From: an uncultured Opitutia bacterium
GTDB taxonomy: Bacteria; Verrucomicrobiota; Verrucomicrobiia; Opitutales; Opitutaceae
Assembly: GCA_903902745.1 (NCBI GenBank)
Contig: CAIUWA010000018.1
Span: 62,001 to 126,000, forward strand
Direction of reading: 5' to 3'
Length of the DNA stretch: 64,000 nucleotides
The translations under genes were made by a program, and so were the position numbers. Positions 1 to 64,000 of this stretch are shown piece by piece; the first letter of the stretch is position 1; the number at the start of each line of letters is the position of its first letter. The notes under the pieces were generated by a model. The model searched no databases and was not told the DNA's origin. It saw only the letters and a list, made by a program, of their open reading frames with translations.

Positions 1-1959
1 CTGCAGCCATTGGCCGGCGAAATTCTCCACGAGGGTGGATGACTTGGGGTCCTTGAGCATGCGGCGGACCTGCGCATCGAGGTTCGCGCGGAGCCGGCCC
101 TTTTCCGCCAGTGCAAACAGCTCGTCGTCCGGCATGCTGCTCCAGAGGAAATACGACAGGCGTGAAGCCAGCTCGTATTCGTTCAGGGTATGAATGCCGT
201 TCTTCTCACCGGGCTGCGGTTCCAGCTCCGTGCGGAAAAGGAACGAGGGTGACACCATCACGGCCTGCAGCACGAGGTCGATGCTCTGGTCGAAGGTCCG
301 GCCGTCCTCGTCGGCCTTCGCCCAGACAGCCATCAACTGGGTCATTTCCCCATCCTGCACCGGCCGGCGATAGGCGCGGGTGGCAAAGTTGCGGACGATC
401 TTTTCCGCCGCCTGCACCTTGGTGACCGTGGCGGAAGGCCGCGCGATCATCACCTGCCGGTAGCTTTCGGGCATGCGGTCGAGCGTGGGCTCCAAGGGCC
501 CTTCCAATTCAAAATATGTGACCCCCAGCGTGGGCTTGCCCGTCGGCGAGAGTTCGGGACCCGCGAAACGACCACCCTGCGGCGGCACACCAGCTCGACC
601 GGGCGCTCCGGCTGCGCGCTGTCCGGCTGCTCCGACTGCGGCCTGGGCGCCGGCATTGGCCGGCGCGGCTTGGGGAGCTGGCGGATTGTCGGCTACGGCG
701 GCGACATCATCAGCTTTGTCCGCGGCATCGTCGGCCGCGGGCTTGGCCGCCGGCGCGTTCGCCCGCCCACCGCGGCGGCCACCCTGAGCACGGGCCGGCG
801 GAGCGGCTGGATTGGGATTATCCTCTTCGGGGGCACTGGGAGCAGTCGCCGGCTTGGTGCCTTCCGCCGCGGCCTTGGCCGCCGCCAGAACTGCCTCCTC
901 CGGAGTGGCGCCGTTGAGAAAGGCCAGCGTGAGGCGGTGCTTCCCCGCGGTGATATGCGCTTTTTCCACAGCATAAACCGAGGTATTGCGCTGGTCCTCC
1001 TTGATGGTGAAAGGCTCCTGGACTTTCTGTCCGTCAACGAGGAAGGCCACCGAGGGCCGTTGTTTTGAGGACGATCCCTGCGTTCCATAGGCCCGGATAC
1101 GGAAAACGTACTCACCGTCCGCCGGCACTTCATAGTCGGCGTAGATCTCGCCACTGGCCTCGAACACCCGGCCCTTCGGTAGAACCCGGACTCGCCCGGC
1201 CGGACCCGGTCCGGATTCGGCCACAACGGCCGTGGGATCGCCCTTGGGGAAACTGCCATCCGCGCTCGCCGCATCCCAGCGTTTCAGTGGCGGCGGCAGG
1301 ATCGGCTCCACCAGGATCGCCTTTTCCAGCGAGAGGCTCGCGGCCGTCAGGTATTTCTCCATCAGCACCGGCGCCATCGAGAGCACGTCGCCGTTGTTGT
1401 CGAAGCCGTAGCCGGCGTCGTCCACGGGGAAGCTGTCGGCCGGGCGAAACTTGATCGCGAGCAGATCGCGGACGGTATTGTTGTACTCCGAGCGGTTGAG
1501 CCGGCGGAGGGTGACGCGACCCGGATTGATCGGGGCCGAGGCATCACCGACAAGATGGGTCTGAAGCCAGGCGACAACCGGGGCGACCTCCGCGGCAGCG
1601 GGCTGCGGCTCGTCCTTGGGCGGCATCTTGTGGGCGGTGAGTTTGCTGAACGCCTTTTCCAGTGAACGTGTCCCCTCTTCCAGCGAAGCGGCATCCTTGA
1701 TCACATCGAGGCGGAAATCGTTTTCGGCGTTGGCATCGCCATGGCATTCATAGCAGTGCTTCGCCAGGAACGGCTGCACCGTGCGGTGAAACTCATCCCA
1801 CTGGGTGGCCGGCTTGGCTGCGGCGGCCAGCTGGGCCGCAGGAACTCCCGGTGCTGGCGTGCTGGCGGTGGGGCCAACGCCGCAAGCGGCCAAAATCAGA
1901 CAAAGACCGGTGACGCCAAGCAACAGTCCGGCCGACAAAGCAGGCCGGGCACTTTTCAA
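1..1959 (-). CDS. DUF1587/DUF1595/DUF1592 cytochrome-domain lipoprotein, 3' end outside window
   Basis: The frame is open from about 1992 to the left edge, so the C-terminus (normally DUF1588 and DUF1585) is missing. A TTG start at 1959 gives MKSARPAL followed by a hydrophobic stretch and the lipobox ILAAC, so an exported lipoprotein is likely; a GTG at 1992 is the alternative. A single CYECH haem-binding motif follows, then NRSEYNNTVRDLL (DUF1587), FATRAYRRPV (DUF1595) and ELASRLSYFLWSSMPDDE (DUF1592). These domains are known together in planctomycete and verrucomicrobial cytochrome-like proteins of poorly defined role. An Ala/Pro/Gly-rich low-complexity insert of about 100 residues (roughly 570-870) separates the N-terminal part from DUF1595. 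The start is uncertain because neither candidate has a clear ribosome binding site. Confidence 0.85.
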   Translation of the reverse strand, partial: MKSARPALSAGLLLGVTGLCLILAACGVGPTASTPAPGVPAAQLAAAAKPATQWDEFHRTVQPFLAKHCYECHGDANAENDFRLDVIKDAASLEEGTRSLEKAFSKLTAHKMPPKDEPQPAAAEVAPVVAWLQTHLVGDASAPINPGRVTLRRLNRSEYNNTVRDLLAIKFRPADSFPVDDAGYGFDNNGDVLSMAPVLMEKYLTAASLSLEKAILVEPILPPPLKRWDAASADGSFPKGDPTAVVAESGPGPAGRVRVLPKGRVFEASGEIYADYEVPADGEYVFRIRAYGTQGSSSKQRPSVAFLVDGQKVQEPFTIKEDQRNTSVYAVEKAHITAGKHRLTLAFLNGATPEEAVLAAAKAAAEGTKPATAPSAPEEDNPNPAAPPARAQGGRRGGRANAPAAKPAADDAADKADDVAAVADNPPAPQAAPANAGAQAAVGAAGQRAAGAPGRAGVPPQGGRFAGPELSPTGKPTLGVTYFELEGPLEPTLDRMPESYRQVMIARPSATVTKVQAAEKIVRNFATRAYRRPVQDGEMTQLMAVWAKADEDGRTFDQSIDLVLQAVMVSPSFLFRTELEPQPGEKNGIHTLNEYELASRLSYFLWSSMPDDELFALAEKGRLRANLDAQVRRMLKDPKSSTLVENFAGQWLQ

Positions 1960-2172
1960 CGTCGGGACTGGGGTAAAACGGGGGCAGGGCACAAAGCTGA
2001 TTGACGCAGAATTTGGCCATTGGTTGCAAGCTCCCTCAGGGAATTTTCCAGGAAACTTCCGCGGTGACGCTTCCGGACTTCGACTGTAATTTCGCTTTCT
2101 GCTCGCGCGGGATAAGGAGCCCAAATCAAACCGAATCATGGCCGCTATTTCCAACGCCTTAGGTAACCCAAA

Positions 2173-4617
2173 CTATGGAAGAGAAGCGGACGGGGCCGCT
2201 CCGGAATAGAGCTCTGGATGACGTTGCTTGAATCCCCTCAGCAAACCCGCGACCTCCTCCGCTTTCAGGGCCTGCTTCGACTGCCCGTAGCCCAATAGCG
2301 ATGCCGATTCCAGCGAGGCGAACACCGCCAGATCATCCACCGGCCATTCCGTCGGTGAAACCTCCCACAATCGGGCGGCTTTGTCCCAGCAGGCTGTGAG
2401 CAGCCACCGGCCGTCGTCACTGAAGGCGACCTGCCGGACGTTGAGGGCATGCTGCAGCAACGGAGCCAGCGGCCGACCCGTCGCCGAGTCCCACAACCGG
2501 ACGGTGTAATCATCGCTCGCCGTCGCCACAATCCTTCCGTCCTTGCTGAACGCGGCATGCACCACCGAATCCTCGTGAACCAGCGGCGCCGTGAGCGCGT
2601 GGCCGGTGGCGGCGTCCCAAATGCGCGCCGTATGATCGTTGCTCGCCGTGATTATCTTCCGGCCATCCGGGCTGAACGTCGCGTAATTCACCGCATCGTC
2701 ATGTTCCAGCGGCGGCGTCAGGGGTTTTCCCGTGGCGGCATCCCAAACGCGCGCGGTCTTGTCCTGGCTCGCCGTCACCACCCACCGTCCATCAGGGCTG
2801 AAGGCGGCGTGGTTTACCCAAAATGCATGCAGCAAGGGTGGAGCCAGGGGCGCACCGGTGGCCGCGTTCCAGAGTCGCGCGGTATTGTCCGAACTGGCCG
2901 TGAGCACAACGCGTCCATCCGGGCTGAAGGCCACGCCCACCACCGAGGCGTCATGGATCATCGGCGGCACGAGCGATTGTCCCGTCACCGCATCCCAGAT
3001 GCGGGCCGTCCGGTCGTTGCCCGCGGTCGCGATCCTTTTCCCATCAGGGCTGAAGGCCGCCGACCGCACTTGGTTTTCATCCAGCGCCAGCGGCAGCATT
3101 TTTCCCGTGGCCGCGTCCCAGACCCGGGCTGGGCTGGTGTAGCTGGTCGCAATGACGAGTCGCCCGTCCGGGCTGAACGCCGCTGATTGCACCTGGTCGG
3201 GAAATGGCATCGGCGGCGTCACCGGCTGCCCGGTCAACGGATTCCAGACCCGTGCGGTGCGGTCCCAGCTGGCCGTGACCACGGTGCGCCCGTCCGGACT
3301 GAACGTGGCTGCCTCCACCGAATCCTTGTGGGTCAATGCACGCGTCGCAGCGCGACTCGTGCGCGAATCCCAAACGCGGACAAGGCCATCGCCGCTGGCG
3401 GTCGCGATCGAACGGCCATCCGGACTGAACACCACCCGCGCCACCGCGCCGGAGTGGTGCAAGGGAGGCCCCATCGGTCGGCCTGATGCCGTGCTCCACT
3501 GGCGCACGGTCCGGTCCTCGCTTGCCGTGACCACGGACTGCCCGTCCGGACTGAAGGCGACAAACCCCACGGTGTCGTCGTGCTGCAGTGGCGGCGTGAG
3601 TTCCCTGCCCGTGGTCACGTCCCACAGCCGCGCCGTGCCGTCCTCGCTCGCGGTCACGACCATCTGTCCATCCCGGCTGAAAGCCGCCTCATGCACCGCA
3701 CTGGCGTGTTCCAGTGGCGGCGCGATCGGTTTTCCCGTGACGGCATCCCATACACGCGCCGTCTTGTCCTGGCTGGCGGTCACGATGAAACGTCCATCTG
3801 GACTGAAGTGCGCCTGCACCACCGCGGCAACGTGCGCCAACGGCGGCGCCGCCGGCCGGCCCGTGACGGCATCCCAAATCCGCGCGCTGTTATCGCGGCC
3901 CGCGGTGACGGCCAGCCGGCCATCGGGACTGAACTCAGCGCCACCGATCGCATCCCCATGCTGCAATGGTGGCGTCAGTTCACGTCCCGTCGCTGCATCC
4001 CAGATCCGCGCCGTGTGATCCTCGCTGGCGGTGATGATTTTTTTGCCGTCGGGACTGAATGCCGCCTGCAAAACCGCCGCGGCATGTCGCAACGGCGGCG
4101 CCAATGGACGTCCCGTGGCCGCAGACCACAGGAGGGCCGTTCCATCCTGGCTCGCGGTGATTACGGCGCGTCCGTCCGGACTGAAGACCGCGCCGTAAAC
4201 CGCCCCGGCATGCTCCAGCGGCGGCGTGATCGGCTGACCGTTGGCTGCGTCCCACACGCGCGCCGTTTGGTCCTGGCTCGCCGTGACAATACTCCGCCCG
4301 TCCGGGCTGAAGGCGGCGGAATTCACTCCGTCCTTGTGCTCCAGGCACAGGCGCAACAGTGGAAGATCCCGGATCAGATTGCCCGCGCGCCACCGCAACA
4401 GTGGGTCGGCCGGATCGGCTTTCATCGCGGCAGCCGTCCACAGGAGTGCGCCGGCAAAATCCCCCTGCCCCATCAAGCGGTCAGCCTCGGCGACTGCCGC
4501 CGGCTGCGCCGCGGCTGGATGCAGGCAGCTCCAGCCAAAAGTCAGGATCCAAAGCCAACGGATCGCCGCGAGAAATCCAAAACCGGTTTGGCCACGAAAA
4601 GGCACGAGATGACACAA
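2173..4617 (-). CDS. WD40 repeat protein with 16 near-identical blades
   Basis: An 814-residue protein with an N-terminal hydrophobic segment ending in AAAQP (probable signal peptide), a short TPR-like helical stretch (residues 41-90), then sixteen consecutive 41-42 residue WD40 repeats from about residue 99 to 770. Nearly every repeat contains FSPDG and most contain TARVWDA or a close variant. Sixteen blades would fit two eight-bladed propellers or a mixed pair. No kinase, NACHT or effector domain is attached, so the role is unknown; a secreted or periplasmic protein-interaction scaffold is inference. The ATG and first nine codons lie inside an inverted-repeat arm, so the start may be recent or misplaced; no other ATG occurs before residue 49. 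Confidence 0.85.
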   Translation of the reverse strand: MCHLVPFRGQTGFGFLAAIRWLWILTFGWSCLHPAAAQPAAVAEADRLMGQGDFAGALLWTAAAMKADPADPLLRWRAGNLIRDLPLLRLCLEHKDGVNSAAFSPDGRSIVTASQDQTARVWDAANGQPITPPLEHAGAVYGAVFSPDGRAVITASQDGTALLWSAATGRPLAPPLRHAAAVLQAAFSPDGKKIITASEDHTARIWDAATGRELTPPLQHGDAIGGAEFSPDGRLAVTAGRDNSARIWDAVTGRPAAPPLAHVAAVVQAHFSPDGRFIVTASQDKTARVWDAVTGKPIAPPLEHASAVHEAAFSRDGQMVVTASEDGTARLWDVTTGRELTPPLQHDDTVGFVAFSPDGQSVVTASEDRTVRQWSTASGRPMGPPLHHSGAVARVVFSPDGRSIATASGDGLVRVWDSRTSRAATRALTHKDSVEAATFSPDGRTVVTASWDRTARVWNPLTGQPVTPPMPFPDQVQSAAFSPDGRLVIATSYTSPARVWDAATGKMLPLALDENQVRSAAFSPDGKRIATAGNDRTARIWDAVTGQSLVPPMIHDASVVGVAFSPDGRVVLTASSDNTARLWNAATGAPLAPPLLHAFWVNHAAFSPDGRWVVTASQDKTARVWDAATGKPLTPPLEHDDAVNYATFSPDGRKIITASNDHTARIWDAATGHALTAPLVHEDSVVHAAFSKDGRIVATASDDYTVRLWDSATGRPLAPLLQHALNVRQVAFSDDGRWLLTACWDKAARLWEVSPTEWPVDDLAVFASLESASLLGYGQSKQALKAEEVAGLLRGFKQRHPELYSGAAPSASLP

Positions 4618-4672
4618 TAAACGATCCCTCCGGATAGTCTTATTTTCGCGTCATTTTGTGCCTCTTTGTGGC
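4591..4672. repeat. Facing-arm repeat, family A (GCCAC variant)
   Basis: The left arm (4591-4617) begins GCCACGAAAAGGCACGAG. The right arm (4645-4672), reverse-complemented, begins GCCACAAAGAGGCACAAA, so the two arms can pair imperfectly across 27 bases. The left arm overlaps the start of the WD40 gene. The right arm ends shortly before the stop of the esterase gene. Confidence 0.75.
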
Positions 4673-4691
4673 AAAAAATCCGAAGGGCTTT

Positions 4692-5681
4692 TTACTTCGC
4701 CGCCACGGCGGGCTTGAGCAAGCCACGGTTCTCCATCCAGTCGGACACGCGCGCCGGCCAGGAGGCATGCGGCGCCTTGCCCGGACGGATGCCGTAACCG
4801 TGGCCGCCTTCGCCGTAAACATGCAGTTCCGCGTCCACACCCGCCTTCTTCAGGGCGAGGTACAGGTAGACCGCGTTCTCCGAACCGCCGCGGTCATCGT
4901 GCGAGATCGAGAGGAAAGTCGGAGGCGTGTCCTTCGTGATGCGGATATCATCAGCCAGGGCCGGAACGTCGCTTGTGTTCCCGCGCGACCGGGTGCCACC
5001 GGGATAAATCAACACGGCAAAATCCGGGCGCGTATCCACCTTGTCGATCGCGTCCACCGGCTCATACATGCGCTTGTCGTAGTTCGTCTCGACGTCGGCG
5101 CCCAACTGTCCGCCGGCCGAGAAACCGAGGATGCCGACACGCTTGGGATCGATGCCCCACTCCTTCGCCCTCGAACGGATGATACTCATGGCCCGCTGCG
5201 CGTCCTGCAGTCCCGGCATGTAATGCGGCACACCATCGCGTCCCGGCAGCGGCGCGCCCTGAGGTTGGATGCGATATTTGAGCACGATACCGGTTACCCC
5301 GATGGAATTCAGCCAAACCGCGACGTCCGCGCCCTCATGGCCCATCGAAAGCTGGTAAAATCCGCCGCCCGGGCACACGAGAATCGCGGCCCCGGTGTCC
5401 TTTTCCTTCGCGGGACGGTAGACGGCGAGCGTGGGCGTGGACACCACCCCCATCACCGTGTTCGACGAGTACCGCCACTCCTCGGGCGGCATGCCGGGCT
5501 TGTCGCCGGGAGGCAGGCCGGGCCAGACATTGAGCGTCAGGGCCGGAGCCACGACCGGGGGCGGCGGCGTGGGATACATCTTCTCCGTGGATTTTGGAGC
5601 GGCCTTCGGGGCGGCATTTTCAGCGGCAAAAGCCGGTGCGGCCAGCGCGAGGCAGAGGGCGATCAGGACAGGGGTTTTCAT
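4692..5681 (-). CDS. Secreted alpha/beta-hydrolase, probable acetyl or feruloyl carbohydrate esterase (BD-FAE-like)
   Basis: A 329-residue protein. The ATG giving MKTPVLIALCLALA is preferred because it yields a clean signal peptide (cleavage near AFA-AE, residue 19); the longer frame adds only upstream sequence. The alpha/beta-hydrolase signature is complete: the oxyanion region PGGGF (about residue 104), the nucleophile elbow GFSAGG (Ser188), an acid in SHDDRGG (Asp262 or 263) and the catalytic His in GEGGHGYG (about 294). The arrangement is typical of the BD-FAE/Axe1-like esterases that remove acyl groups from plant polysaccharides; the exact substrate is inferred. Repeat elements flank it on both sides, so it is probably transcribed alone. 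Confidence 0.85.
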   Translation of the reverse strand: MKTPVLIALCLALAAPAFAAENAAPKAAPKSTEKMYPTPPPPVVAPALTLNVWPGLPPGDKPGMPPEEWRYSSNTVMGVVSTPTLAVYRPAKEKDTGAAILVCPGGGFYQLSMGHEGADVAVWLNSIGVTGIVLKYRIQPQGAPLPGRDGVPHYMPGLQDAQRAMSIIRSRAKEWGIDPKRVGILGFSAGGQLGADVETNYDKRMYEPVDAIDKVDTRPDFAVLIYPGGTRSRGNTSDVPALADDIRITKDTPPTFLSISHDDRGGSENAVYLYLALKKAGVDAELHVYGEGGHGYGIRPGKAPHASWPARVSDWMENRGLLKPAVAAK

Positions 5682-5784
5682 AAGTTTCCAAGTAAGCGGG
5701 GTTGGGGTAAATCGACGAGCCTGACGCGCAGTCTGCACAGATGTGACTTGATTTTACAGGAGGAAATGCGGGAACGGATAAATG

Positions 5785-5903
5785 GTTTCGCGCAGAGGCA
5801 CAGAGGCTCAAAGAAGATCCAACCGATCGGAAAATTCGCAGCCGAGTGTGTTTCAGTCCAAGGTCCTAGCCCTGACTTTGCGCCTCTGCGCCTCTGCGCG
5901 AAA
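5785..5903. repeat. Facing-arm repeat, family A (TTTCGCGCAGAGG variant)
   Basis: The left arm (5785-5812) reads GTTTCGCGCAGAGGCACAG. The right arm (5877-5903) reads GCGCCTCTGCGCGAAA, its reverse complement, across 64 unrelated bases. GGCTTGGAAG follows three bases after the right arm (5906-5915). The same decamer follows the right arm of the element at 19513-19635, so the element extends beyond the arms. Confidence 0.8.
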
Positions 5904-6006
5904 ATGGCTTGGAAGCTTTCACCGCTCCCGCCTGTAAACCCTAACCCAAAATGTTGCGCCATTGCCTTGCCCTCCGCGCAGCGCTTTCCTCCCTGCCCTT
6001 CCACCC

Positions 6007-6939
6007 GTGAATCCCGCCTTCAGCCGCACCGGCGCCATCCTGGCCGCCATCACCCTCGGGGCTCTGTTTCCCCAGGTGCATGTGCTCACATGGATCGTCC
6101 GGTGGCTGATCGTGGGACAGTTGTTTCTGGTCTTCCTCCAGACGCGTATGTCCCGCTCGTCCCTGCGGCGCAGCCATTTCGTGCTGCTCGCGGTCAACAT
6201 CGCGATGGGCTTCGTGGCCTGGTGGATCGGCGGGCTGATCGGCGGACGCGACGTGGCACTGGCGGCGTTTTTCGCCGGCATCACGCCGACGGCGTCAGCC
6301 GCCCCTGTCATCATGAGCTTCCTCCATGGTCGCGTGGAATATGTCGTCGCCGCCTTCCTGCTCACGAACGTCGTGATCGCCCTGCTGCTGCCGATCCTGC
6401 TGCCAGTTGTGCTTGGGCATCCCACACCGGAGGCGTTCGCCCAGGTCTCGGGCAGCGTGGGCTTGCTCGTGTTCGTGCCCATGGCCGCCGCGCGGCTCGC
6501 GCGCCTCTTCTATCCGCGGGCGGTGGAATGGCCGCCGCGACTGCGCAACGCCAGCTTCGGCTGCTGGGTGCTGATGATGTTCCTCGTCACCGGCAATGCC
6601 TCGGACTTCATCCGCAAGGAATCCGGTGCGGCGCATCACACTGTCCTTGTCATCGCGGGGGTCACGGCCGTCGTGAGCGCGCTGAATTTCGCCCTGGGCT
6701 GGGTGATCGGGGGAAAAGATTTCCACCGCGAGGCCAGCCAGTCCCTGGGCCAGAAAAACACCATCCTCACCCTCTACCTCGCCCTGACCTACGCGAGCCC
6801 CCTCGTGGCGTTGGGCCCGACCTTCTACGTCATCTGGCACAACGTGTGGAACTCCTGGCAACTGCACCGCGCCGCCTACCGCGGCCCGGCCGCGCCGGCT
6901 CTGCCCGCGGATCCCGCGGATAAAGCCACCCCAAACTAG
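6007..6939 (+). CDS. Bile acid:sodium symporter (BASS) family transporter
   Basis: About 310 residues with eight to ten hydrophobic segments. The segment AAFFAGITPTASAAPVIMSF resembles the substrate-binding crossover region of the BASS/ACR3 fold, which places it among sodium-coupled organic anion transporters; the substrate cannot be read from sequence. The GTG at 6007 (VNPAFSRTGAIL) is preferred because hydrophobic sequence begins at once; a TTG at 5962 would add an unlikely Pro-rich head. The stop codon TAG directly abuts the repeat element that follows. The gene converges on the aldo/keto reductase gene. Confidence 0.75.
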   Translation: MNPAFSRTGAILAAITLGALFPQVHVLTWIVRWLIVGQLFLVFLQTRMSRSSLRRSHFVLLAVNIAMGFVAWWIGGLIGGRDVALAAFFAGITPTASAAPVIMSFLHGRVEYVVAAFLLTNVVIALLLPILLPVVLGHPTPEAFAQVSGSVGLLVFVPMAAARLARLFYPRAVEWPPRLRNASFGCWVLMMFLVTGNASDFIRKESGAAHHTVLVIAGVTAVVSALNFALGWVIGGKDFHREASQSLGQKNTILTLYLALTYASPLVALGPTFYVIWHNVWNSWQLHRAAYRGPAAPALPADPADKATPN

Positions 6940-7074
6940 TTTCGCGCAGAGGCGCCAAGGCGCGGAGCCATGAAGGAATGCCCGGGACACTGGGCCGTCG
7001 GGCGAGTCGTGGCCCTGGCCTCCTGCCTCGTTGATCTTTTGAATCTCTCTGCGGCTTGGCGCCTCAGCGCGAAA
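6939..7074. repeat. Facing-arm repeat, family A, between convergent genes
   Basis: The left arm (6939-6967) reads GTTTCGCGCAGAGGCGCC. The right arm (7045-7074) reads GGCGCCTCAGCGCGAAAC. They are imperfect reverse complements around a 77-base spacer. The element fills most of the gap between the convergent transporter and aldo/keto reductase genes, where a hairpin could serve as a two-way terminator (inference; there is no clear U-tract). Confidence 0.8.
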
Positions 7075-7101
7075 CCATGCCTTGAATCCGAGGGTGCCGG
7101 T

Positions 7102-8112
7102 TCACTCCAAGCCCAGGGTGCTGTCCATCGCGTAGGGATGGATGCGGCCAAACTCGCGCAGCACATCGGCGTGCACGCGATGCACCGCGGCCAGGTCCGC
7201 GGCGGAAAGCGCCGGGCTCGCGCTCGCACCGAGATTCTCCTTCACCTGCGCGGGCGTCTTGCAGCCGGGGATGACCACCGAGGCGGGAATATCCTGCAGG
7301 GAAAAACGGATGAGCGCCTGAACCAGCGAGCGGCCGGAGGTGGGCAGGAACTCCCCCACCCGCCGGGCGAACTCGATCCGCATCGCTGTCTGGTCGGCGA
7401 CACGGATGCCGCGGGCGTGCTTCACGTCCCATGTTTCGCGGCCCGTCCACCGTCCGGAAAGCAGACCGTTGCCCAGCGGCTCGCGCACAATGATGCCGAG
7501 GCCGGCCGCGCCCGCCTCGTGTAGCGCCTCGCGGAAGAGGAGCGTGGTGACGTTGTAGCTTTCCTGAATGACCTCAAACACGCGGCCAAAATCCCCGCGC
7601 GCGACCTGGCGGATCTGCGTCGCACCATAGACGGAGATCCCGGCATGCCGGATCTTCCCCTCCGCTTTCAGCTGCTCGAGCGTTGAAGCGACATCGTGCA
7701 ACCGCGCTGTCTCCAGCGGGCACTCGTGGCACTGGTAAACATCGATGTAATCGGTCCCGAGCCGCCGGAGGCTTTCCTCTAGACATAAGCGGATGGTTGC
7801 CGACGTCGGGACGCGGCGCTGCGGATCGGTGAACGGAAAATGTCCGAACTTCGTCGCCACAATTACCCGGTCGCGCCGGCCGGCGAGAAACCGGCCGACA
7901 AGGGTCTCGCTGTGTCCAACGCCATAGGCATCGGCGGTGTCGATGAAGTTGCAGCCGAGATCCCCCGCGGCCTCGAGTGCGGCCAGCGACACGGCATCGT
8001 CCGTCGGCCCATACGACCGGCGCGCGCCTTCCTGCTGGCCACCGATGCCCCAGGCGCCGAAGCCGATCTCCGAAACCTTGAGACCGGTCCGGCCGAGCAC
8101 GCGGTAGTTCAT
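7102..8112 (-). CDS. Aldo/keto reductase
   Basis: A 336-residue NAD(P)H-dependent oxidoreductase of the AKR superfamily. The start at MNYRVLGRTGLKVSEIGFG is the usual AKR N-terminus; the longer open frame runs back through a repeat element and is not coding. The catalytic tetrad is visible: Asp58 and Tyr63 in DTADAYG, Lys88 in VATKFG and His129 in YQCHECP. The cofactor-binding C-terminal segment IPGCKTPAQVKENL is present. The next gene upstream encodes a rhamnose isomerase-like enzyme, so a sugar or sugar-aldehyde substrate is plausible but unproven. Confidence 0.9.
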   Translation of the reverse strand: MNYRVLGRTGLKVSEIGFGAWGIGGQQEGARRSYGPTDDAVSLAALEAAGDLGCNFIDTADAYGVGHSETLVGRFLAGRRDRVIVATKFGHFPFTDPQRRVPTSATIRLCLEESLRRLGTDYIDVYQCHECPLETARLHDVASTLEQLKAEGKIRHAGISVYGATQIRQVARGDFGRVFEVIQESYNVTTLLFREALHEAGAAGLGIIVREPLGNGLLSGRWTGRETWDVKHARGIRVADQTAMRIEFARRVGEFLPTSGRSLVQALIRFSLQDIPASVVIPGCKTPAQVKENLGASASPALSAADLAAVHRVHADVLREFGRIHPYAMDSTLGLE

Positions 8113-8126
8113 TGGCCGGAATCTGA

Positions 8127-8207
8127 TTTTAGCCACGGAGGCAAAAAGGCCCAAAGAAAACCATCCAAGGGATCGACCTTCGCGTCTTCGTGCCTCTGTG
8201 GCTGAAC
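8127..8207. repeat. Facing-arm repeat, family A (TTTAGCCACGGAGGC variant)
   Basis: The left arm (8127-8157) contains TTTTAGCCACGGAGGC. The right arm (8178-8207) contains GTGCCTCTGTGGCTGAA. They pair imperfectly across about 20 bases. The element occupies almost the whole gap between the isomerase stop and the aldo/keto reductase start. Confidence 0.8.
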
Positions 8208-8212
8208 TTGCT

Positions 8213-9412
8213 TCAAGCGAAGCTGCCGCCCGACTTGATGCCGAGGGCCTTGCGGCGGCGACGGCGGTCGGAGGCAGCGGCGCGCTCGTAGCCACTGTCG
8301 CGGTGCGCGGCGAGCGGATCGGCGGGGAGCTTGTTCGCCTTGCGCCACGCGAGCAGCGCGGGGGAGATATCGGTAAAGAACGCCTTCTTCAGCGTAAGCT
8401 CGGCGTCGACCACGTTGTTTTTCGCCTGCGCGCGGCGGAGCGCGTCGAGGTCGACGAGCGCGGCCTTCGCGTAGAGTTCCTGGGCCATCACCACGGTCTG
8501 GATTGTCGCCTCGATCTTCGGCTTCTCGTTGTGGCACTGGTCGATCATGTAGGCGATCTTCGGCGCCCGGCGGCGCTCCGCGGAGAAGGCGTGAATCTCA
8601 TGGAAGATCCGGAAGATCTGGTAGGGATCGATCGAGCCGAGCGTGAGGTCGTCGTCGGCGTAGCGGCGGTCGTTGAAATGAAAGCCGCCGAGCATGTCCT
8701 CATCGAGAAGGAAGGCCACGATCTGCTCGATGTTCTGCGCGACGTAGTGGTGGCCGGTGTCGACCAGCACTTTCGCCCGCTTGCCGGCCTTCTTGGCGTG
8801 CAGGTAGGCCATGCCCCAGTCGGCAATGTCGGTCGCATAAAAGGCGGGCTCGAAGGGCTTGTACTCGATCAGGAGCGTCTGCTTCGGGCCGAGCTTCTGG
8901 TGCAGCGCCTTCAGGCATTCCTCGAACCAGTGCTTGCGCGCACGCAGGTCGCCTTGGCCGGGATAGTTGGTGCCATCGGCAAACCACATCGAAACGTATT
9001 CGCTGCCCACGGCCTTGCCGATGGCGATGGAATCGAAGCAGTGCTGGAGCGCGTGCTGGCGGACCGCGGGGTCATTATGGCTGAAGGAGCCCCACTTGTA
9101 GCACTGGTCCTGGAAAAGGTTCGGATTGATGGCGCCGATCTTCACCCCGTGCTTGCGCGCGAGCCGGGCGACGGCCTTGGGATCCTGGCCGGGCTTGAAG
9201 TCCCACAGCACATGCACCGCGACGGTCGGGCAGCACCCGGTCAGGGCGTTGACGTGGCCGGCGTCGGCCAGTTTGTCGTTGAGATCGATGGCCGCGGCAT
9301 CCTGGAAAAACTTGCCGAAACGGGTGCCCGTGTCGGCGAAGCCCCAGGAGGGCGTTTCAATGGCGAAGGAGTCGAGCGCCTCACGGGCGCGGCGCAGTTG
9401 TTTCGAAGTCAT
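8213..9412 (-). CDS. rhaI: L-rhamnose isomerase (RhaI type, TIM barrel)
   Basis: A 399-residue xylose-isomerase-like TIM barrel. It resembles the Pseudomonas stutzeri-type L-rhamnose isomerase along its length: PSWG and GTRF near the N-terminus, IEYKPFEPAFY (metal ligand Glu183), VDTGHHY (Asp218, His221), GGFHFNDRRYADDDL (His245, Asp248 and following acids) and MIDQCHN. It would convert L-rhamnose to L-rhamnulose in the cytoplasm. The family accepts several aldoses, so specificity is inferred. The ATG giving MTSKQLRRA is preferred over one 12 codons upstream. The C-terminus is very Arg-rich. Neighbours (dehydrogenase, aldo/keto reductase, TonB receptor, LacI regulator) suggest a sugar-use locus. 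Confidence 0.85.
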   Translation of the reverse strand: MTSKQLRRAREALDSFAIETPSWGFADTGTRFGKFFQDAAAIDLNDKLADAGHVNALTGCCPTVAVHVLWDFKPGQDPKAVARLARKHGVKIGAINPNLFQDQCYKWGSFSHNDPAVRQHALQHCFDSIAIGKAVGSEYVSMWFADGTNYPGQGDLRARKHWFEECLKALHQKLGPKQTLLIEYKPFEPAFYATDIADWGMAYLHAKKAGKRAKVLVDTGHHYVAQNIEQIVAFLLDEDMLGGFHFNDRRYADDDLTLGSIDPYQIFRIFHEIHAFSAERRRAPKIAYMIDQCHNEKPKIEATIQTVVMAQELYAKAALVDLDALRRAQAKNNVVDAELTLKKAFFTDISPALLAWRKANKLPADPLAAHRDSGYERAAASDRRRRRKALGIKSGGSFA

Positions 9413-9510
9413 GGGGAAAGGGAGCCGTTCTGCCGGCCTGTGCGGCAAAAGTCAGGCGCGAAAATACGGGGAATTTTTGCGCGGCACACCGCCGTGCGTT
9501 CGCGTCCCGG

Positions 9511-10563
9511 TCAAACCGCCGCCGGAGCGTCGACACCGAGTTTCTGGGCCCAGGGTGCGAGGGCCGGCATGATGCCGGCGTAAAGCTCCACGCCCTGGGC
9601 GAGCTGGGCCTCGCGGCGGCGCAGGCCGGATTCGCCGGGCAGGCGCACGCGCTCGAAGCCGGCGCGCGGTGGCGTGGCGCGGCACGCGGCGGCTACATTT
9701 TGGCTCTGGCGAATAAAATCCCCTCGGCCGCCGAAGAGCGCCGGGTCGAACACCTGCACACAGACATTCGCCCCCCAACCCTCCTTGGGATCGGCGCGTC
9801 CGTGGCCCGCCAGCGCGCCCGTGAGCGCTTCGACCAGCAGGCCGAAGGCATAGCCTTTGTGTCCATGATCGACTCCGCCCATGGGCAGCAGCGCGCCCGG
9901 GGGATTGGTGAACACCACCGCCGGATCATCCGAAGGACGGCCATCGGCATCGACCAGCCACGGACCGGGCAGCTTGCGTCCCTCGGAACGAAGGCGGTTG
10001 ATCAGGCCATTGGTCGTGATCGACATCGAAACATCCAGCATGACCGGATCGCCCTCCGTGGGCCAGCCGGCCGCCACCGGGTTGGGCGTGAACACCGCGC
10101 GCCGGCCGCCATGGGGCGCGACACTGCCGAGGTTGGGATCGGAACAGGTCAGCAGCAGCATGAGCCCCTGGTCCGTCACGCGTTTGAGGTAGGCCGCGAG
10201 GCAGGCGATATGATGGCTGCGGCGGATCACCACGGTGCAGGTGCCGTTTATTTTCGCCCGCGCAACAGCCAGGTCGATCGCGCGGACCGTGAGCCATGGG
10301 CCGGGCAGGCGCCGGCCGTCCCACGTGACAGCGGCGGGAAAATCCGCGATGACGCTCGGCTCGCCCGACCGGGTCATGTTCCCCTTCTCCACTTCACCCA
10401 GATACGCGGCGAGCAGTTGCAGGCCGTGCGTGGTGTGGCCAAGCAAGTCGCCCTCGACCAGGATTTCGGCCACGGTGCCGGCTTTGTCGGTCTCCAGGCC
10501 CGCACGGGCGAGCAAGGCGGAGGCAAAAGCGGTGAGATCAGGGGCCGGGTAGCGCGCGGGCAT
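9511..10563 (-). CDS. Ldh_2 family malate/L-lactate-type dehydrogenase
   Basis: A 350-residue NAD(P)-dependent oxidoreductase of the Ldh_2 (YlbC/YbiC/ComC) fold, unrelated to Rossmann-type lactate dehydrogenases. Typical segments are EGDLLGHTTHGLQLL near the N-terminus (the conserved SHG-like helix reads THG), VVIRRSHHIACLAAYL, and GGVDHGHKGYAFGLLVEALT in the C-terminal half. The ATG at MPARYPAPD is chosen because the longer frame runs back into the TonB gene terminator. The family oxidises 2-hydroxy acids or sugar acids. Placement beside the isomerase suggests a sugar-derived acid (inference). Confidence 0.85.
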   Translation of the reverse strand: MPARYPAPDLTAFASALLARAGLETDKAGTVAEILVEGDLLGHTTHGLQLLAAYLGEVEKGNMTRSGEPSVIADFPAAVTWDGRRLPGPWLTVRAIDLAVARAKINGTCTVVIRRSHHIACLAAYLKRVTDQGLMLLLTCSDPNLGSVAPHGGRRAVFTPNPVAAGWPTEGDPVMLDVSMSITTNGLINRLRSEGRKLPGPWLVDADGRPSDDPAVVFTNPPGALLPMGGVDHGHKGYAFGLLVEALTGALAGHGRADPKEGWGANVCVQVFDPALFGGRGDFIRQSQNVAAACRATPPRAGFERVRLPGESGLRRREAQLAQGVELYAGIMPALAPWAQKLGVDAPAAV

Positions 10564-10765
10564 CAGGGGATGATTACAAACTTTGCCGGTGGGACAAATC
10601 AATGATTCTGATGACTGGGCGTAGGGCCCGACCTTGGTCGCGGCCTCTGTCGCTGCGAACGGACGCCAGCCCACGACACCAAATGGCCGGAGCAAGCTCG
10701 GGCCCTGCATTTGAGCTCGATCAGCAGGCGGGCGAGCCAGACGAGCGGCCTTTGGCCCGCGGCAT

Positions 10766-10801
10766 AAAAAAACTCCCCAGCCTTTCGGCTGGGGAGTTTT
10801 T
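10766..10801 (-). terminator. Intrinsic terminator after the TonB receptor gene
   Basis: ACTCCCCAGCC and GGCTGGGGAGT form a perfect 11-bp stem around a 4-base loop, with a run of seven T on the minus strand (and five on the plus strand). It lies 48 bases past the receptor stop, so it can end that transcript and insulate the dehydrogenase gene. Confidence 0.9.
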
Positions 10802-10848
10802 GGGGTAGACCTGACATCCGCCGGGCCCAAGCGGACCCGGCAGGAAGA

Positions 10849-13800
10849 TCAAAGATCGAAGGTCGCGGTGAAGACGTAGCTCCGCGGGTCGACGATGCGG
10901 AACGTATGGGGCGATCCGTCGGCATAGGCTCCGACCGCCTGCAGGCGCGTGTTCGAATCCTGGAGGTTGCGGCCGTTCAGCTGGAAGCGGGCGTTCACCT
11001 TGTCCTTGAACATCTTCATCCGATATTGGACGAAGGCATCGAAGTAGGTGTTCCCCTTCTGGTAGATCGGGCGATTGGGATCGTAGGAGGTCGCCGCGGA
11101 AATGTCCCCGCCCACCGGGATGCCGTAATAACCGATGGCTCCCTGGCTTTCATAGCGGATGCCGCCACCCACCGTGACATTCTTCACGTAGCGTTGATCG
11201 AAGTATTTCGCGAGGCGCAGGCTCGAGGCCAAATTCAAGTGCCACTTGCGAATTTCCGGACGGCTCTTGCCTTCGGTGGCCTGGCCCAGCGCCACGCCGG
11301 AGATGACATTGCCTTGGAGGAAGGTGTTGGCGGCGTTGCCACCGGTGGCAACGGGACCAGTCGCGATATACTGCTGGGTGAACCAGCTGGTTCCCGTGCG
11401 CGGGTCGATGATCGCGTTCCAGATCGGCTGGCGCTGAGCGATCCAGAGCGGGATGTGCGGAGCCACGTGGGCGTCGATCGACTCCTCCTTGGTCACGTTC
11501 ATCTTGAACGTCCAGAAGTTGTCCGGATTGAAGTTCAACTCGAGCTCGTCGCCCTTGCCCGTCTGGTCCTGGGTTTCGCCGATCGAGCTGTTGTTGAAGG
11601 TGAAGGCCTGGTCCGCGGTGATGCCCATCAGGGAGAAGACCGCGGTGTCAACCTGAGCCGGGGTGTAGGCGGGATTGGCCGCCGCAATCCACAACCGGGC
11701 CTGCTTCTGCAGGCTGAAGTTGTCGTTGTTGCCGGCGAAGTTCTCGAAGTCCAACCGCAGCGTGCGCTGGCCGAACGTGCCGAACTGGCCCGCGCGGGTG
11801 TTGATGGAGGTGTTCACATAGCGATTCGCGCGGAGCACCACTTTGCCGTCCCAGAAGTTCAGGGAAAAGCCATAGTCCTTGCCCTGGGAGGTCGGGTTGG
11901 GCAGCTGCTCCAGATTGACGCTCAACGCGGGGACTTCAGGTAGGAAGCTGTCGGATTTATTATAGTGGATGTCCATCCCGGCCAGGACGCCGGCGAAAAA
12001 TCCCTTCGCTCCGCCGCTGGCGGCCATCCGGTCAAGCGCCGGCCAGCCCTTGAACGGCTTGGCCACGACACCCTTTTGCGTCGTGTCGCCCTGCGTATAG
12101 GCCCAGAGGCCGTCGCCATCGGCGAGACCGACGATGGATTTGTCGGACACCCACCCGTTCATCGCGGCATAATCAAACGAATAACCGTTCGGCAGCAGCA
12201 CGGCATTCCTCGCGAACCGGTTGTAATTGTCGTCGTGGCGCTTGCCTCCGGTGAAGACGATACGGTCCTGGAGGATGGTGCTTTGCAGCATGATGCCGCG
12301 CGTCTTGACCATGTTTTGCGAGGCCGCATTGCCGCCGGAGCCTTCCTGGATCGCGCCCTCGGAGAACTGGTTGTTGTCCACCACCCACGCTCCGGTCTGC
12401 GGGTTATACCAGTTGAAGGCGTAGGTGCCGTACTTGTAGCTGGACGGGGCGTAATCGATGTTCTGGCCCTGGTTGTCGCCCACGTAGAACTTGACGTAGG
12501 TGCGCGTGGCGCCAGGCGCCACCACGCCGGACTGGTTGCCCTTGGGCAGGCCCGCCGGGGCGTAGATGGGATTGTCCGTGATGTTCACGTCGCGCCAGGA
12601 GTATTGGAGCTGCTTGGTGAGGCGCTCCTCCCCGTAGCCCACAACCTGATGACGACCGAGCCATTGGGTCCATTTGCCCCACTTGCTCTCCGCCTTGGTG
12701 TAGTCGATGGAGTAAGCCAGCTGACCGCGGACCGTATCGCGCAGATAGGGGGTGCTCCGGTGAACGGGTTCGCCGACGCCCATGAAGGGTCGCAGGAAGT
12801 ACGGATTCGGGCGTCCATCGAGCAGCTTTTCATTTACGTCGACGTAGAGATAACCGCTGTTGCCGGTGGCCTGCGCCTGGCCGATGAAGTTCTTGGACAG
12901 GCGTTCGGCATCCTCACGATTCCAGCCGAGTTGCACGGCCAGTTGCTGCGAGCTGGTTCGAAACAAGGTCTGCTCAAACTCGATCGTGGTCATCTCGTTG
13001 TGATCCTTGACGCTGTTGGCGCTCGAAAGGTTGATCTCGGACCAGTCGAAAAGGGACTTGCTGGTGATGCCGCGCACCGTGGAAAACAGGGGATGGCCGG
13101 TGCGGACGGGATCGGGATTGGTTTCAAGCAGGCGCTGCGTGCCGCCGACGTTATTCGCGCCGTTGGTCGCGGTAGCCGCCGGCATCTGCTGGATTTCCCA
13201 CAGCGCGATGCCGTTGGTATCGACAAACAGCGCCGGACGCGCGTTGAAGGAGGAGAGCGACAGCCCGGTCGGAGTGGAGCCACCCATCACGGTGGTGACA
13301 CCGTTGACCGTCACCGCGGTCGCGAGCGGATCCCAGGTTGGGCGGCCGATGTTCTGCCAGTAGCTGACCGCGTCGCGCGGGGTGAGACTGTTCGGGCGCG
13401 TGCCGTAAAAGTCATAGTTCTGGTAGGAGGCACGGATGGTCGTGAACTTGAAGGGCTGAAGGCGGGCCATGAAATTGTAGCGCCGCGTCGTGCCGCCGGA
13501 CGGCTTTTCGCGGTAGGCGTCGTGCTGGTAGACGGCGCTGGCGCGGATCGCCAGCTTGTCCTTGAAGATGGGCCGGTTCACGTCGAGCGAAGAGCGGTAG
13601 CCGCCGTTGTCATCCGTCCGGAATTCCGCGGTGCTGGTTTCCCGGTTCAGGTTCGCCGTGGCGGCGATCATGTTGACGGTGCCGGAGCCCTGGCCCAGGC
13701 CGAAGATGCTGGAGTTCGGCCCGCGGCTGATCTCGATCGCGTCGATGCTGATCGGATCAAGCGGCACGCGGCCGCTGGTGGCAAAGTTGTTGAGCGCAAT

Positions 13801-14340
13801 GTTGGCGGCGCTGCCGCCGCGGACGCGGTTCGCGCCCTGCGGGTTGTTCTGGATGTTGTCGGCGACCATGCCGTTGCGATCGACGGCGTAATCCGTGTAG
13901 TTGCCCGTGCCTTCCGTGCTGGTTTCGTAGGCAAAGATGTCATTGATATCGAGCATCGCGAAATCTGACATCTGCTGCTTGGTGACCACCGAGACGGCCG
14001 AGGCAAGATCCTCGATCTTGGAATTCAGGCGCGTGCCGGCCATCGTGTTCGAGGCATAGTAGCCCTTGTCGCCGCCCGCGGAGACCTCGAAGGGTGAAAG
14101 CTCCACGACACTTTCCTTGCTCGCAGGCGTCGTGGTGACCGGGATTTTGGCCTGGTCGGCCTGCATCGCGGCGACTTCAGCCGGATCGAGCCGGCCGTTC
14201 TTGTTTGTGTCGTACTTGGCGAGGGTGGCGGCGCTGGGCTCGGCCGACTGGGCAAAGGCGGCGGAGGCGGCGAGCAGCGCGCAGAGTTGCGCGATGACCA
14301 GCCGGCTCGGGGCATGGGGAATCCTGGGGTATGAGTTCAT
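10849..14340 (-). CDS. TonB-dependent outer-membrane receptor with N-terminal EF-hand
   Basis: A 1163-residue protein. A signal peptide (cleavage near AFAQS, residue 30) is followed by DTNKNGRLDPAE (residues 44-55), a canonical calcium EF-hand loop with Asp/Asn/Asn/Asp/Glu at positions 1, 3, 5, 9 and 12. VVELSPFEV (about 78-86) then leads into a plug domain (GTRLNSKIEDLASAVSVVT; RGPNSSIFGLGQGSGTVNM) and a long beta-barrel ending YVFTATFDL with a terminal aromatic-rich strand. It would import a large or scarce substrate using TonB energy. The divergent LacI-type regulator and nearby sugar enzymes suggest a carbohydrate, which is inference. No SusD partner is present. Confidence 0.93.
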   Translation of the reverse strand: MNSYPRIPHAPSRLVIAQLCALLAASAAFAQSAEPSAATLAKYDTNKNGRLDPAEVAAMQADQAKIPVTTTPASKESVVELSPFEVSAGGDKGYYASNTMAGTRLNSKIEDLASAVSVVTKQQMSDFAMLDINDIFAYETSTEGTGNYTDYAVDRNGMVADNIQNNPQGANRVRGGSAANIALNNFATSGRVPLDPISIDAIEISRGPNSSIFGLGQGSGTVNMIAATANLNRETSTAEFRTDDNGGYRSSLDVNRPIFKDKLAIRASAVYQHDAYREKPSGGTTRRYNFMARLQPFKFTTIRASYQNYDFYGTRPNSLTPRDAVSYWQNIGRPTWDPLATAVTVNGVTTVMGGSTPTGLSLSSFNARPALFVDTNGIALWEIQQMPAATATNGANNVGGTQRLLETNPDPVRTGHPLFSTVRGITSKSLFDWSEINLSSANSVKDHNEMTTIEFEQTLFRTSSQQLAVQLGWNREDAERLSKNFIGQAQATGNSGYLYVDVNEKLLDGRPNPYFLRPFMGVGEPVHRSTPYLRDTVRGQLAYSIDYTKAESKWGKWTQWLGRHQVVGYGEERLTKQLQYSWRDVNITDNPIYAPAGLPKGNQSGVVAPGATRTYVKFYVGDNQGQNIDYAPSSYKYGTYAFNWYNPQTGAWVVDNNQFSEGAIQEGSGGNAASQNMVKTRGIMLQSTILQDRIVFTGGKRHDDNYNRFARNAVLLPNGYSFDYAAMNGWVSDKSIVGLADGDGLWAYTQGDTTQKGVVAKPFKGWPALDRMAASGGAKGFFAGVLAGMDIHYNKSDSFLPEVPALSVNLEQLPNPTSQGKDYGFSLNFWDGKVVLRANRYVNTSINTRAGQFGTFGQRTLRLDFENFAGNNDNFSLQKQARLWIAAANPAYTPAQVDTAVFSLMGITADQAFTFNNSSIGETQDQTGKGDELELNFNPDNFWTFKMNVTKEESIDAHVAPHIPLWIAQRQPIWNAIIDPRTGTSWFTQQYIATGPVATGGNAANTFLQGNVISGVALGQATEGKSRPEIRKWHLNLASSLRLAKYFDQRYVKNVTVGGGIRYESQGAIGYYGIPVGGDISAATSYDPNRPIYQKGNTYFDAFVQYRMKMFKDKVNARFQLNGRNLQDSNTRLQAVGAYADGSPHTFRIVDPRSYVFTATFDL

Positions 14341-14559
14341 GGGTGTTCAGGGTAGTTCTGCGGAAATTCCACCGACCCGCTCGTATCCTTTCGCCACGGA
14401 GATGGCGGCGCCAAGGCGCGGGACAAGGCAGGTCGTCGAAACTTGGGTGCTTGGTCGGGGTGATGGCCTGCAAGCTGGGGGGAACTTGCGAGCCGGGGTA
14501 ACAGACAGGTAACTGACATCTTGAGCGTAACTATGGGCTCGCCCTGCCGCAACATAGGG

Positions 14560-14581
14560 TTTGTTCTTATCAATGAACGAA
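14560..14581. promoter_or_regulatory. Candidate LacI-type operator between the TonB receptor and its divergent regulator
   Basis: TTTGTTC and GAACGAA form an imperfect inverted repeat with an 8-base spacer, immediately before the regulator ATG. On the opposite strand GTTAC occurs three times nearby (about 14495-14535). Position and symmetry suit autoregulation plus control of the receptor, but no consensus was tested. Confidence 0.35.
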
Positions 14582-14582
14582 C

Positions 14583-15632
14583 ATGGCCAGATCCTCCACC
14601 CGCCCCCCTTCGATGCAGGATGTCGCCCACGCCGCGGGCGTGCATCAGACGACCGTCTCGCTCGCGCTGCGGAATGACCCGCGCCTGCCGGAATCCACGC
14701 GGCGGCGCATCCAGCGCATCGCGGAAAAAATGCACTACCGCTCCCATCCGCTGGTCGCGGCGCTGGTCGCCCTGCGCCGGTCGCGGCGGCCGCCACGCTT
14801 TCATGCGACCCTGGCCTTCGTGCTGCGGGAAGGCCAGCGCGGCCCGAATTGCACGCTGCAGTTCGAGGGCGCCCTGGCCACCGCCGAGGAGCAGGGCTAC
14901 AAACTCGACCGGTTCGTGCTCGGGGCGGGAGACCTGACCGAGCAACGCCTCGATTCCGTCCTCCGCGCCCGCAATGTCCACGGCCTCATCATCGCTCCCC
15001 TGCCCGAGTCACGCGGCTCCTTCAGCCTCGACTGGGAAAACTTCTGCACCGTCGTGCTAGAATACACCTTCATCAAGCCCGTGTTCGACCGGGTGGTGCA
15101 CGACCCCTATGGCGGCATGCGCCGCCTCATGGATGAGTGCCGCCGGCGCGATCTGCACCGTGTCGGCCTGCTCCTGAGCCTGGACGGACATGAGCGCACC
15201 GAGCGGCGGAACGGCGCCGGCTACTGGGTCGAGCAAAAGGCGGATGGTTTTTTCGCCGCCCTTCCGCCATTGTTTCTCCCCGCCTGGTCGCCCGCAGCCT
15301 TTGACGCTTGGTACCGGCGGCACCAGCCGGAGGTGATCGTCACCTCGAATTTTTTTCTCCCCCAGATCCAGGACTGGATCGCCCGGAGCGGATTCCGCCC
15401 CGGTCAGGATATCCACCTGATCAACGTCAACGCTTCGCCCGATGGCCCGCTCAGTGGCATTTTCCAGGACTCGTACAGGATGGGCTCGACCGCCGCGCGA
15501 CTCGTGATCGAGAAGATCACCCGCAATGAGCGGGGAATCCCTTCGCTGCCGCACACGATCTCGAGCCCCGGACAATGGATCGAGGGCTCGACCCTGCGGC
15601 CGCCGCTGCCCCAGTCCTCGCGCGCGGGGTGA
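14583..15632 (+). CDS. LacI family transcriptional regulator
   Basis: A 349-residue repressor-type protein. The N-terminal LacI helix-turn-helix is clear (MQDVAHAAGVHQTTVSLALR, residues 11-30), with the hinge helix near residues 55-65, then a periplasmic-binding-protein-like sensor domain (GLIIAPLPESRG; HDPYGGMRRLMDEC; INVNASPDGPLSGIFQD). It stands alone, divergent from the TonB receptor gene across 242 bases that include part of a family A repeat arm near 14385. It probably senses a sugar and controls the receptor (inference from arrangement). The Arg-rich stretch after the hinge (LRRSRRPPR) is a minor oddity. Confidence 0.9.
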   Translation: MARSSTRPPSMQDVAHAAGVHQTTVSLALRNDPRLPESTRRRIQRIAEKMHYRSHPLVAALVALRRSRRPPRFHATLAFVLREGQRGPNCTLQFEGALATAEEQGYKLDRFVLGAGDLTEQRLDSVLRARNVHGLIIAPLPESRGSFSLDWENFCTVVLEYTFIKPVFDRVVHDPYGGMRRLMDECRRRDLHRVGLLLSLDGHERTERRNGAGYWVEQKADGFFAALPPLFLPAWSPAAFDAWYRRHQPEVIVTSNFFLPQIQDWIARSGFRPGQDIHLINVNASPDGPLSGIFQDSYRMGSTAARLVIEKITRNERGIPSLPHTISSPGQWIEGSTLRPPLPQSSRAG

Positions 15633-15667
15633 CGAATGTCCGCGGCCACCGTCCCGGGTCAGCCCGT

Positions 15668-17374
15668 TTAACTTGGATCGCCGGTTTCCTTGGAGCCGGG
15701 ACGGAGGGACGGGCCGGTTTTGAGCAGGACAAAGCCGAAGAGGGCCAGGCCGAGACTGACGACGGGAAACCAGTCGCCATGCTCGACATAATAGCTACTG
15801 CGGCCGACCCATCGCTGGTCGCGCGTCACGTTGACCGCCGCCGCGCCGCGGAAATAAATCGTGCCGTCGGCCACGCCGGCCTTCGTCTGGACCGGGCCAT
15901 CGCCCTGGCGCGTGAGCACGGCGCGGATGCCGCCAAATTCGTCGATCCACCCGCTCCAGCCGGCATTGCCGCAGCGCAGCACGGGCCGGCGGGTCTCGAC
16001 CGCCCGCAGCACCGAGTGCGCGGCATGCTGGTAGGCGGCGCCGCCTTCGCCGAACCACCCGTTGTTGGTCAGCACCGTCAGCACGTCGGCGCCGGCGACG
16101 GTGCTCGTACGCGCGAGTAAAGGGTAGGTGTCCTCATAGCAAATGAGCGGGCCAAAGGAAATCGCGGCGCCACGCAACCGCACGATCAGCGGCTGGGCAC
16201 TGTCGCCGGGGGTGAAATCTCCCTCCCCGATTTCCACGAATTTATTGAGCCAGCCGAGCACGGGACGGAAAGGGACGAATTCCCCAAACGGCACCAGCCG
16301 GCGCTTGGCGTAGTAAGCCGGCTGCAAGCCGGACTTCGGATCGACCAGGAACGCGCCGTTGTAACCCCGCATGCCGGCCGGGCCCGATCCCTCCCAGGCC
16401 ACGGAACCCAGGAGCAACGGCGCGCCCGTCCGCGCCGCGAGCGCCTCGGTCCATCGCCGCACGTCCGCCTCATCCTTGACCGCCCGCGGCGTCACGGCCT
16501 CGGGCCAGAGGATGAGATCGGGATGGACGAGCGCGGCGGACAGCGTGGTCTTTTCCAGGACCTCCAGGATGCCGGGTTCCTTCGCCGGATCCCATTTCAC
16601 CTCCTGGGGAATGTCCGGCTGCACGAAGGCGATCCGGCCCAGCGGCACGGTAAAATGGACCCGATTGAACATTTCCTGCACCTGGATCGAGAGGCAGACC
16701 AGCAGGAGAAACAGCGCGAGGAGGAACTCCTGGCTGCGCCGGCGCAGGCCGGAGGCCCCCTCGAAAAACAACCGGTGCGCGTAGGCCGCGAAGCCGAGAT
16801 TCATCGCCACCAGCACGAACGATACGCCCACCGCGCCCGTGTAGGCTGCGATCTGCAGGATGCTCGCGCGCTCCCACTGGCTCGCCGCCAGCGGCAGCCA
16901 GGGAAAGCCGCCGAGCAGCCAGGCGCGCGACCACTCGATCACCACCCACGTACCCGCCAGGCCGAGCATGGCCAGCATTCGCACCGGCGTGAAACGCCCG
17001 ACAATCCGCGGCATGGCCCACCACGCCGCGAGATACCACGAGCCCACCCAAGCTCCGACCAACGGCCCGAGCAGTAGCAGGCCCAGCCAGGTGACATGGT
17101 GCAGCCAGCCGAGCAGAATGGTCCAGGCCACCGCCTGCGCCCCAAACATGGTCCAGGCAAAAAGTTTCAGCCGCGGCCGCCGGTAAGCCCAGACGATTCC
17201 CGGTACCAGCATGGCATAGGCAAACTCCGGCATCTTGAACGGCGGGAAGGAAAGCACGGCCAGCACCGCCGTGAACAACGCCACGACCCCCGCCCACACA
17301 CCTTCCTTCTGCGTGCGCCAGAATGATGGCACTTCGGCATAGGGATCAACCGGCGTGGGGTCGGAAACAGACAT
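15668..17374 (-). CDS. lnt: Apolipoprotein N-acyltransferase
   Basis: A 568-residue inner-membrane enzyme that adds the third acyl chain to lipoproteins. About seven hydrophobic segments occupy the first 235 residues, followed by a nitrilase-like domain. The catalytic triad is readable: Glu292 in ILWPEAVTP, Lys358 in YAKRRLVPFGEF and Cys412 in LICYEDTYP. Length is slightly above the usual 500-540. The gene sits convergent with lacI (35-base gap). Several predicted lipoproteins occur in the window (for example at 35083 and 1). Confidence 0.95.
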   Translation of the reverse strand: MSVSDPTPVDPYAEVPSFWRTQKEGVWAGVVALFTAVLAVLSFPPFKMPEFAYAMLVPGIVWAYRRPRLKLFAWTMFGAQAVAWTILLGWLHHVTWLGLLLLGPLVGAWVGSWYLAAWWAMPRIVGRFTPVRMLAMLGLAGTWVVIEWSRAWLLGGFPWLPLAASQWERASILQIAAYTGAVGVSFVLVAMNLGFAAYAHRLFFEGASGLRRRSQEFLLALFLLLVCLSIQVQEMFNRVHFTVPLGRIAFVQPDIPQEVKWDPAKEPGILEVLEKTTLSAALVHPDLILWPEAVTPRAVKDEADVRRWTEALAARTGAPLLLGSVAWEGSGPAGMRGYNGAFLVDPKSGLQPAYYAKRRLVPFGEFVPFRPVLGWLNKFVEIGEGDFTPGDSAQPLIVRLRGAAISFGPLICYEDTYPLLARTSTVAGADVLTVLTNNGWFGEGGAAYQHAAHSVLRAVETRRPVLRCGNAGWSGWIDEFGGIRAVLTRQGDGPVQTKAGVADGTIYFRGAAAVNVTRDQRWVGRSSYYVEHGDWFPVVSLGLALFGFVLLKTGPSLRPGSKETGDPS

Positions 17375-17499
17375 GAAGCCGCAGCTTCAGCCATGTCACC
17401 GGCCCTCTCAAGAACAGAAGGCGTTATACCCAACGTTGCAGCTGACGTGAAGAGGCTCGTTCGAGATCTTCAACAAACCCGGCCTCGTTACCTCGTCCG

Positions 17500-19455
17500 C
17501 TATCTGCTCGGCGAGTACGAGTCAGGTGGGCGATTTGCCCCCGCGCGGAAATACGGCGGGGTCGTGACATCGGGCCCGAGCACCGCGGAAGGCGGCGCCT
17601 CGCCGACACCGGAGCGCTCGTTGAGGATGTGCAGCGTGGTATAGGCCAGCTGAATATGCCGGTGCGTCTCCAGTTCCGCCACGAGCCGCCGGTTGATGCG
17701 GTTGCGCGTGGCCGAAAAATGCCGGTAATGCGCGACGAAAAACAGGCTCAGCGTCACACCGCTGTCGGCGATGTGCGTGTAGATCTTGGGGCGGTAGTCC
17801 GCGTCCTCCACCCCGTAACGTTCCTGCATCGTCGCGCCCGCCTGCCGGGCCCCGGCAAATTCCTCGCGCGTCTCCTCCTCCAGCACGCGCTGGAACAGCA
17901 GCAGCGCGCTGGCGACCGGCGTCGCGAAAGTCACGGTGACGTCGACCTTCCCCCAGATGTACGGGTGGCCGTGGGTAAAGTTGAAGACCTTGTGTTTGAA
18001 GATGAAATTATTCGGGAGAAGAATGATCCGGCCGGTGGGTTGGTCCTGGCCGAGCCAGCCGTTGACCTCCACCAGCGTCGTGCGCAGGAGCTGAATATCG
18101 ATCACGTCGCCCCGCGTGCCATCGATCTCGAGCCGGTCGCCGATGCGCAGCTTGCCGCCACCCATGATCACAAACCAGCCGAAGAAGGACGTGCAGACAT
18201 CCTGCAGCGAGATGACGAGCGCCGCGCTGACGACACCGAGCATGGTCACGACCGTCGACAGGTCGTCGAAGAGGAAGCCGGTGAGCACGACCACCGCGAG
18301 GGCGATCAGCAGGTACCGCACGAGCCGGCGGGCGAGAAACAGCGATTCTTTCTTATAGAAGATGGGCAGCACCCCGCGGCTGGCGACCAGCTGGAGGCCA
18401 AGCAGGCCCAGCAACATCAGGCCCGGCCAGCGCAGCCGCCGCAGGCCGTCGGCCTCAAGGTTCTGCAACTGCTCCTCCTGGAAGGCCAGTTCGAGCCCGG
18501 CCAGCTCCTGCCGGGCGCGAACCACCTGCTGGGCGTGGCGGATGGCTTCCACCTGTGCTGCCATGAATGGGAGGCGCTCGCCGAGGGCGTTTTTCTGGCT
18601 CCGCTGCTCCGCCAGCAGGCGTTCCACGCGGGCATCGCGGTTCAAAAATCCGGTCTGCCGCTGGAGCAGCAGCAATTCCTCGTCGTACTTGGCGAGCTTT
18701 TGCCGGGCGAGCTCAAGGGCGCTCTGGCTGACCTTGAGATTCTGGTCCAGATCCGCGAGCGGCGCGGCAAACTGGTCGCCAACCAGGCGGATCTCGCGCA
18801 ACCGCGTGTAGGCCTCGGACAGTGCGCGCACGCCGCCGCGCGTGGCCGCGCCCTCGGCAGCCTTCAGACGTTCGCGCAGCCGGTCGGCCTCATGCGCCAG
18901 CTCGATCTCATCCTCCGCCGCCTCCCGCGCCAGTGCGAGCGCGCGCAGTTCCTCCCCCTTCGTGAAAAGCCTTTCCTCCAGGTCCGCCTGGCGGTCCGCA
19001 TTCGCCCCCGCCTGCGGGCGCCCTCCTTCCACCTGCGTCATGACCGCGTCGCGCTCCGCCGCGGCCTGCTGGTGTCGTGCCGCCAGCGAGTGCACCCGGG
19101 CCTCCGCCTCCGTGACCGTCGAGTCGATGTCGCGCAGTTTTTCCCGCAGGCGGGCCAGCGGGCTGGCCGTCCGGCCGTCCTGCAGCGCGCGCTCGCGGGA
19201 CTCGAGGATCTGGCGGGATTCGAGGACGGAAAGTTCCTGGCGCAGGCGCTGCAACTGCACCTCAAGCCGCGTTTTTTCCCCGGCATTCTTGGCGCCGGCG
19301 ACCACGGTCTCGAGGGTGTGAATCTGTTCCTTGAGCCCGGCCGCGCGCTCGTCATCTGCCGCCGCGCCCAGACGCACGGCCAGGCAGAGAATCAACCCGG
19401 CGGCCAGCAGGCGGCGCAAGAATGGCCCGGCGGGGGATCTGGCGCTTAAATTCAC
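17500..19455 (-). CDS. Large MscS-family mechanosensitive channel with periplasmic coiled coil
   Basis: About 651 residues. The GTG giving VNLSARSPAGPFLRR begins a signal-anchor-like segment (cleavage near LGAAADDE); the longer frame upstream is the translation of a family A repeat, so it is rejected. Residues about 40-330 are Glu/Arg/Ala-rich heptads predicting a long coiled coil. Transmembrane segments follow at about 343-358, 380-396 and 400-425, the last being the MscS pore helix, then the beta domain with LRIGDRLEIDG and LLPNNFIFKH. The plan resembles the large periplasmic-domain members (MscK/MscM-like), which gate under osmotic stress. It lies just downstream of secA. Confidence 0.87.
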   Translation of the reverse strand: MNLSARSPAGPFLRRLLAAGLILCLAVRLGAAADDERAAGLKEQIHTLETVVAGAKNAGEKTRLEVQLQRLRQELSVLESRQILESRERALQDGRTASPLARLREKLRDIDSTVTEAEARVHSLAARHQQAAAERDAVMTQVEGGRPQAGANADRQADLEERLFTKGEELRALALAREAAEDEIELAHEADRLRERLKAAEGAATRGGVRALSEAYTRLREIRLVGDQFAAPLADLDQNLKVSQSALELARQKLAKYDEELLLLQRQTGFLNRDARVERLLAEQRSQKNALGERLPFMAAQVEAIRHAQQVVRARQELAGLELAFQEEQLQNLEADGLRRLRWPGLMLLGLLGLQLVASRGVLPIFYKKESLFLARRLVRYLLIALAVVVLTGFLFDDLSTVVTMLGVVSAALVISLQDVCTSFFGWFVIMGGGKLRIGDRLEIDGTRGDVIDIQLLRTTLVEVNGWLGQDQPTGRIILLPNNFIFKHKVFNFTHGHPYIWGKVDVTVTFATPVASALLLFQRVLEEETREEFAGARQAGATMQERYGVEDADYRPKIYTHIADSGVTLSLFFVAHYRHFSATRNRINRRLVAELETHRHIQLAYTTLHILNERSGVGEAPPSAVLGPDVTTPPYFRAGANRPPDSYSPSR

Positions 19456-19512
19456 GCCATCTACGCTGCGCAGCCGGGAAATCGCGACAAGCCGAATTCC
19501 CGACGATGATCT

Positions 19513-19635
19513 GGTTTCGCGCAGAGGCGCAGGGGCGCAGGGGAAAACAGCAGGTCGTGATACCAGGCCTGCAGGCCAAGAGTCATTTTTGCATCGCACT
19601 GCTCCCGCTCCGCGCCATTGCGCCTCTGCGCGAGA
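19513..19635. repeat. Facing-arm repeat, family A, between secA and the mscS gene
   Basis: The left arm (19513-19542) reads GGTTTCGCGCAGAGGCGC. The right arm (19617-19635) reads TTGCGCCTCTGCGCGAGA. The spacer is about 74 bases. GGCTTGGAAG follows at 19638-19647, as it does after the element at 5785-5903. Confidence 0.8.
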
Positions 19636-19665
19636 CAGGCTTGGAAGTTGCCGCTCCTCCAAGTC

Positions 19666-22600
19666 TCACGCCCCGTGGCAGAGCTTGTATTTCTTGCCGC
19701 TGCCGCAGGGACACGGGTCGTTTCGGCCGACCTTCGGGGTCTCGCGGCGCACCGTGACCTTGGGCAGCTGGAGCTCCACCTCGCCTCCGGCCGCCGCCGG
19801 CGCTCCGGCTGGCCCCGCGGCCGGTCCACCCGCCGGGCTCGGGGCGGGCGCGGGCGCATTTTCCGGGCCCTGGGTGCGCGCGCTGCGCGCCAGGATCGAC
19901 AGCATGTTCTCGAATGACTCGAGATTTGTCGCGCTGCGGAACAGGCCGGTGCAGATCTGCAGCCGCACGTTGTTCATCAGCTCCTCAAAGTATTTGTAGG
20001 CCTCGCTCTTGTACTCGACGAGCGGATCCTTCTGGCCGTAGCTGCGCAGGCCGATGCTCTTGCGCAGGTCCTCCATCTCGGTCAGGTGCTCCTGCCAATG
20101 GTGGTCGATCGCGTTGATGACCACGTAGCGCTCCAGCGCGCCCAGTGCCTCGGGCAGCTCGGCGGATTCCTTGAGGGCGTAGGACTGCTTGATGCGCCCG
20201 ATCACCAGCTTCGTGAGCGCCTCGGCGTCGTCGCCCTTGAGTTCCTCCACCCGGAGGCTGATCGGGAAGTGCGCGTTAACCCAGCTCACGAGGCTCTCGA
20301 CGGCCGACGGCACCGCGCCGCCCTTTTCGCCGTAGCCGGCGTTGGCAAAGCGCGTCGCGATCTCCTCCTCCACCTGCTCGAAGATGATGTCCTTCGGCCG
20401 CTCGGCGTGGATGGCGCCGTTGCGGATGCCGTAGATGACCTCACGCTGCTGGTTGAGCACGTCGTCGTACTGGAGCAGCCGCTTGCGGATGGAATAGTTC
20501 TGCTGCTCAACCTTCTTCTGCGCGGACTCGATCGAGCGGTTGAGCCACGGATGCTCGAGCTCCTCGCCCTCCTTCATCGAGCCCTCCATCAGGCGCGACG
20601 CGAGGTTGCCCTGCAGGAAGAGGCGCATGAGGTCGTCCTCGAGCGAGAGGAAAAATTTTGTGAGGCCCGGGTCGCCCTGCCGCGAGCAGCGGCCGCGCAA
20701 CTGGCGGTCGATGCGCCGCGATTCGTGCCGCTCAGTGCCGATGACGAAGAGCCCGCCCGCCACCGTCGTGTCCGGCTTCAGCTGGAGGGCGCGCGCCTCG
20801 TCGCTGTCCGCCTCGTAATGACGGACCTCGCCGGTCACCGCCTCGGTCAGCGTGTAGCGGGGCTGGCCCTTGTGCTCGGGATCGGGACTGGGGGCGCTGG
20901 TGACCTTGAACTTCACGCCCTCGCCAAGTTTGATGTCGGTGCCGCGGCCGGCCATGTTGGTCGCGATGGTGACGCCGCCGCGCAGGCCGGCACGCGAGAC
21001 GATCTCGGCCTCCTGTTGGTGGAACTTGGCGTTGAGGACGGTGTGGATGACGCCCGCGCGCTTCAGCATGCGCGAGAGCACCTCGGAAGACTCGACCGAG
21101 ACGGTGCCGACCAGCACGGGCTGGCCACGCTTGTTGGCCGCCTCGATCTCGCGCACGACCGCGTTGAACTTGTCGCGGCGCGTCTTGAAAATCGAATCGT
21201 TGCGGTCGATCCGGATGCAGGGCCGGTTGGTCGGGATCACCTGCACGGCGAGTTTGTAGATGTCGTTGAACTCGGTCGCCTCGGTCTCGGCCGTGCCGGT
21301 CATGCCGGCCAGCTTGTCGTAGAGGCGGAAATAATTCTGGATGGTGATCGTCGCGTACGTGCGCGTCTCGCGCTCGATGGCGACGTTCTCCTTGGCCTCG
21401 ACCGCCTGGTGCAGGCCGTCCGACCAGCGGCGGCCGGGCATGACGCGCCCGGTGTTCTCGTCCACGATCATCACCTTGCCGTCAGGCGTGACGACGTACT
21501 CGACGTCGCGCTCATAGAGCGAGTAGGCGCGCAGGAGCTGGGAAATGGCGTGGATCTCCTCGGAGACCTCGGCGTAGCGATTCTGCGACGCGAGTTTTTT
21601 GGCCTCCCGGTCCTCGAGCGTGATCGTGGTGCTCTTGTCGAGGTCGGAGAATTCCGTGGCGAGGTCGGGCAGCACGAACGCATCGGGATTGTCGGGACGC
21701 AGCTTCGTGCGGCCAATCTCGGTGAGGTCGGCCTGGTGCTGGCGCTCGTCGATGACGTAGAAAAGTTCCTCCTTGAGCCGGTAAACCTCCTCCTTGTTGA
21801 GGTCCGAGTTCAGCTCGGTCTCGGTCTTGTCGAGGAGCTTGCGCCACTCCGGGGTCTCCATGAGGCGGAGCAGCAGCTTGTTCTTCGGGTGGCCCATCTT
21901 GACCTGCAGCATTTTCCGTGCGGCCGTCAGCTTGTCGTCGGCCGACACGCCGGGCTTTTCCAGGATATCCTTGGCCTCGGAGGCGATCCGGTTGCAAAGC
22001 CGGGTCTGGTCGTTGACCAGGCGGTCGACGCCGGGGCGCAGCCGGGTGAACGGCTGCTCGCGCTCGATGGGCGCGGGGCCCGAGATGATCAGGGGCGTGC
22101 GCGCCTCGTCGACGAGGATGGAGTCGATTTCGTCCACGATGCAGAACCAATAGTCGCGCTGCACCTGGTCCTCCTTGCGCGTGGCCATGCCGTTGTCGCG
22201 GAGATAGTCGAAGCCGAACTCGCTCGCCGTGCCGTAGGTGATGTCGCGCCGGTACATCTCGTGACGGAGGTCGGAGGGCATCTGCTGCTGGATGCAGCCG
22301 ACGGTCAGGCCGAGGAATTGGTAAACGTGGCCCATCCACTCGGAGTCGCGGCGGGCGAGGTAGTCGTTGACGGTGACGAGCTGGGTGTTCTTGCCGGTGA
22401 GGGCGTTGAGGTAGAGCGGCAGCGTGGAGACGAGGGTCTTGCCCTCGCCCGTGGCCATCTCTGCAATCTTGCCCTGGTGGATGGCCATGCCGCCGATGAG
22501 CTGCACGTCAAAGTGGATCATGTCCCACGTGAGCTCGTGGTCGCAGACGATAACCTTCCGGCCGACGAGGCGGCGGGCGGCGTTTTTGACCGTGGCAAAC

Positions 22601-22800
22601 GCCTCGGGAAGGATCTGGTCGAGGGTCTCGCCGGCCTTCAGGCGGGCGCGGAATTCGTCGGTCTTGGCGCGAAGCTGCTCGTCGGAGAGCGCCTGGTAGG
22701 AGGTTTCGAGCTCATTGATGCGCGCCACGATGGGCCGGCAGGTTTCAAGGAACTTGCGGTAGTGCCGGCCGGAAAAGCGCTTAAAGAGAAACGACAGCAT
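19666..22800 (-). CDS. secA: Preprotein translocase ATPase SecA
   Basis: A 1044-residue motor that drives preproteins through SecYEG. The ATG giving [17 protein letters not shown] is the expected N-terminus. Walker A is ATGEGKTLV (about residue 116), the DEAD-like box is [17 protein letters not shown], and motif VI is near [14 protein letters not shown]. The C-terminal SEC-C zinc motif [13 protein letters not shown] is intact and follows an Ala/Pro/Gly-rich linker. The protein is longer than the E. coli enzyme (901) because of insertions, mainly between the nucleotide-binding and scaffold regions. Its membrane partner secY lies in the ribosomal operon. Confidence 0.97.
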
Positions 22801-22871
22801 GAAAGGCCCAGACGATAGGCGCGACCGGGAGCTTGGCAAATGACAAATGCCGGTGGGCGGGTGCCGATGGG

Positions 22872-22943
22872 AGGGCGCGTTACGCTTTACGCGCCCTTCG
22901 AGGTCGGCAGAGCCAAAAAGGGCGGATTAGGGATAGTCCGCCC
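22872..22943. repeat. Two tandem hairpins between the GH28 gene and secA
   Basis: The first hairpin is AGGGCGCGT and ACGCGCCCT around TACGCTTT (22872-22898). The second (22920-22943) is GGGCGGATTA facing TAGTCCGCCC around GGGA, followed by TACCC. The second is nearly the same as the hairpin at 29539-29564, so it belongs to a dispersed short palindrome family (family E here). Confidence 0.7.
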
Positions 22944-22963
22944 TACCCTCGATCAAGACGCGC

Positions 22964-24646
22964 TCAGAGCTTTTCGCCCGTGATTTTTTCCGTCCGCCGG
23001 GTCTCGGACAGTCCGGGGCTGTTATGGACGGCGAAGCCGGTCACGTTTTTCAGCACAAATACCGGCGCGCTCGCAGCGTGCGGGAATTTCACAGCGTCGA
23101 AGGCGGCGTCCGCCACGTCGTCGAGCTGCACGGTGGGGCGCAGGTCTTCCTTCGCGACGCGGAATTCCACGTGGCTGAGGTCGAGGTTTTTCACGTGGCG
23201 GGCAAACATGCCCCACGACGGCATGGTGCCATGCATCGAGGGCTCCGGATACTGCTTCTGCGCCGCCTCGTCGTCCGGCACTTCGCGCTCCGCCTGGGCC
23301 GCGGTGCCACCGCCCACGAAGTCGATGAAGATGTTGCTCAGCGAGACGTCCTCAATGGCGTGGCCCGGCACGCCGAGGATGAGCACGCCGCTCTGGGCGG
23401 CGACGTTGTGTGCCACGACATTGTCGATCTTGATGCGGCGGGCGGCGCCGACCGCGATCGGGGCGGGACCACGCAGCCGCGCACCGAGCCGGAGGTAGAT
23501 CGGCGCGTTCGAGATGTCGCGCATGGTGATATTCGAAACCGTGATGTCCTCCAGCAGGCCGCCGTCGACTTCCTCCAGCGCGAGGCCGCGGCAGTGCTCG
23601 AACACGCAATTCGAGATCGTGATGTTGCGGAAGCCGCCGTTGGCCTCGGTGCCGCACTTGATGCGGCCCGTGCCGCCGCCGGGCATCACCTTGCGCTGGC
23701 GCGTGCCGTCGAGCAGCGTGCCTTCGTCGTAACCGCTCACCTGGCAGTTGGTGATCGTGATGTTTTCGGCCGGGCGCGGGTAGCCGAGGCCAAACGACGC
23801 CTTGGGGCAGATGCCGTCGTCGTAGGGCGAGTTGATGGTGCAGTTGGCGACGCGGACGTTCTGGCAGGAGTCAAAGTCGATGCCGTCGCGGTTGGTGTCG
23901 ATCTTCAGCCCGTCACACGTCCAGTTGTCGACGCCGGTGGCGAGAATCGCGAAATGCCCGCCGTGATAGATCGTGAAGTCGCGGAAGAGGACGTTGCGGC
24001 AGTTTTTCAGCGCGATAGCCTTGTTGCCGACGCCGGCCGGCAGGGTGTCGCGGCCAGGCGTGCCAAAGGGGCCCGGCTTCTGCGCGGCGATCGCCGCGAG
24101 GGCACTGGCGGGAAGCGGGAAGGCCACGCGCGTGTTGCCGTCGGGCGCGCCGACTTCATTGCGGGCTGCGCGCTCCTCGGGGAGGAAATCGCGCCGGCCG
24201 CCGCCTTTGCTCAGTCCCCGGCCAAAAATCCGGCCGGGCCCGGTGATGCCGATGTCCTCGAGGCCCTCGCCCCAGATCAGGCTGTTGTGCCAGTGCGAAT
24301 GGCCGAAGTCCTCGTAGAATTCCGTGATCGGGTTCGCCTCGGGCGCATCGTAGCCCGAGGACAAATCCTCCGGCGGCTCGGCGGCGAGGATCGTGGCGCC
24401 GGCGTCAAGATGGAGCAGGACGTGACTCTTGAGATGGATCGAAAAAGTGAGGTAGTTGCCGGCCGGAAACTCTACCGTGCCACCGCCCGCGGCGGCCGCG
24501 GCATCGATCGCCTTGTTGATGGCCGCGGTATCAAGGGTCTTGCCGTCGCCGGAGGCGCCGTAGGTTCGGACATCGTAGGGCGCGGCAGCGAGCCGCACGG
24601 CCGCAAACGCTGCCAGCAGGACGAGACAAAGGGAGAGCTTTTTCAT
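22964..24646 (-). CDS. Secreted glycoside hydrolase family 28 (polygalacturonase-like) protein
   Basis: A 560-residue protein with a signal peptide (cleavage near LAAAPYD, residue 21) and a right-handed beta-helix of the GH28 type: YDVRTYGASGDGKTLDT at the start, then NRDGIDFDSC (Asp254) and SPYDDGICPK (Asp276/277), which match the NTD and DD catalytic blocks, and GRIKCG, matching the RIK block. The usual GHG histidine block is not obvious, so activity on classical pectin is uncertain; rhamnogalacturonan or a related galacturonoside is possible. With the rhamnose isomerase-like enzyme and the esterase it fits plant-polysaccharide use (inference). Confidence 0.87.
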   Translation of the reverse strand: MKKLSLCLVLLAAFAAVRLAAAPYDVRTYGASGDGKTLDTAAINKAIDAAAAAGGGTVEFPAGNYLTFSIHLKSHVLLHLDAGATILAAEPPEDLSSGYDAPEANPITEFYEDFGHSHWHNSLIWGEGLEDIGITGPGRIFGRGLSKGGGRRDFLPEERAARNEVGAPDGNTRVAFPLPASALAAIAAQKPGPFGTPGRDTLPAGVGNKAIALKNCRNVLFRDFTIYHGGHFAILATGVDNWTCDGLKIDTNRDGIDFDSCQNVRVANCTINSPYDDGICPKASFGLGYPRPAENITITNCQVSGYDEGTLLDGTRQRKVMPGGGTGRIKCGTEANGGFRNITISNCVFEHCRGLALEEVDGGLLEDITVSNITMRDISNAPIYLRLGARLRGPAPIAVGAARRIKIDNVVAHNVAAQSGVLILGVPGHAIEDVSLSNIFIDFVGGGTAAQAEREVPDDEAAQKQYPEPSMHGTMPSWGMFARHVKNLDLSHVEFRVAKEDLRPTVQLDDVADAAFDAVKFPHAASAPVFVLKNVTGFAVHNSPGLSETRRTEKITGEKL

Positions 24647-24821
24647 GGGGGTGGATGGGGTCGATGACGGAAAGACCGCGAGAAATTGCCGCGGGGTCCT
24701 GCGCAGTCAAGGCTCGCCAGTCCGGACACGACGTTCCAAGACCACCCAAACACGACATCAAGAAGCGTAACCTTACTCCTTCGGATCCGGCTGATGTGCT
24801 GCTCCCAGCCGTTGGTCATGC

Positions 24822-25748
24822 TCACACCCGCGTCTTGAAGTACGCGATGGTGCGCTGGAGGCCCTCTTCGAGCGGGATGGTCGGCTCCCACTTGATGATC
24901 TTGCGGGCGAGCGTGATGTCGGGACGGCGCTGCTTCGGGTCGTCGGCGGGGAGCGGCTTGTGGACGATCTTCGACTTGCCGCCGACCTGTTTCAGAGTGA
25001 GCTCAGCGAGCTGTAGCATGGTGAACTCACCGGGATTACCGAGGTTCATCGGACCTACAATCTCGGTCTGGTTCATGAAACGCACGAAGCCCTCGATCAG
25101 GTCGTCCACGTAACAGAACGAGCGCGTCTGCTGGCCGTCGCCGTAGATGGTGATGTCCTCGCCGCGCAGCGCCTGCACGATGAAGTTCGAAACCACGCGG
25201 CCGTCGGCCTCGTGCATCCGCGGGCCGTAGGTGTTAAAGATGCGGATGACGCGGATATCGACGTGGTTCTCGCGGTGATAGTCGAAGAAAAGTGTCTCCG
25301 CGCAGCGCTTGCCCTCGTCGTAACACGAGCGCTTGCCGATGGGATTGACATTGCCCCAGTAGCTCTCCGGCTGCGGATGCACCGCGGGATCGCCGTAGAC
25401 CTCGCTCGTGCTCGCCTGGAACACCCGCGCCTTCACGCGCTTCGCGAGGCCGAGGCAGTTGATCGCGCCCATCACAGAGGTCTTGGTAGTCTTGATCGGG
25501 TTGTACTGGTAGTGCGGCGGCGAGGCCGGGCAGGCGAGGTTGTAGATCTGGTCCACCTCGTACTTGAACGGGTCGATGATGTCGTGCCGCACGAACTCAA
25601 AACTCGGATGCTCCAGCAGGTGGGCGATGTTGAGCTTCCGCCCCGTGAAATAGTTGTCGAGGCAGACGACTTCGTTGCCGTCCTTGATCAGACGGTCACA
25701 AAGATGGGAGCCGAGGAAGCCGGCCCCGCCGGTAACGAGAATACGCAT
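24822..25748 (-). CDS. UDP-glucuronate decarboxylase (UDP-xylose synthase)
   Basis: A 308-residue short-chain dehydrogenase/reductase with NAD-binding GGAGFLGS (residues 7-14), [11 protein letters not shown], substrate-loop [16 protein letters not shown] and catalytic YDEGK (Tyr143, Lys147) preceded by STSEVYGDP. These signatures are typical of Uxs-type enzymes that make UDP-xylose from UDP-glucuronate. Length matches bacterial members without the membrane-anchoring head. The product would feed xylose into surface glycans. No glycosyltransferase lies nearby, so the gene appears solitary. Confidence 0.93.
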
Positions 25749-25795
25749 GCATCACAGACTTGGAAAAACCGGCCAGGTTCGCCAGCAAAACCTTG

Positions 25796-25874
25796 CTTTC
25801 ACGCAGAGGCGCGGAGAACGCAGAGTAATCCACTGAGGATCGATCACTGCGTCCTCTGCGCCTCTGAGTGAAAA
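25796..25874. repeat. Facing-arm repeat, family A, between tgt and the UDP-xylose synthase gene
   Basis: The left arm (25796-25826) reads CTTTCACGCAGAGGCGCGG. The right arm (25847-25874) reads CCTCTGCGCCTCTGAGTG. The spacer is about 20 bases, so a long imperfect hairpin is possible. The element fills the space up to the tgt stop. Confidence 0.8.
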
Positions 25875-25878
25875 ATTC

Positions 25879-27021
25879 CTACCGCGCCGCTGCTCCCGTT
25901 TCGTAGCGCGCAATCCAGGACAAGTGCCAGGAGGCGTAATCGCCGGCCTCGATGTGCGCGCGGGCCTGGGCCATGAGATCGAGGTAGAAGTGCAGGTTGT
26001 GGATCGTGAGCAGTGTGCAGCTCAGGATTTCGCCCGCGAGGGTGAGGTGACGGAGATAGGCCCGGGAAAAATTCGCCGTGTAGTTGGCCAGACCCTCTAC
26101 GATCGGCCGCGGGTCGCTACGGTATTTTTCGTTGCGCAGGTTCAGCGGGCCGTCGGGCGTGAAGACGAGGCCGTTGCGCGCCACGCGCGTCGGCAACACG
26201 CAGTCGAACATGTCCACGCCCAGCGCGATCATCTTCAAGAGCTGCGGCGGCGTGCCGAGGCCCATCGTATAGCGGGGCTTGTCCGCCGGCAGGAAGGGCG
26301 TGGTCGCGGCAACCTGCTTCAGCATTTCCGGCTCCGGCTCGCCGACGCTCACGCCGCCGACGGCGTAGCCGGGAAAATCCAGCGCGGCCAGCGACTCAGC
26401 CGCCTCGCGGCGCAGGTCGTCAAAGGTCGAGCCCTGCACGATGGCAAACACGTGGTGCCCCGCCGCCAGAAAGCCGCTGTCGGTCGCGATCTGCCGGCAT
26501 TGTTGCGCCCAGCGATAGCTCCGGGCCACCGCCTTCGCGCAGGCCTCGCGCTCGCAGGGCCAGGGCGGGCATTCGTCGATGACCATCGCGATATCGCTGC
26601 CGAGGTTCTGCTGGATGCCCATCACCTCGCGCGGGCCGAGAAAGAGTTTGGCCCCGTCGAGGTGCGACTGGAACGCCACGCCGTCGTCGCGGATGTCGCG
26701 CAGCTTCGCCAGGCTGAAGACCTGAAACCCGCCGCTGTCGGTGAGGATGGGACCGTCCCAACCCATGAACTTGTGCAGGCCGCCCAAGTCGCGGATGAGC
26801 TCGGATCCGGGGCGCAGGTTGAGGTGATAGGTGTTGCCGAGGATGACCTGGGCGCCGATTTCGCGCAGATGAGTGGGCGTGATGGACTTAACCGTCCCTT
26901 GGGTGCCGACCGGCATGAAGATCGGCGTCTCGATCATGCCGTGCCGGGTCCGCAGCCGTCCGCGCCGGGCGGCGGTGGCTGTATCGGTCCGCAAAAGCTC
27001 AAAGTGGTCGGTCTTGGGCAC
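25879..27021 (-). CDS. tgt: Queuine tRNA-ribosyltransferase lacking the zinc-binding cysteines
   Basis: A 380-residue TIM-barrel enzyme that exchanges guanine 34 for a queuosine precursor in tRNAs with GUN anticodons. Catalytic parts are intact: Asp95 in ILTDSGGFQVFS, GGVSVGEPEPEM, and the nucleophile Asp273 in MFDCVLPTRVARNG. The C-terminal zinc site normally has three cysteines just before SRAYLRHL. Here that stretch reads IVEGLANYTANFSRAY with no cysteine and appears one residue shorter; His341 (IHNLHFY) remains. Whether the enzyme folds without zinc is unknown. No other queuosine gene is in the window. Confidence 0.93.
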   Translation of the reverse strand: MPKTDHFELLRTDTATAARRGRLRTRHGMIETPIFMPVGTQGTVKSITPTHLREIGAQVILGNTYHLNLRPGSELIRDLGGLHKFMGWDGPILTDSGGFQVFSLAKLRDIRDDGVAFQSHLDGAKLFLGPREVMGIQQNLGSDIAMVIDECPPWPCEREACAKAVARSYRWAQQCRQIATDSGFLAAGHHVFAIVQGSTFDDLRREAAESLAALDFPGYAVGGVSVGEPEPEMLKQVAATTPFLPADKPRYTMGLGTPPQLLKMIALGVDMFDCVLPTRVARNGLVFTPDGPLNLRNEKYRSDPRPIVEGLANYTANFSRAYLRHLTLAGEILSCTLLTIHNLHFYLDLMAQARAHIEAGDYASWHLSWIARYETGAAAR

Positions 27022-27061
27022 GGTTCCACCCTACCCGCACGCTTGACCCCCCTGTCAACCT

Positions 27062-27646
27062 ATGGGTAATTGCCTGCAAGTGCTGCTCGTCATCGACAAC
27101 TACGATTCCTTCACCTTCAACCTCGTCCAATATTTCGGTCAACTGGGCGTGGAACAGCGCGTTTTTCGCAACAACGAGATCACCCCCGCCCAAGCCCTCG
27201 CCCTCAACCCGGACCGGGTACTGATTTCGCCGGGGCCGTGCTCGCCAGCCGAGGCCGGGGTGTCGCTCGACATGATCAAGGCGTTCGCCGGTAAAAAGCC
27301 CATCTTCGGCGTCTGTCTCGGCCATCAGTCGATCGGCCATTATTTCGGCGGCAAGGTCGTTCGCGCCGGGCGCCTGATGCACGGCAAAACCTCGCCGATT
27401 TTGCACAAGGATACTGATCTCTTTCGCGGTCTGCCGCAGGGTTTTGCCGCCACCCGCTACCATTCGCTTCTGGTCGAGCGCGCCTCCCTTCCCTCATGCC
27501 TCGCGATCACGGCCGAGACGGCCGAGGGCGAGATCATGGGCCTGCGCCACCAGTCGCTCCCGATCTGGGGAGTCCAGTTCCACCCCGAGTCCATCGCCAC
27601 GGAAGGCGGCATGAACATTCTCAAGAATTTCCTGTCGCTCAACTGA
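27062..27646 (+). CDS. pabA: Aminodeoxychorismate/anthranilate synthase glutamine amidotransferase subunit
   Basis: A 194-residue class I glutaminase. [17 protein letters not shown] opens the protein; the nucleophile Cys is in [10 protein letters not shown], and the His-Glu pair is in [14 protein letters not shown]. It supplies ammonia to a chorismate-using partner (PabB or TrpE), neither of which lies here, so pabA and trpG cannot be told apart. A GTG at 27080 is an alternative start, which would remove the MGNCLQ head. nrdR follows seven bases after the stop, so the two may be co-transcribed. Confidence 0.88.
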
Positions 27647-27652
27647 TCCGCC

Positions 27653-28120
27653 ATGCGCTGCCCCAAGTGTACTTCCATTGAGGACAAGGTCATCGACTCC
27701 CGCATCAGCAAGGAGGGCAATACCATCCGCCGCCGCCGGGAGTGCCTCGAATGCGGTAACCGTTTCACGACGACCGAGTCCCTGGTGCGCGACGGCATGA
27801 TCGTCATCAAGCGCGATGGCCGCCGCGAGGACTTCGTCCGTGAGAAGCTCAACCACGCCGTCCGCGCCGCCTGTCACAAGCGCCCGGTCGACGCCGAGCA
27901 GATGACCATGCTGGTGGAGGATGTCATGGACGTGCTCGAGGCCCAGTATGAGAGCGAGATCCCCTCGCAGGCCATCGGCGACGCCGTCATGCAGCGCCTG
28001 CGCCGCATCGACCAGGTCGCCTATGTGCGCTTCGCCAGCGTCTACAAGGAATTCCGCGACGTCGGCGAGTTCGTCGACGAGATCAGCAGCCTGGGCAAGC
28101 CGAAGCCGGAGAACCAGTGA
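27653..28120 (+). CDS. nrdR: Transcriptional repressor NrdR
   Basis: A 155-residue regulator of ribonucleotide reductase genes. The N-terminal zinc ribbon has two CxxC pairs (MRCPKC and CLECGNRF), and the central ATP-cone reads KRDGRREDFVREKL. Length and layout are standard. It represses nrd genes when dATP is bound, through NrdR boxes elsewhere; none was seen here. Confidence 0.96.
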   Translation: MRCPKCTSIEDKVIDSRISKEGNTIRRRRECLECGNRFTTTESLVRDGMIVIKRDGRREDFVREKLNHAVRAACHKRPVDAEQMTMLVEDVMDVLEAQYESEIPSQAIGDAVMQRLRRIDQVAYVRFASVYKEFRDVGEFVDEISSLGKPKPENQ

Positions 28121-28145
28121 CCCGCGTCCGGGGTTTGCCAACCGA

Positions 28146-28652
28146 ATGTCCGCCCTCCCCCGCGACGACCTACGCCGGCTCCATTTCATCAACGCGCTGT
28201 TCGCCCACGTCACGGGCCACGACCTTTACCTCGCGGAGCAAATCAAGGGAGCGATCACGTTCAGCCTGACGGAACTCGCCGCGCAGACCAAGGCCCACCC
28301 CGAGTTCGCCGCAAAATACGACGCCGGGTTCAACGCCGCGGCTGCCGACCTGCTCGCCAAGCTTTTTGCAGATCTGCCGCGCCGGGGCTTTTTCCACTGG
28401 GATGCCGCTCTCACGCCCGCCTCCGCGACGCCGCTCTTCGCCCGGGCCGAGCTGATGGCGGGCCTCCGCCATCTCGCGCCCTACCGCGAATCCACCCTGC
28501 TCGTCACCAACCTCCGCCCCGCGCTGATCCCGCCCAGCCGCCGGGCCACGCCGCGCCGGCAGCGCGACTACGAGGAAGCCCTCGCCTTCGTCCGCGCCCT
28601 CACCGCCGCCCGCACGGCCCGCACGGCCGATTTGCAGCTGCTGTTCCTTTAG
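28146..28652 (+). CDS. Conserved-looking hypothetical protein, 168 aa
   Basis: I do not recognise this protein. The ATG giving MSALPRDDLRRLHFINAL lies 25 bases after the nrdR stop, so it is probably in the same transcript. It is soluble by appearance, rich in Ala, Leu and Arg, with mixed helical segments and the phrase FFHWDAALTPA in the middle. Codon and base usage match the neighbours, which supports it being real. Its stop codon TAG is formed by the first bases of a family A repeat arm (TTTAGCCACGG), so the repeat abuts or truncates the C-terminus. Confidence 0.65.
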   Translation: MSALPRDDLRRLHFINALFAHVTGHDLYLAEQIKGAITFSLTELAAQTKAHPEFAAKYDAGFNAAAADLLAKLFADLPRRGFFHWDAALTPASATPLFARAELMAGLRHLAPYRESTLLVTNLRPALIPPSRRATPRRQRDYEEALAFVRALTAARTARTADLQLLFL

Positions 28653-28732
28653 CCACGGAGGCACGGAGAGCACCGAGATCGAACTCCGAAGGAGATTCCT
28701 CCGTGACCTCTGCGCCTCTGTGGCTTAATTTC
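28648..28732. repeat. Facing-arm repeat, family A, before the HIT gene
   Basis: The left arm (28648-28680) reads TTTAGCCACGGAGGCACGG. The right arm (28701-28732) reads CTCTGCGCCTCTGTGGCT. The spacer is about 20 bases. It overlaps the stop of the gene at 28146 and ends seven bases before the HIT protein ATG, so it could affect translation there. Confidence 0.8.
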
Positions 28733-28738
28733 AGGTAA

Positions 28739-29080
28739 ATGCCGAAGACCCTTTTCCAGAAAATCATCGACCGCGAAATCCCGGCGAAGATCGAGCACGA
28801 GGACGAACACTGCATCGTCATCCACGACATCCAGCCGCAGGCACCGGTGCATCTGCTCATCATCCCGAAGACGGTGATCCCGCGCGTGGAGGCCGCAACT
28901 ACCGCTGACCAAGCCGTGCTCGGGCATCTCTTCCTCACCGCCGGCCTGCTGGCGAAAAAACTCCAGCTCGCGAACGGCTTTCGCCTCGTCGTCAACAACG
29001 GCCCCGACGCCAGCGAAACCGTCCCGCACCTCCATGTGCATCTGCTCGCCAAGCGCCAGCTGACCTGGCCGCCGGGATAA
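28739..29080 (+). CDS. HIT (histidine triad) family nucleotide hydrolase
   Basis: A 113-residue HINT-type protein. The family signature PHLHVHLLA lies near the C-terminus, and MPKTLFQKIIDREIPAKI is the usual HinT beginning. These enzymes hydrolyse AMP-lysine or AMP-NH2-like phosphoramidates and are ubiquitous. The stop is directly followed by the ATG of the next small gene. Confidence 0.93.
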   Translation: MPKTLFQKIIDREIPAKIEHEDEHCIVIHDIQPQAPVHLLIIPKTVIPRVEAATTADQAVLGHLFLTAGLLAKKLQLANGFRLVVNNGPDASETVPHLHVHLLAKRQLTWPPG

Positions 29081-29081
29081 T

Positions 29082-29531
29082 ATGAAGGAAGTAAGGAATC
29101 GTCTTCTCGTGCTTGGTTTCGCATGCGCAGCATTCATGGAATGCGGCTGCATCCACCAGCTGACGCCAGAGGAAGTGGTTCGCGCGATGGCGCAGAGAGA
29201 GCATGCATGGAAGGAAAGTCTTCTCAGTCGCTACGATTTGGATGAACTTTTAGCGTTTCTCCGGAAGACCATAGTCGAAACAAAACAATGGAATGGCCTT
29301 GATCTAAGTACCGCGAGAGTCGAGTCGGCATGGACGATTGGTGATTGTAAGATGTACTCTGGTGATTGGTATTTCGGGACTTTCGATATAGAAAAAGACG
29401 ATTTTATTCTGAGCACAAATTTTCTGCGTGAAGGCTACGCACTTGACATCAAGTGCATACGGGAGGGGAAAAACAAATTTCGAATAGTTAGCATCACGAG
29501 TGGAAAATTTTCGGACGAAATAGTGCGCTGA
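29082..29531 (+). CDS. AT-rich hypothetical exported protein, 149 aa
   Basis: I do not recognise this protein. It begins MKEVRNRLLVLGFACAAF and continues to MECGCIHQL, which looks like a signal sequence; the cysteines near residues 21-23 are only a poor lipobox. The remainder is charged with aromatic clusters (GDWYFGTFDIEKDDF). Its composition is visibly more AT-rich than every neighbour, and it uses codons such as TTA, ATA and AAA that are rare around it, so recent acquisition is plausible. It starts one base after the HIT gene stop. A short palindrome follows its end. Confidence 0.7.
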   Translation: MKEVRNRLLVLGFACAAFMECGCIHQLTPEEVVRAMAQREHAWKESLLSRYDLDELLAFLRKTIVETKQWNGLDLSTARVESAWTIGDCKMYSGDWYFGTFDIEKDDFILSTNFLREGYALDIKCIREGKNKFRIVSITSGKFSDEIVR

Positions 29532-29538
29532 GTCTAAC

Positions 29539-29564
29539 GGCGGATTGAGGATAATCCGCCCTAC
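29539..29564. repeat. Short palindrome, family E (GGCGGATT...AATCCGCC)
   Basis: GGCGGATT and AATCCGCC form a perfect 8-bp stem around a 6-base loop, followed by CTACC. It is nearly identical to the second hairpin at 22920-22943. It lies between the converging AT-rich gene and dprA and could act as a terminator-like hairpin, though no U-tract follows. Confidence 0.7.
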
Positions 29565-29572
29565 CTCTTTGT

Positions 29573-30700
29573 TCACCCTCGCGCCTCGAACATTCCGTCC
29601 GCGTGTTTCGCGATGAGGCGCTTCAGCTCCAGCATCATCAGTATCGCGGAAACCTGCGCGGCGGACAGGTCTGTTTGCGCTGCCAGGGCGTCGGGCGAGA
29701 GGATCGATCCGCCGCGGAAGCACTCGAAGACCCGCGCTTCGTCGTCCGTGAGGGTCGCGGGCCGGCCCGCGACCACATCCACGGCTTTTTCGCCAATCGC
29801 GGCCGGGCGCAGGCCGTCGAGGTAGCTCAACTCGGACAGGATGTCATCCACGCTGGTCAGCAGCGTTGCGCCGTCGCGGATGAGCTGGTGACAGCCCGCG
29901 CTGGAATTCTGGTCGATGCGCCCCGGCACCGCGAAGAGCAGCCGGCCCTGCTCGCCGGCGAAGCGCGCCGTGATCATCGCGCCGCCGCTCACGTCGCTTT
30001 CCACCACCACCACCGCCTCGCACATGCCCGAGACGATGCGGTTGCGCATCGCGAACGACTGCTTGTCGGCGCGGCGGCCAAACGGAAATTCCGACAGGAT
30101 CGCCCCCGTCTCCTCCAGCTGGCGATAAAGCCCGAGGTTTTCGGGCGGATAAATGAGGTCGATGCCCGTGCCGAGCACGGCGGCGGTTTTGCCGCCGGCG
30201 GCCAGCGCGCCCTCATGGGCCGCGGTATCGATGCCCCGAGCCAGGCCGCTCACCACGCAGAAGCCCAGCCGCGCCAGCTCGCCACCGAGCTTTTTGGCGA
30301 TGCTTTGCCCGTACAAGGTCGTCCGCCGCGAACCGACGATCGCGATGCACGGCTCCGGGAACTCATGGCGGCCCCGGCGGTAGAGCCCGATCGGCGGGTC
30401 GTTGATCTCCTTGAGTAATTTCGGATAGCCAGGATCCCGCGTCGTGATGAACGCCACGCCCGCCTGCGCCATGCGCTGTTCCTCGCGGGCGAGATCGAAA
30501 TGGTCGCGCCAGCCGGTAATCGTCGTGCTGATCACGGGGCCCACGCCCTTCACGGACGAAAGCCGGTGCGCGCCGGCCGTGAACACCGCGCGCGGATCGC
30601 CGTCGAGTTCGGCGAGCAATCGGTTGAGCGTGATCGGCCCGATGTTGGGCAGCGCGTTCAGGACCAAAAACGCCTGCTGCTCGGTCAACTCGCTGCTCAT
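29573..30700 (-). CDS. dprA: DNA-processing protein DprA
   Basis: A 375-residue protein that loads RecA on incoming single-stranded DNA during transformation. The Rossmann-like core is clear: CIAIVGSRRTTLYG, VVSGLARGIDTAAHEGAL, GTGIDLIYPPEN, FPFGRRADKQSFAMRNRIVSG and VVESDVSGGAMITARFA. A helix-hairpin-helix-like start (NIGPITLNRLL) and a C-terminal winged-helix-like region (ILSPDALAAQTDLSAAQV) complete the usual long form. It implies some capacity for natural transformation, although no comEC or comM is in the window. Confidence 0.95.
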   Translation of the reverse strand: MSSELTEQQAFLVLNALPNIGPITLNRLLAELDGDPRAVFTAGAHRLSSVKGVGPVISTTITGWRDHFDLAREEQRMAQAGVAFITTRDPGYPKLLKEINDPPIGLYRRGRHEFPEPCIAIVGSRRTTLYGQSIAKKLGGELARLGFCVVSGLARGIDTAAHEGALAAGGKTAAVLGTGIDLIYPPENLGLYRQLEETGAILSEFPFGRRADKQSFAMRNRIVSGMCEAVVVVESDVSGGAMITARFAGEQGRLLFAVPGRIDQNSSAGCHQLIRDGATLLTSVDDILSELSYLDGLRPAAIGEKAVDVVAGRPATLTDDEARVFECFRGGSILSPDALAAQTDLSAAQVSAILMMLELKRLIAKHADGMFEARG

Positions 30701-30810
30701 GGCGGCACTGTAGGAGCGCCTTCACGCCACGACCAAGGGAAAAACGGGCCGGAGAAGATTTGTGTCGCGCGGGTGAAAGATTTGCCGCGCGGGATACGTT
30801 GGGGGCGCAT

Positions 30811-30903
30811 GGTTGGGAGTTGGTAGTTGGCAGTTGGGAATTCGTAAGGTCCCGGACTGTCTTCCCAACGACCAACTACCAACTGCTAACTACCAATTCC
30901 AAA
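30811..30903. repeat. Facing-arm repeat, family B (AGTTGGTAGTTGG)
   Basis: The left arm (30811-30843) reads GGTTGGGAGTTGGTAGTTGG, a degenerate tandem of 7-base units. The right arm (30861-30903) contains CCAACTACCAACTGC, its reverse complement, across 17 bases. It separates dprA from nnr, and the nnr stop codon borders the right arm. Confidence 0.8.
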
Positions 30904-32421
30904 TTACTCCGCGCAGCGCAGCGCCGACGGCAAGAACTCCAGCAACTGCGTCGTCTGCACCGCGACCTGGCCATGCGCGCGCGCCAGCAAATCCGCAGCG
31001 AGTCCGTGCCAGACGGTTCCGCGGCAGGCGGCGAGCAGCGGATCACCGGGCGTCTGCGCGAGCTGTGTGCCAATGATGCCGGCGAGCAGGTCACCGCTGC
31101 CACCTCGCGCCAGCACGGGGCCGCCGAAGGGACTGTAGAATCCCTTTTCATCGTGCGTGATCGCCGTCAACCGGCCCTTGAGTACCACCACTGCGCCACT
31201 CGCCTTCTGAAATTCGCGGAAGTCGCCGCCGGCCAGGATTCGCATGAATTCGCCGCGATGCGGCGTCAGCACGCGCGGGGCTTTTCCCGCGCGCACAATG
31301 TCGCGTTGCAGGGCATCCGCATCCAGCAGCAGCGGCACCGGGGACAGTTCGACCACGTTCTTGACCAGGGCGAGCGTCTCCGCCTCCTGGCCCAGGCCCG
31401 GGCCGATCACGAGCGCCGAGGCGCGCTCGAGCCGCGAGAGGAGCAGGTGCCGGCCCTCCAGGGCGAGGCCGCCCTCCGGGGTCTCGGGCCAGCCGACCCA
31501 CATCGCCTCCGGCGCGCGCGCGGCAAACGCGGCCGCCAGCGATTCGGGCACGAAGGCCGTCACCAGTCCCGCGCCGCTGCGCAAAGCCGCCAGCACGGTC
31601 ATCAGCACCGCACCCGGATAACTGCGCGATCCGCCCAGCACGAAAACATGGCCGTAGTCGCGCTTGTCCGAATCGGGCGCGCGAAGTGCAGCCAGCGGAG
31701 CCAGGATCGAAGGCGTGAGCACGTTCAGCCGTGACTCGACCGGAACATCGTCGAAGAAGCCGAGATTCAGATACCGCAGTCTCCCGACCACCTCCGCGCG
31801 GGATGAATCCACCACGGGCATCTTCACCACCCCGGTGGCATAGGTGAAGTCGGCGCGGAAAACCGCCGACAAATCCTTCTGCTCTCCGTCACCCAGGCCG
31901 CTCGGCAAATCCACCGCGGCGCGGAGCCGCACCGGCAGGGCATTCACCCGCGCCAGCAGGGCCGCGACCACGGCATCGACCGGCGGGCGGAATTGAAAAC
32001 CAAAAATGCCGTCGAGACTGAGATCGTAGGCGGAAGCCAGGTCGGCGACCTGGCCGACAACGGCGACCCGGCCGGGTGCGGCGTGCACGAGTTGCCGGTA
32101 GGCTCGGATGGCCAGCGGGCGCAGCGCGCGCTCGCCAAAGACCAGGCATACTTCGGCGCGGGCGGAGGGAAATTTTTTGAGCAGCGCCTGCGTGGCCAGC
32201 AGGGCGTCCCCGCCATTGTGTCCCTTCCCCGCTAGCACGAGGATGCGGGCGGTGGCCGGAAGGCCGGCGATCTCCTCGAAGTCGCGCTGCACCGCCTCCG
32301 CGAGAGCACGGCCCGCCCGTTCCATCGCGGGCCATTCCCTGGCCTCGTCTCCGGCAAACAAACGCGCCTCCAGTTGGCGGGTCTCGGTGCACGACAAAAC
32401 GGGATGCTTCGGAAAAATCAT
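30904..32421 (-). CDS. nnr: Bifunctional NAD(P)H-hydrate epimerase/dehydratase
   Basis: A 505-residue metabolite-repair enzyme that restores damaged (hydrated) NADH and NADPH. The N-terminal YjeF epimerase domain has LVLAGKGHNGGDALLATQAL. The C-terminal ADP/ATP-dependent dehydratase has HVFVLGGSRSYPGAVLM, LTPHRGEFMRI and ARGGSGDLLAGIIG. The ATG giving MIFPKHPVLSCTETRQLE is the natural start; the longer frame overlaps the upstream gene. The hypothetical gene ends three bases before this start, so acpS, the hypothetical gene and nnr probably form one operon. Confidence 0.94.
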   Translation of the reverse strand: MIFPKHPVLSCTETRQLEARLFAGDEAREWPAMERAGRALAEAVQRDFEEIAGLPATARILVLAGKGHNGGDALLATQALLKKFPSARAEVCLVFGERALRPLAIRAYRQLVHAAPGRVAVVGQVADLASAYDLSLDGIFGFQFRPPVDAVVAALLARVNALPVRLRAAVDLPSGLGDGEQKDLSAVFRADFTYATGVVKMPVVDSSRAEVVGRLRYLNLGFFDDVPVESRLNVLTPSILAPLAALRAPDSDKRDYGHVFVLGGSRSYPGAVLMTVLAALRSGAGLVTAFVPESLAAAFAARAPEAMWVGWPETPEGGLALEGRHLLLSRLERASALVIGPGLGQEAETLALVKNVVELSPVPLLLDADALQRDIVRAGKAPRVLTPHRGEFMRILAGGDFREFQKASGAVVVLKGRLTAITHDEKGFYSPFGGPVLARGGSGDLLAGIIGTQLAQTPGDPLLAACRGTVWHGLAADLLARAHGQVAVQTTQLLEFLPSALRCAE

Positions 32422-32423
32422 GG

Positions 32424-33002
32424 TCAGGGACGGCCGGCGCCGGGTCCCGTCTGGGGGGGCGGCGGCAGCGGATTGGGGGTGGCTTGCTCCCGCTTCGGGC
32501 TGAACGTTTCGCGGGCGGCGTCGGTGAACGCCCGCACATTCTCCTCCCGGACCTGACGCATCCATTCCGCCCGGTCGCCCGGCAGCTCAGTGAATTGCAG
32601 CGGCGAGTTTTCCTTGATGCCGCGCGTGAGGATCGGGCGCGTCAGCCGCGGAATGGAGCGGAAATAATTGTGGTCGCCCGTCCGAATGACCTCGAAGCAG
32701 TCGGTGTAGGCCCGGGCCTCGGAATTCCACAGGGCCACCTCCGTGACATCATTTTCCCAAACGGCAAAGCGCCCCCACTCTTCAAAGACCGCCTCAATGG
32801 CGGTGAGCCGCGGGGCGGCCAGGACGATGGGGGCCTCGGGCTTGTCCGCCACCACGGCCGCCGGGGCCGGTGGCGCAGGCGGATGCGGCAGCGACCACAC
32901 GAAGAGTGCGCCGAGCAGGAAGCCGAGCATGACCCACGAGGGGGTCTTGGAGAGCCGGGAGACGGACGGCGCCGGGGCCTCGGTTGATTCGGGCTCGTCC
33001 AT
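32424..33002 (-). CDS. Hypothetical single-pass membrane protein, 192 aa
   Basis: I do not recognise this protein. After a short acidic cytoplasmic head comes one transmembrane segment (WVMLGFLLGALFVWSLP), a Pro/Ala-rich linker, then a globular part (AIEAVFEEWGRFAVWEND; ALWNSEARAYTDCFEVIR) and a Pro-rich tail. The ATG at 33002 is preferred because GGAGGA lies eight bases upstream, one of the few good Shine-Dalgarno sites in the window; a GTG at 33023 overlapping the acpS stop is possible. Tight packing with acpS and nnr suggests co-translation. The function is unknown. Confidence 0.75.
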   Translation of the reverse strand: MDEPESTEAPAPSVSRLSKTPSWVMLGFLLGALFVWSLPHPPAPPAPAAVVADKPEAPIVLAAPRLTAIEAVFEEWGRFAVWENDVTEVALWNSEARAYTDCFEVIRTGDHNYFRSIPRLTRPILTRGIKENSPLQFTELPGDRAEWMRQVREENVRAFTDAARETFSPKREQATPNPLPPPPQTGPGAGRP

Positions 33003-33019
33003 GGCGCGCATTCCTCCGC

Positions 33020-33427
33020 TCACGCGCGAACCAGCGCGGCCACGGCCATGGCGGAGGTCTCGGTGTGGGACAAACTCACCTGCACGTGCGAAGCGCCCAC
33101 GTGGTGGAGGAGGAGCTGGCCCTTTTCATCGAGGCGGACGAGCGGCTCGTCGCGCGCACCGTGGTAAATGGAGACGGACTTCCAGCCCAGTTCCGCACCG
33201 ATGCCGGTGGTAAAGCATTTGGATATGGCCTCCTTCGCCGCCCAACGGGCCGCGAGATGCTTGTGCGGGTGCGCCATGCTGAAACAGTAGGCCCGCTCCT
33301 CCTCCGTGAAGACGCGGTCGAGGAAACGGTCGCCATGCCGCTCCAGCACCTCGCGGATCCGCTGCACCTCGATGAGGTCACAGCCGAGGCCGATAAGGAT
33401 GCCGCCTGGGGGAAGTTGGACGTTCAT
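33020..33427 (-). CDS. acpS: Holo-[acyl-carrier-protein] synthase
   Basis: A 135-residue phosphopantetheinyl transferase that activates acyl carrier protein. GLGCDLIEVQRI carries the metal-binding Asp, and FTEEERAYC and AARWAAKEAISKCF carry the second acidic site and lysine. VSLSHTETSAMAVAAL is the standard C-terminal strand. It is the first gene of a likely acpS-hypothetical-nnr operon. Confidence 0.95.
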   Translation of the reverse strand: MNVQLPPGGILIGLGCDLIEVQRIREVLERHGDRFLDRVFTEEERAYCFSMAHPHKHLAARWAAKEAISKCFTTGIGAELGWKSVSIYHGARDEPLVRLDEKGQLLLHHVGASHVQVSLSHTETSAMAVAALVRA

Positions 33428-33505
33428 GAGAAATCTTTTCTACAGGAGAAAATCGAGGAAATGGGGAGAAGCCCGACTCGGTTCCCTCTGTTACCTCATG
33501 TAAAA

Positions 33506-34249
33506 TCAGCCATTCATCCGCGCCTTCATTTCGCGGACGGCCTCCTCGACGCCGGTGAGCAGGGCGCGGCTGACGATGCTGTGGCCGATGTTGAGTTCAT
33601 GCAGGCCGGGCAGCGTGCGCACTTCGGCGATGTTCACGTAGCTGATGCCATGGCCGGCGTTCACCGTGAGCCCGCATTGCAGACCGAGGCGGGCGCCCTC
33701 ACCCAGCCGCGCGAATTCCCGCGCGCGGGCGGGGCCATGATAAGCGTTGGCATAAGCTCCGGTATGAAGCTCGATCCAGGGCGCGCCGAGCTGCGCGCCC
33801 AGTTCGATCTGGGCCGCATCCGGGTCGATGAAAAGGCTGGTGGCGATGCCGGCCGCGTTCATCGCCCCGATGCACGCCTGCACCCGGTCGCGATTTTTAA
33901 CCACGTCCAGACCGCCTTCGGTGGTGATTTCCTCGCGGCTTTCGGGCACGAGGCAGACGGAATCCGGCTTCAGCTTCAGGGCGAAGTCGATCATCGCGGG
34001 CGTGCAGGCCATCTCGAAGTTGAGTCGCGTCGCTATCGTCTCGCGCAGGCGCCACACATCGCGCTCCTGGATGTGCCGGCGGTCCTCGCGTAGATGCACG
34101 GTGATGCCATCAGCTCCCGCCCGCTCGGCCAGCACGGCAAATGCCACCGGATCCGGCTCCACCGGGCCGCCAGCCGTGGCTGCAGCCTGCCGGTAGCGGG
34201 CCTGCCGCAGGGTGGCACAGTGGTCGATATTAACGCCGAGAAGGAGCAT
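33506..34249 (-). CDS. pdxJ: Pyridoxine 5'-phosphate synthase
   Basis: A 247-residue TIM barrel that condenses 1-deoxyxylulose 5-phosphate with 3-amino-2-oxopropyl phosphate to form vitamin B6. The start [18 protein letters not shown] is characteristic, followed by [44 protein letters not shown] and [11 protein letters not shown]. It lies 78 bases upstream of acpS on the same strand, an association also known in other bacteria (pdxJ-acpS). Confidence 0.96.
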
Positions 34250-34353
34250 GGGAGGGGAAATGTGGCACAAAGGGGGAGGCCAGGAAAACAGGAAAATGCG
34301 AGCCCGGATGAAATCTGCTTCCGGGGGTCCCCGCTTCCCCCTTCAATCCCCGC

Positions 34354-35061
34354 GTGCCGTCCACTCCGCCCAAGAAGGAAAACCTGCTGATCAACCTCGT
34401 CTGCAACATCGCGGTGCCGACGTTCGCGTTCATGAAGCTGAGCACCGACGACCGGCTCGGGCCGCTCTGGGGCGGATTGGTCGCGCTGGCGTTTCCGCTC
34501 AGCTACGGCCTGTACGATTTTGTCCGGCGGCGGAAGGCCAACTTCATTTCCCTCATCGGCATCGCGAGCATCATGCTCTCCGGCGGTCTTCTGCTCGGCA
34601 AGGCCGGCGGGTTCTGGTTCGCGGTGAAGGACGGCGTGCTGCCGCTCGTCATTGGCGCCGCCATGCTCGCCACGCTGCGGACGAAGAACCCCCTCGTGCG
34701 GGAATTGCTCTACAACGACCAGATCATCGACGTGGGCCGAGTCGATGCCGTGCTGGCCGAGCGCGGCCAGCAGCCCGCCCTCACGCGGCTGCTCACGCGC
34801 ACCAGCCTCTGGCTCGGCGGCTCCTTTGTCGTCAGCGCCGGCCTCAACTTCTGCCTCGCGCGCTACCTGATCAATAGCCCCCCGGGCACGCCGGCGTTCA
34901 ACGCCGAGCTCGGCCGCATGCATGTGCTGAGCTGGCCCGTGATCGTCCTGCCCAGCATGGTCGTGATGATGTTCGTGTTCTGGCGCCTCGTGGCAGGACT
35001 GAGGCAACTGACTGGCCTGACGACCGACGAAATTTTCCGAGCCCCGGAGCCGAAGGCCTGA
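34354..35061 (+). CDS. VC0807-like integral membrane protein
   Basis: A 235-residue polytopic membrane protein starting at GTG, with about six hydrophobic segments. It resembles the uncharacterised VC0807 family: LLINLVCNIAVPTFAFMKL at the start, PLSYGLYDFVRRRKANFISL, LRTKNPLVRELLYNDQI and SAGLNFCLARYLI. No function is established for the family. It is divergent from pdxJ (104 bases apart) and converges with the small lipoprotein gene. Confidence 0.75.
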   Translation: MPSTPPKKENLLINLVCNIAVPTFAFMKLSTDDRLGPLWGGLVALAFPLSYGLYDFVRRRKANFISLIGIASIMLSGGLLLGKAGGFWFAVKDGVLPLVIGAAMLATLRTKNPLVRELLYNDQIIDVGRVDAVLAERGQQPALTRLLTRTSLWLGGSFVVSAGLNFCLARYLINSPPGTPAFNAELGRMHVLSWPVIVLPSMVVMMFVFWRLVAGLRQLTGLTTDEIFRAPEPKA

Positions 35062-35082
35062 GCCGGGCTCGGGACCGCTCGC

Positions 35083-35532
35083 TCAGCGCTTGCTCTGCTC
35101 GACGCTGGTCACCTTGCCATTGGCGAACGTCACGCGGATGACCTCGTCGATATGCGTGCGGTAGACATCCTGCGTGATGGGTTCGTGATAAACCACGTAG
35201 CCGCCCGGAGTCTGCACAATGACCCGGTGCCAGCCGGCCCAGGCCTGGCCTTCGTATTGCTGCCAGTACGTCCGGTAGACCCAAGTGTGATGGGTGCCAT
35301 CGGCCGTCGCGATCTCGCGTTTGTCATCGGGATCCCCAAGGGCGATGTAGACCATGTCCTCGGAGTCACCCGGGTTGATCTTGCCCCGCTCCAGACGCTC
35401 CTGAGTCTTGGGGCTGAGGGAATTGTAGACGTCGGACTTTTCCTTGGCACGCGAGTGAAACGTGTCACAGCCGGCGAGGCAGAAGGCGGCGGCGAGCGCC
35501 GCGAGGGAGAGGAATGCAATGGGCTTCTTCAT
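35083..35532 (-). CDS. Small lipoprotein, BamE/OmlA-like fold possible
   Basis: A 149-residue protein with a signal peptide ending in the lipobox CLAGC (Cys22). PGDSEDMVYIALGDPD resembles the SmpA/OmlA motif in which a short helix precedes a LGxP turn, followed by TWVYR and a strand with VRVTF-like ending (VIRVTFANGKVTSVEQ). This suggests a BamE-like small lipoprotein, but the resemblance is short and the role is unknown. It lies downstream of the citrate synthase gene with a 27-base gap, so it may share its transcript. Confidence 0.75.
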   Translation of the reverse strand: MKKPIAFLSLAALAAAFCLAGCDTFHSRAKEKSDVYNSLSPKTQERLERGKINPGDSEDMVYIALGDPDDKREIATADGTHHTWVYRTYWQQYEGQAWAGWHRVIVQTPGGYVVYHEPITQDVYRTHIDEVIRVTFANGKVTSVEQSKR

Positions 35533-35559
35533 GAAGCCCCACCGACCGCCAATTCGCCT

Positions 35560-36855
<1,296 letters not shown>

Positions 36856-36976
36856 GGGGAGAGGAGCGAAGCTAAATCCGGGCCGCTTGCAAAGGAAAGA
36901 TGCCGGCCAATGTCGCCTTTTGGGCAGGAATAAGGCCGCTGCTCCGAATCGGTTAGGGAAACTGCAGCGGTGGTCT

Positions 36977-36991
36977 GCCCCTTGTAGGGGC
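36977..36991. repeat. Palindrome GCCCC-TTGTA-GGGGC after hisH
   Basis: A 5-bp GC stem with a 5-base loop sits next to CGCCGTCAAGCAGCGCC, 18 bases past the hisH stop. The wording TTGTAGGGGCGCCGTC looks like a small dispersed intergenic repeat, but only one copy is in the window, so family status is a guess. Confidence 0.4.
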
Positions 36992-37008
36992 GCCGTCAAG
37001 CAGCGCCT

Positions 37009-37653
37009 CTATCTCTTGGCTGCGACAGCGGCGAAATTCCGGTAGATCTGCAGGCCCTTGGCCTGGCTTTTCTCCGGGTGAAACTGCGTGGCAAAGCAGC
37101 GCCCACGCGCGATGGCCGCGGTGAACGGGCCGCCGTAATCGCACTCCGCCAGTACGAGCGCAGGGTCGGCCGGCGCGCAGTAAAAGCTGTGCACAAAGTA
37201 GAAGGCTTCGCCCTCCGGCTTGAGGCCGGTCGCCAGGGGCGAGCGGGGCTGGACAAAACGCACCGTGTTCCAGCCCATGTGCGGGATCTTAAACTCCGGC
37301 GGACGCTGGAAGCGCACGACCTGGCCGGGAAAAATCCCGAGGCCGGTGACGTTACCCTCCTCCGAATGCTCGAACAGCGCCTGCATCCCCAGGCAGACGC
37401 CCAGAAACGGCCGGTCGGCCGCGATCCAGTCGCGCACGGTGGCATCGAGTTTCGCGGCGCGCAGAGCCGCCACGCAGTCGCGCAGCGCGCCGACGCCGGG
37501 CAGCACCAGACCCGCCGCGCCGCTCGCGGCGATCTCCTCGGGCGTGTGCACGACGCGCGGTGACACCCCGACGGCCTCAAGGGCCTTCGTGACGCTGCGG
37601 AGGTTGCAGATGCCGTTGTCGATGACGGCGACAGTGGTGGGAGCGGAACTCAT
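37009..37653 (-). CDS. hisH: Imidazole glycerol phosphate synthase subunit HisH
   Basis: A 214-residue glutaminase subunit that feeds ammonia to HisF in histidine synthesis. VAVIDNGICNLRSVTKAL opens the protein. LVLPGVGALRDC is the family loop, the nucleophile Cys is in GVCLGMQALFEHSEEG, and the His-Glu pair is in ATQFHPEKSQ. The other histidine genes here (hisB, hisC, hisD) lie upstream but are interrupted by an opposite-strand methyltransferase-like gene, so hisH is transcribed separately. Confidence 0.96.
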   Translation of the reverse strand: MSSAPTTVAVIDNGICNLRSVTKALEAVGVSPRVVHTPEEIAASGAAGLVLPGVGALRDCVAALRAAKLDATVRDWIAADRPFLGVCLGMQALFEHSEEGNVTGLGIFPGQVVRFQRPPEFKIPHMGWNTVRFVQPRSPLATGLKPEGEAFYFVHSFYCAPADPALVLAECDYGGPFTAAIARGRCFATQFHPEKSQAKGLQIYRNFAAVAAKR

Positions 37654-37791
37654 GAATCAGGGGTTAAACGATCTAACGCCGGCGCGATGAAAGTAAACAC
37701 CGCCCGCGATGACGGCACTATGGGGTGGCCTGGACCGGCGGATCAGTCCTATCCTTCTCCCGCAAATATCCAGTCGCATTCAACTGCTCTG

Positions 37792-38358
37792 ATGACTCTC
37801 CCCTCTCCCTGGATTCCCGGCCTGTTCTTCGCGCTATCGGAAACGGTGATCGGCCGGGTCCGCCGTGCGACGAAGGCCAACTACACGCTCAAGGATCAAA
37901 ACTCCCTGCGGTTGCTGGGTATTGTGATCTGGTCGAGTATCGCGCTGGCCGTGCTCGCGGCCTACTTTCTGCCTGCCGCACGCGTGTCGTACTACCCGCG
38001 CTACTATCTCGCCGGGCTGTGTCTGTTTGTGCCTGGCATCGCCCTGCGCTGGTATTCCATCTGGATCCTAGGCCATTTCTTTACCGTGAACGTCGCCATT
38101 GCCTCGGACCACCGGCTGATCGAGACCGGTCCTTATCGCTATCTCCGGCATCCGAGCTACACCGGCGCCCTCCTGGTCTTTGTCGGGCTCGGCCTCTCCA
38201 TGGGCAATTTCGTTTCCGTGGCCTTGATGGTCATTCCGGTCTTCCTCGTTTTCCGACGGCGCATGGCCGTCGAGGAGCAAGCCCTCGTCGGAGCCTTCGG
38301 CGATACCTACCGCGCGTACATGCAACGGACCAAACGGCTGGTGCCGTTTGTCTATTGA
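37792..38358 (+). CDS. Isoprenylcysteine carboxyl methyltransferase (ICMT)-like membrane protein
   Basis: A 188-residue protein with about four to five hydrophobic segments. The C-terminal half has the ICMT/PEMT signature: LIETGPYRYLRHPSYTGALL followed by RRMAVEEQALVGAFGDTYRAY, where the RHP and E residues bind S-adenosylmethionine. Such bacterial proteins methylate small lipophilic or unknown substrates; the substrate here is unknown. The ATG giving MTLPSPWIPGL is preferred over one 35 codons upstream. It is inserted on the opposite strand between hisH and hisB. Confidence 0.8.
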   Translation: MTLPSPWIPGLFFALSETVIGRVRRATKANYTLKDQNSLRLLGIVIWSSIALAVLAAYFLPAARVSYYPRYYLAGLCLFVPGIALRWYSIWILGHFFTVNVAIASDHRLIETGPYRYLRHPSYTGALLVFVGLGLSMGNFVSVALMVIPVFLVFRRRMAVEEQALVGAFGDTYRAYMQRTKRLVPFVY

Positions 38359-38361
38359 GAG

Positions 38362-38967
38362 CTAAATTTTCCCCTTGGTCGAGGGCAGCAGGTCGGCGGC
38401 GCGGGGCTCGATCTGGGTGGCCATGTCGAGCGCGCGAGCCAGGCACTTGAAGATCGCCTCGGCCACGTGGTGCGGCTCCTCGCCGTACACCAGCTGCACA
38501 TGCAGGTTCGCGCCGAGCGCGTTGCTGAACGCGCGGCAGAATTCCTTCACGAGCACGATGTTGAAATCGCGCACGAACATCGTCGGCGCCTCCGCCTGAT
38601 AGACCAAGTGCGGCCGGCCGCCCACATCGACGGCGATGCGCGCGAGCGACTCGTCCATCGGGAGCAGGAAAAAACCATAGCGCTTGATGCCGACCTTGTC
38701 GCCGAGCGCCTCCTTGAAGGCCTGGCCCAGCACGAGACCGACATCCTCGACGGTGTGGTGATAGTCGACGTCGGTGTCGCCCTTCGCCTTCACGGTGAGG
38801 TCAAACAGGCCGTGCTTGGCGAAAAGCGTGAGCATGTGGTCGAAGAACGCCACGCCGGTGTCGATCTTGCCCACGCCGCGACCGTCGATCGCGAGGGTGA
38901 GCGCGATGTCGGTCTCGGCCGTCTTGCGGGTGACGGTCGCTACGCGTTGGGAGGTGCCTTTAGCCAT
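38362..38967 (-). CDS. hisB: Imidazoleglycerol-phosphate dehydratase
   Basis: A 201-residue monofunctional dehydratase (no phosphatase domain). Metal-binding blocks are intact: [33 protein letters not shown] and [17 protein letters not shown]. The ATG giving [20 protein letters not shown] lies inside the 3' end of hisC, a 28-base overlap that implies translational coupling. Confidence 0.95.
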
Positions 38968-40046
38968 GCGTCGAGGGTTTCGTTGAGAACCAGCATTTCC
39001 TGATCGGTGCCGACGCTGATGCGGAGAAACGGGGCGGTCAAGGCGTGGCTCGGGAAGTGCCGGACGAGGACTTTGCGGCTGCACAGGAAGTCGTAGGCCG
39101 ACTTGGAGACAGCGGGGCCGGTTTCGCCCCGGAGATTTTTCGGCTCCGTGAAAATGAAATTCGCCTGCGAGGGATAGGTGAACCAGCCGCGCTTTTCGCC
39201 CAGTCCGCGCACCGCGGCGTCGCGGGTGGCCTGCACCTTGGCAATGACCGTGGCATAATAACCCTGGTCACCCAAGGCCGCGAGCGCGGCCACCTGGGAG
39301 AGGCGGTTGACGTTGTAGCTGTCCCGCACTCCGTCGAGCAGGCCGGTGACCTCCGGGTGAGCGAGCGTGTAGCCGACGCGGATGCCGGCGAGGGCATAGG
39401 CCTTGGATAGCGTCCGCACGACCACGAGGTTGGGATGGCGCGCCAGCAGGGACACGGCGTTTTCCCGCGCGAACGGCGCGTAGGCCTCGTCCACCACGAG
39501 CAAACCGCGGAAGCCCGCGAGCACGCGCTCGATCTCGGCGTTGGCAAAACCCACCCCGGTCGGCGCGTTGGGCGACGTGAGGAAAAACACCCGCGCCGCC
39601 GAGGCCGCGATGCGGTCCACTGGCAGCCGCATCGTGCGGTCGAACTCGATCACGCTGGTACCACCGTTCTCGATTCCGACCAGCACGGGATAAAGCGAGT
39701 AGCTCGGCAGGGTAAACCCGGCCGCGGCCTCGGGCGCGCAAAAACAGCGCACGAGCAGATTGAGCAGGTCGTCAGAACCGTTGCCGATGCAGACGTTTTC
39801 CGCGCGCAGGCCGTGCAGCGCCGCCACGGCGGCGCGGAGGGCGGAGCTTTTCGGGTTCGGATAAAGCCGCAGCGACGCACCGTCCTCGCCGATCTCGCGT
39901 CGCAGTGCCTCCGCCACCCGCGGGCTGGGCGGATAGGGGCACTCGTTGGTGTTCAACTTCACCCAGCCGGGCTCCGTGGGCTGGAGGCCGGGCGTGTAGG
40001 CGTGGAGCTTCGCAATGTGCGGCAGAGCGAGGGAAGAAATTTTCAT
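38940..40046 (-). CDS. hisC: Histidinol-phosphate aminotransferase
   Basis: A 368-residue PLP enzyme of aminotransferase fold type [16 protein letters not shown] is the typical start region, the PLP-binding Asp lies in [12 protein letters not shown], and the Schiff-base lysine in [30 protein letters not shown] closes the fold. The ATG is immediately followed upstream by a family D repeat that separates it from hisD. Confidence 0.95.
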
Positions 40047-40124
40047 GTAGGAACCTGCGGGCAGGCAATGTAGGGCGTGATGAAGCCGGCAACGCGAGGC
40101 ATCGCCTGCCAGCAGGTTCCTACA
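40047..40124. repeat. Facing-arm repeat, family D (GTAGGAACCTGC)
   Basis: GTAGGAACCTGCGGGCAGGC (40047-40066) faces GCCTGCCAGCAGGTTCCTAC (about 40104-40122), an almost perfect 20-base inverted repeat around 37 bases. It fills the hisD-hisC junction; its outer end forms the hisD stop codon and its inner end touches the hisC ATG. Confidence 0.85.
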
Positions 40125-41415
40125 GGGTGCGGATTTTCACCGAGCGGCCGTGGGCGTCGAGCTGTTCCATCGCTGCAAACGCGGCAACGACCGGCTCGCC
40201 GCGGCGCACGCTGCCCCGGGTGTATTTTACGACGCTGGTGCGGCGGACAAAATCCGTGACGCGCAGCCCGCTGAAAAAACGTCCGGCCCGGCCCGTCGGC
40301 AGCACATGGCTGGGGCCGGCGGTGAAGTCACCCAGTGCGGTCGGCGTATAGTTGCCGATCATGATCGCACCCGCCGTTGTGATGGCCTTCGTGAGCCGTT
40401 TCGCTGCTGCATCACCCACGAGCAGTTCAAGGTGCTCGGGCGCGACGTAGTTGGCGACGGTGGCGGACTCCGCCAGGGTGCCGACCTCGACGGCGAGGAA
40501 GCCCTCGGTGAGCACACGCTGCGTTTTCTCGGAGCGCTTGATCAGCCGGAGCTGGGACTCCATCTCCTTCAGGATGGCGGTGATGATGGCGGCGGACGTT
40601 GCGACCAGGTAGATTTTCTCCCGGCCGGAGCCGTGCTCGGCCTGCGCAAGCAAATCCGCGGCGGCGAAGTCGGCGCGCGCGCTGTCGTCGGCGATGATCA
40701 TCACCTCGCTCGGGCCCGGCAGCGAATCCACGCCCACCGTGCCGAAGACCTGCCGCTTCGCCTCGCAGACGAATGCGTTGCCCGGCCCGAAAACCTTGTC
40801 GACCGCCGAGATCGTCGCCGTGCCGTAGGCCATCGCGCCGATGGCCTGGATGCCGCCGATGCGGTAGACTTCGTCCACACCCAGCAGCTGCAACGCGGCG
40901 AGCAGCTCGCCCGCAACCCTGCCCTCGGCATTGGACGGTGTGAAAACGGCGATCTCCGGACAGCCGGCGATCTGCGCGAGTGTAACGGTCATCAGCACCG
41001 TCGAGACCAGTGGCACCTGCCCGCCGGGCACATACACGCCCACGCGCCGGATCGGGTCAAATTTCTCGCCCACCTCGGCGCCCTGCGGATTCTTGGCCGT
41101 CCAGTCCTTCGCGAGGCCCCGGCGGTTGAACGCCACGATGCTGTCACGGGCGGCGACGAGCGCGCGGCGCGAGGCGGTCGGCAGGCGTTTCGCCGCAGCG
41201 GCGAGTTCGGAGGGCTTGAGGCGGAAATCACGCGGGCGGAGCTTCGCGCCGTCAAACTTCGCCGCGTAATAGGCCACGGCCTCGTCACCCCGCGCATCCA
41301 CGTCGGCGAGGATGGACGCGACCTGCGCGGAAAAATCCCGGGAGACAGCCGCGCCGCGGCAGAACGCGGCGAGGTCGGCATGGAAGGTCTTGGAGCTGTA
41401 ACTCAGTGTGCGCAC
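40120..41415 (-). CDS. hisD: Histidinol dehydrogenase
   Basis: A 431-residue zinc enzyme that oxidises histidinol to histidine. Signatures include RRVGVYVPGGQVPLVSTVLM, GGIQAIGAMAYGT, VDSLPGPSEVMIIADD, LLAQAEHGSG and VAPEHLELL; the zinc-binding Gln/His/Asp/His positions are all represented. The GTG giving VRTLSYSSKTFHADL is preferred; the longer frame includes upstream repeat-like DNA (GGCAGGTCTTGGGACCTG). Its stop TAG is supplied by the family D repeat. It leads hisD-hisC-hisB. Confidence 0.94.
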   Translation of the reverse strand: MRTLSYSSKTFHADLAAFCRGAAVSRDFSAQVASILADVDARGDEAVAYYAAKFDGAKLRPRDFRLKPSELAAAAKRLPTASRRALVAARDSIVAFNRRGLAKDWTAKNPQGAEVGEKFDPIRRVGVYVPGGQVPLVSTVLMTVTLAQIAGCPEIAVFTPSNAEGRVAGELLAALQLLGVDEVYRIGGIQAIGAMAYGTATISAVDKVFGPGNAFVCEAKRQVFGTVGVDSLPGPSEVMIIADDSARADFAAADLLAQAEHGSGREKIYLVATSAAIITAILKEMESQLRLIKRSEKTQRVLTEGFLAVEVGTLAESATVANYVAPEHLELLVGDAAAKRLTKAITTAGAIMIGNYTPTALGDFTAGPSHVLPTGRAGRFFSGLRVTDFVRRTSVVKYTRGSVRRGEPVVAAFAAMEQLDAHGRSVKIRTL

Positions 41416-41546
41416 AGAGCGACCACCGTGGCAGGTCTTGGGACCTGACGCCAGCCGGAAGGTGGCCGTCAGCCAATCGAGCTGGCTTAAAATTCGTCCG
41501 GACAAGCTCCTGCGGGATACCGCCGCCGGCGAAGCCGGGCCCGCAA

Positions 41547-42338
41547 TCAGCGCTGCAGGAACGAGGGGATGACAAAAAGGCTGCCGTCGAACTTCTCGTT
41601 CACCGTCACCTTTTCAAAATTCACCGTGACCGAGCGCTCCTTGCCATCGGCCTGCTTGGTCGTGGTGATGACCTTCTTTGGAAAACGGATGCCATCGGCC
41701 ATCAGTTCGCCTTCCTCCCGGATGGAGCCGCCCTTTTCCGTTTCGGTCAGCACCAGCCTGCCGGTGGCTTGGTCAAAGTAGCGGACGAAGGCGATGCCCG
41801 GCTCGTGACGGAAGGCGAGTTTCTGGCAGGCGACCCCGTTCACGGTGGCCTCGCCGAGATCCTCGATGGTGCCGCCGCGCAGCTCGAGGCCCCGGTAGAA
41901 CGAAAGATTTTCCCAGGTGTTGGCCCGGAGCGCCTTGATTTCGATTCCCTTGAGCAGGTCCATGTTCCAGCGCCGGACGTCCTTGGCATCCTGCACCCGG
42001 TGCCAGGCCTCGAAGTTGTCGAGGGCCGTGATCTCGATGCGCTGCTCCACCACGTCGCCCACCTTCTTCTCGGACGTGGCCACGATGCGCTGCTGGTAGG
42101 GTTTCTGAAAGATGATCTCCACCACGGCCTCGACCGGTTTGGGCCCCTCGGGGGTCTCTTCGGTGGTGACCAGCGAGCCGGTGTAATGCACGGATTTCAC
42201 GGCATTGAGCGCGGCATCGGGGCCGAGATAGGCGCGGGCCTTGGCGATGACGGCGGCGGTGTCGCCGCGCGCACTCGCCAGCGCACCCGACAGGGCCAGG
42301 AGGGAAACGAGCAGGAAACGGGGGGTCTGGGTCGTCAT
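41547..42338 (-). CDS. Exported LolA-like outer-membrane lipoprotein-sorting family protein
   Basis: A 263-residue protein with a signal peptide (MTTQTPRFLLVSLLALSGALASARG) and an all-beta body that resembles the LolA/LolB-like lipoprotein-binding fold: AVKSVHYTGSL, FEAWHRVQDAK, YFDQATGRLVLTE and a final strand FVIPSFL. It could carry lipoproteins or lipids in the periplasm, but the family is broad and assignment is by pattern. A relative, truncated, lies at 46708-47157. It is 72 bases downstream of guaA on the same strand. Confidence 0.7.
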   Translation of the reverse strand: MTTQTPRFLLVSLLALSGALASARGDTAAVIAKARAYLGPDAALNAVKSVHYTGSLVTTEETPEGPKPVEAVVEIIFQKPYQQRIVATSEKKVGDVVEQRIEITALDNFEAWHRVQDAKDVRRWNMDLLKGIEIKALRANTWENLSFYRGLELRGGTIEDLGEATVNGVACQKLAFRHEPGIAFVRYFDQATGRLVLTETEKGGSIREEGELMADGIRFPKKVITTTKQADGKERSVTVNFEKVTVNEKFDGSLFVIPSFLQR

Positions 42339-42409
42339 GAAATAAGCGTGTGAGGGGGTGTTTTCATTCTGAAAACGCGAGCCGGCATCGCAATGGCAAA
42401 ACTCGTTTC

Positions 42410-43948
42410 CTACTCCCATTCGATGGTGGCGGGCGGCTTGGAGCTGATGTCGAGGACGACCCGGCTGACGCCGCGAACCTCGTTGGTGATGCGGCTGGAG
42501 ATTTTCTGCAGCAAGTCGTGCGGCAGCTTCGCCCAGTCGGCGGTCATGGCGTCGATGCTCTCCACGATGCGCAGGGCGATGACGAAATCGTAGGTGCGCT
42601 CGTCGCCGAACACGCCGACGGTGCGGACCGGCAGAAAGACGGCGAACGACTGCCACACCTTGTAGTAGTAACCCGAGGCCATCATCTCGTCCTGCAGGAC
42701 GGCGTCGGCGTTGCGGAGGATCTCCAGCTTTTCGGCGGTGATGTCGCCCATCACGCGCACCCCGAGACCGGGACCCGGGAACGGCTGGCGCCAGACAACC
42801 TCCTTGGGGAGGCCGAGCGCGGCGCCGACGGCGCGCACCTCATCCTTGAAGAGCTCGCGCAGAGGCTCGACCAGCTTGAGCTTCATCCGCGCGGGCAGGC
42901 CGCCGACGTTGTGGTGGGTCTTGATGAGCGACGCGGGATTATTGCCGATCGAGACGCTCTCAATGACGTCCGGATAGAGCGTGCCCTGCCCGAGAAAGTC
43001 GGCGTGACCAATGGACTTGAGGGATTTTTCGAACACGGCGACGAAGGTGCGACCGATGATTTTGCGTTTCTTTTCCGGCTCGGTGACACCCTTCAGCCGG
43101 CGCAGGAACAGCGCCGATGCATCCACGACCCGCAGGTCGATCTTGAAGTTCCGTTTATAGAGCGACTCGACGTAGGCGCGCTCGCCCTTCCGCAACAGGC
43201 CGTTGTCCACGAACACGCAGGTGAGCTGCTTGCCGATGGCCTTGTGCAGCAGCGCCGCGGCCACCGAGGAATCCACACCGCCGGAGAGCCCGAGGAGGAC
43301 GCGCGACTTGCCCACCTTTGCGCGGATGTCCGCCACGGTCTGCGCGATGAAATCGCGCGTGGTCCAGTCCTGCTTCGCCCGGCAGACGCCGAGGAGGAAA
43401 TTGCGGATCATGTCCACCCCGCGCTCGGTGTGAAACACCTCGGGATGGAACTGGATGCCGTAAAAGCCGCGCTTCGTGTCCTCGATGGCAGCGAAGAGCG
43501 AATTTTCCGAAGTCCCGATGGCGGCGAACCCGGGAGGGAGCTTCGTCAGTTTGTCGCCGTGTGAATTCCAGACCCGCAGCTTGCGCGGGAGTTTGGCGAA
43601 GAGCTTGCCGGGTTTTCTGATCGTGAGATGGCCGTGGCCATATTCGCGCGCCTTGCTGTGGGCAACATGGCCGCCGAGAAAATGGCCCATCAACTGGACG
43701 CCATAGCAAATGCCGAGCACCGGCACGCCCAGCTCGAAAATGGCGGGATCCGGGTGCGGGGCGGTCTTCGCGTATACGCTCTGCGGGCCGCCGGAGAGGA
43801 TGATGCCGACGACGCCGTCCGCGCGGAGCTTCGCGGCGGGCGTGGCGAAGTGGTAGATCTTCGAGTAAACCTGACACTCGCGGATGCGGCGCGCGATGAC
43901 CTGGGTGAGCTGGGAACCGAAGTCTAGGACGGCGATGGTCTGTGGCAT
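42410..43948 (-). CDS. guaA: GMP synthase (glutamine-hydrolysing)
   Basis: A 512-residue two-domain enzyme that converts XMP to GMP. The glutaminase domain has [16 protein letters not shown] (nucleophile Cys) and [15 protein letters not shown]; the ATP-pyrophosphatase domain has [16 protein letters not shown], and the dimerisation domain ends [17 protein letters not shown]. The ATG giving [13 protein letters not shown] is the family start. A 334-base gene-free stretch lies upstream. Confidence 0.97.
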
Positions 43949-44011
43949 GAGCGGCGAGGAAAGGGAACAGCACAACTCAGACCGAGGAGCGACCGCAAGA
44001 GCGATTCGCAA

Positions 44012-44345
44012 CCGCGCAACGGAGCGTTCCCAACCGGCTTGTCATCCGGCCGGCAGAAAACCTGGTTGAACGGGCTGACGCCTTCTCGATTTTTCCCGGA
44101 CGCACATCCGCGTTACCAGGCATTGAGCGGCGCAGGTTGGCCAACGGAGGTGTCCATGGACTCGGACAAAGGCGGTTCGGGCCGGGCCGGTTGCCCTTCG
44201 GGAGAGGGAAGGCTCCACGTTATATCCGCGTTACCTGGCTACCTGTATTCCCCTCCTCCATCTGCAAAAAATTGGCGTGCATTTTCGATTGTTCCACTCA
44301 ATCCTGCCGGATGATCCAGCCATGCACGAGTTCACCGAGTTCCCA
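44012..44345. other. Gene-free stretch with a 15-base direct repeat
   Basis: I see no convincing gene or RNA here. ATCCGCGTTACC-A-GG (44105-44119) recurs as ATCCGCGTTACC-T-GG (44224-44238), 119 bases apart. The stretch lies between divergent guaA and a PEP-CTERM gene and should contain both promoters. Confidence 0.4.
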
Positions 44346-45020
44346 ATGAGCCGAAAGTTTCCACACATCGTGCTGGCAGTGACTCTGGCGCTGAGCCTCG
44401 CGGTTTCGTCGTTTGCACAAACCATCGTCACTTTTAGCAGCCTGAGCGCGTTCAACACGGCCATTGGCCCAGGTTCTGTGACCGTCGAGGATTTTACATC
44501 AGTAAACCATTTTCCGATTACCACCGGCGTATTGAACTCCCTGACCAACCTGCCGGGCATCGGGATCGCGCCCGGTACAATCCAGCCGGGGGTCACCTAT
44601 TCGACCGCAATAGGTACGGGTAATTTCTTTAACATCGATCTGGGTGGGGGCTTCACCAATGGCTTTCTGGACTCAGTAACCGGAGGCGGAGCGCTGACCG
44701 TAACATTCAATGCCCCGGCCAGGGCCTTCGGCTTCGATACCAATACTTTCATGGGCACTTCATTTGCCATCACGATCAATTTCAACGCCGGCTTGCCCTA
44801 CAACAACACGATTGGAATTTCGAGCTCCACCCCGGTATTTTACGGCTTTCAAAGCAACGCCAGCAACATTACCTCGGTCGTAATCCTTGGCAGCAATGTC
44901 ACCGATACCTTCGCGATCGACAACTTTCGGTTCACGAGCGTCCCCGAGCCCGGCACCGTCTGGCTGCTCGGTGGTGGTCTCGCCGCGTTGGCCGTGTTGC
45001 GCCGTCGCCGGCAGGCCTGA
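44346..45020 (+). CDS. PEP-CTERM sorting-domain protein
   Basis: A 224-residue exported protein. A signal peptide (MSRKFPHIVLAVTLALSLAV, cleavage near SFAQT) is followed by a Gly/Asn/Thr/Phe-rich beta domain and a classical PEP-CTERM tail: VPEPGTVWLLGGG, a hydrophobic helix, then RRRRQA. The tail is recognised by an exosortase, which is not in this window. Such proteins are usually delivered to the surface or extracellular matrix; this one has no recognised catalytic domain. The start is the ATG that gives the cleanest signal peptide. Confidence 0.85.
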   Translation: MSRKFPHIVLAVTLALSLAVSSFAQTIVTFSSLSAFNTAIGPGSVTVEDFTSVNHFPITTGVLNSLTNLPGIGIAPGTIQPGVTYSTAIGTGNFFNIDLGGGFTNGFLDSVTGGGALTVTFNAPARAFGFDTNTFMGTSFAITINFNAGLPYNNTIGISSSTPVFYGFQSNASNITSVVILGSNVTDTFAIDNFRFTSVPEPGTVWLLGGGLAALAVLRRRRQA

Positions 45021-45054
45021 GGAGATCTCACCGGTGGCCGCGACCCAAAGGTCG

Positions 45055-45135
45055 CATATTTCCCCGCCCCTCCGACTTCCGTCGTCTGTCTTCCGTCTTC
45101 AGTCCTCCGGCATCCGTCCCCTGACACCCGTCTCC
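45055..45135. repeat. Pyrimidine-rich degenerate tandem arm, family F
   Basis: CTTCCGTCGTCTGTCTTCCG and continuing TCCGTC-like units form one degenerate tandem of about 7-9 bases. A purine-rich counterpart of similar make-up lies far away at about 47463-47520, so this may be a single unpaired arm. It separates two converging genes. Confidence 0.45.
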
Positions 45136-45146
45136 CGCCCAGCGCC

Positions 45147-46136
45147 CTACTTCCCGCTGCCCATCATCTGACGGGCCATGTTCATGGTATTCTTCATCTG
45201 GTCCATCCGGCTGGCCTGGGATTGCCGCAGCGCGGCGACCTGCTCCGGGGTAAGGAAGGCGGCGGCACGGTCGGCAATCTGGCTCTGCATCTGTTGCTGG
45301 TGCTGAAAAAAGGCATCGAGGGCCGGGCCGTTCAGCGCGGCCTGCGGATCGTTCGTGGGATCGACAATGTCACGGGAGCTGGCGGCAAAATCCCGGCGCG
45401 TCTCGGTTATCACGGTGGCCAGCGCGCTGGATTGCTCCGGGCTCATCTGCTGGCCGGAGGCGGCGAGACTGGTATTCAAGGCCGTCACCTCGGCGCGCAA
45501 CGGCTGCTGGACGAGATAGTCCTGGTACGTGGCGTAGGCGGCTGGGTCGCTAAAGAAGTCGCGGATCCTGGCGTCGACGGCCGCGTTGGCGTCCTTGATC
45601 TGCTGCCCGACGGCGGCTCGCTCCTCGGGAGTCTGGTTGCCGGACATCATTTTCAGCCCGATTTCCGTCGTGTTCATCTGCTTCTCGGCCAGCAGGCCGA
45701 TGAAACGGGCGCGGTCTTCGGGGGAAAGTCCGAGCTGGGTCATCAAGTCGGCGAACTTGCGCTCCAGGGCCAGCTTCTGGGACCGGGCCATCATATCGCG
45801 CATGGCGGGGTTGTTCATCATGGACGCGGCAAGGGCGCCAAACGAAGGCTTGGCCGGCTCGGCCGGTGCGGGTGCCGGAGCGGGCGGCGGGACAGCGGAG
45901 AGCTGCTTCTCCAACTCGGCGACGCGCGCGCGCAAGGCGTCATTCCGAGCCTGCAAAGCCTCGGCCGGAGCAACCTGAACCGCCTTCGCACGCAGCTGCG
46001 CGACCTCGGTCTCGGCGTTCACGAGACTGCGCCACTGCTGCGCGGCAAAATACGCGAGCCCGGCGCAGCCGAGAGCCAAAATCGCGATCACGATCGGTGC
46101 AGCCTTGGACGATCCAGCCTTGGGGGCGTTGTTCAT
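45147..46136 (-). CDS. Membrane-anchored coiled-coil hypothetical protein, 329 aa
   Basis: I do not recognise a named family. One transmembrane segment (APIVIAILALGCAGLAYFAA) near the N-terminus is followed by a heptad-rich coiled coil (about residues 37-80), a Pro/Ala linker, and a Met/Gln/Ala-rich helical domain (SPEDRARFIGLLAEKQMNTTE; LTPEQVAALRQSQASRMDQM). The phrases LSPEDRARF and LTPEQVAALR resemble helical Spy/CpxP-like motifs, but this is weak. It is likely periplasmic. The function is unknown. Confidence 0.7.
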   Translation of the reverse strand: MNNAPKAGSSKAAPIVIAILALGCAGLAYFAAQQWRSLVNAETEVAQLRAKAVQVAPAEALQARNDALRARVAELEKQLSAVPPPAPAPAPAEPAKPSFGALAASMMNNPAMRDMMARSQKLALERKFADLMTQLGLSPEDRARFIGLLAEKQMNTTEIGLKMMSGNQTPEERAAVGQQIKDANAAVDARIRDFFSDPAAYATYQDYLVQQPLRAEVTALNTSLAASGQQMSPEQSSALATVITETRRDFAASSRDIVDPTNDPQAALNGPALDAFFQHQQQMQSQIADRAAAFLTPEQVAALRQSQASRMDQMKNTMNMARQMMGSGK

Positions 46137-46241
46137 GAGGGGCAGAGGGGTGAATGCTGGGAAAACTAAGATCCCAGCCTAACCGCCCACCCACCATAGA
46201 CCAAGAACCAACTCCATCTCTCTCCTAGAACGCCTGGAAGG

Positions 46242-46625
46242 TCACGGCACCAAGGTATGTCCCGCCCGATAGGCAGCGAGACCCGCGCGAATCGCATCAC
46301 GATTTTCTTCGCTGCGGAATGGTACTGCCGGATTGAGGGCGGCTTCTGCCGCCTGCAACTGCGGGGTGGCGTGGGCCTGCGTGATCCATTTTGTAGCCAG
46401 TGGTGCGGCACGGCTGTCCGCGACTTGAAACCAATCCATCAATGCCAGCGCTGCCGCTTGGTCCCCGATCTGCGTCAAGGTTGTGAAGGCGAGCGTGTGG
46501 GTCCGGCTCCCCTGCGGGTTTTTGTTCAGTGCCTCAGCCAAGGGCGGCACGGCGTTTTTCGTGGCTACTTTCGTTAGCGCCCACACCGCCGCGTCCCGGC
46601 GCACGTCATCTTGACCGTCCCTCGC
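46242..46625 (-). pseudogene. C-terminal remnant of a HEAT-repeat protein
   Basis: About 125 residues ending at a normal stop read as repeated helical pairs (RRDAAVWALTKVATKNAVPP; AALALMDWFQVADSRAAPLA; LNPAVPFRSEENRDAIRAGL), like the end of a HEAT-repeat adhesion or scaffold protein. Upstream of about 46625 the frame turns into Arg/Ser/Pro-rich nonsense without a start, so the N-terminal part is missing. Confidence 0.55.
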
Positions 46626-46639
46626 CGCCGCTGCGGGTA

Positions 46640-46756
46640 CCGGACAGCTTCGCCGAGTTGTTTGACCTGTCGTCCGCCGAGAGGAACACACTCCAGCAGG
46701 CGATTGATCAAGCGCGCCAGCAAATCGACCAGCTCACGACGGCCAACGCGAACGTG
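46640..46756 (+). pseudogene. Orphan protein-coding fragment on the plus strand
   Basis: FAELFDLSSAERNTLQQAID and the following QARQQIDQLTTANANVT read like real amphipathic coding sequence, yet there is no start or sensible upstream context, and the fragment runs into the antisense of the truncated gene at 46708. It looks like a piece of a gene brought in by rearrangement. The parent protein is unknown. Confidence 0.4.
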
Positions 46757-47157
46757 ACATTGGCAGATGAACTACCCGACACCCCGGTCGCAGCGGAAAT
46801 CGCATCTTCAAAGGTCTGGTTGTCCCGGATACCGGGCTGGATCGACCACCAGGTCTTGACGGTCTCACCGTTCTGCCAAAGCAGGTAGCGGTCCCATTCA
46901 TCGCCCGGGTTGTAGCGATTCTTGAATTCGAAGCGGAAGGCATCCGGGCGGACGAAGGCGGTGGTGAAAGGCTTGATGTCCGTCCGCTGCCCACGGGACT
47001 CAAAAAACACGGTCCGGACCTCGCCTTCGTCCTCGTAGGACCGGGCCTCAGCGTAAGTCGCGAGCATCCCCGCGTAGATATCCGGGCCGGACAACAGCGT
47101 TTCCGCACCGCGGCAGAGCGCCGCGCAACCGAGGAGGAGTAGAAGGCCTTTCTTCAT
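46708..47157 (-). pseudogene. Truncated exported LolA-like protein
   Basis: From MKKGLLLLLGCAALCRGAE (signal peptide) the frame reads well as a periplasmic beta protein (SYEDEGEVRTVFFESRG; TTAFVRPDAFRFEFKNRYN; WDRYLLWQNGETVKTWWSIQ) to about ATGVSGSSSAN, then ends after 15 unrelated residues. Comparable proteins continue for roughly another 100 residues, so the C-terminal half seems lost at a junction near 46750, where the plus-strand fragment begins. It may still be translated as a short protein. Confidence 0.55.
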
Positions 47158-47231
47158 CAGGGGAGCGGAGGATGCCCGGAGCCAAGCGCGGCGCCCTCCG
47201 AAAGGCGAGCCCGCAGGAATCGGCCGACGGT

Positions 47232-47459
47232 TCAGAACTTCAGGCGGGTGTTCTGGTGCTGGCAGCGGGGACAGGGGCACAGCTCAGTCCCGGCGGGGGC
47301 GGTGTAGAGCTGGTCGCAGCGGATGCAGTGGAAGACGGTCTTGCGCCGCTCCAACTCGAAGCGCCGGTGTTCGCGGCGGTCGTAATAAAGCCACAGGCTG
47401 AGAAACACCGCTGCCACAAGCAGGCAGTAGATCACGGTGCCAGTGGTGAGGTCGAACAT
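47232..47459 (-). CDS. Small membrane protein with C-terminal zinc ribbon, 75 aa
   Basis: MFDLTTGTVIYCLLVAAVFL is a transmembrane helix. A charged linker (YYDRREHRRFELERRK) and a four-cysteine ribbon follow: FHCIRCDQLY and CPCPRC, spaced 18 residues apart. The compact design and clean ends argue for a real gene, but no function is known. It precedes the truncated gene at 46708 on the same strand. Confidence 0.7.
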   Translation of the reverse strand: MFDLTTGTVIYCLLVAAVFLSLWLYYDRREHRRFELERRKTVFHCIRCDQLYTAPAGTELCPCPRCQHQNTRLKF

Positions 47460-47770
47460 GGGTGGAGGGTCGAGAGCGAGGGACGAGGCAGCAGGAGTCG
47501 GGAGGACGGTGGACCGGAGTCAGAAAACTTCGCACTGAAGTCAAAAGGCACGTTGGAGGAATTGTCATTCCAAGCAAAGCGGGGAATCAGGCGCCCTGGA
47601 GAGAGGCGTGACGAGGTTCAAACTAGAGCATCCCGGCGAGGCGACTATCCATCGGAAGACCGGCCCTGTTATTTCGAGCGAAAGGACAAAACAGGAACCT
47701 GCTTTTGCCGCCCATTTGTCGCTCTTCGGCCTCGGCACTTCCGAACTGCTGATTGTCCACATCTGCCGAG
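47460..47770. other. Gene-free stretch
   Basis: I find no convincing gene. A purine-rich degenerate tandem (GAGAGCGAGGGACGAGGC and following, about 47463-47520) may be the counterpart of the pyrimidine arm at 45055. The rest is ordinary mixed sequence. Confidence 0.4.
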
Positions 47771-47792
47771 GTCGCCCACTGGGCAGGGCGAC
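47771..47792 (-). terminator. Candidate terminator hairpin after a PEP-CTERM gene
   Basis: GTCGCCC and GGGCGAC form a perfect 7-bp stem with an 8-base loop directly after the stop codon. There is no T-run, so it may be a stabiliser or a weak terminator. Confidence 0.35.
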
Positions 47793-47793
47793 T

Positions 47794-48663
47794 TCAGCGA
47801 AGCCGTTTTTTGCGAGTGAACATACTGACGAGGACGACACCGAAACCAAGCAACGCGACCGTCGAGGGCTCGGGAACGGTCGAGAACTCCGCGCCCCAAA
47901 TATTGCCGGAACGCAGCGGGGTGGTGAGAGTTCGGAGCAAAGTGCCGGTCGGTGAATACTGGAGCAAGGGTTGCGAGGCGCTGTTGGGTACGTACCAGAA
48001 GGTGTTGGTCGAGGGCTGATAGGCGAGCGAGCCGCGCTCACTCACATGGGGAAACTGCGAAAGGAGGGTGCCGCCAAGGCTGTACTGATAGATTTCATTC
48101 GGATCGGAAAGCCAGAGCGTGTTGGTCACCGTGTCGAAGGTGATGCCCATCACGTCAGTGGGCGTGGAACCCGGAGTGGACGAAGGAGTGGTGAAGAGCA
48201 GTGAGAGATTCGACCAGTTGGCGCCGCCCGAATAAACATTCACAACGCCGCCGCCGGTCCAGCCCAAGGTAAAATTGGCCGTGGCGCTGGCTGCACCGTC
48301 GAGCAGTTCACCGTTGCTCGTGCCGCTGCCCGGCGAGGTGTTGCCCGTGGCGGCACCCGTCAGAGGATTGTATTCCGCGGCACCATTGTTGGAAATATTG
48401 TTGATCCAAATGGTATTCCGAACGGCGACGGCGTAACCCCCGCTGCTGGAAGTCGCCGAAAAAACAAGATTGCCCGTGGTCGTATCGATGGCCTGCAGCG
48501 AACTGCTGTCGCCGTTGGTGAGGTACAGGAGGGACTGACCCTGGGCCTTGGCGAAAGGCGCAACACCGAACATGCACAGGAAAAACAGCCCCAGCATCAA
48601 GGCCTGCCCGCCAGCGATTTTCGGGCTGCCCGGCTCAAATGACTGTGAATCCCGCGAGGCCAT
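47794..48663 (-). CDS. PEP-CTERM protein with beta-propeller-like repeats
   Basis: A 289-residue exported protein. A short charged head precedes a signal segment (LGLFFLCMFGVAPFAKAQG), then a repetitive beta domain with phrases such as SLLYLTNGDSSSLQAIDT, NTLWLSDPNEIYQYSLGG and NTFWYVPNSASQPLLQYSP, which resemble propeller blades. The tail VPEPSTVALLGFGVVLVSMF followed by TRKKRLR is a PEP-CTERM exosortase signal. No exosortase is nearby. It may bind a ligand at the cell surface (inference). Confidence 0.85.
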   Translation of the reverse strand: MASRDSQSFEPGSPKIAGGQALMLGLFFLCMFGVAPFAKAQGQSLLYLTNGDSSSLQAIDTTTGNLVFSATSSSGGYAVAVRNTIWINNISNNGAAEYNPLTGAATGNTSPGSGTSNGELLDGAASATANFTLGWTGGGVVNVYSGGANWSNLSLLFTTPSSTPGSTPTDVMGITFDTVTNTLWLSDPNEIYQYSLGGTLLSQFPHVSERGSLAYQPSTNTFWYVPNSASQPLLQYSPTGTLLRTLTTPLRSGNIWGAEFSTVPEPSTVALLGFGVVLVSMFTRKKRLR

Positions 48664-48912
48664 GACGGTGGCTACATTTGTTTCTCGCCAATTATTTGCG
48701 AGTAGAATCCGAAGGTTTTGCCTAGGGGTCTCCCGGGATATGCGACGTCATACCCTGACGGTTTGCAACGACCCACGTCGTATCGAAAGCGCGATGCGCG
48801 GTCCGGAAGGTATGGAACGGCATCGAGTCTATTTCGGGGTGGCCGCGGATCTGAAGGAAGGAAGGCGCCCGCATCCTCGACTAGTGTCCGTTCCTTGCGC
48901 AGATTCCATCCC
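48664..48912. promoter_or_regulatory. Divergent promoter region between a PEP-CTERM gene and an aspartyl protease gene
   Basis: This is 249 bases without a gene between divergent starts. It holds a possible -10 (AATAAT on the minus strand, near 48692) and an imperfect hairpin CTCGCCAATTATTTGCGAG. Nothing more can be supported. Confidence 0.35.
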
Positions 48913-50094
48913 GTGTCTTTTCGTGGTCGCCCTTTCCTCTTCCGTCGGGCGGTTCTTTCACTCGCTGCAGTCCTGCTCTTACCGGTCGGCAGCCGGGCGG
49001 AGAATCGCATTCCGATCGAGGGGAAGGTAAACGGCACTCCCGTCCATCTCGCATTTGATACGGGGTTTGGGATCGGACTCGTGCTCTTCCGCAGTGCGGT
49101 CGATGAGTTGGGGCTGAAAATCAGGCCATCGATCGCCGGGGCCAGTCTCAAGCCCGGTGAAGCGAGGCTGGGGCTCACCGAGCCGGTCCGATTTGAGATG
49201 GAGGGGAAATCCTTCGATGCCGTCCCATTCGCGGTGCTGGAGGAGACTCCGTCCTTCCTGCCCTCCGATATTCAAGGCGTGGCCGGCTGGCCGCTGTTCA
49301 AGGACTACATCGTGCTGCTGGAACTCGCCGACCAGAAGGCGACGGTCGGGCTCGAGACCGTACCGGCTGAAGCGGCAGACTGGCTTCGTCTCCGCCTGCG
49401 GGCCGATCACGACAGCCTGTGCGTGGAGTTGCCCGAGATCGCGGGCGCACCGGGCGGCCTCGCGTTGGTTGATACAGGCGATCCCGGCGGCGTTAGTCTT
49501 TCCGCCGAAAAATGGCAGGCATGGAAGGCCGCCCATCCGCGGCAGCCGGTCACGTTTTCCGCGAACTACATGCCGGGCTCCGGGCTCGTGGCGACGGAGG
49601 AATCCTGGGCTGAGAAATTATCGCTAGGCGGGCTCGTGCTGCACCACGTGGTCGTAAGGCAGTGCAATGTGACCCAAGCGAGCGCGGGCGGCCCGGGGTA
49701 TGTGGCCTCGCTGGGCCTGGCGGCGCTGGGGCGACTCGACCTCGTGATTGATGGCAAGGCCGGGGTGGCTTACACGCACGCGCGCACTGAACCTCCAGCG
49801 GCCTTTCCGCACAACCGGCTCGGCGCGGTGTTTGTGCCGCGGGATGACCGAAGCGATGACCTGGTCGCGCACGTTGCGGCCGGGAGTCCGGCGGCCCGTG
49901 CGGGTATTCGCGACGATGACCTGTTGCTCGGCATCGATCAGCGCGACCTCACCCACTGGCGCACCCATCCCGAGCTGCTGCCGCTCCGGAAATACTGGGA
50001 GCAAGCCGCCGGCACCAAGGTCGTCCTCACCGTGAGACGCGGCACGAAAACTATCAAGGCAACGGCCAAGCTGAAAAATATCCTGGGGCCATAG
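48913..50094 (+). CDS. Retropepsin-like aspartyl protease with C-terminal PDZ domain
   Basis: A 393-residue exported protein. The GTG giving VSFRGRPFLFRRAVLSL starts a signal peptide ending near SRAEN; the longer frame is poor in coding quality. Two Asp-Thr-Gly motifs are present: LAFDTGFGIG and ALVDTGDPGG, spaced as in a two-lobed aspartyl protease, with GYVASLGLAALGRLDLVID between. The C-terminal third is a PDZ domain (AHVAAGSPAARAGIRDDDLL; GIDQRDLTHW). The fusion suggests a periplasmic protease or a ligand-binding relative that has lost activity; only an assay would tell. It stands alone. Confidence 0.8.
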   Translation: MSFRGRPFLFRRAVLSLAAVLLLPVGSRAENRIPIEGKVNGTPVHLAFDTGFGIGLVLFRSAVDELGLKIRPSIAGASLKPGEARLGLTEPVRFEMEGKSFDAVPFAVLEETPSFLPSDIQGVAGWPLFKDYIVLLELADQKATVGLETVPAEAADWLRLRLRADHDSLCVELPEIAGAPGGLALVDTGDPGGVSLSAEKWQAWKAAHPRQPVTFSANYMPGSGLVATEESWAEKLSLGGLVLHHVVVRQCNVTQASAGGPGYVASLGLAALGRLDLVIDGKAGVAYTHARTEPPAAFPHNRLGAVFVPRDDRSDDLVAHVAAGSPAARAGIRDDDLLLGIDQRDLTHWRTHPELLPLRKYWEQAAGTKVVLTVRRGTKTIKATAKLKNILGP

Positions 50095-50377
50095 CGGAAG
50101 ACCCAAAGCGATCGCCGGAATCGGGCCGAGGCTGGTCATCGATTCCAGTCGCGGTTCGAGATATCAGACATGGAATTTGAGACAGGCCTTTCGCCAGAGT
50201 GACGAACCGGGCGTCCACAAGGGACACCACTACGCTCGCATGGCGCGAACAGCGGATGCGCCCTACCTTCTGCCTTCCCCGTACTATAACGTTTACCTTT
50301 CATAATCGGAATCCTTTCTATTGGGCCAGACCGACTCTTCCGGCGGTTTGAGAAACCGGGATCACGTCATACCCCCT

Positions 50378-51292
50378 ATGAAAACGTCACTCCAAAATCT
50401 GTTGCTCGTCTTTGTTGTCTCTTCTGCCGCCGGCTTGGCGGCGCAGCCGGTCGCCGCCGCCGCGCCTGCCCCCTCCACCCCGCCATCGACGAAGGCGGAC
50501 GCCGTTCCCCCTGGGATCCAATACGCTCCGGCAAGCCAGAAGACACCGCTCGGCACGACGTTTGTCGATTGGGACTCCCTCGCAGTCCGGATCACGCCGT
50601 CGGGGCAATCCCGGTCGGTTTTCGACAATCCCACCCCGGTCCTCGAAAAATTCGAAATGCACATCACGACGCTGAATGGCGGCATGACGTCGCATGCGCC
50701 GCATCACCACGCCTGGGAGGAGATGCTCCTCGTCAAGGAGGGCGAAGTGGAGGTGTCGATCAACGGCAAGCTGCTCCGCGGCGGGCCCGGGGCCTTGATC
50801 TTCTACGCGTCGAACGACGTCCATAACGTTAAGAACGCCTCGGCCGACAAGCCCGCCACTTATTACGTGATGAATTTCTACACGGACCTCGTCCACACCA
50901 CCGCCGACAAGCCGGCCGCCGAGCAGGCCGTGCCAGGCAAGCTCCCTTCCGGCGTCATCGACTGCAACAGCCTGCCGCCGACGCCCACGCCGACCGGCTC
51001 GCGCGTCACCGTGGTCAATTCGCCGACCCTCACCTTCCCCATGCTCGGGAGCCACATCACGACCCTGAATGTGGGGCAAACCACGATGGCCGATATGATC
51101 GACTCGGGTGACGAACTCTTCATCGTCAAATCGGGCACGCTCGAGGTGAAGGTCAACGGCGTCACGGCCCGGATGAAGGAGGGTTCGTTCTTCTATTGCG
51201 CGCCCAACGACAAGCGGACCCTGAAGAACATCGGCACGACGCCGGCCAGCTACCACGTCATCAAGATCTTGTCGGCGAAAAGCCCGAAATAA
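50378..51292 (+). CDS. Exported bicupin protein
   Basis: A 304-residue protein with a signal peptide (MKTSLQNLLLVFVVSSAAGL, cleavage near AAAAP) and two cupin barrels. The first has HAPHHHAWEEMLLVKEGEVE with the metal-binding His cluster and Glu, then FYASNDVHNVKN. The second is weaker (DMIDSGDELFIVKSGTLEV; FYCAPNDKRTLKN) and lacks most of the metal ligands. A role in binding or oxidising a small molecule is possible but unassigned. The gene is solitary; upstream lie 283 gene-free bases with no clear feature. Confidence 0.8.
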   Translation: MKTSLQNLLLVFVVSSAAGLAAQPVAAAAPAPSTPPSTKADAVPPGIQYAPASQKTPLGTTFVDWDSLAVRITPSGQSRSVFDNPTPVLEKFEMHITTLNGGMTSHAPHHHAWEEMLLVKEGEVEVSINGKLLRGGPGALIFYASNDVHNVKNASADKPATYYVMNFYTDLVHTTADKPAAEQAVPGKLPSGVIDCNSLPPTPTPTGSRVTVVNSPTLTFPMLGSHITTLNVGQTTMADMIDSGDELFIVKSGTLEVKVNGVTARMKEGSFFYCAPNDKRTLKNIGTTPASYHVIKILSAKSPK

Positions 51293-51330
51293 GCGGGGCG
51301 GCGATCCTCGGCGGTCATGCCCTACCCCGG

Positions 51331-51364
51331 AAAAAAAACGTGCCGAAGTTTCCTTCGGCGCGTT
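51331..51364 (-). terminator. Intrinsic terminator at the end of the ribosomal operon
   Basis: AACGTGCCGAAG and CTTCGGCGCGTT form a 12-bp stem (one mismatch on one strand) with a 4-base loop, and the minus strand carries a run of eight T after it. It lies 24 bases past the rplQ stop. Confidence 0.85.
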
Positions 51365-51387
51365 GGGCTGGTTAAATAGAACGACCC

Positions 51388-51900
51388 TTAGCTCTTGGCC
51401 TCGGGAGCCGCCTCAGGCGTCGAGGCGACGTCGGGAGTGGCCGGAGCACCGGATTTCACGGCCTTGGCCTGCTTCGCCTTGCCGGACTTGCGGCCCTTCG
51501 ACTTCTTGTAGCCGACGTCGTCAGCCTTCACGAACTCGATGAGGGCGACCTCCGCGGCGTCGCTCAGGCGGGCGCCGAGCTTGTAGATGCGGGTGTAGCC
51601 GCCGTTGCGGTTGACGAACTCCTTGTACTTCTCGTTAAAGAGCAGTGTGACGGCCGTTTCGTCGCGCACGTCGCTGAGCGCAAGGCGGCGGAGGTGGAGG
51701 GCGTCCTTTGGATCGGTCTTGGCCGCGGCCTGCTTGGCCTTGGTGATGACCTTCTCGATGAAGGGACGCAGGGCCTTCGCCTTGGTCAGCGTGGTCTGGA
51801 TGCGACCGTGCGTGATGAGCGAGGTCGCGAGATTGGAGAGCATCGCGCGGCGATGCTCGACGGTGACGCCCAGGGAGGCGTGATGTTTGCTGTGGCGCAT
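51388..51900 (-). CDS. rplQ: 50S ribosomal protein L17
   Basis: A 170-residue protein; MRHSKHHASLGVTVEHRRAM and LITHGRIQTTLTKAKALRPF are the family core. The canonical protein is about 120-130 residues; here a Lys/Ala/Pro-rich tail (KSKGRKSGKAKQAKAVKSG and on) adds about 40. It is the last gene of the operon, separated from rpoA by 200 bases that hold a family C repeat. Confidence 0.95.
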   Translation of the reverse strand: MRHSKHHASLGVTVEHRRAMLSNLATSLITHGRIQTTLTKAKALRPFIEKVITKAKQAAAKTDPKDALHLRRLALSDVRDETAVTLLFNEKYKEFVNRNGGYTRIYKLGARLSDAAEVALIEFVKADDVGYKKSKGRKSGKAKQAKAVKSGAPATPDVASTPEAAPEAKS

Positions 51901-51983
51901 TGGATTTTGGTTTTAAGGGCACCCGATCGGCAATCCGGTCGCAGCGTGGGGCGACAGCGGACGGCGCGAGTGCCAGTTGGTGG

Positions 51984-52083
51984 AAAAATCACAAATCCCA
52001 AAGTCCAAACGCCCAAGACGGCGAGCCGGCAGGCGGAATGGATTGGGATTTATCTGGAGTTTGGCTGGTGGAATTTGGCGTTT
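51984..52083. repeat. Facing-arm repeat, family C (AAATCCCAAA), inside the rpoA-rplQ gap
   Basis: The left arm (51984-52016) reads AAAAATCACAAATCCCAAAG. The right arm (52041-52083) reads GATTGGGATTTATCTGGAGT and on to GGAATTTGGCGTTT, the imperfect reverse complement. The spacer is about 24 bases. It lies within an essential operon whose other junctions are mostly under 110 bases. Confidence 0.75.
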
Positions 52084-52100
52084 CCGGTGCAAGGCACCGG

Positions 52101-53102
52101 TCAGGCTTCCTTCTTGGTGTCGAGGAGGCGCTCGTCGAACTTCATGCCGAGCGAGAGGCCGAGGGCCTCGAGCTTTTCCTTGATCTCGTTGAGCGACTTC
52201 TTGCCGAAATTGCGGTACTTGAGCATCTCCTGCTCGGTCTTCATCGCCAGCTCGCCGACCGTGGTGATGTTGGCGTTGTTGAGGCAGTTCGCGGCGCGAA
52301 CGGAGAGCTCGATCTCGTTGACCGACATGTTGAGGAGCTTGCGGAGCTTGTTCTGCTCCTCGCTGACCTCGCTCTGCTGGCTCTCGAACTCGAAGGCCTC
52401 CTCTGAAACGCGGTCGAACACGTCGAGGTGGTGCTTGAGGATGGAGGCGGACTGCTTGAGGGCGTCGTCGGGCGTGATGCGGCCGTCGGTCCAGATCTCA
52501 AGGATGAGCTTGTCGTAGTCGGTGATCTGGCCGACGCGGGTGTTCTCGACGGTGTACTTGACGAGGCGCACGGGAGAGAAGAGCGAGTCGATCGGGATGA
52601 CGCCGATGGCCTGCTCCTCCTTCTTGTTATCGACGCCAGGGCAGTAGCCGCGGCCGGTCTTGATCTCGATCTCGGCCTCGAACGAACGCTTGCTGTCAAG
52701 GGTGCAGATGAGCTGGTCGGGATTAACGACGGTGATGTTGGCATCGGCCTGGATGTCGCCGGCGGTGACCTTGCCGGTCTTGGTGGCCTTGATGAGGAGC
52801 GAGACGGGCTCGCGCTTCGTGGAGACGAGGAGGACCTTCTTCAGGTTGAGGACGATGTCGGTGACATCCTCGACGACGTTGTCGATGCTCTGGAACTCGT
52901 GGTTCACGCCGTCGATCTTGATCGACGAGATGGCCGCGCCCTCGATGGAGCTGAGGAGCACGCGACGGAGGGAGTTGCCGATGGTATGGCCATAACCGGC
53001 CTCAAAAGGCTCGGCGATGAACTTGGCGTAGGTGGACGAGGAGCCTTCCTCGACCTTGGTGAGCTTGTTGGGGAGTTCGAACTTTCCGAGACGTTTGGGC
53101 AT
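52101..53102 (-). CDS. rpoA: DNA-directed RNA polymerase alpha subunit
   Basis: A 333-residue subunit that nucleates RNA polymerase assembly. The N-terminal domain shows EPFEAGYGHTIGNSLRRVLL, the linker region is Glu-rich, and the C-terminal domain carries two helix-hairpin-helix motifs (IELSVRAANCLNNANITTVG; NFGKKSLNEIKEKLEALGL) that contact UP elements and activators. The start is ATG preceded by CCC, with no Shine-Dalgarno. Confidence 0.97.
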   Translation of the reverse strand: MPKRLGKFELPNKLTKVEEGSSSTYAKFIAEPFEAGYGHTIGNSLRRVLLSSIEGAAISSIKIDGVNHEFQSIDNVVEDVTDIVLNLKKVLLVSTKREPVSLLIKATKTGKVTAGDIQADANITVVNPDQLICTLDSKRSFEAEIEIKTGRGYCPGVDNKKEEQAIGVIPIDSLFSPVRLVKYTVENTRVGQITDYDKLILEIWTDGRITPDDALKQSASILKHHLDVFDRVSEEAFEFESQQSEVSEEQNKLRKLLNMSVNEIELSVRAANCLNNANITTVGELAMKTEQEMLKYRNFGKKSLNEIKEKLEALGLSLGMKFDERLLDTKKEA

Positions 53103-53160
53103 GGGAGGAGGATTTGGCAGTGAGCGGGAAGGTGGGAAATGAAGGACGGAACAAAGCGGA

Positions 53161-53772
53161 TCAGAAGCGCGAGTAGAACTCGACGATGAGCTGTTCATTG
53201 ATGCCCTGCTCCATCTCGTCGCGCGTGGGGAGGCGGACGACGGTGGCCTTGAAGGCCTCGGCGTTGAGGGTGAGCCAGCCCGGAACGGTGCGGATGCGGT
53301 TTTCCTCGAGCTGGCGCGTGGCCATCTGGCGGGAGGCGGGCGTGTTCTTGACCTCGATCTCATCGGCCGGCTGCACGTTGTAGCTGGAGATGTCGACCTT
53401 GTGACCGTTCACGCGGATGTGGCCGTGATTGACGAACTGGCGCGCTGCGGCGCGGGTCTTGGCCAGACCGAGGAGGAAGATGACGCTGTCGAGACGGGTC
53501 TCGAGGAGCTGGAGGAAGCGCTCGCCGGTGACGCCGCGCTCGCGCTTGGCGATCTCGAACACGCGGCGGAACTGGCGCTCGAGCAGACCGTAGATGTAAC
53601 GGAGCTTCTGCTTCTCGTTCAGGCCGACGGCGTATTCCGAGAACTTGCGGCGGGACTTGGGGCCGTGCACGCCCGGGGGATAATTGCGGCGTTCAAACGC
53701 CTTGCCTGAGCCAAGAATGAGCTGGCCGAAGCGCCGGCTGATGCGGGTGGTGGGTCCGAGATAGCGAGCCAT
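53161..53772 (-). CDS. rpsD: 30S ribosomal protein S4
   Basis: A 203-residue primary 16S-binding protein. It starts ARYLGPTTRISRRFGQLI and contains the S4 RNA-binding fold (RLDSVIFLLGLAKTRAAARQ). It lacks the zinc-binding cysteines of the C+ form. The start is ACC-ATG. Confidence 0.96.
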   Translation of the reverse strand: MARYLGPTTRISRRFGQLILGSGKAFERRNYPPGVHGPKSRRKFSEYAVGLNEKQKLRYIYGLLERQFRRVFEIAKRERGVTGERFLQLLETRLDSVIFLLGLAKTRAAARQFVNHGHIRVNGHKVDISSYNVQPADEIEVKNTPASRQMATRQLEENRIRTVPGWLTLNAEAFKATVVRLPTRDEMEQGINEQLIVEFYSRF

Positions 53773-53820
53773 GGTGGTAAGAGGATAAGTGGTGGGTGAC
53801 GGGTGTCAGGCGCGGCGCGA

Positions 53821-54468
53821 TTAGACGCGACGGCGCTTGCGCGGACGGCAGCCGTTGTGCGGGATCGGCGTGACGTCGACGATGGAGGTGATCTCGAGGC
53901 CGATAGCCTGGAGGGCGCGGATGGCGCTGTCGCGGCCAAGGCCGGGGCCGGAGACGCGGATGACGACATCCTTGAGTCCGTGGGACATGGCGTTGCGGGC
54001 GGCATCCTGCGCGACGACCTGCGCGGCGTAGGCGGTGGACTTGCGCGAGCCGCGGAAGTTGCACTTGCCGGCGCTGGACCAGGCGATGACGGCACCCTTG
54101 CCGTCAGTGATGGAGACGATGGTGTTGTTGAACGAGGCGAGGACGTTGACGACCCCGGAGGTGACGTTCTTGGAGCCCTTGGCCTTGCGGACCTTGATGG
54201 TGCCCAGCTCCTCCTTGAGGAGATCCTCGGCGGTGGGCTGCTTGGCGACGCCGCCAATCATCTCGACCGGCTTGTCGGAGGCCGGCTTGGGGGCGGCCTC
54301 GACCGGCGTACCGGAGGCAGCAGCAGCGGCAGCGTCGGCGGCAGCCTTGAGGCCACGGGCCTTCTTTTCGGCGGGCGTCGCAGCGACGGCGGTTTCCGTG
54401 CCGGCGGGAGCGGGCGCAGCGGCCTTGGGGGCCTTTTCTTTTTTCGGAGCGGACTTTTCTTCGGCCAT
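53821..54468 (-). CDS. rpsK: 30S ribosomal protein S11 with long N-terminal extension
   Basis: A 215-residue protein. The S11 core begins near residue 90 ([20 protein letters not shown]) and ends [11 protein letters not shown]. The first 85 residues are an Ala/Lys/Pro/Glu-rich tail that canonical S11 (about 130 residues) lacks. An internal Met at residue 69 ([15 protein letters not shown]) could be an alternative start. The annotated start is ACC-ATG. Confidence 0.93.
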
Positions 54469-54480
54469 GGTGGTAAGGGA

Positions 54481-54861
54481 TTAAACTTCTTTGGCCTTCG
54501 TGACACCAACGGTCTTGCGCGGGCCCTTGCGGGTACGGGCGTTGGTGCTGGTGCGTTGGCCGCGGACGGGCAGGCTGCGACGATGGCGGATGCCGCGGTA
54601 GCAGTTGATCGCCTGCAGGCGCTTCAAGTTGGCGGCGATCTCACGGCGGAGGTCGCCCTCGAGCACCCATTTGTGCTCCGTGATGAGATGGAGGATCTTG
54701 TTGAGCTGCTCCTCCGTGAGGTCCTGCGCCCGCATGTTCGGGTTGAGACCGGCTTCCTTCACGAGGAAGTCAGCCCGGGTGGGACCGATGCCGTTGATAT
54801 AACGGAGGGAGTACGCGACTTTCTTTTTCGCGGGGATTTCTACACCGAGGAGACGAGGCAT
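54481..54861 (-). CDS. rpsM: 30S ribosomal protein S13
   Basis: A 126-residue subunit-bridge protein. [20 protein letters not shown] and [20 protein letters not shown] are typical. It is separated from map by 71 bases, too short for rpmJ or infA, which usually lie between. Confidence 0.96.
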
Positions 54862-54932
54862 GTTGGATTAGGTTGAGATGAGAAGGTTGGAAGTTGGAAA
54901 AAAGTGAGGGAGAAAAATAAAGGGAGAAAAAA

Positions 54933-55730
54933 TCAGGTGGCTGTGGCGTGGACCGGAGCAAGGATCGGGCGCGGGATGGTGAGGATCTCGGGTCCCTTCT
55001 CGGTCGTGAGCACGGTGTGTTCGAAGTGGGCGGAGGGTGAACCGTCCGCGGCGACCACGGTCCAGCCATCGGAGAGCATCTTGGTCCGGTAACCACCAAG
55101 GTTTACCATGGGTTCAATCGCGAGCGTCATGCCGGCCTTGATCCGGTCACCTGAATTTCGGCGGCCGAAGTTGGGAATCTGCGGCTCCTCGTGCATTGAG
55201 AGACCGACCCCATGGCCCACCATGTCGCGGACGACTCCGTAACCGTGACCTTCGACGTGTCGCTGGATCGCGCTGGAGATGTCGCCGATCCGATGACCCA
55301 CCCGGGCCTCAGCGAGACCAAGGCGGAGCGCTTCCTCCGTTACCCGCAGCAATTGCTGGATGGCCGGGGCGATCAGCCCGACGGGGACGGTGACGGCGTT
55401 GTCGCCAATGTAGCCCTCGTGCTCGACGACAATGTCGAGCGAGACGATGTCGCCATCACGCAGAATGCGCCGGAACGATGGAATGCCGTGAACGACCTCC
55501 TCATTGACCGAGATGCAGGTATGAGCCGGATAGCGACGCGAACCGATCTGGTAGCCGTAACAGGCGCTGCGGGCGCCGTGACGGGCGATGGCCGCGCGGC
55601 CTGCCTCCTCCAGATCCTGGGTGCTGATGCCGGGCCGGACGAGCGCCTTCAGTTCCTGAAGGACGTTCGCCGCAATCGCACACGACTCGCGCATGTGCGT
55701 GATCTGCCGGTCATTCTTGATCGGAATCAT
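54933..55730 (-). CDS. map: Methionine aminopeptidase
   Basis: A 265-residue type I enzyme that removes the initiator methionine. Five metal ligands are represented by SLDIVVEHEGYIGDNA, VGHGVGLSMHEEPQIPNFG and AIEPMVNLGGY. The ATG giving MIPIKNDRQI overlaps the stop of the upstream gene by four bases (ATGA), so translation is probably coupled. Placement after the adk slot is typical of spc-type operons. Confidence 0.96.
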   Translation of the reverse strand: MIPIKNDRQITHMRESCAIAANVLQELKALVRPGISTQDLEEAGRAAIARHGARSACYGYQIGSRRYPAHTCISVNEEVVHGIPSFRRILRDGDIVSLDIVVEHEGYIGDNAVTVPVGLIAPAIQQLLRVTEEALRLGLAEARVGHRIGDISSAIQRHVEGHGYGVVRDMVGHGVGLSMHEEPQIPNFGRRNSGDRIKAGMTLAIEPMVNLGGYRTKMLSDGWTVVAADGSPSAHFEHTVLTTEKGPEILTIPRPILAPVHATAT

Positions 55731-56164
55731 GCAGCGCGGTCGCAATCGGCCGCCTCGAAAAGGAGGCCGAGCGTGCGGTAGTGCTGGACGACGGGCGCGA
55801 GCGCCGGAGTGGCGCTGCCGGCAAAAACGGCGCTGAGCGCCTCATCCCGGGCATCGAGCCATTCGTCAAACACCATGGCCTGGAGCAGCGTAGCCGGGAA
55901 GTCCGTGAGGACGAATCCCGCATCAGGTTTGCGCGTGAAGAACCACCGGCGCAAAGGCGCGAGGGCGGCTTCATCAGCCGCGCCAGAGGCGCGGCGACGC
56001 GAAATCTCCCCCCGCATCAAGCCGGTGGGAGAGACGTGCTCTAAATTCAAAGAACGCACCTGGTTTTTGACAGTTTCCGGCAGGGAATCCGCAGAACCGA
56101 GGATAAGGAGCTTCGTTTTGGCGGAGACGCCGAAACGAGAAAAGAGGTCGTTGATGGCTGCCAT
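55727..56164 (-). CDS. Adenylate-kinase-like protein without P-loop (degenerate Adk in the adk slot)
   Basis: A 145-residue protein at the place where adk lies in many bacteria (secY-adk-map). Three blocks align with adenylate kinase: LLILGSADSLPETVK where the P-loop GxPGxGKGTQ should be, VSPTGLMRGEISRRR matching STGDMLR, and GFVLTDFPATLLQAMVFDEW matching GFLLDGFPRT. The P-loop glycines and lysine and the FPR arginine are lost and the lid domain is absent, so catalysis is very unlikely. The frame is intact and coupled to map, arguing for a retained non-catalytic role. GTG at 56170 is an alternative start. Confidence 0.75.
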   Translation of the reverse strand: MAAINDLFSRFGVSAKTKLLILGSADSLPETVKNQVRSLNLEHVSPTGLMRGEISRRRASGAADEAALAPLRRWFFTRKPDAGFVLTDFPATLLQAMVFDEWLDARDEALSAVFAGSATPALAPVVQHYRTLGLLFEAADCDRAA

Positions 56165-56183
56165 TGCCACCGGAGTAAAGAAC

Positions 56184-57695
56184 TTATTTGCCCGCCAAGT
56201 GGCGGAAAAGGGCGATCCCGACGCCGAGGAGCAGCAGCCCGAGCATGGGCAGGGCGACTTTCATGACCGCCTCGGAACTGAGGGCCTCGCCGGTCATACC
56301 GGTCGGGTTGCCGCTTCGGGCGCGAATGCGGCCCTTCTTGAGGAAACCATCGTAGTGCCGCTGGAGCAGGAAAGTTTCGACCTGGCGCATCGTATCGAGG
56401 ATGACGCCGACCGTGATCAACATACCCGTACCGCCAAAGAAAGAGGCGATGCTATACTGGATGTTCATCGAGTTATAGAGCAGGTCAGGCATGACTGCGA
56501 TAACCGTGAGAAAAATCGCACCCGCGAGGGTCAGGCGCGTCATGATGAAGTCCAGGAACTGCGCCGTGGGCTCACCCGGTCGCACGCCGGGGACGTAGCC
56601 GCCATACTTCTTGAGGTCGTCGGCGATCTGGATCGGCTTGAACATGACGGACACCCAGAAATAGCTGAAAAACATGATCAGCATGGTGTAGAGCACATAG
56701 TAGCTCCAGTGACCGCGCGCCAAGGCGTTGGAAAAATCGATGAGATACTTCTGGTTAAAATAAGCGCCGACATAGGACAAAATCTGCTGCGGAAAAAGCA
56801 GAATGGCCTGGCCAAAGATGACGGGCATGACGCCGGAGTAATTGACCTTGAGCGGCAGGAACGAGCTCTGGCCACCCATGACCTTGTTGCCGACAACACG
56901 CTTAGCGTACTGCACGGGAATCTTGCGCTGCCCCTGCACAACCATGATGACGCCCATGGTCACGGCAAAAAAGAGGAGGATCATCACCGCAGCCTGCGGC
57001 AGGCCCATGCTCGCCCCCGTGCCGACGGGCCGGACAAACATATAATAGGTGTCGCGGGCGGCGCTGGGAATACGGGACAGGATGCCGACGGTGATGAGCA
57101 GCGACACGCCGTTGCCAATACCGCGCTGCGTGATCTGCTCACCGAGCCACATCATCAGCATCGTGCCGGCAGTCATGATCAACACGGACTGGGAAATGAA
57201 CCAGAAGCCAGGATCCATCACGATGGCGCCATACTTGTTGATGTCGTAGCCATGCAGGGCGGGCAGCTTGCCAGGATTTTCCAGGGCCAAAATCGTGATT
57301 GTGCCCTGGACCAGACAGATGAGCACGGTCGCGTAACGCGTGTACTGGGTGAGCTTCTGCCGGCCGACGTCGCCCTCCTGCTGGAGGCGGCTGAGCGCGG
57401 GGACCACCGCGGTCATGAGCTGGAAGATGATGGACGCACTGATGTACGGCATGATGCCGAGGGCTCCGATCGCGCCGTTCGAGAGCGCGCCGCCCGTGAA
57501 CATATTGTACATGCCGATCAGCCCGCCGGCCCCGGTCGAGGCCTGATCCCGGATGAAATCCTGAAGGTGCAGCGGATTGATACCCGGCAGCGGAATGGAA
57601 GCCGCGACCCGGGCGATGAACAACATCGCCAGCGTGTAGAAAATCCGGGAGCGCAGCTCGGGGATTTTCAGTGAGTTCGTGAAAGCAGAGAACAC
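56184..57695 (-). CDS. secY: Protein translocase subunit SecY
   Basis: A 503-residue channel protein with ten transmembrane segments, starting at GTG (VFSAFTNSLKIPELRSRIFY). ASIPLPGIN is the conserved first periplasmic turn region, and YAKRVVGNKVMGGQSSFLPL and MPVIFGQAI are core signatures. It is longer than usual (about 440) owing to extended loops and a C-terminal hydrophobic tail. Its partner secA lies at 19666. Confidence 0.97.
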   Translation of the reverse strand: MFSAFTNSLKIPELRSRIFYTLAMLFIARVAASIPLPGINPLHLQDFIRDQASTGAGGLIGMYNMFTGGALSNGAIGALGIMPYISASIIFQLMTAVVPALSRLQQEGDVGRQKLTQYTRYATVLICLVQGTITILALENPGKLPALHGYDINKYGAIVMDPGFWFISQSVLIMTAGTMLMMWLGEQITQRGIGNGVSLLITVGILSRIPSAARDTYYMFVRPVGTGASMGLPQAAVMILLFFAVTMGVIMVVQGQRKIPVQYAKRVVGNKVMGGQSSFLPLKVNYSGVMPVIFGQAILLFPQQILSYVGAYFNQKYLIDFSNALARGHWSYYVLYTMLIMFFSYFWVSVMFKPIQIADDLKKYGGYVPGVRPGEPTAQFLDFIMTRLTLAGAIFLTVIAVMPDLLYNSMNIQYSIASFFGGTGMLITVGVILDTMRQVETFLLQRHYDGFLKKGRIRARSGNPTGMTGEALSSEAVMKVALPMLGLLLLGVGIALFRHLAGK

Positions 57696-57727
57696 AGTGG
57701 TAAAAGTGCGGGGTAAGAAAGGACGCC

Positions 57728-58174
57728 TCAGGCCACAATGGCCTGGCCGCCGGCCTTCTCGATCTTGGCCTTGGCCGACTCGGAGAACTTGGCGGCGGTG
57801 ACCTTGAAGGCACGGCCGATTTCACCGTCACCCAAAATCTTGACGAGCTTCTCACCCTTGCGGATCAAGCCGCTGGCCGCGAGAACCTCGGCGTTGACGT
57901 CTGTGACCTTGGCGTCAAGCGACGCGAGGTCGCCAACATTGAGGACAGCGATCTCGGTGCGATGCTCGTAATTGTTGAAGCCACGGTGCGGGAGCTTGCG
58001 GTAAAGGGGCATCTGGCCGCCCTCGAAGCCGGGGCGGATGCTGCTGCCGGAACGGGCCGACTGGCCCTTGCCGCCGCGGCCGCTGGTCTTGCCGTGGCCG
58101 CCGCCTTCGCCGCAACCGACGCGTTTCTTGCGGTGCACAGCACCGGCTACGTTCTTGAGTTCGTGAAGTTTCAT
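57728..58174 (-). CDS. rplO: 50S ribosomal protein L15
   Basis: A 148-residue protein; MKLHELKNVAGAVHRKKRVG and the Gly-rich GCGEGGGHGKTSGRGGKGQS are typical. Only 66 bases separate it from rpsE, so rpmD (L30), which normally lies there, is absent. Confidence 0.96.
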   Translation of the reverse strand: MKLHELKNVAGAVHRKKRVGCGEGGGHGKTSGRGGKGQSARSGSSIRPGFEGGQMPLYRKLPHRGFNNYEHRTEIAVLNVGDLASLDAKVTDVNAEVLAASGLIRKGEKLVKILGDGEIGRAFKVTAAKFSESAKAKIEKAGGQAIVA

Positions 58175-58240
58175 GGAGGTTCCTATGAGGCGCCCCACCC
58201 CGCGCACCGCGCGGAGCAGGACTCGGATTCTATTGCTTGG

Positions 58241-58864
58241 TTAAACCGTGGTCGCGCGGAGCTTCGTGATGTCCGCGGAAAGGCGGAGCTGCAGGAGCGC
58301 GTTGACCGTCGCATTGACGACAGCGATATGGTTGTTCGATCCCATCGACTTGGTGAGAACGTTCTTCACGCCCGCCGCCTCGAGCACGGCACGGACGCCA
58401 CCACCGGCGATGAGGCCAGTGCCGGGCGAAGCAGGCTTGAGGAGCACGCGGCCGCCATCGTAGACGCCGAGGACATCATGGGGGATGGTGTCACCCTTGA
58501 GCTTGACGTGCACCATGTGCTTGTGGGCGTGGGCGGTGCTTTTCTTGATGGCATCGGGCACTTCGTTGGCCTTGCCGTAGCCGACGCCGATGTTGCCCCG
58601 CTGGTCGCCGACGACGGCGAGGGCGGAAAAGCTGAAGCGGCGGCCACCCTTGACCACCTTGGCGCAGCGGTTGATGAAGACCACCTTTTCGACCATGGCG
58701 GGCGAGCCGTCGGCATTGGGCGGGGCGGGCTTGTTGCGGTCGTCGCGGCGAAACTCACGCCGCGGGGCGCGATGGGGACGCTCGGAGGTGCGCTCCGGTG
58801 CAGCCGCGGGCGCGGGGGTGACGGGAGCGGACTCGGGGGCGGGAGAAACGGTTTCAGTGCTCAT
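58241..58864 (-). CDS. rpsE: 30S ribosomal protein S5 with N-terminal extension
   Basis: A 207-residue protein. The S5 core begins near residue 55 ([20 protein letters not shown]), with the S5 signature [15 protein letters not shown] and FGVGYGKA-like [14 protein letters not shown]. About 50 extra Pro/Ala/Arg-rich residues precede it. The start is CCT-ATG. Confidence 0.95.
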
Positions 58865-58873
58865 AGGCGATGG

Positions 58874-59236
58874 TTAGAATGCGAGTCCACCCTCACGGGC
58901 GGCGTCGGCGAAGGCTTTGACCTTGCCGTGGTAGAGGGCGCCGTTGCGGTCGAAGACGACGGCGGCGATGCCGGCGGCCTTGGCCTTGGAGGCAAAGGCC
59001 ACACCGAGCGCCTTGGCGCCGGCGAGATTGGCCTTGAGCTTCTGCTTGCGCAGCGACGGATCGAGGGTGCCGAGAAACACCAGCGTGGCGCCGGCGTCGT
59101 CGTTGACGGCCTGCGCGTAGATGTGCTTCGTGCTGAACTTGACGCTCAGGCGCGGGCGAACGGCGGTGCCGTTGACCTTCTTGCGGATGCGCCAGCGGCG
59201 TTTCTGGAGGAGACTGGCTTTGCGAATGGTATTCAC
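58874..59236 (-). CDS. rplR: 50S ribosomal protein L18
   Basis: A 120-residue 5S-rRNA-binding protein starting at [23 protein letters not shown] and [20 protein letters not shown] are family signatures. Confidence 0.96.
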
Positions 59237-59268
59237 AGGGAGTTTTAAATTTGAGTCCTGAAACTCGG

Positions 59269-59808
59269 TTAGGCGACGGTCTTGCCTTCCTTGCGGCGGA
59301 CGCGTTCGCCGACGATGCGGACGCCCTTGCCCTTGTAAGGCTCCGGCGGATAGTAACTGCGGATCTCGGCGGTGACGGCACCGACCAACTGCTTGTCGGC
59401 CCCCTCAACCTTGAGCTTGGTCTGCTCAGTGACGGTGATCTTGATGCCCTCGGGGATATCCATCAGGATCGGATGCGAATAGCCCAGCGCGAGGTCGAGC
59501 TGCTTGCCCTTGAGGTTGGCCTTGAAGCCGACGCCCTGGATCTCGAGCTCCTTGAAGTAGCCGACGGACACGCCCTTCACCATGCCGGCGATGACCGAGC
59601 GGACGGTGCCGTACATCGCCTTGGCAAAGCGGCTGGTGTCCTCGGAGGGGGCGACGATGACCTTCTTGTCGGCCACGGAAATCTTCACCACCGGCGCGAA
59701 CGTCTTGGTGACTTTGCCCTTGGGGCCCTCGACGTGGACGGTGTGGTCCTTGATGTCGACCTTGACCTTGTCGGGGATGGGAACGGGTTGTTTGCCAATG
59801 CGGCTCAT
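59269..59808 (-). CDS. rplF: 50S ribosomal protein L6
   Basis: A 179-residue protein with the duplicated L6 fold; SRIGKQPVPIPDKVKVDIKD at the start and YYPPEPYKGKGVRIVGERVR near the end are diagnostic. The longer frame adds seven codons that overlap rpsH and is not used. The start is ACC-ATG. Confidence 0.96.
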   Translation of the reverse strand: MSRIGKQPVPIPDKVKVDIKDHTVHVEGPKGKVTKTFAPVVKISVADKKVIVAPSEDTSRFAKAMYGTVRSVIAGMVKGVSVGYFKELEIQGVGFKANLKGKQLDLALGYSHPILMDIPEGIKITVTEQTKLKVEGADKQLVGAVTAEIRSYYPPEPYKGKGVRIVGERVRRKEGKTVA

Positions 59809-59822
59809 GGTGGGTGGCGGGT

Positions 59823-60215
59823 TTACCAAACGTTGCAGACGAGTTCGCCACCGGCCTTGTTGCGGCGGCAGTCGGAGTCCTTCATCAGGCCCTTCGAGGT
59901 CGAAAGGATGCTGATGCCAAGGCCGTTGAGCACGCGGGGAATCTCGGTGTAGCGCATGTAGAGACGGCGGCCCGGCGTGGAAACACGGGTGAGGCCGGTG
60001 ATGGCCGGCGCGCCGTCGACATACTTCATTTTCACCTCAAGGGTCTTGTGGCCCTTGGCATCGACGCCGTTGGCGTGACCGGCCACATAGCCCTCGGTCG
60101 TGAGGATGGCGGCGAGGCCTTCCTTGAGATTGGAGTGCGGGATGATACACACTGCAAGGCGCGCCTTGCTGGCGTTGCGCAGGCGCGTCAGGAAATCACT
60201 GATCGGGTCGGTCAT
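59823..60215 (-). CDS. rpsH: 30S ribosomal protein S8
   Basis: A 130-residue 16S-binding protein: MTDPISDFLTRLRNASKARL and STSKGLMKDSDCRRNKAGGE. Its stop is 14 bases from the rplF start. The start is ACC-ATG. Confidence 0.96.
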   Translation of the reverse strand: MTDPISDFLTRLRNASKARLAVCIIPHSNLKEGLAAILTTEGYVAGHANGVDAKGHKTLEVKMKYVDGAPAITGLTRVSTPGRRLYMRYTEIPRVLNGLGISILSTSKGLMKDSDCRRNKAGGELVCNVW

Positions 60216-60292
60216 GGTGGATGTTTTTTAGGAGTGGCCGTGGGTCATATCCGATGCGCCGGAAGCGCATAAACCCCCGCGGCCGGGAAATG

Positions 60293-60598
60293 TTACCAGG
60301 AGGATTTGATCACGCCGGGAATCTTCCCGTTGAGCGCGAGTTCGCGGAACTGGATACGCGAGACCCCAAACTTGCCGATGAAGCCGCGCGGGCGGCCGCT
60401 CATCGAGCAGCGGTTGCGGATGCGCGTGGGCGAGGAGTTGCGCGGCAGCTTCTGCAGCTTCTTCTGCGCGGAGTAAAACTCCTCGTCGGACGTGGCCGGA
60501 TTGATGAGGATGGCCTTCAGTTCGGCGCGCTTCGCCTTGTATTTATCGCTGAGCTTGATGCGCTTTTTGTTACGCTCGATGGCAGAGGTCTTGGGCAT
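60293..60598 (-). CDS. rpsN: 30S ribosomal protein S14 (zinc-independent long form)
   Basis: A 101-residue protein; [20 protein letters not shown] is the S14 core. It has only one cysteine there and lacks the CxxC pairs of the short zinc form, so it is the long C- type. The start is ACC-ATG. Confidence 0.96.
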
Positions 60599-60616
60599 GG
60601 TGCGGAAGGTTCGGGT

Positions 60617-61198
60617 TTAGGCGGCGTTGGTCTTGGGAGCGGCGGTGGGCTCAGTCCGGCGGAAGGGCATGCCGAGCGCCTTGAGCAGCTCGCGTCCTTC
60701 GTCGTCGGAATCGGCGGTCGTGACGATGGTGAGGTCGAGGCCCATGGTCTTCTTGACGTTTTCCAGGGTGATCTCGGGGAAAATGGCAAAGTCAGTGATA
60801 CCGAGGTTGTAGTTGCCCTGGCCGTCGAACTTCGGGGAAACGCCGCGAAAGTCACGGATGGTGGGCAGGGCCACAGCCAGCAGGCGGTAGAGAAACTCCC
60901 ACATGGCGTCGCCGCGAAGCGTGACGTGGCAGCCGACGATCTGATTCGGCTTGAGCTTGAAATTCGATATGGCCTTGCGGGTCTTCGCAAGGACGGGCTT
61001 CTGGCCGGCAATGATGGCCATGTCGCGCGCGGTGTCGGCGATCTGGTTCTTGTCGGCCTCGGCATCGATGCCGGTGTTCAGGTTGATCTTCACCAGCCGG
61101 GGCACCTCGTGCTTGTTCTTGTAGCCGCGGCTCTGCACCAGCGCAGGGACAACCTGCTCGATGTAGAGTTTTTTAAGGACGGGAGTGTAACTGCTCAT
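60617..61198 (-). CDS. rplE: 50S ribosomal protein L5
   Basis: A 193-residue 5S-rRNA-binding protein. VPRLVKINLNTGIDAEADKN and GQKPVLAKTRKAISNFKLK are typical. A 107-base gap without a gene separates it from rplX. Confidence 0.96.
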   Translation of the reverse strand: MSSYTPVLKKLYIEQVVPALVQSRGYKNKHEVPRLVKINLNTGIDAEADKNQIADTARDMAIIAGQKPVLAKTRKAISNFKLKPNQIVGCHVTLRGDAMWEFLYRLLAVALPTIRDFRGVSPKFDGQGNYNLGITDFAIFPEITLENVKKTMGLDLTIVTTADSDDEGRELLKALGMPFRRTEPTAAPKTNAA

Positions 61199-61305
61199 TT
61201 TAAGGGCGGCCGGGTTTGCGGTCCGGAGGCGTTGAGAGTGGTTAAGAGAGTGGGAAAAGGTTCAGTAACGCAGGCGGTGGACGGGATTGGCAAGCGCGCA
61301 GTGGC

Positions 61306-61581
61306 TCAGGCCGTGGCCGGGGCCGGCTTCCGGCGTTTGCTCGCGTCGAACACGGTCTGGAGCATGAGGTTGGAGACGTGCACGGAGCCTTCGCGCTCGG
61401 CAATGGTGCCCTGCGGATGCTCCTGGGACTTCTTGAGGTGGCGCTTGATCATGGCCACGCCCTCGACGCGGACGCGCTGCTTGGCCGCGAGGATCTCGAG
61501 GACCTTGCCCGACTTGCCCTTCTGGGAGCCGGCGATGACAACGACGACGTCGTTGCGTTTGATATGAAATTTCTGGGCCAT
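61306..61581 (-). CDS. rplX: 50S ribosomal protein L24
   Basis: A 91-residue assembly protein with the KOW motif VVVIAGSQKGKSGKVLEI. It is one of the few genes in the operon with a Shine-Dalgarno (GGAGGT, about 10 bases upstream). It starts two bases after the rplN stop. Confidence 0.95.
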   Translation of the reverse strand: MAQKFHIKRNDVVVVIAGSQKGKSGKVLEILAAKQRVRVEGVAMIKRHLKKSQEHPQGTIAEREGSVHVSNLMLQTVFDASKRRKPAPATA

Positions 61582-61582
61582 G

Positions 61583-61948
61583 TTAGAGAACCTCCGGGGC
61601 GAGCGAAATGATCTTCATGAAGTTCTTCGCACGCAGTTCGCGGGCGACGGGACCGAAGATGCGGGTCCCCTTCGGGTTGTTCGTCGCGTCGATGATGACG
61701 ATCGCATTGCTGTCAAAGCGCAGGTAGCTGCCGTCGTTGCGGCGCACCGCGGCCTTCGTGCGGACGACAACGGCCTTGGCGACCTCGCCCTTCTTCACGG
61801 TGGCGTCGGTGGTGCTTTCCTTGATGTGGACGGTGATGATGTCGCCCACGCCAGCGGTGTCGGTGATCTGGCCTTTACGGCTGATCATCGCGGCACGGCG
61901 GGCGCCAGTGTTGTCGGCGACTTCGAGAATGGAACGCAGTTGGATCAT
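61583..61948 (-). CDS. rplN: 50S ribosomal protein L14
   Basis: A 121-residue protein; [20 protein letters not shown] and [20 protein letters not shown] are diagnostic. A clear Shine-Dalgarno (AGGAGG) lies about 6 bases upstream, unlike most genes in this operon. Confidence 0.96.
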
Positions 61949-61985
61949 GGCGGGCCTCCTGGGAGGTTGGGATTAAAACGACGGA

Positions 61986-62345
61986 TCAGGCCGACGGAGC
62001 GGCCGTGGGAATGGTGGTCTTGGTGGGAACCTGAGCGGCGACGTCCGCCTCGGTGATGGCGACAGCGTCGGTGGTGACGGCGTGCTCGACGACATTGAGG
62101 ACGCGCCAGCGCTTCAGGCGGCTGAGCGGGCGGGTCTCGGTGATCTCGACCTTGTCGCCGACCTTGGTCTCGTTCTTCTCATCATGGACGTGCACGACCG
62201 TCTTGCGATTGATGATCTTGTGGTAGAGCGGGTGCGGCGTCTTGTAAGGGATCGTGACCTTGATGGACTTGTCGCCGGAGCGGCTGGTGACAAAGCCGAT
62301 GATGGTCTTGCGCGTGTTGCGCGAACCGGGAGTGGTGGAGGACAT
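61986..62345 (-). CDS. rpsQ: 30S ribosomal protein S17
   Basis: A 119-residue protein. The core (GFVTSRSGDKSIKVTIPYKT; VGDKVEITETRPLSRLKRWR) is standard, and an Ala/Thr/Val-rich tail of about 35 residues follows. The start is GCC-ATG. Confidence 0.95.
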   Translation of the reverse strand: MSSTTPGSRNTRKTIIGFVTSRSGDKSIKVTIPYKTPHPLYHKIINRKTVVHVHDEKNETKVGDKVEITETRPLSRLKRWRVLNVVEHAVTTDAVAITEADVAAQVPTKTTIPTAAPSA

Positions 62346-62375
62346 GGCGGTGATACGGGTTGGGCCGGGCGCGCG

Positions 62376-62582
62376 TTAGGCGGCCGCAGGCGCTTTCTGG
62401 TTTTTCTCGCGCAGGAGGGTCTCGAGGCGGGCGACGTCCTTGCGGAGCACGCGCAGCTCGTGGGTTTTCTCCACCTGGCCCGTCTGCTTGCGCAGGCGGA
62501 GTTGGAGGAGCTTTTCGCGGGTTTCGCGGAGCTTGGTGGTGATCTCGGCGGGGGCGAGTTCGCGAATTTCTTTCGTGGTCAT
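62376..62582 (-). CDS. rpmC: 50S ribosomal protein L29
   Basis: A 68-residue protein: [20 protein letters not shown] and [20 protein letters not shown]. The longer frame would add an upstream Ser/Pro-rich head and is not used. The start is GCC-ATG. Confidence 0.95.
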
Positions 62583-62613
62583 GGCGGGCAATGCGTTAAA
62601 GGAGAGAAGAGCC

Positions 62614-63036
62614 TCAGACGACCGCGCCCTCACGGGCGATGAACCGGCAGTGGAAGGGCAGTTTGGCGTCGGCGAGGCGGAAGGCCTCCTTGGCGATGGT
62701 GGCGGACACGCCACCAAGCTCGAAAAGCACGGCGCCGGGCTTGATGACGGCGACGTAGTATTCAACCGGGCCCTTGCCCTGCCCCATGCGCACCTCGGCG
62801 GGCTTCTTGGTGACGGGCTTGTGCGGGAAGACGCGGATCCAGAGTTTCCCCTTGCGCTTGAGGTGGCGCGAGATGGTGACGCGCGCGGCCTCGATCTGCT
62901 GGCCGGTCATCGGGCCGCGGGTCAGCGACTGGAGGCCGAATTCACCGAAGGAAAGCGTGTTGCCGCGCTTGGCATTGCCGGCGCGGGAACCCTTCTGGGA
63001 CTTGCGGTATTTGGTGCGGGCGGGAGCGAGAGCCAT
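62614..63036 (-). CDS. rplP: 50S ribosomal protein L16
   Basis: A 140-residue protein. [20 protein letters not shown] and [20 protein letters not shown] are typical; the latter contains the arginine that is hydroxylated in some bacteria. The start is CCC-ATG. Confidence 0.96.
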
Positions 63037-63074
63037 GGGACGTTGTTCCTAGTTTAAGTTCGTGCGACGCGCGA

Positions 63075-63707
63075 TCAGGCGGCGTCGGCCTCTTTTTTGC
63101 AGATCCAGCATTTCACGCCGATCTTGCCGTAAACGGTCTGGGCCTCGGAGAAGCCGTAGTCGATGTTCTCGCGCAGGGTGTGCAGGGGCACGCGGCCCTT
63201 GCGCTGCCACTCGCGGCGGGCGATGTCCGCACCGCCGAGGCGGCCGGAACACTGGATGCGGATGCCCTCGGCACCGAGCGCCATGGCCATCTCAACGGCC
63301 TTCTTCATGGCGCGGCGGAAAGCGATGCGGCGCTCCAACTGGAGCGCGACGTTCTCGGCGACCAACTGGGCCTCGATCTCGGGCTTCTTGACCTCCTGGA
63401 TGTCGAGGAGGATTTCCTTGCCGGTCAGCTTCGCGAGCTCGTCCTTGATCTTCTCGATCTCCTGGCCCTTGCGGCCGATGACGATGCCGGGGCGGGCGGT
63501 GTAGATCTTCACGCGTACGCGGTTGGACGCGCGCTCGATGAAGATGCGCGGCACGGAGGCCTGCTTCAGCTTCTCCATGAGCTTGGTGCGAATCACCTGG
63601 TCCTCGAGCAGCAACTTGGGAAAGTCCTTTTTGGTCGCAAACCAGCGGGACTGCCAGTTGCGGCGGACAGCGAGACGGAAACCGATCGGATTGGTCTTTT
63701 GGCCCAT
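63075..63707 (-). CDS. rpsC: 30S ribosomal protein S3
   Basis: A 210-residue protein with the KH domain ([20 protein letters not shown]) and the C-terminal domain ending near [30 protein letters not shown] is the standard start. It lies eight bases after the rplV stop. Confidence 0.96.
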
Positions 63708-63714
63708 GGGGAAA

Positions 63715-64000
63715 TTAGTTGGAGTTGCCGTCCGAGAGGATGATGCGGATATGGGACATTTTCTTGCGGCGGGGCATCGCGGTACCGCGGGCGCCGGCCT
63801 TGAAACGTTTCAGCACGGGGCCGTTTTCAACCGTCGCGCTCTTCACTGTCAGGCTGTCGGCCGAGAGGTTGTTGTTGTTCTCCGCGTTCGCGATGGCGCT
63901 CTTCAGCGTCTAGGCGATGAGGCGCGCGGACTTGCGCGGGATGAGCGTCAGAAAATCGACGGCCTCCGCGGCCTTGCGGCCCTGGATGGTGCGGACCACT
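63715..64000 (-). CDS. rplV: 50S ribosomal protein L22, partial, with internal in-frame TAG
   Basis: The reading frame enters at the right edge as [20 protein letters not shown] and continues [11 protein letters not shown], then TAG (63910-63912), then [20 protein letters not shown] and on to the normal end ILSDGNSN. Both sides align without gap to the L22 core, where the residue at the TAG is usually lysine (LIAK), so a single AAG-to-TAG change would explain it. L22 is essential, so this is a sequencing error, a disrupted copy, or a read-through or reinitiation case. The N-terminus lies outside the window. Confidence 0.85.

Follow-up and report, generated by a model that had tools for sequence, protein, structure and literature searches.

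The rplV gene of the draft genome G000, coding for the ribosomal protein L22, contains an in-frame TAG that is very probably an error in the assembled consensus and not new biology, because one L22 copy was found in the genome, the sequence downstream of the stop has been constrained, no decoder of UAG was found and no relative examined has the change. The error would consist of a wrong base call, or of a path that was mis-resolved during assembly, in a draft bin with what seems to be sequence of more than one close relative; the rplV of the living organism would be an ordinary one that codes for lysine at codon 49. L22 is essential in laboratory bacteria, and since the TAG, if unsuppressed, would deprive this essential protein of its last 65 residues, we infer that it is lacking from the DNA of the organism itself. 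The TAG is a single-base difference from both congeners compared, and it is absent from every relative examined.

G000 comprises 3,286,904 bases (3.29 Mb) in 52 contigs, with a completeness of 98.18% and a contamination of 1.02%. The window, i.e., the whole stretch of 64,000 nucleotides that was analysed, is C18:62001-126000, and the following features are of concern here:

63075..63707, minus strand: rpsC (S3), which follows rplV in the operon, intact, 210 residues, named by eye from the sequence
63715..64000, minus strand: part of rplV (50S ribosomal protein L22) lying within the window, with a Pfam match, the ATG being outside the window
63910..63912 (C18:125910-125912), minus strand: in-frame TAG, rplV codon 49, AAG in both congeners
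63952..63954, minus strand: rplV codon 35, TTT (F), TAT (Y) in both congeners, the sole other amino-acid difference from the congener G002

The rplV frame consists of 113 codons on the minus strand, of which the TAG is codon 49, and extends from an ATG at coordinate 64056, 56 bases beyond the window end (C18:126056), to a TAA at 63715-63717. As described in the earlier note, the codons across the site read CTC ATC GCC TAG ACG CTG AAG in the assembly. Its descriptions of L22 sequence continuing on both sides and of a normal stop about 65 codons further on are likewise accurate, given that the Pfam profile Ribosomal_L22 (PF00237) runs through the TAG (111.7 bits, positions 2-104 of 104, one TAG inside) and that 64 sense codons lie between TAG and TAA. 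This full-length profile match and the adjoining rpsC, all 210 residues of which are the same as in G002, identify the product as a member of the L22 family. The frame is thus beyond doubt and not a product of chance, because apart from the substitution Y35F the rest of the protein is the G002 protein. A scan of window positions 51000-64000 with the Rfam models gave no match.

With respect to the state of codon 49 in other genomes, both congeners, G001 and G002, have AAG, which bears out the statement in the earlier note that an AAG lysine is usual here and that one substitution, AAG to TAG, suffices. A search of relatives gave an L22 match in 51 of 57 genomes, and among these 51 a stop inside the match occurs in G000 alone, each of the other 50 having exactly one L22 match. 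Of 447 confirmed loci from named genomes, the best 80 come mainly from bins labelled Opitutaceae, Opitutae or Verrucomicrobia, the top match being a contig of an uncultured Opitutaceae bin (CALFNJ010000686.1) that is apparently the G001 contig. By kinship, the source organism is accordingly Opitutaceae-like. In these 80 loci, codon 49 codes for lysine in 80/80 (AAG in 75, AAA in 5), and L22 contains an inner stop in 0/80. Another set of 31 loci has lysine in all 16 loci in which the site was read (two of them by eye); the remaining 15 lie on the opposite strand, and of these G000, G001 and G002 were read separately. The change is therefore confined to one assembly among all genomes compared, each of which belongs to another species, and the lysine in the relatives shows that the stop is both private and derived. 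The earlier note had proposed that AAG in a close relative would mark the TAG as an assembly or sequencing error; AAG is indeed present in both congeners, but on its own this does not prove an error.

A class-wide survey gave an L22 match in 366 of 384 genomes, with no stop inside L22 among the matches listed, which do not include G000. L22 appeared as two profile matches with weak E-values in at least six genomes of this survey (G176, G334, G374, G397, G297 and G401), the first four of which belong to one genus, g138. The two matches could be due to an insertion, a split gene or a frame break, and possibly represent a real peculiarity of g138.

The comparison of rplV with G002 shows 19 synonymous codon differences and two others, namely Y35F and the stop. 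Downstream of codon 49, all 16 differences are synonymous and none is non-synonymous. This pattern shows purifying selection on either side of the stop, and the downstream half has been constrained up to very recent times. Such constraint is in keeping with an error, with an event of very recent date or with efficient read-through, and it argues against an old pseudogene. Y35F is unremarkable, phenylalanine being found at codon 35 in 8 of the 80 relatives (best 80 of 447 loci). In the set of three congeners, two amino-acid-level changes in rplV are private to G000, namely Y35F and the stop; each replaces A by T on the coding strand, and the distance between them is 41 bases.

A second copy of rplV was sought by family and by DNA. 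The L22 family profile gave one match only in the 52-contig draft, the gaps of which such a search leaves uncovered, and a 1,001-base query spanning rplV and rpsC matched G000 at full length only at its own place, the other 36 DNA matches being short or weak (the best comprising 119 bases at 70%). A second copy in the draft was accordingly discarded and is unlikely altogether, with the draft gaps as the part left uncovered, and the suggestion of a pseudogene accompanied by an intact copy elsewhere thus found nothing in the draft to build on. It is extremely improbable that the TAG is real and the copy a pseudogene while an intact rplV resides in an unassembled gap: the division of the draft into 52 contigs would leave room for such a gene, but each of the 50 other matched genomes has exactly one L22, and rplV adjoins rpsC just as it does in G002, with no sign of decay. 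Little more probability can be given to a faithfully reported TAG that is real in a minority of the cells, or to a gene that works in two pieces. In favour of these are the apparent mixture of more than one close relative in the bin and the six genomes with two L22 matches, which could reflect insertions, frame breaks or split genes; yet a cell devoid of a working L22 should not grow to the point of setting the consensus, and as the only in-frame ATG, GTG or TTG codons after the TAG are codons 71, 81, 94 and 100, a restart there would lose most of the middle of the protein. By eye, no convincing ribosome-binding site precedes any of these four codons, and a split L22 with a restart after the TAG was thought unlikely.

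That the TAG is real and read through, be it by a near-cognate tRNA, by an altered release factor 1 or by a suppressor tRNA whose gene lies in a gap of the draft, such that full-length L22 is made at a useful rate, is likewise very unlikely. Each of the 46 tRNA genes found in G000 with the Rfam model was assigned an anticodon by ARAGORN, and none of the 46, all from the assembled sequence, is CUA. Release factor 1 is intact (TIGR00019, 456.7 bits against a cut-off of 423.25, no stop inside) and carries PVT and GGQ, PxT being the RF1 signature. The second release factor, on contig C42, carries SPF and GGQ, as in RF2. Searching G000 for PylS gave no match over the cut-off and two weak ones, the best at 24.5 bits against 178.15, and 13 of the 14 control genomes match as well, one of these over the cut-off. 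A suppressor tRNA, PylS and a loss of RF1 were therefore set aside as unsupported. In favour of read-through, the 16 synonymous and zero non-synonymous differences from G002 past codon 49 might be cited, as might the report in PMC7918605 that in-frame stops which related genomes share and which are under purifying selection are widespread in bacteria; that paper, in turn, counts only stops present in at least two genomes, and the TAG in rplV is present in one. A tRNA gene could also be missing from a draft that is 98.18% complete, given that tRNA-Ile(GAU), tRNA-Ala(UGC) and tRNA-Thr(CGU) were not seen among the 46. The first two of these often reside within the ribosomal RNA operon, and a missing 16S gene and missing tRNAs of this kind are common in short-read bins; 16S was not found in G000 by a weak search that matched in only 9 of the 14 control genomes. 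Two tRNA genes are situated at contig ends, Val GAC at ends of C22 and C46 and Cys GCA at ends of C24 and C39, as if the assembly had been broken at repeated tRNA genes.

Further evidence against read-through comes from the use of TAG in other genes. Among 78 frames (22,291 codons) compared with G002, an internal TAG occurs in rplV only. This comparison was composed of 46 frames with 11,771 codons at coordinates 51.4 to 88.9 kb, seven of which (2,095 codons) lie in a G002-like tail of the contig and say little on the use of TAG, and of 32 frames with 10,520 codons at 0 to 45.3 kb; frames in which the differences from G002 were not concentrated at third codon positions were dropped, and the best of overlapping frames was kept. 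In the 0 to 45.3 kb comparison, TAG terminates five frames in both G000 and G002. With these five shared terminators, and with the internal TAG confined to rplV, TAG is, as judged from the genes compared, an ordinary stop in G000. According to PMC8954436, UAG is the least frequent terminator and is rarest in highly expressed genes. There is only a slim chance that the TAG is genuine and that this Opitutaceae-like species reads UAG at a useful rate in some way that the assembled tRNA genes do not reveal, with L22, an essential and abundant ribosomal protein, produced across the stop. Of the three explanations put forward in the earlier note, suppression or read-through found no support, as neither a tRNA with a CUA anticodon nor, in the 78 frames, another in-frame TAG turned up and RF1 is intact; with no second copy found either, a base-call error is the best of the three.

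The comparison with G002 gave four further in-frame stops in G000, one TAA and three TGA. The TAA at 70053 was rejected as an internal stop, since it precedes the start of rpsG, and so were the TGA codons at 191 and 1562, as both fall in frames that run opposite the open 718-residue frame of the minus strand. The TGA at 45169 lies within a frame of 69 codons with 58% identity to G002. In the reverse comparison, three G000 frames meet a stop in G002 (TAG 916, TGA 12261 and TGA 28339; C56 stretch), the one with TAG 916 being opposite the same 718-residue frame and the other two being near the end and the start of a frame. The frames 79625-80335 and 41547-42656 each gave a second matching piece, indicating a possible shift or a misplaced start. 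The TAG in rplV is the only convincing interruption among the 78 frames; the assembly is thus not generally error-ridden, which counts against the reading as an error.

Of note for the beginning of the window, the open frame on the minus strand at 1-2154 comprises at least 718 residues and runs off the window start; at the DNA level, several other places in G002 match parts of this stretch. Next to it, a minus-strand frame of 814 residues at 2173-4617 contains repeated units with FSPDG and WDA motifs and by eye looks like a WD40-repeat protein.

The state of contig C18 has also to be considered. In bins of 500 bases, its identity to G002 is 84-95% from 66 to 82.5 kb, with one partial bin at 78.5%, and 94-100% from 82.5 kb to the contig end; this G002-like tail is C18:144500-150914, corresponding to window coordinates 82500-88914 and thus situated outside the window. 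Over 0-46 kb of the window, the identity to G002 is 70-86% in longer pieces. The switch takes place in tuf, which has four differences from G002 in its first 840 bases and 34 in its last 348, within a run of 133 identical bases (82681-82813). A second contig of the bin, C45, has its start within this run, at the position equivalent to coordinate 82705, and contains a different version of the locus (C45:1-11568) that is 73-83% identical to the C18 tail and has the gene order of G002; its identity to G002 is only 70-83%, making it more distant than C18 is over the ribosomal genes. Since the identity switches inside tuf where C45 begins, C18 looks chimeric, and a join of two related genomes at the conserved tuf would be the simplest and a likely reading. 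Alternatively, C45 could be a contig of foreign origin and the tail of C18 could stem from a real and recent exchange, in which case the argument for a chimera would fall. In both cases, sequence from more than one close relative seems to be present in the bin, and such mixing would make it possible for wrong bases to enter the consensus.

With a distance of about 18.8 kb from the TAG, the switch in tuf is by itself no explanation for the stop. The possibility that rplV contains a join of its own was considered as well. Synonymous changes private to G000 number zero in codons 1-48 and 12 in codons 50-113, a pattern that is suggestive after the fact; the identities to G002 per 100 bases from 63700 to 64100 are 89-95%, which is ordinary for the region, and this profile has no clear join. 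A join at this place is therefore not claimed.

In comparison with known systems, the TAG in rplV appears to have its closest likeness in the private nonsense errors of draft genomes, as it would share with them the single base, the single genome, the conserved gene under purifying selection and the failure to find a decoder. With the reassignment of UAG, including pyrrolysine, it has in common a UAG inside an essential frame. Such a reassignment needs a decoding tRNA and repeated use of the codon, whereas in G000 neither a decoding tRNA nor repeated use of UAG was seen. The shared read-through stops described in PMC7918605 resemble it in that the stop lies inside a frame still under selection; however, these are stops occurring in at least two genomes, unlike that of rplV. 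The same paper lists four sources of in-frame stops, sequencing errors among them, suggests that such stops are often read through in bacteria and requires at least two genomes in order to exclude sequencing errors, a filter that the TAG in rplV fails because it was found in one genome.

Private single stops in draft genomes hence need to be checked against the reads; C18 has a likely chimeric join in addition. It would be surprising if the stop in this single-copy essential ribosomal gene were real, since it would then mean that a bacterium using the ordinary code reads through UAG efficiently.
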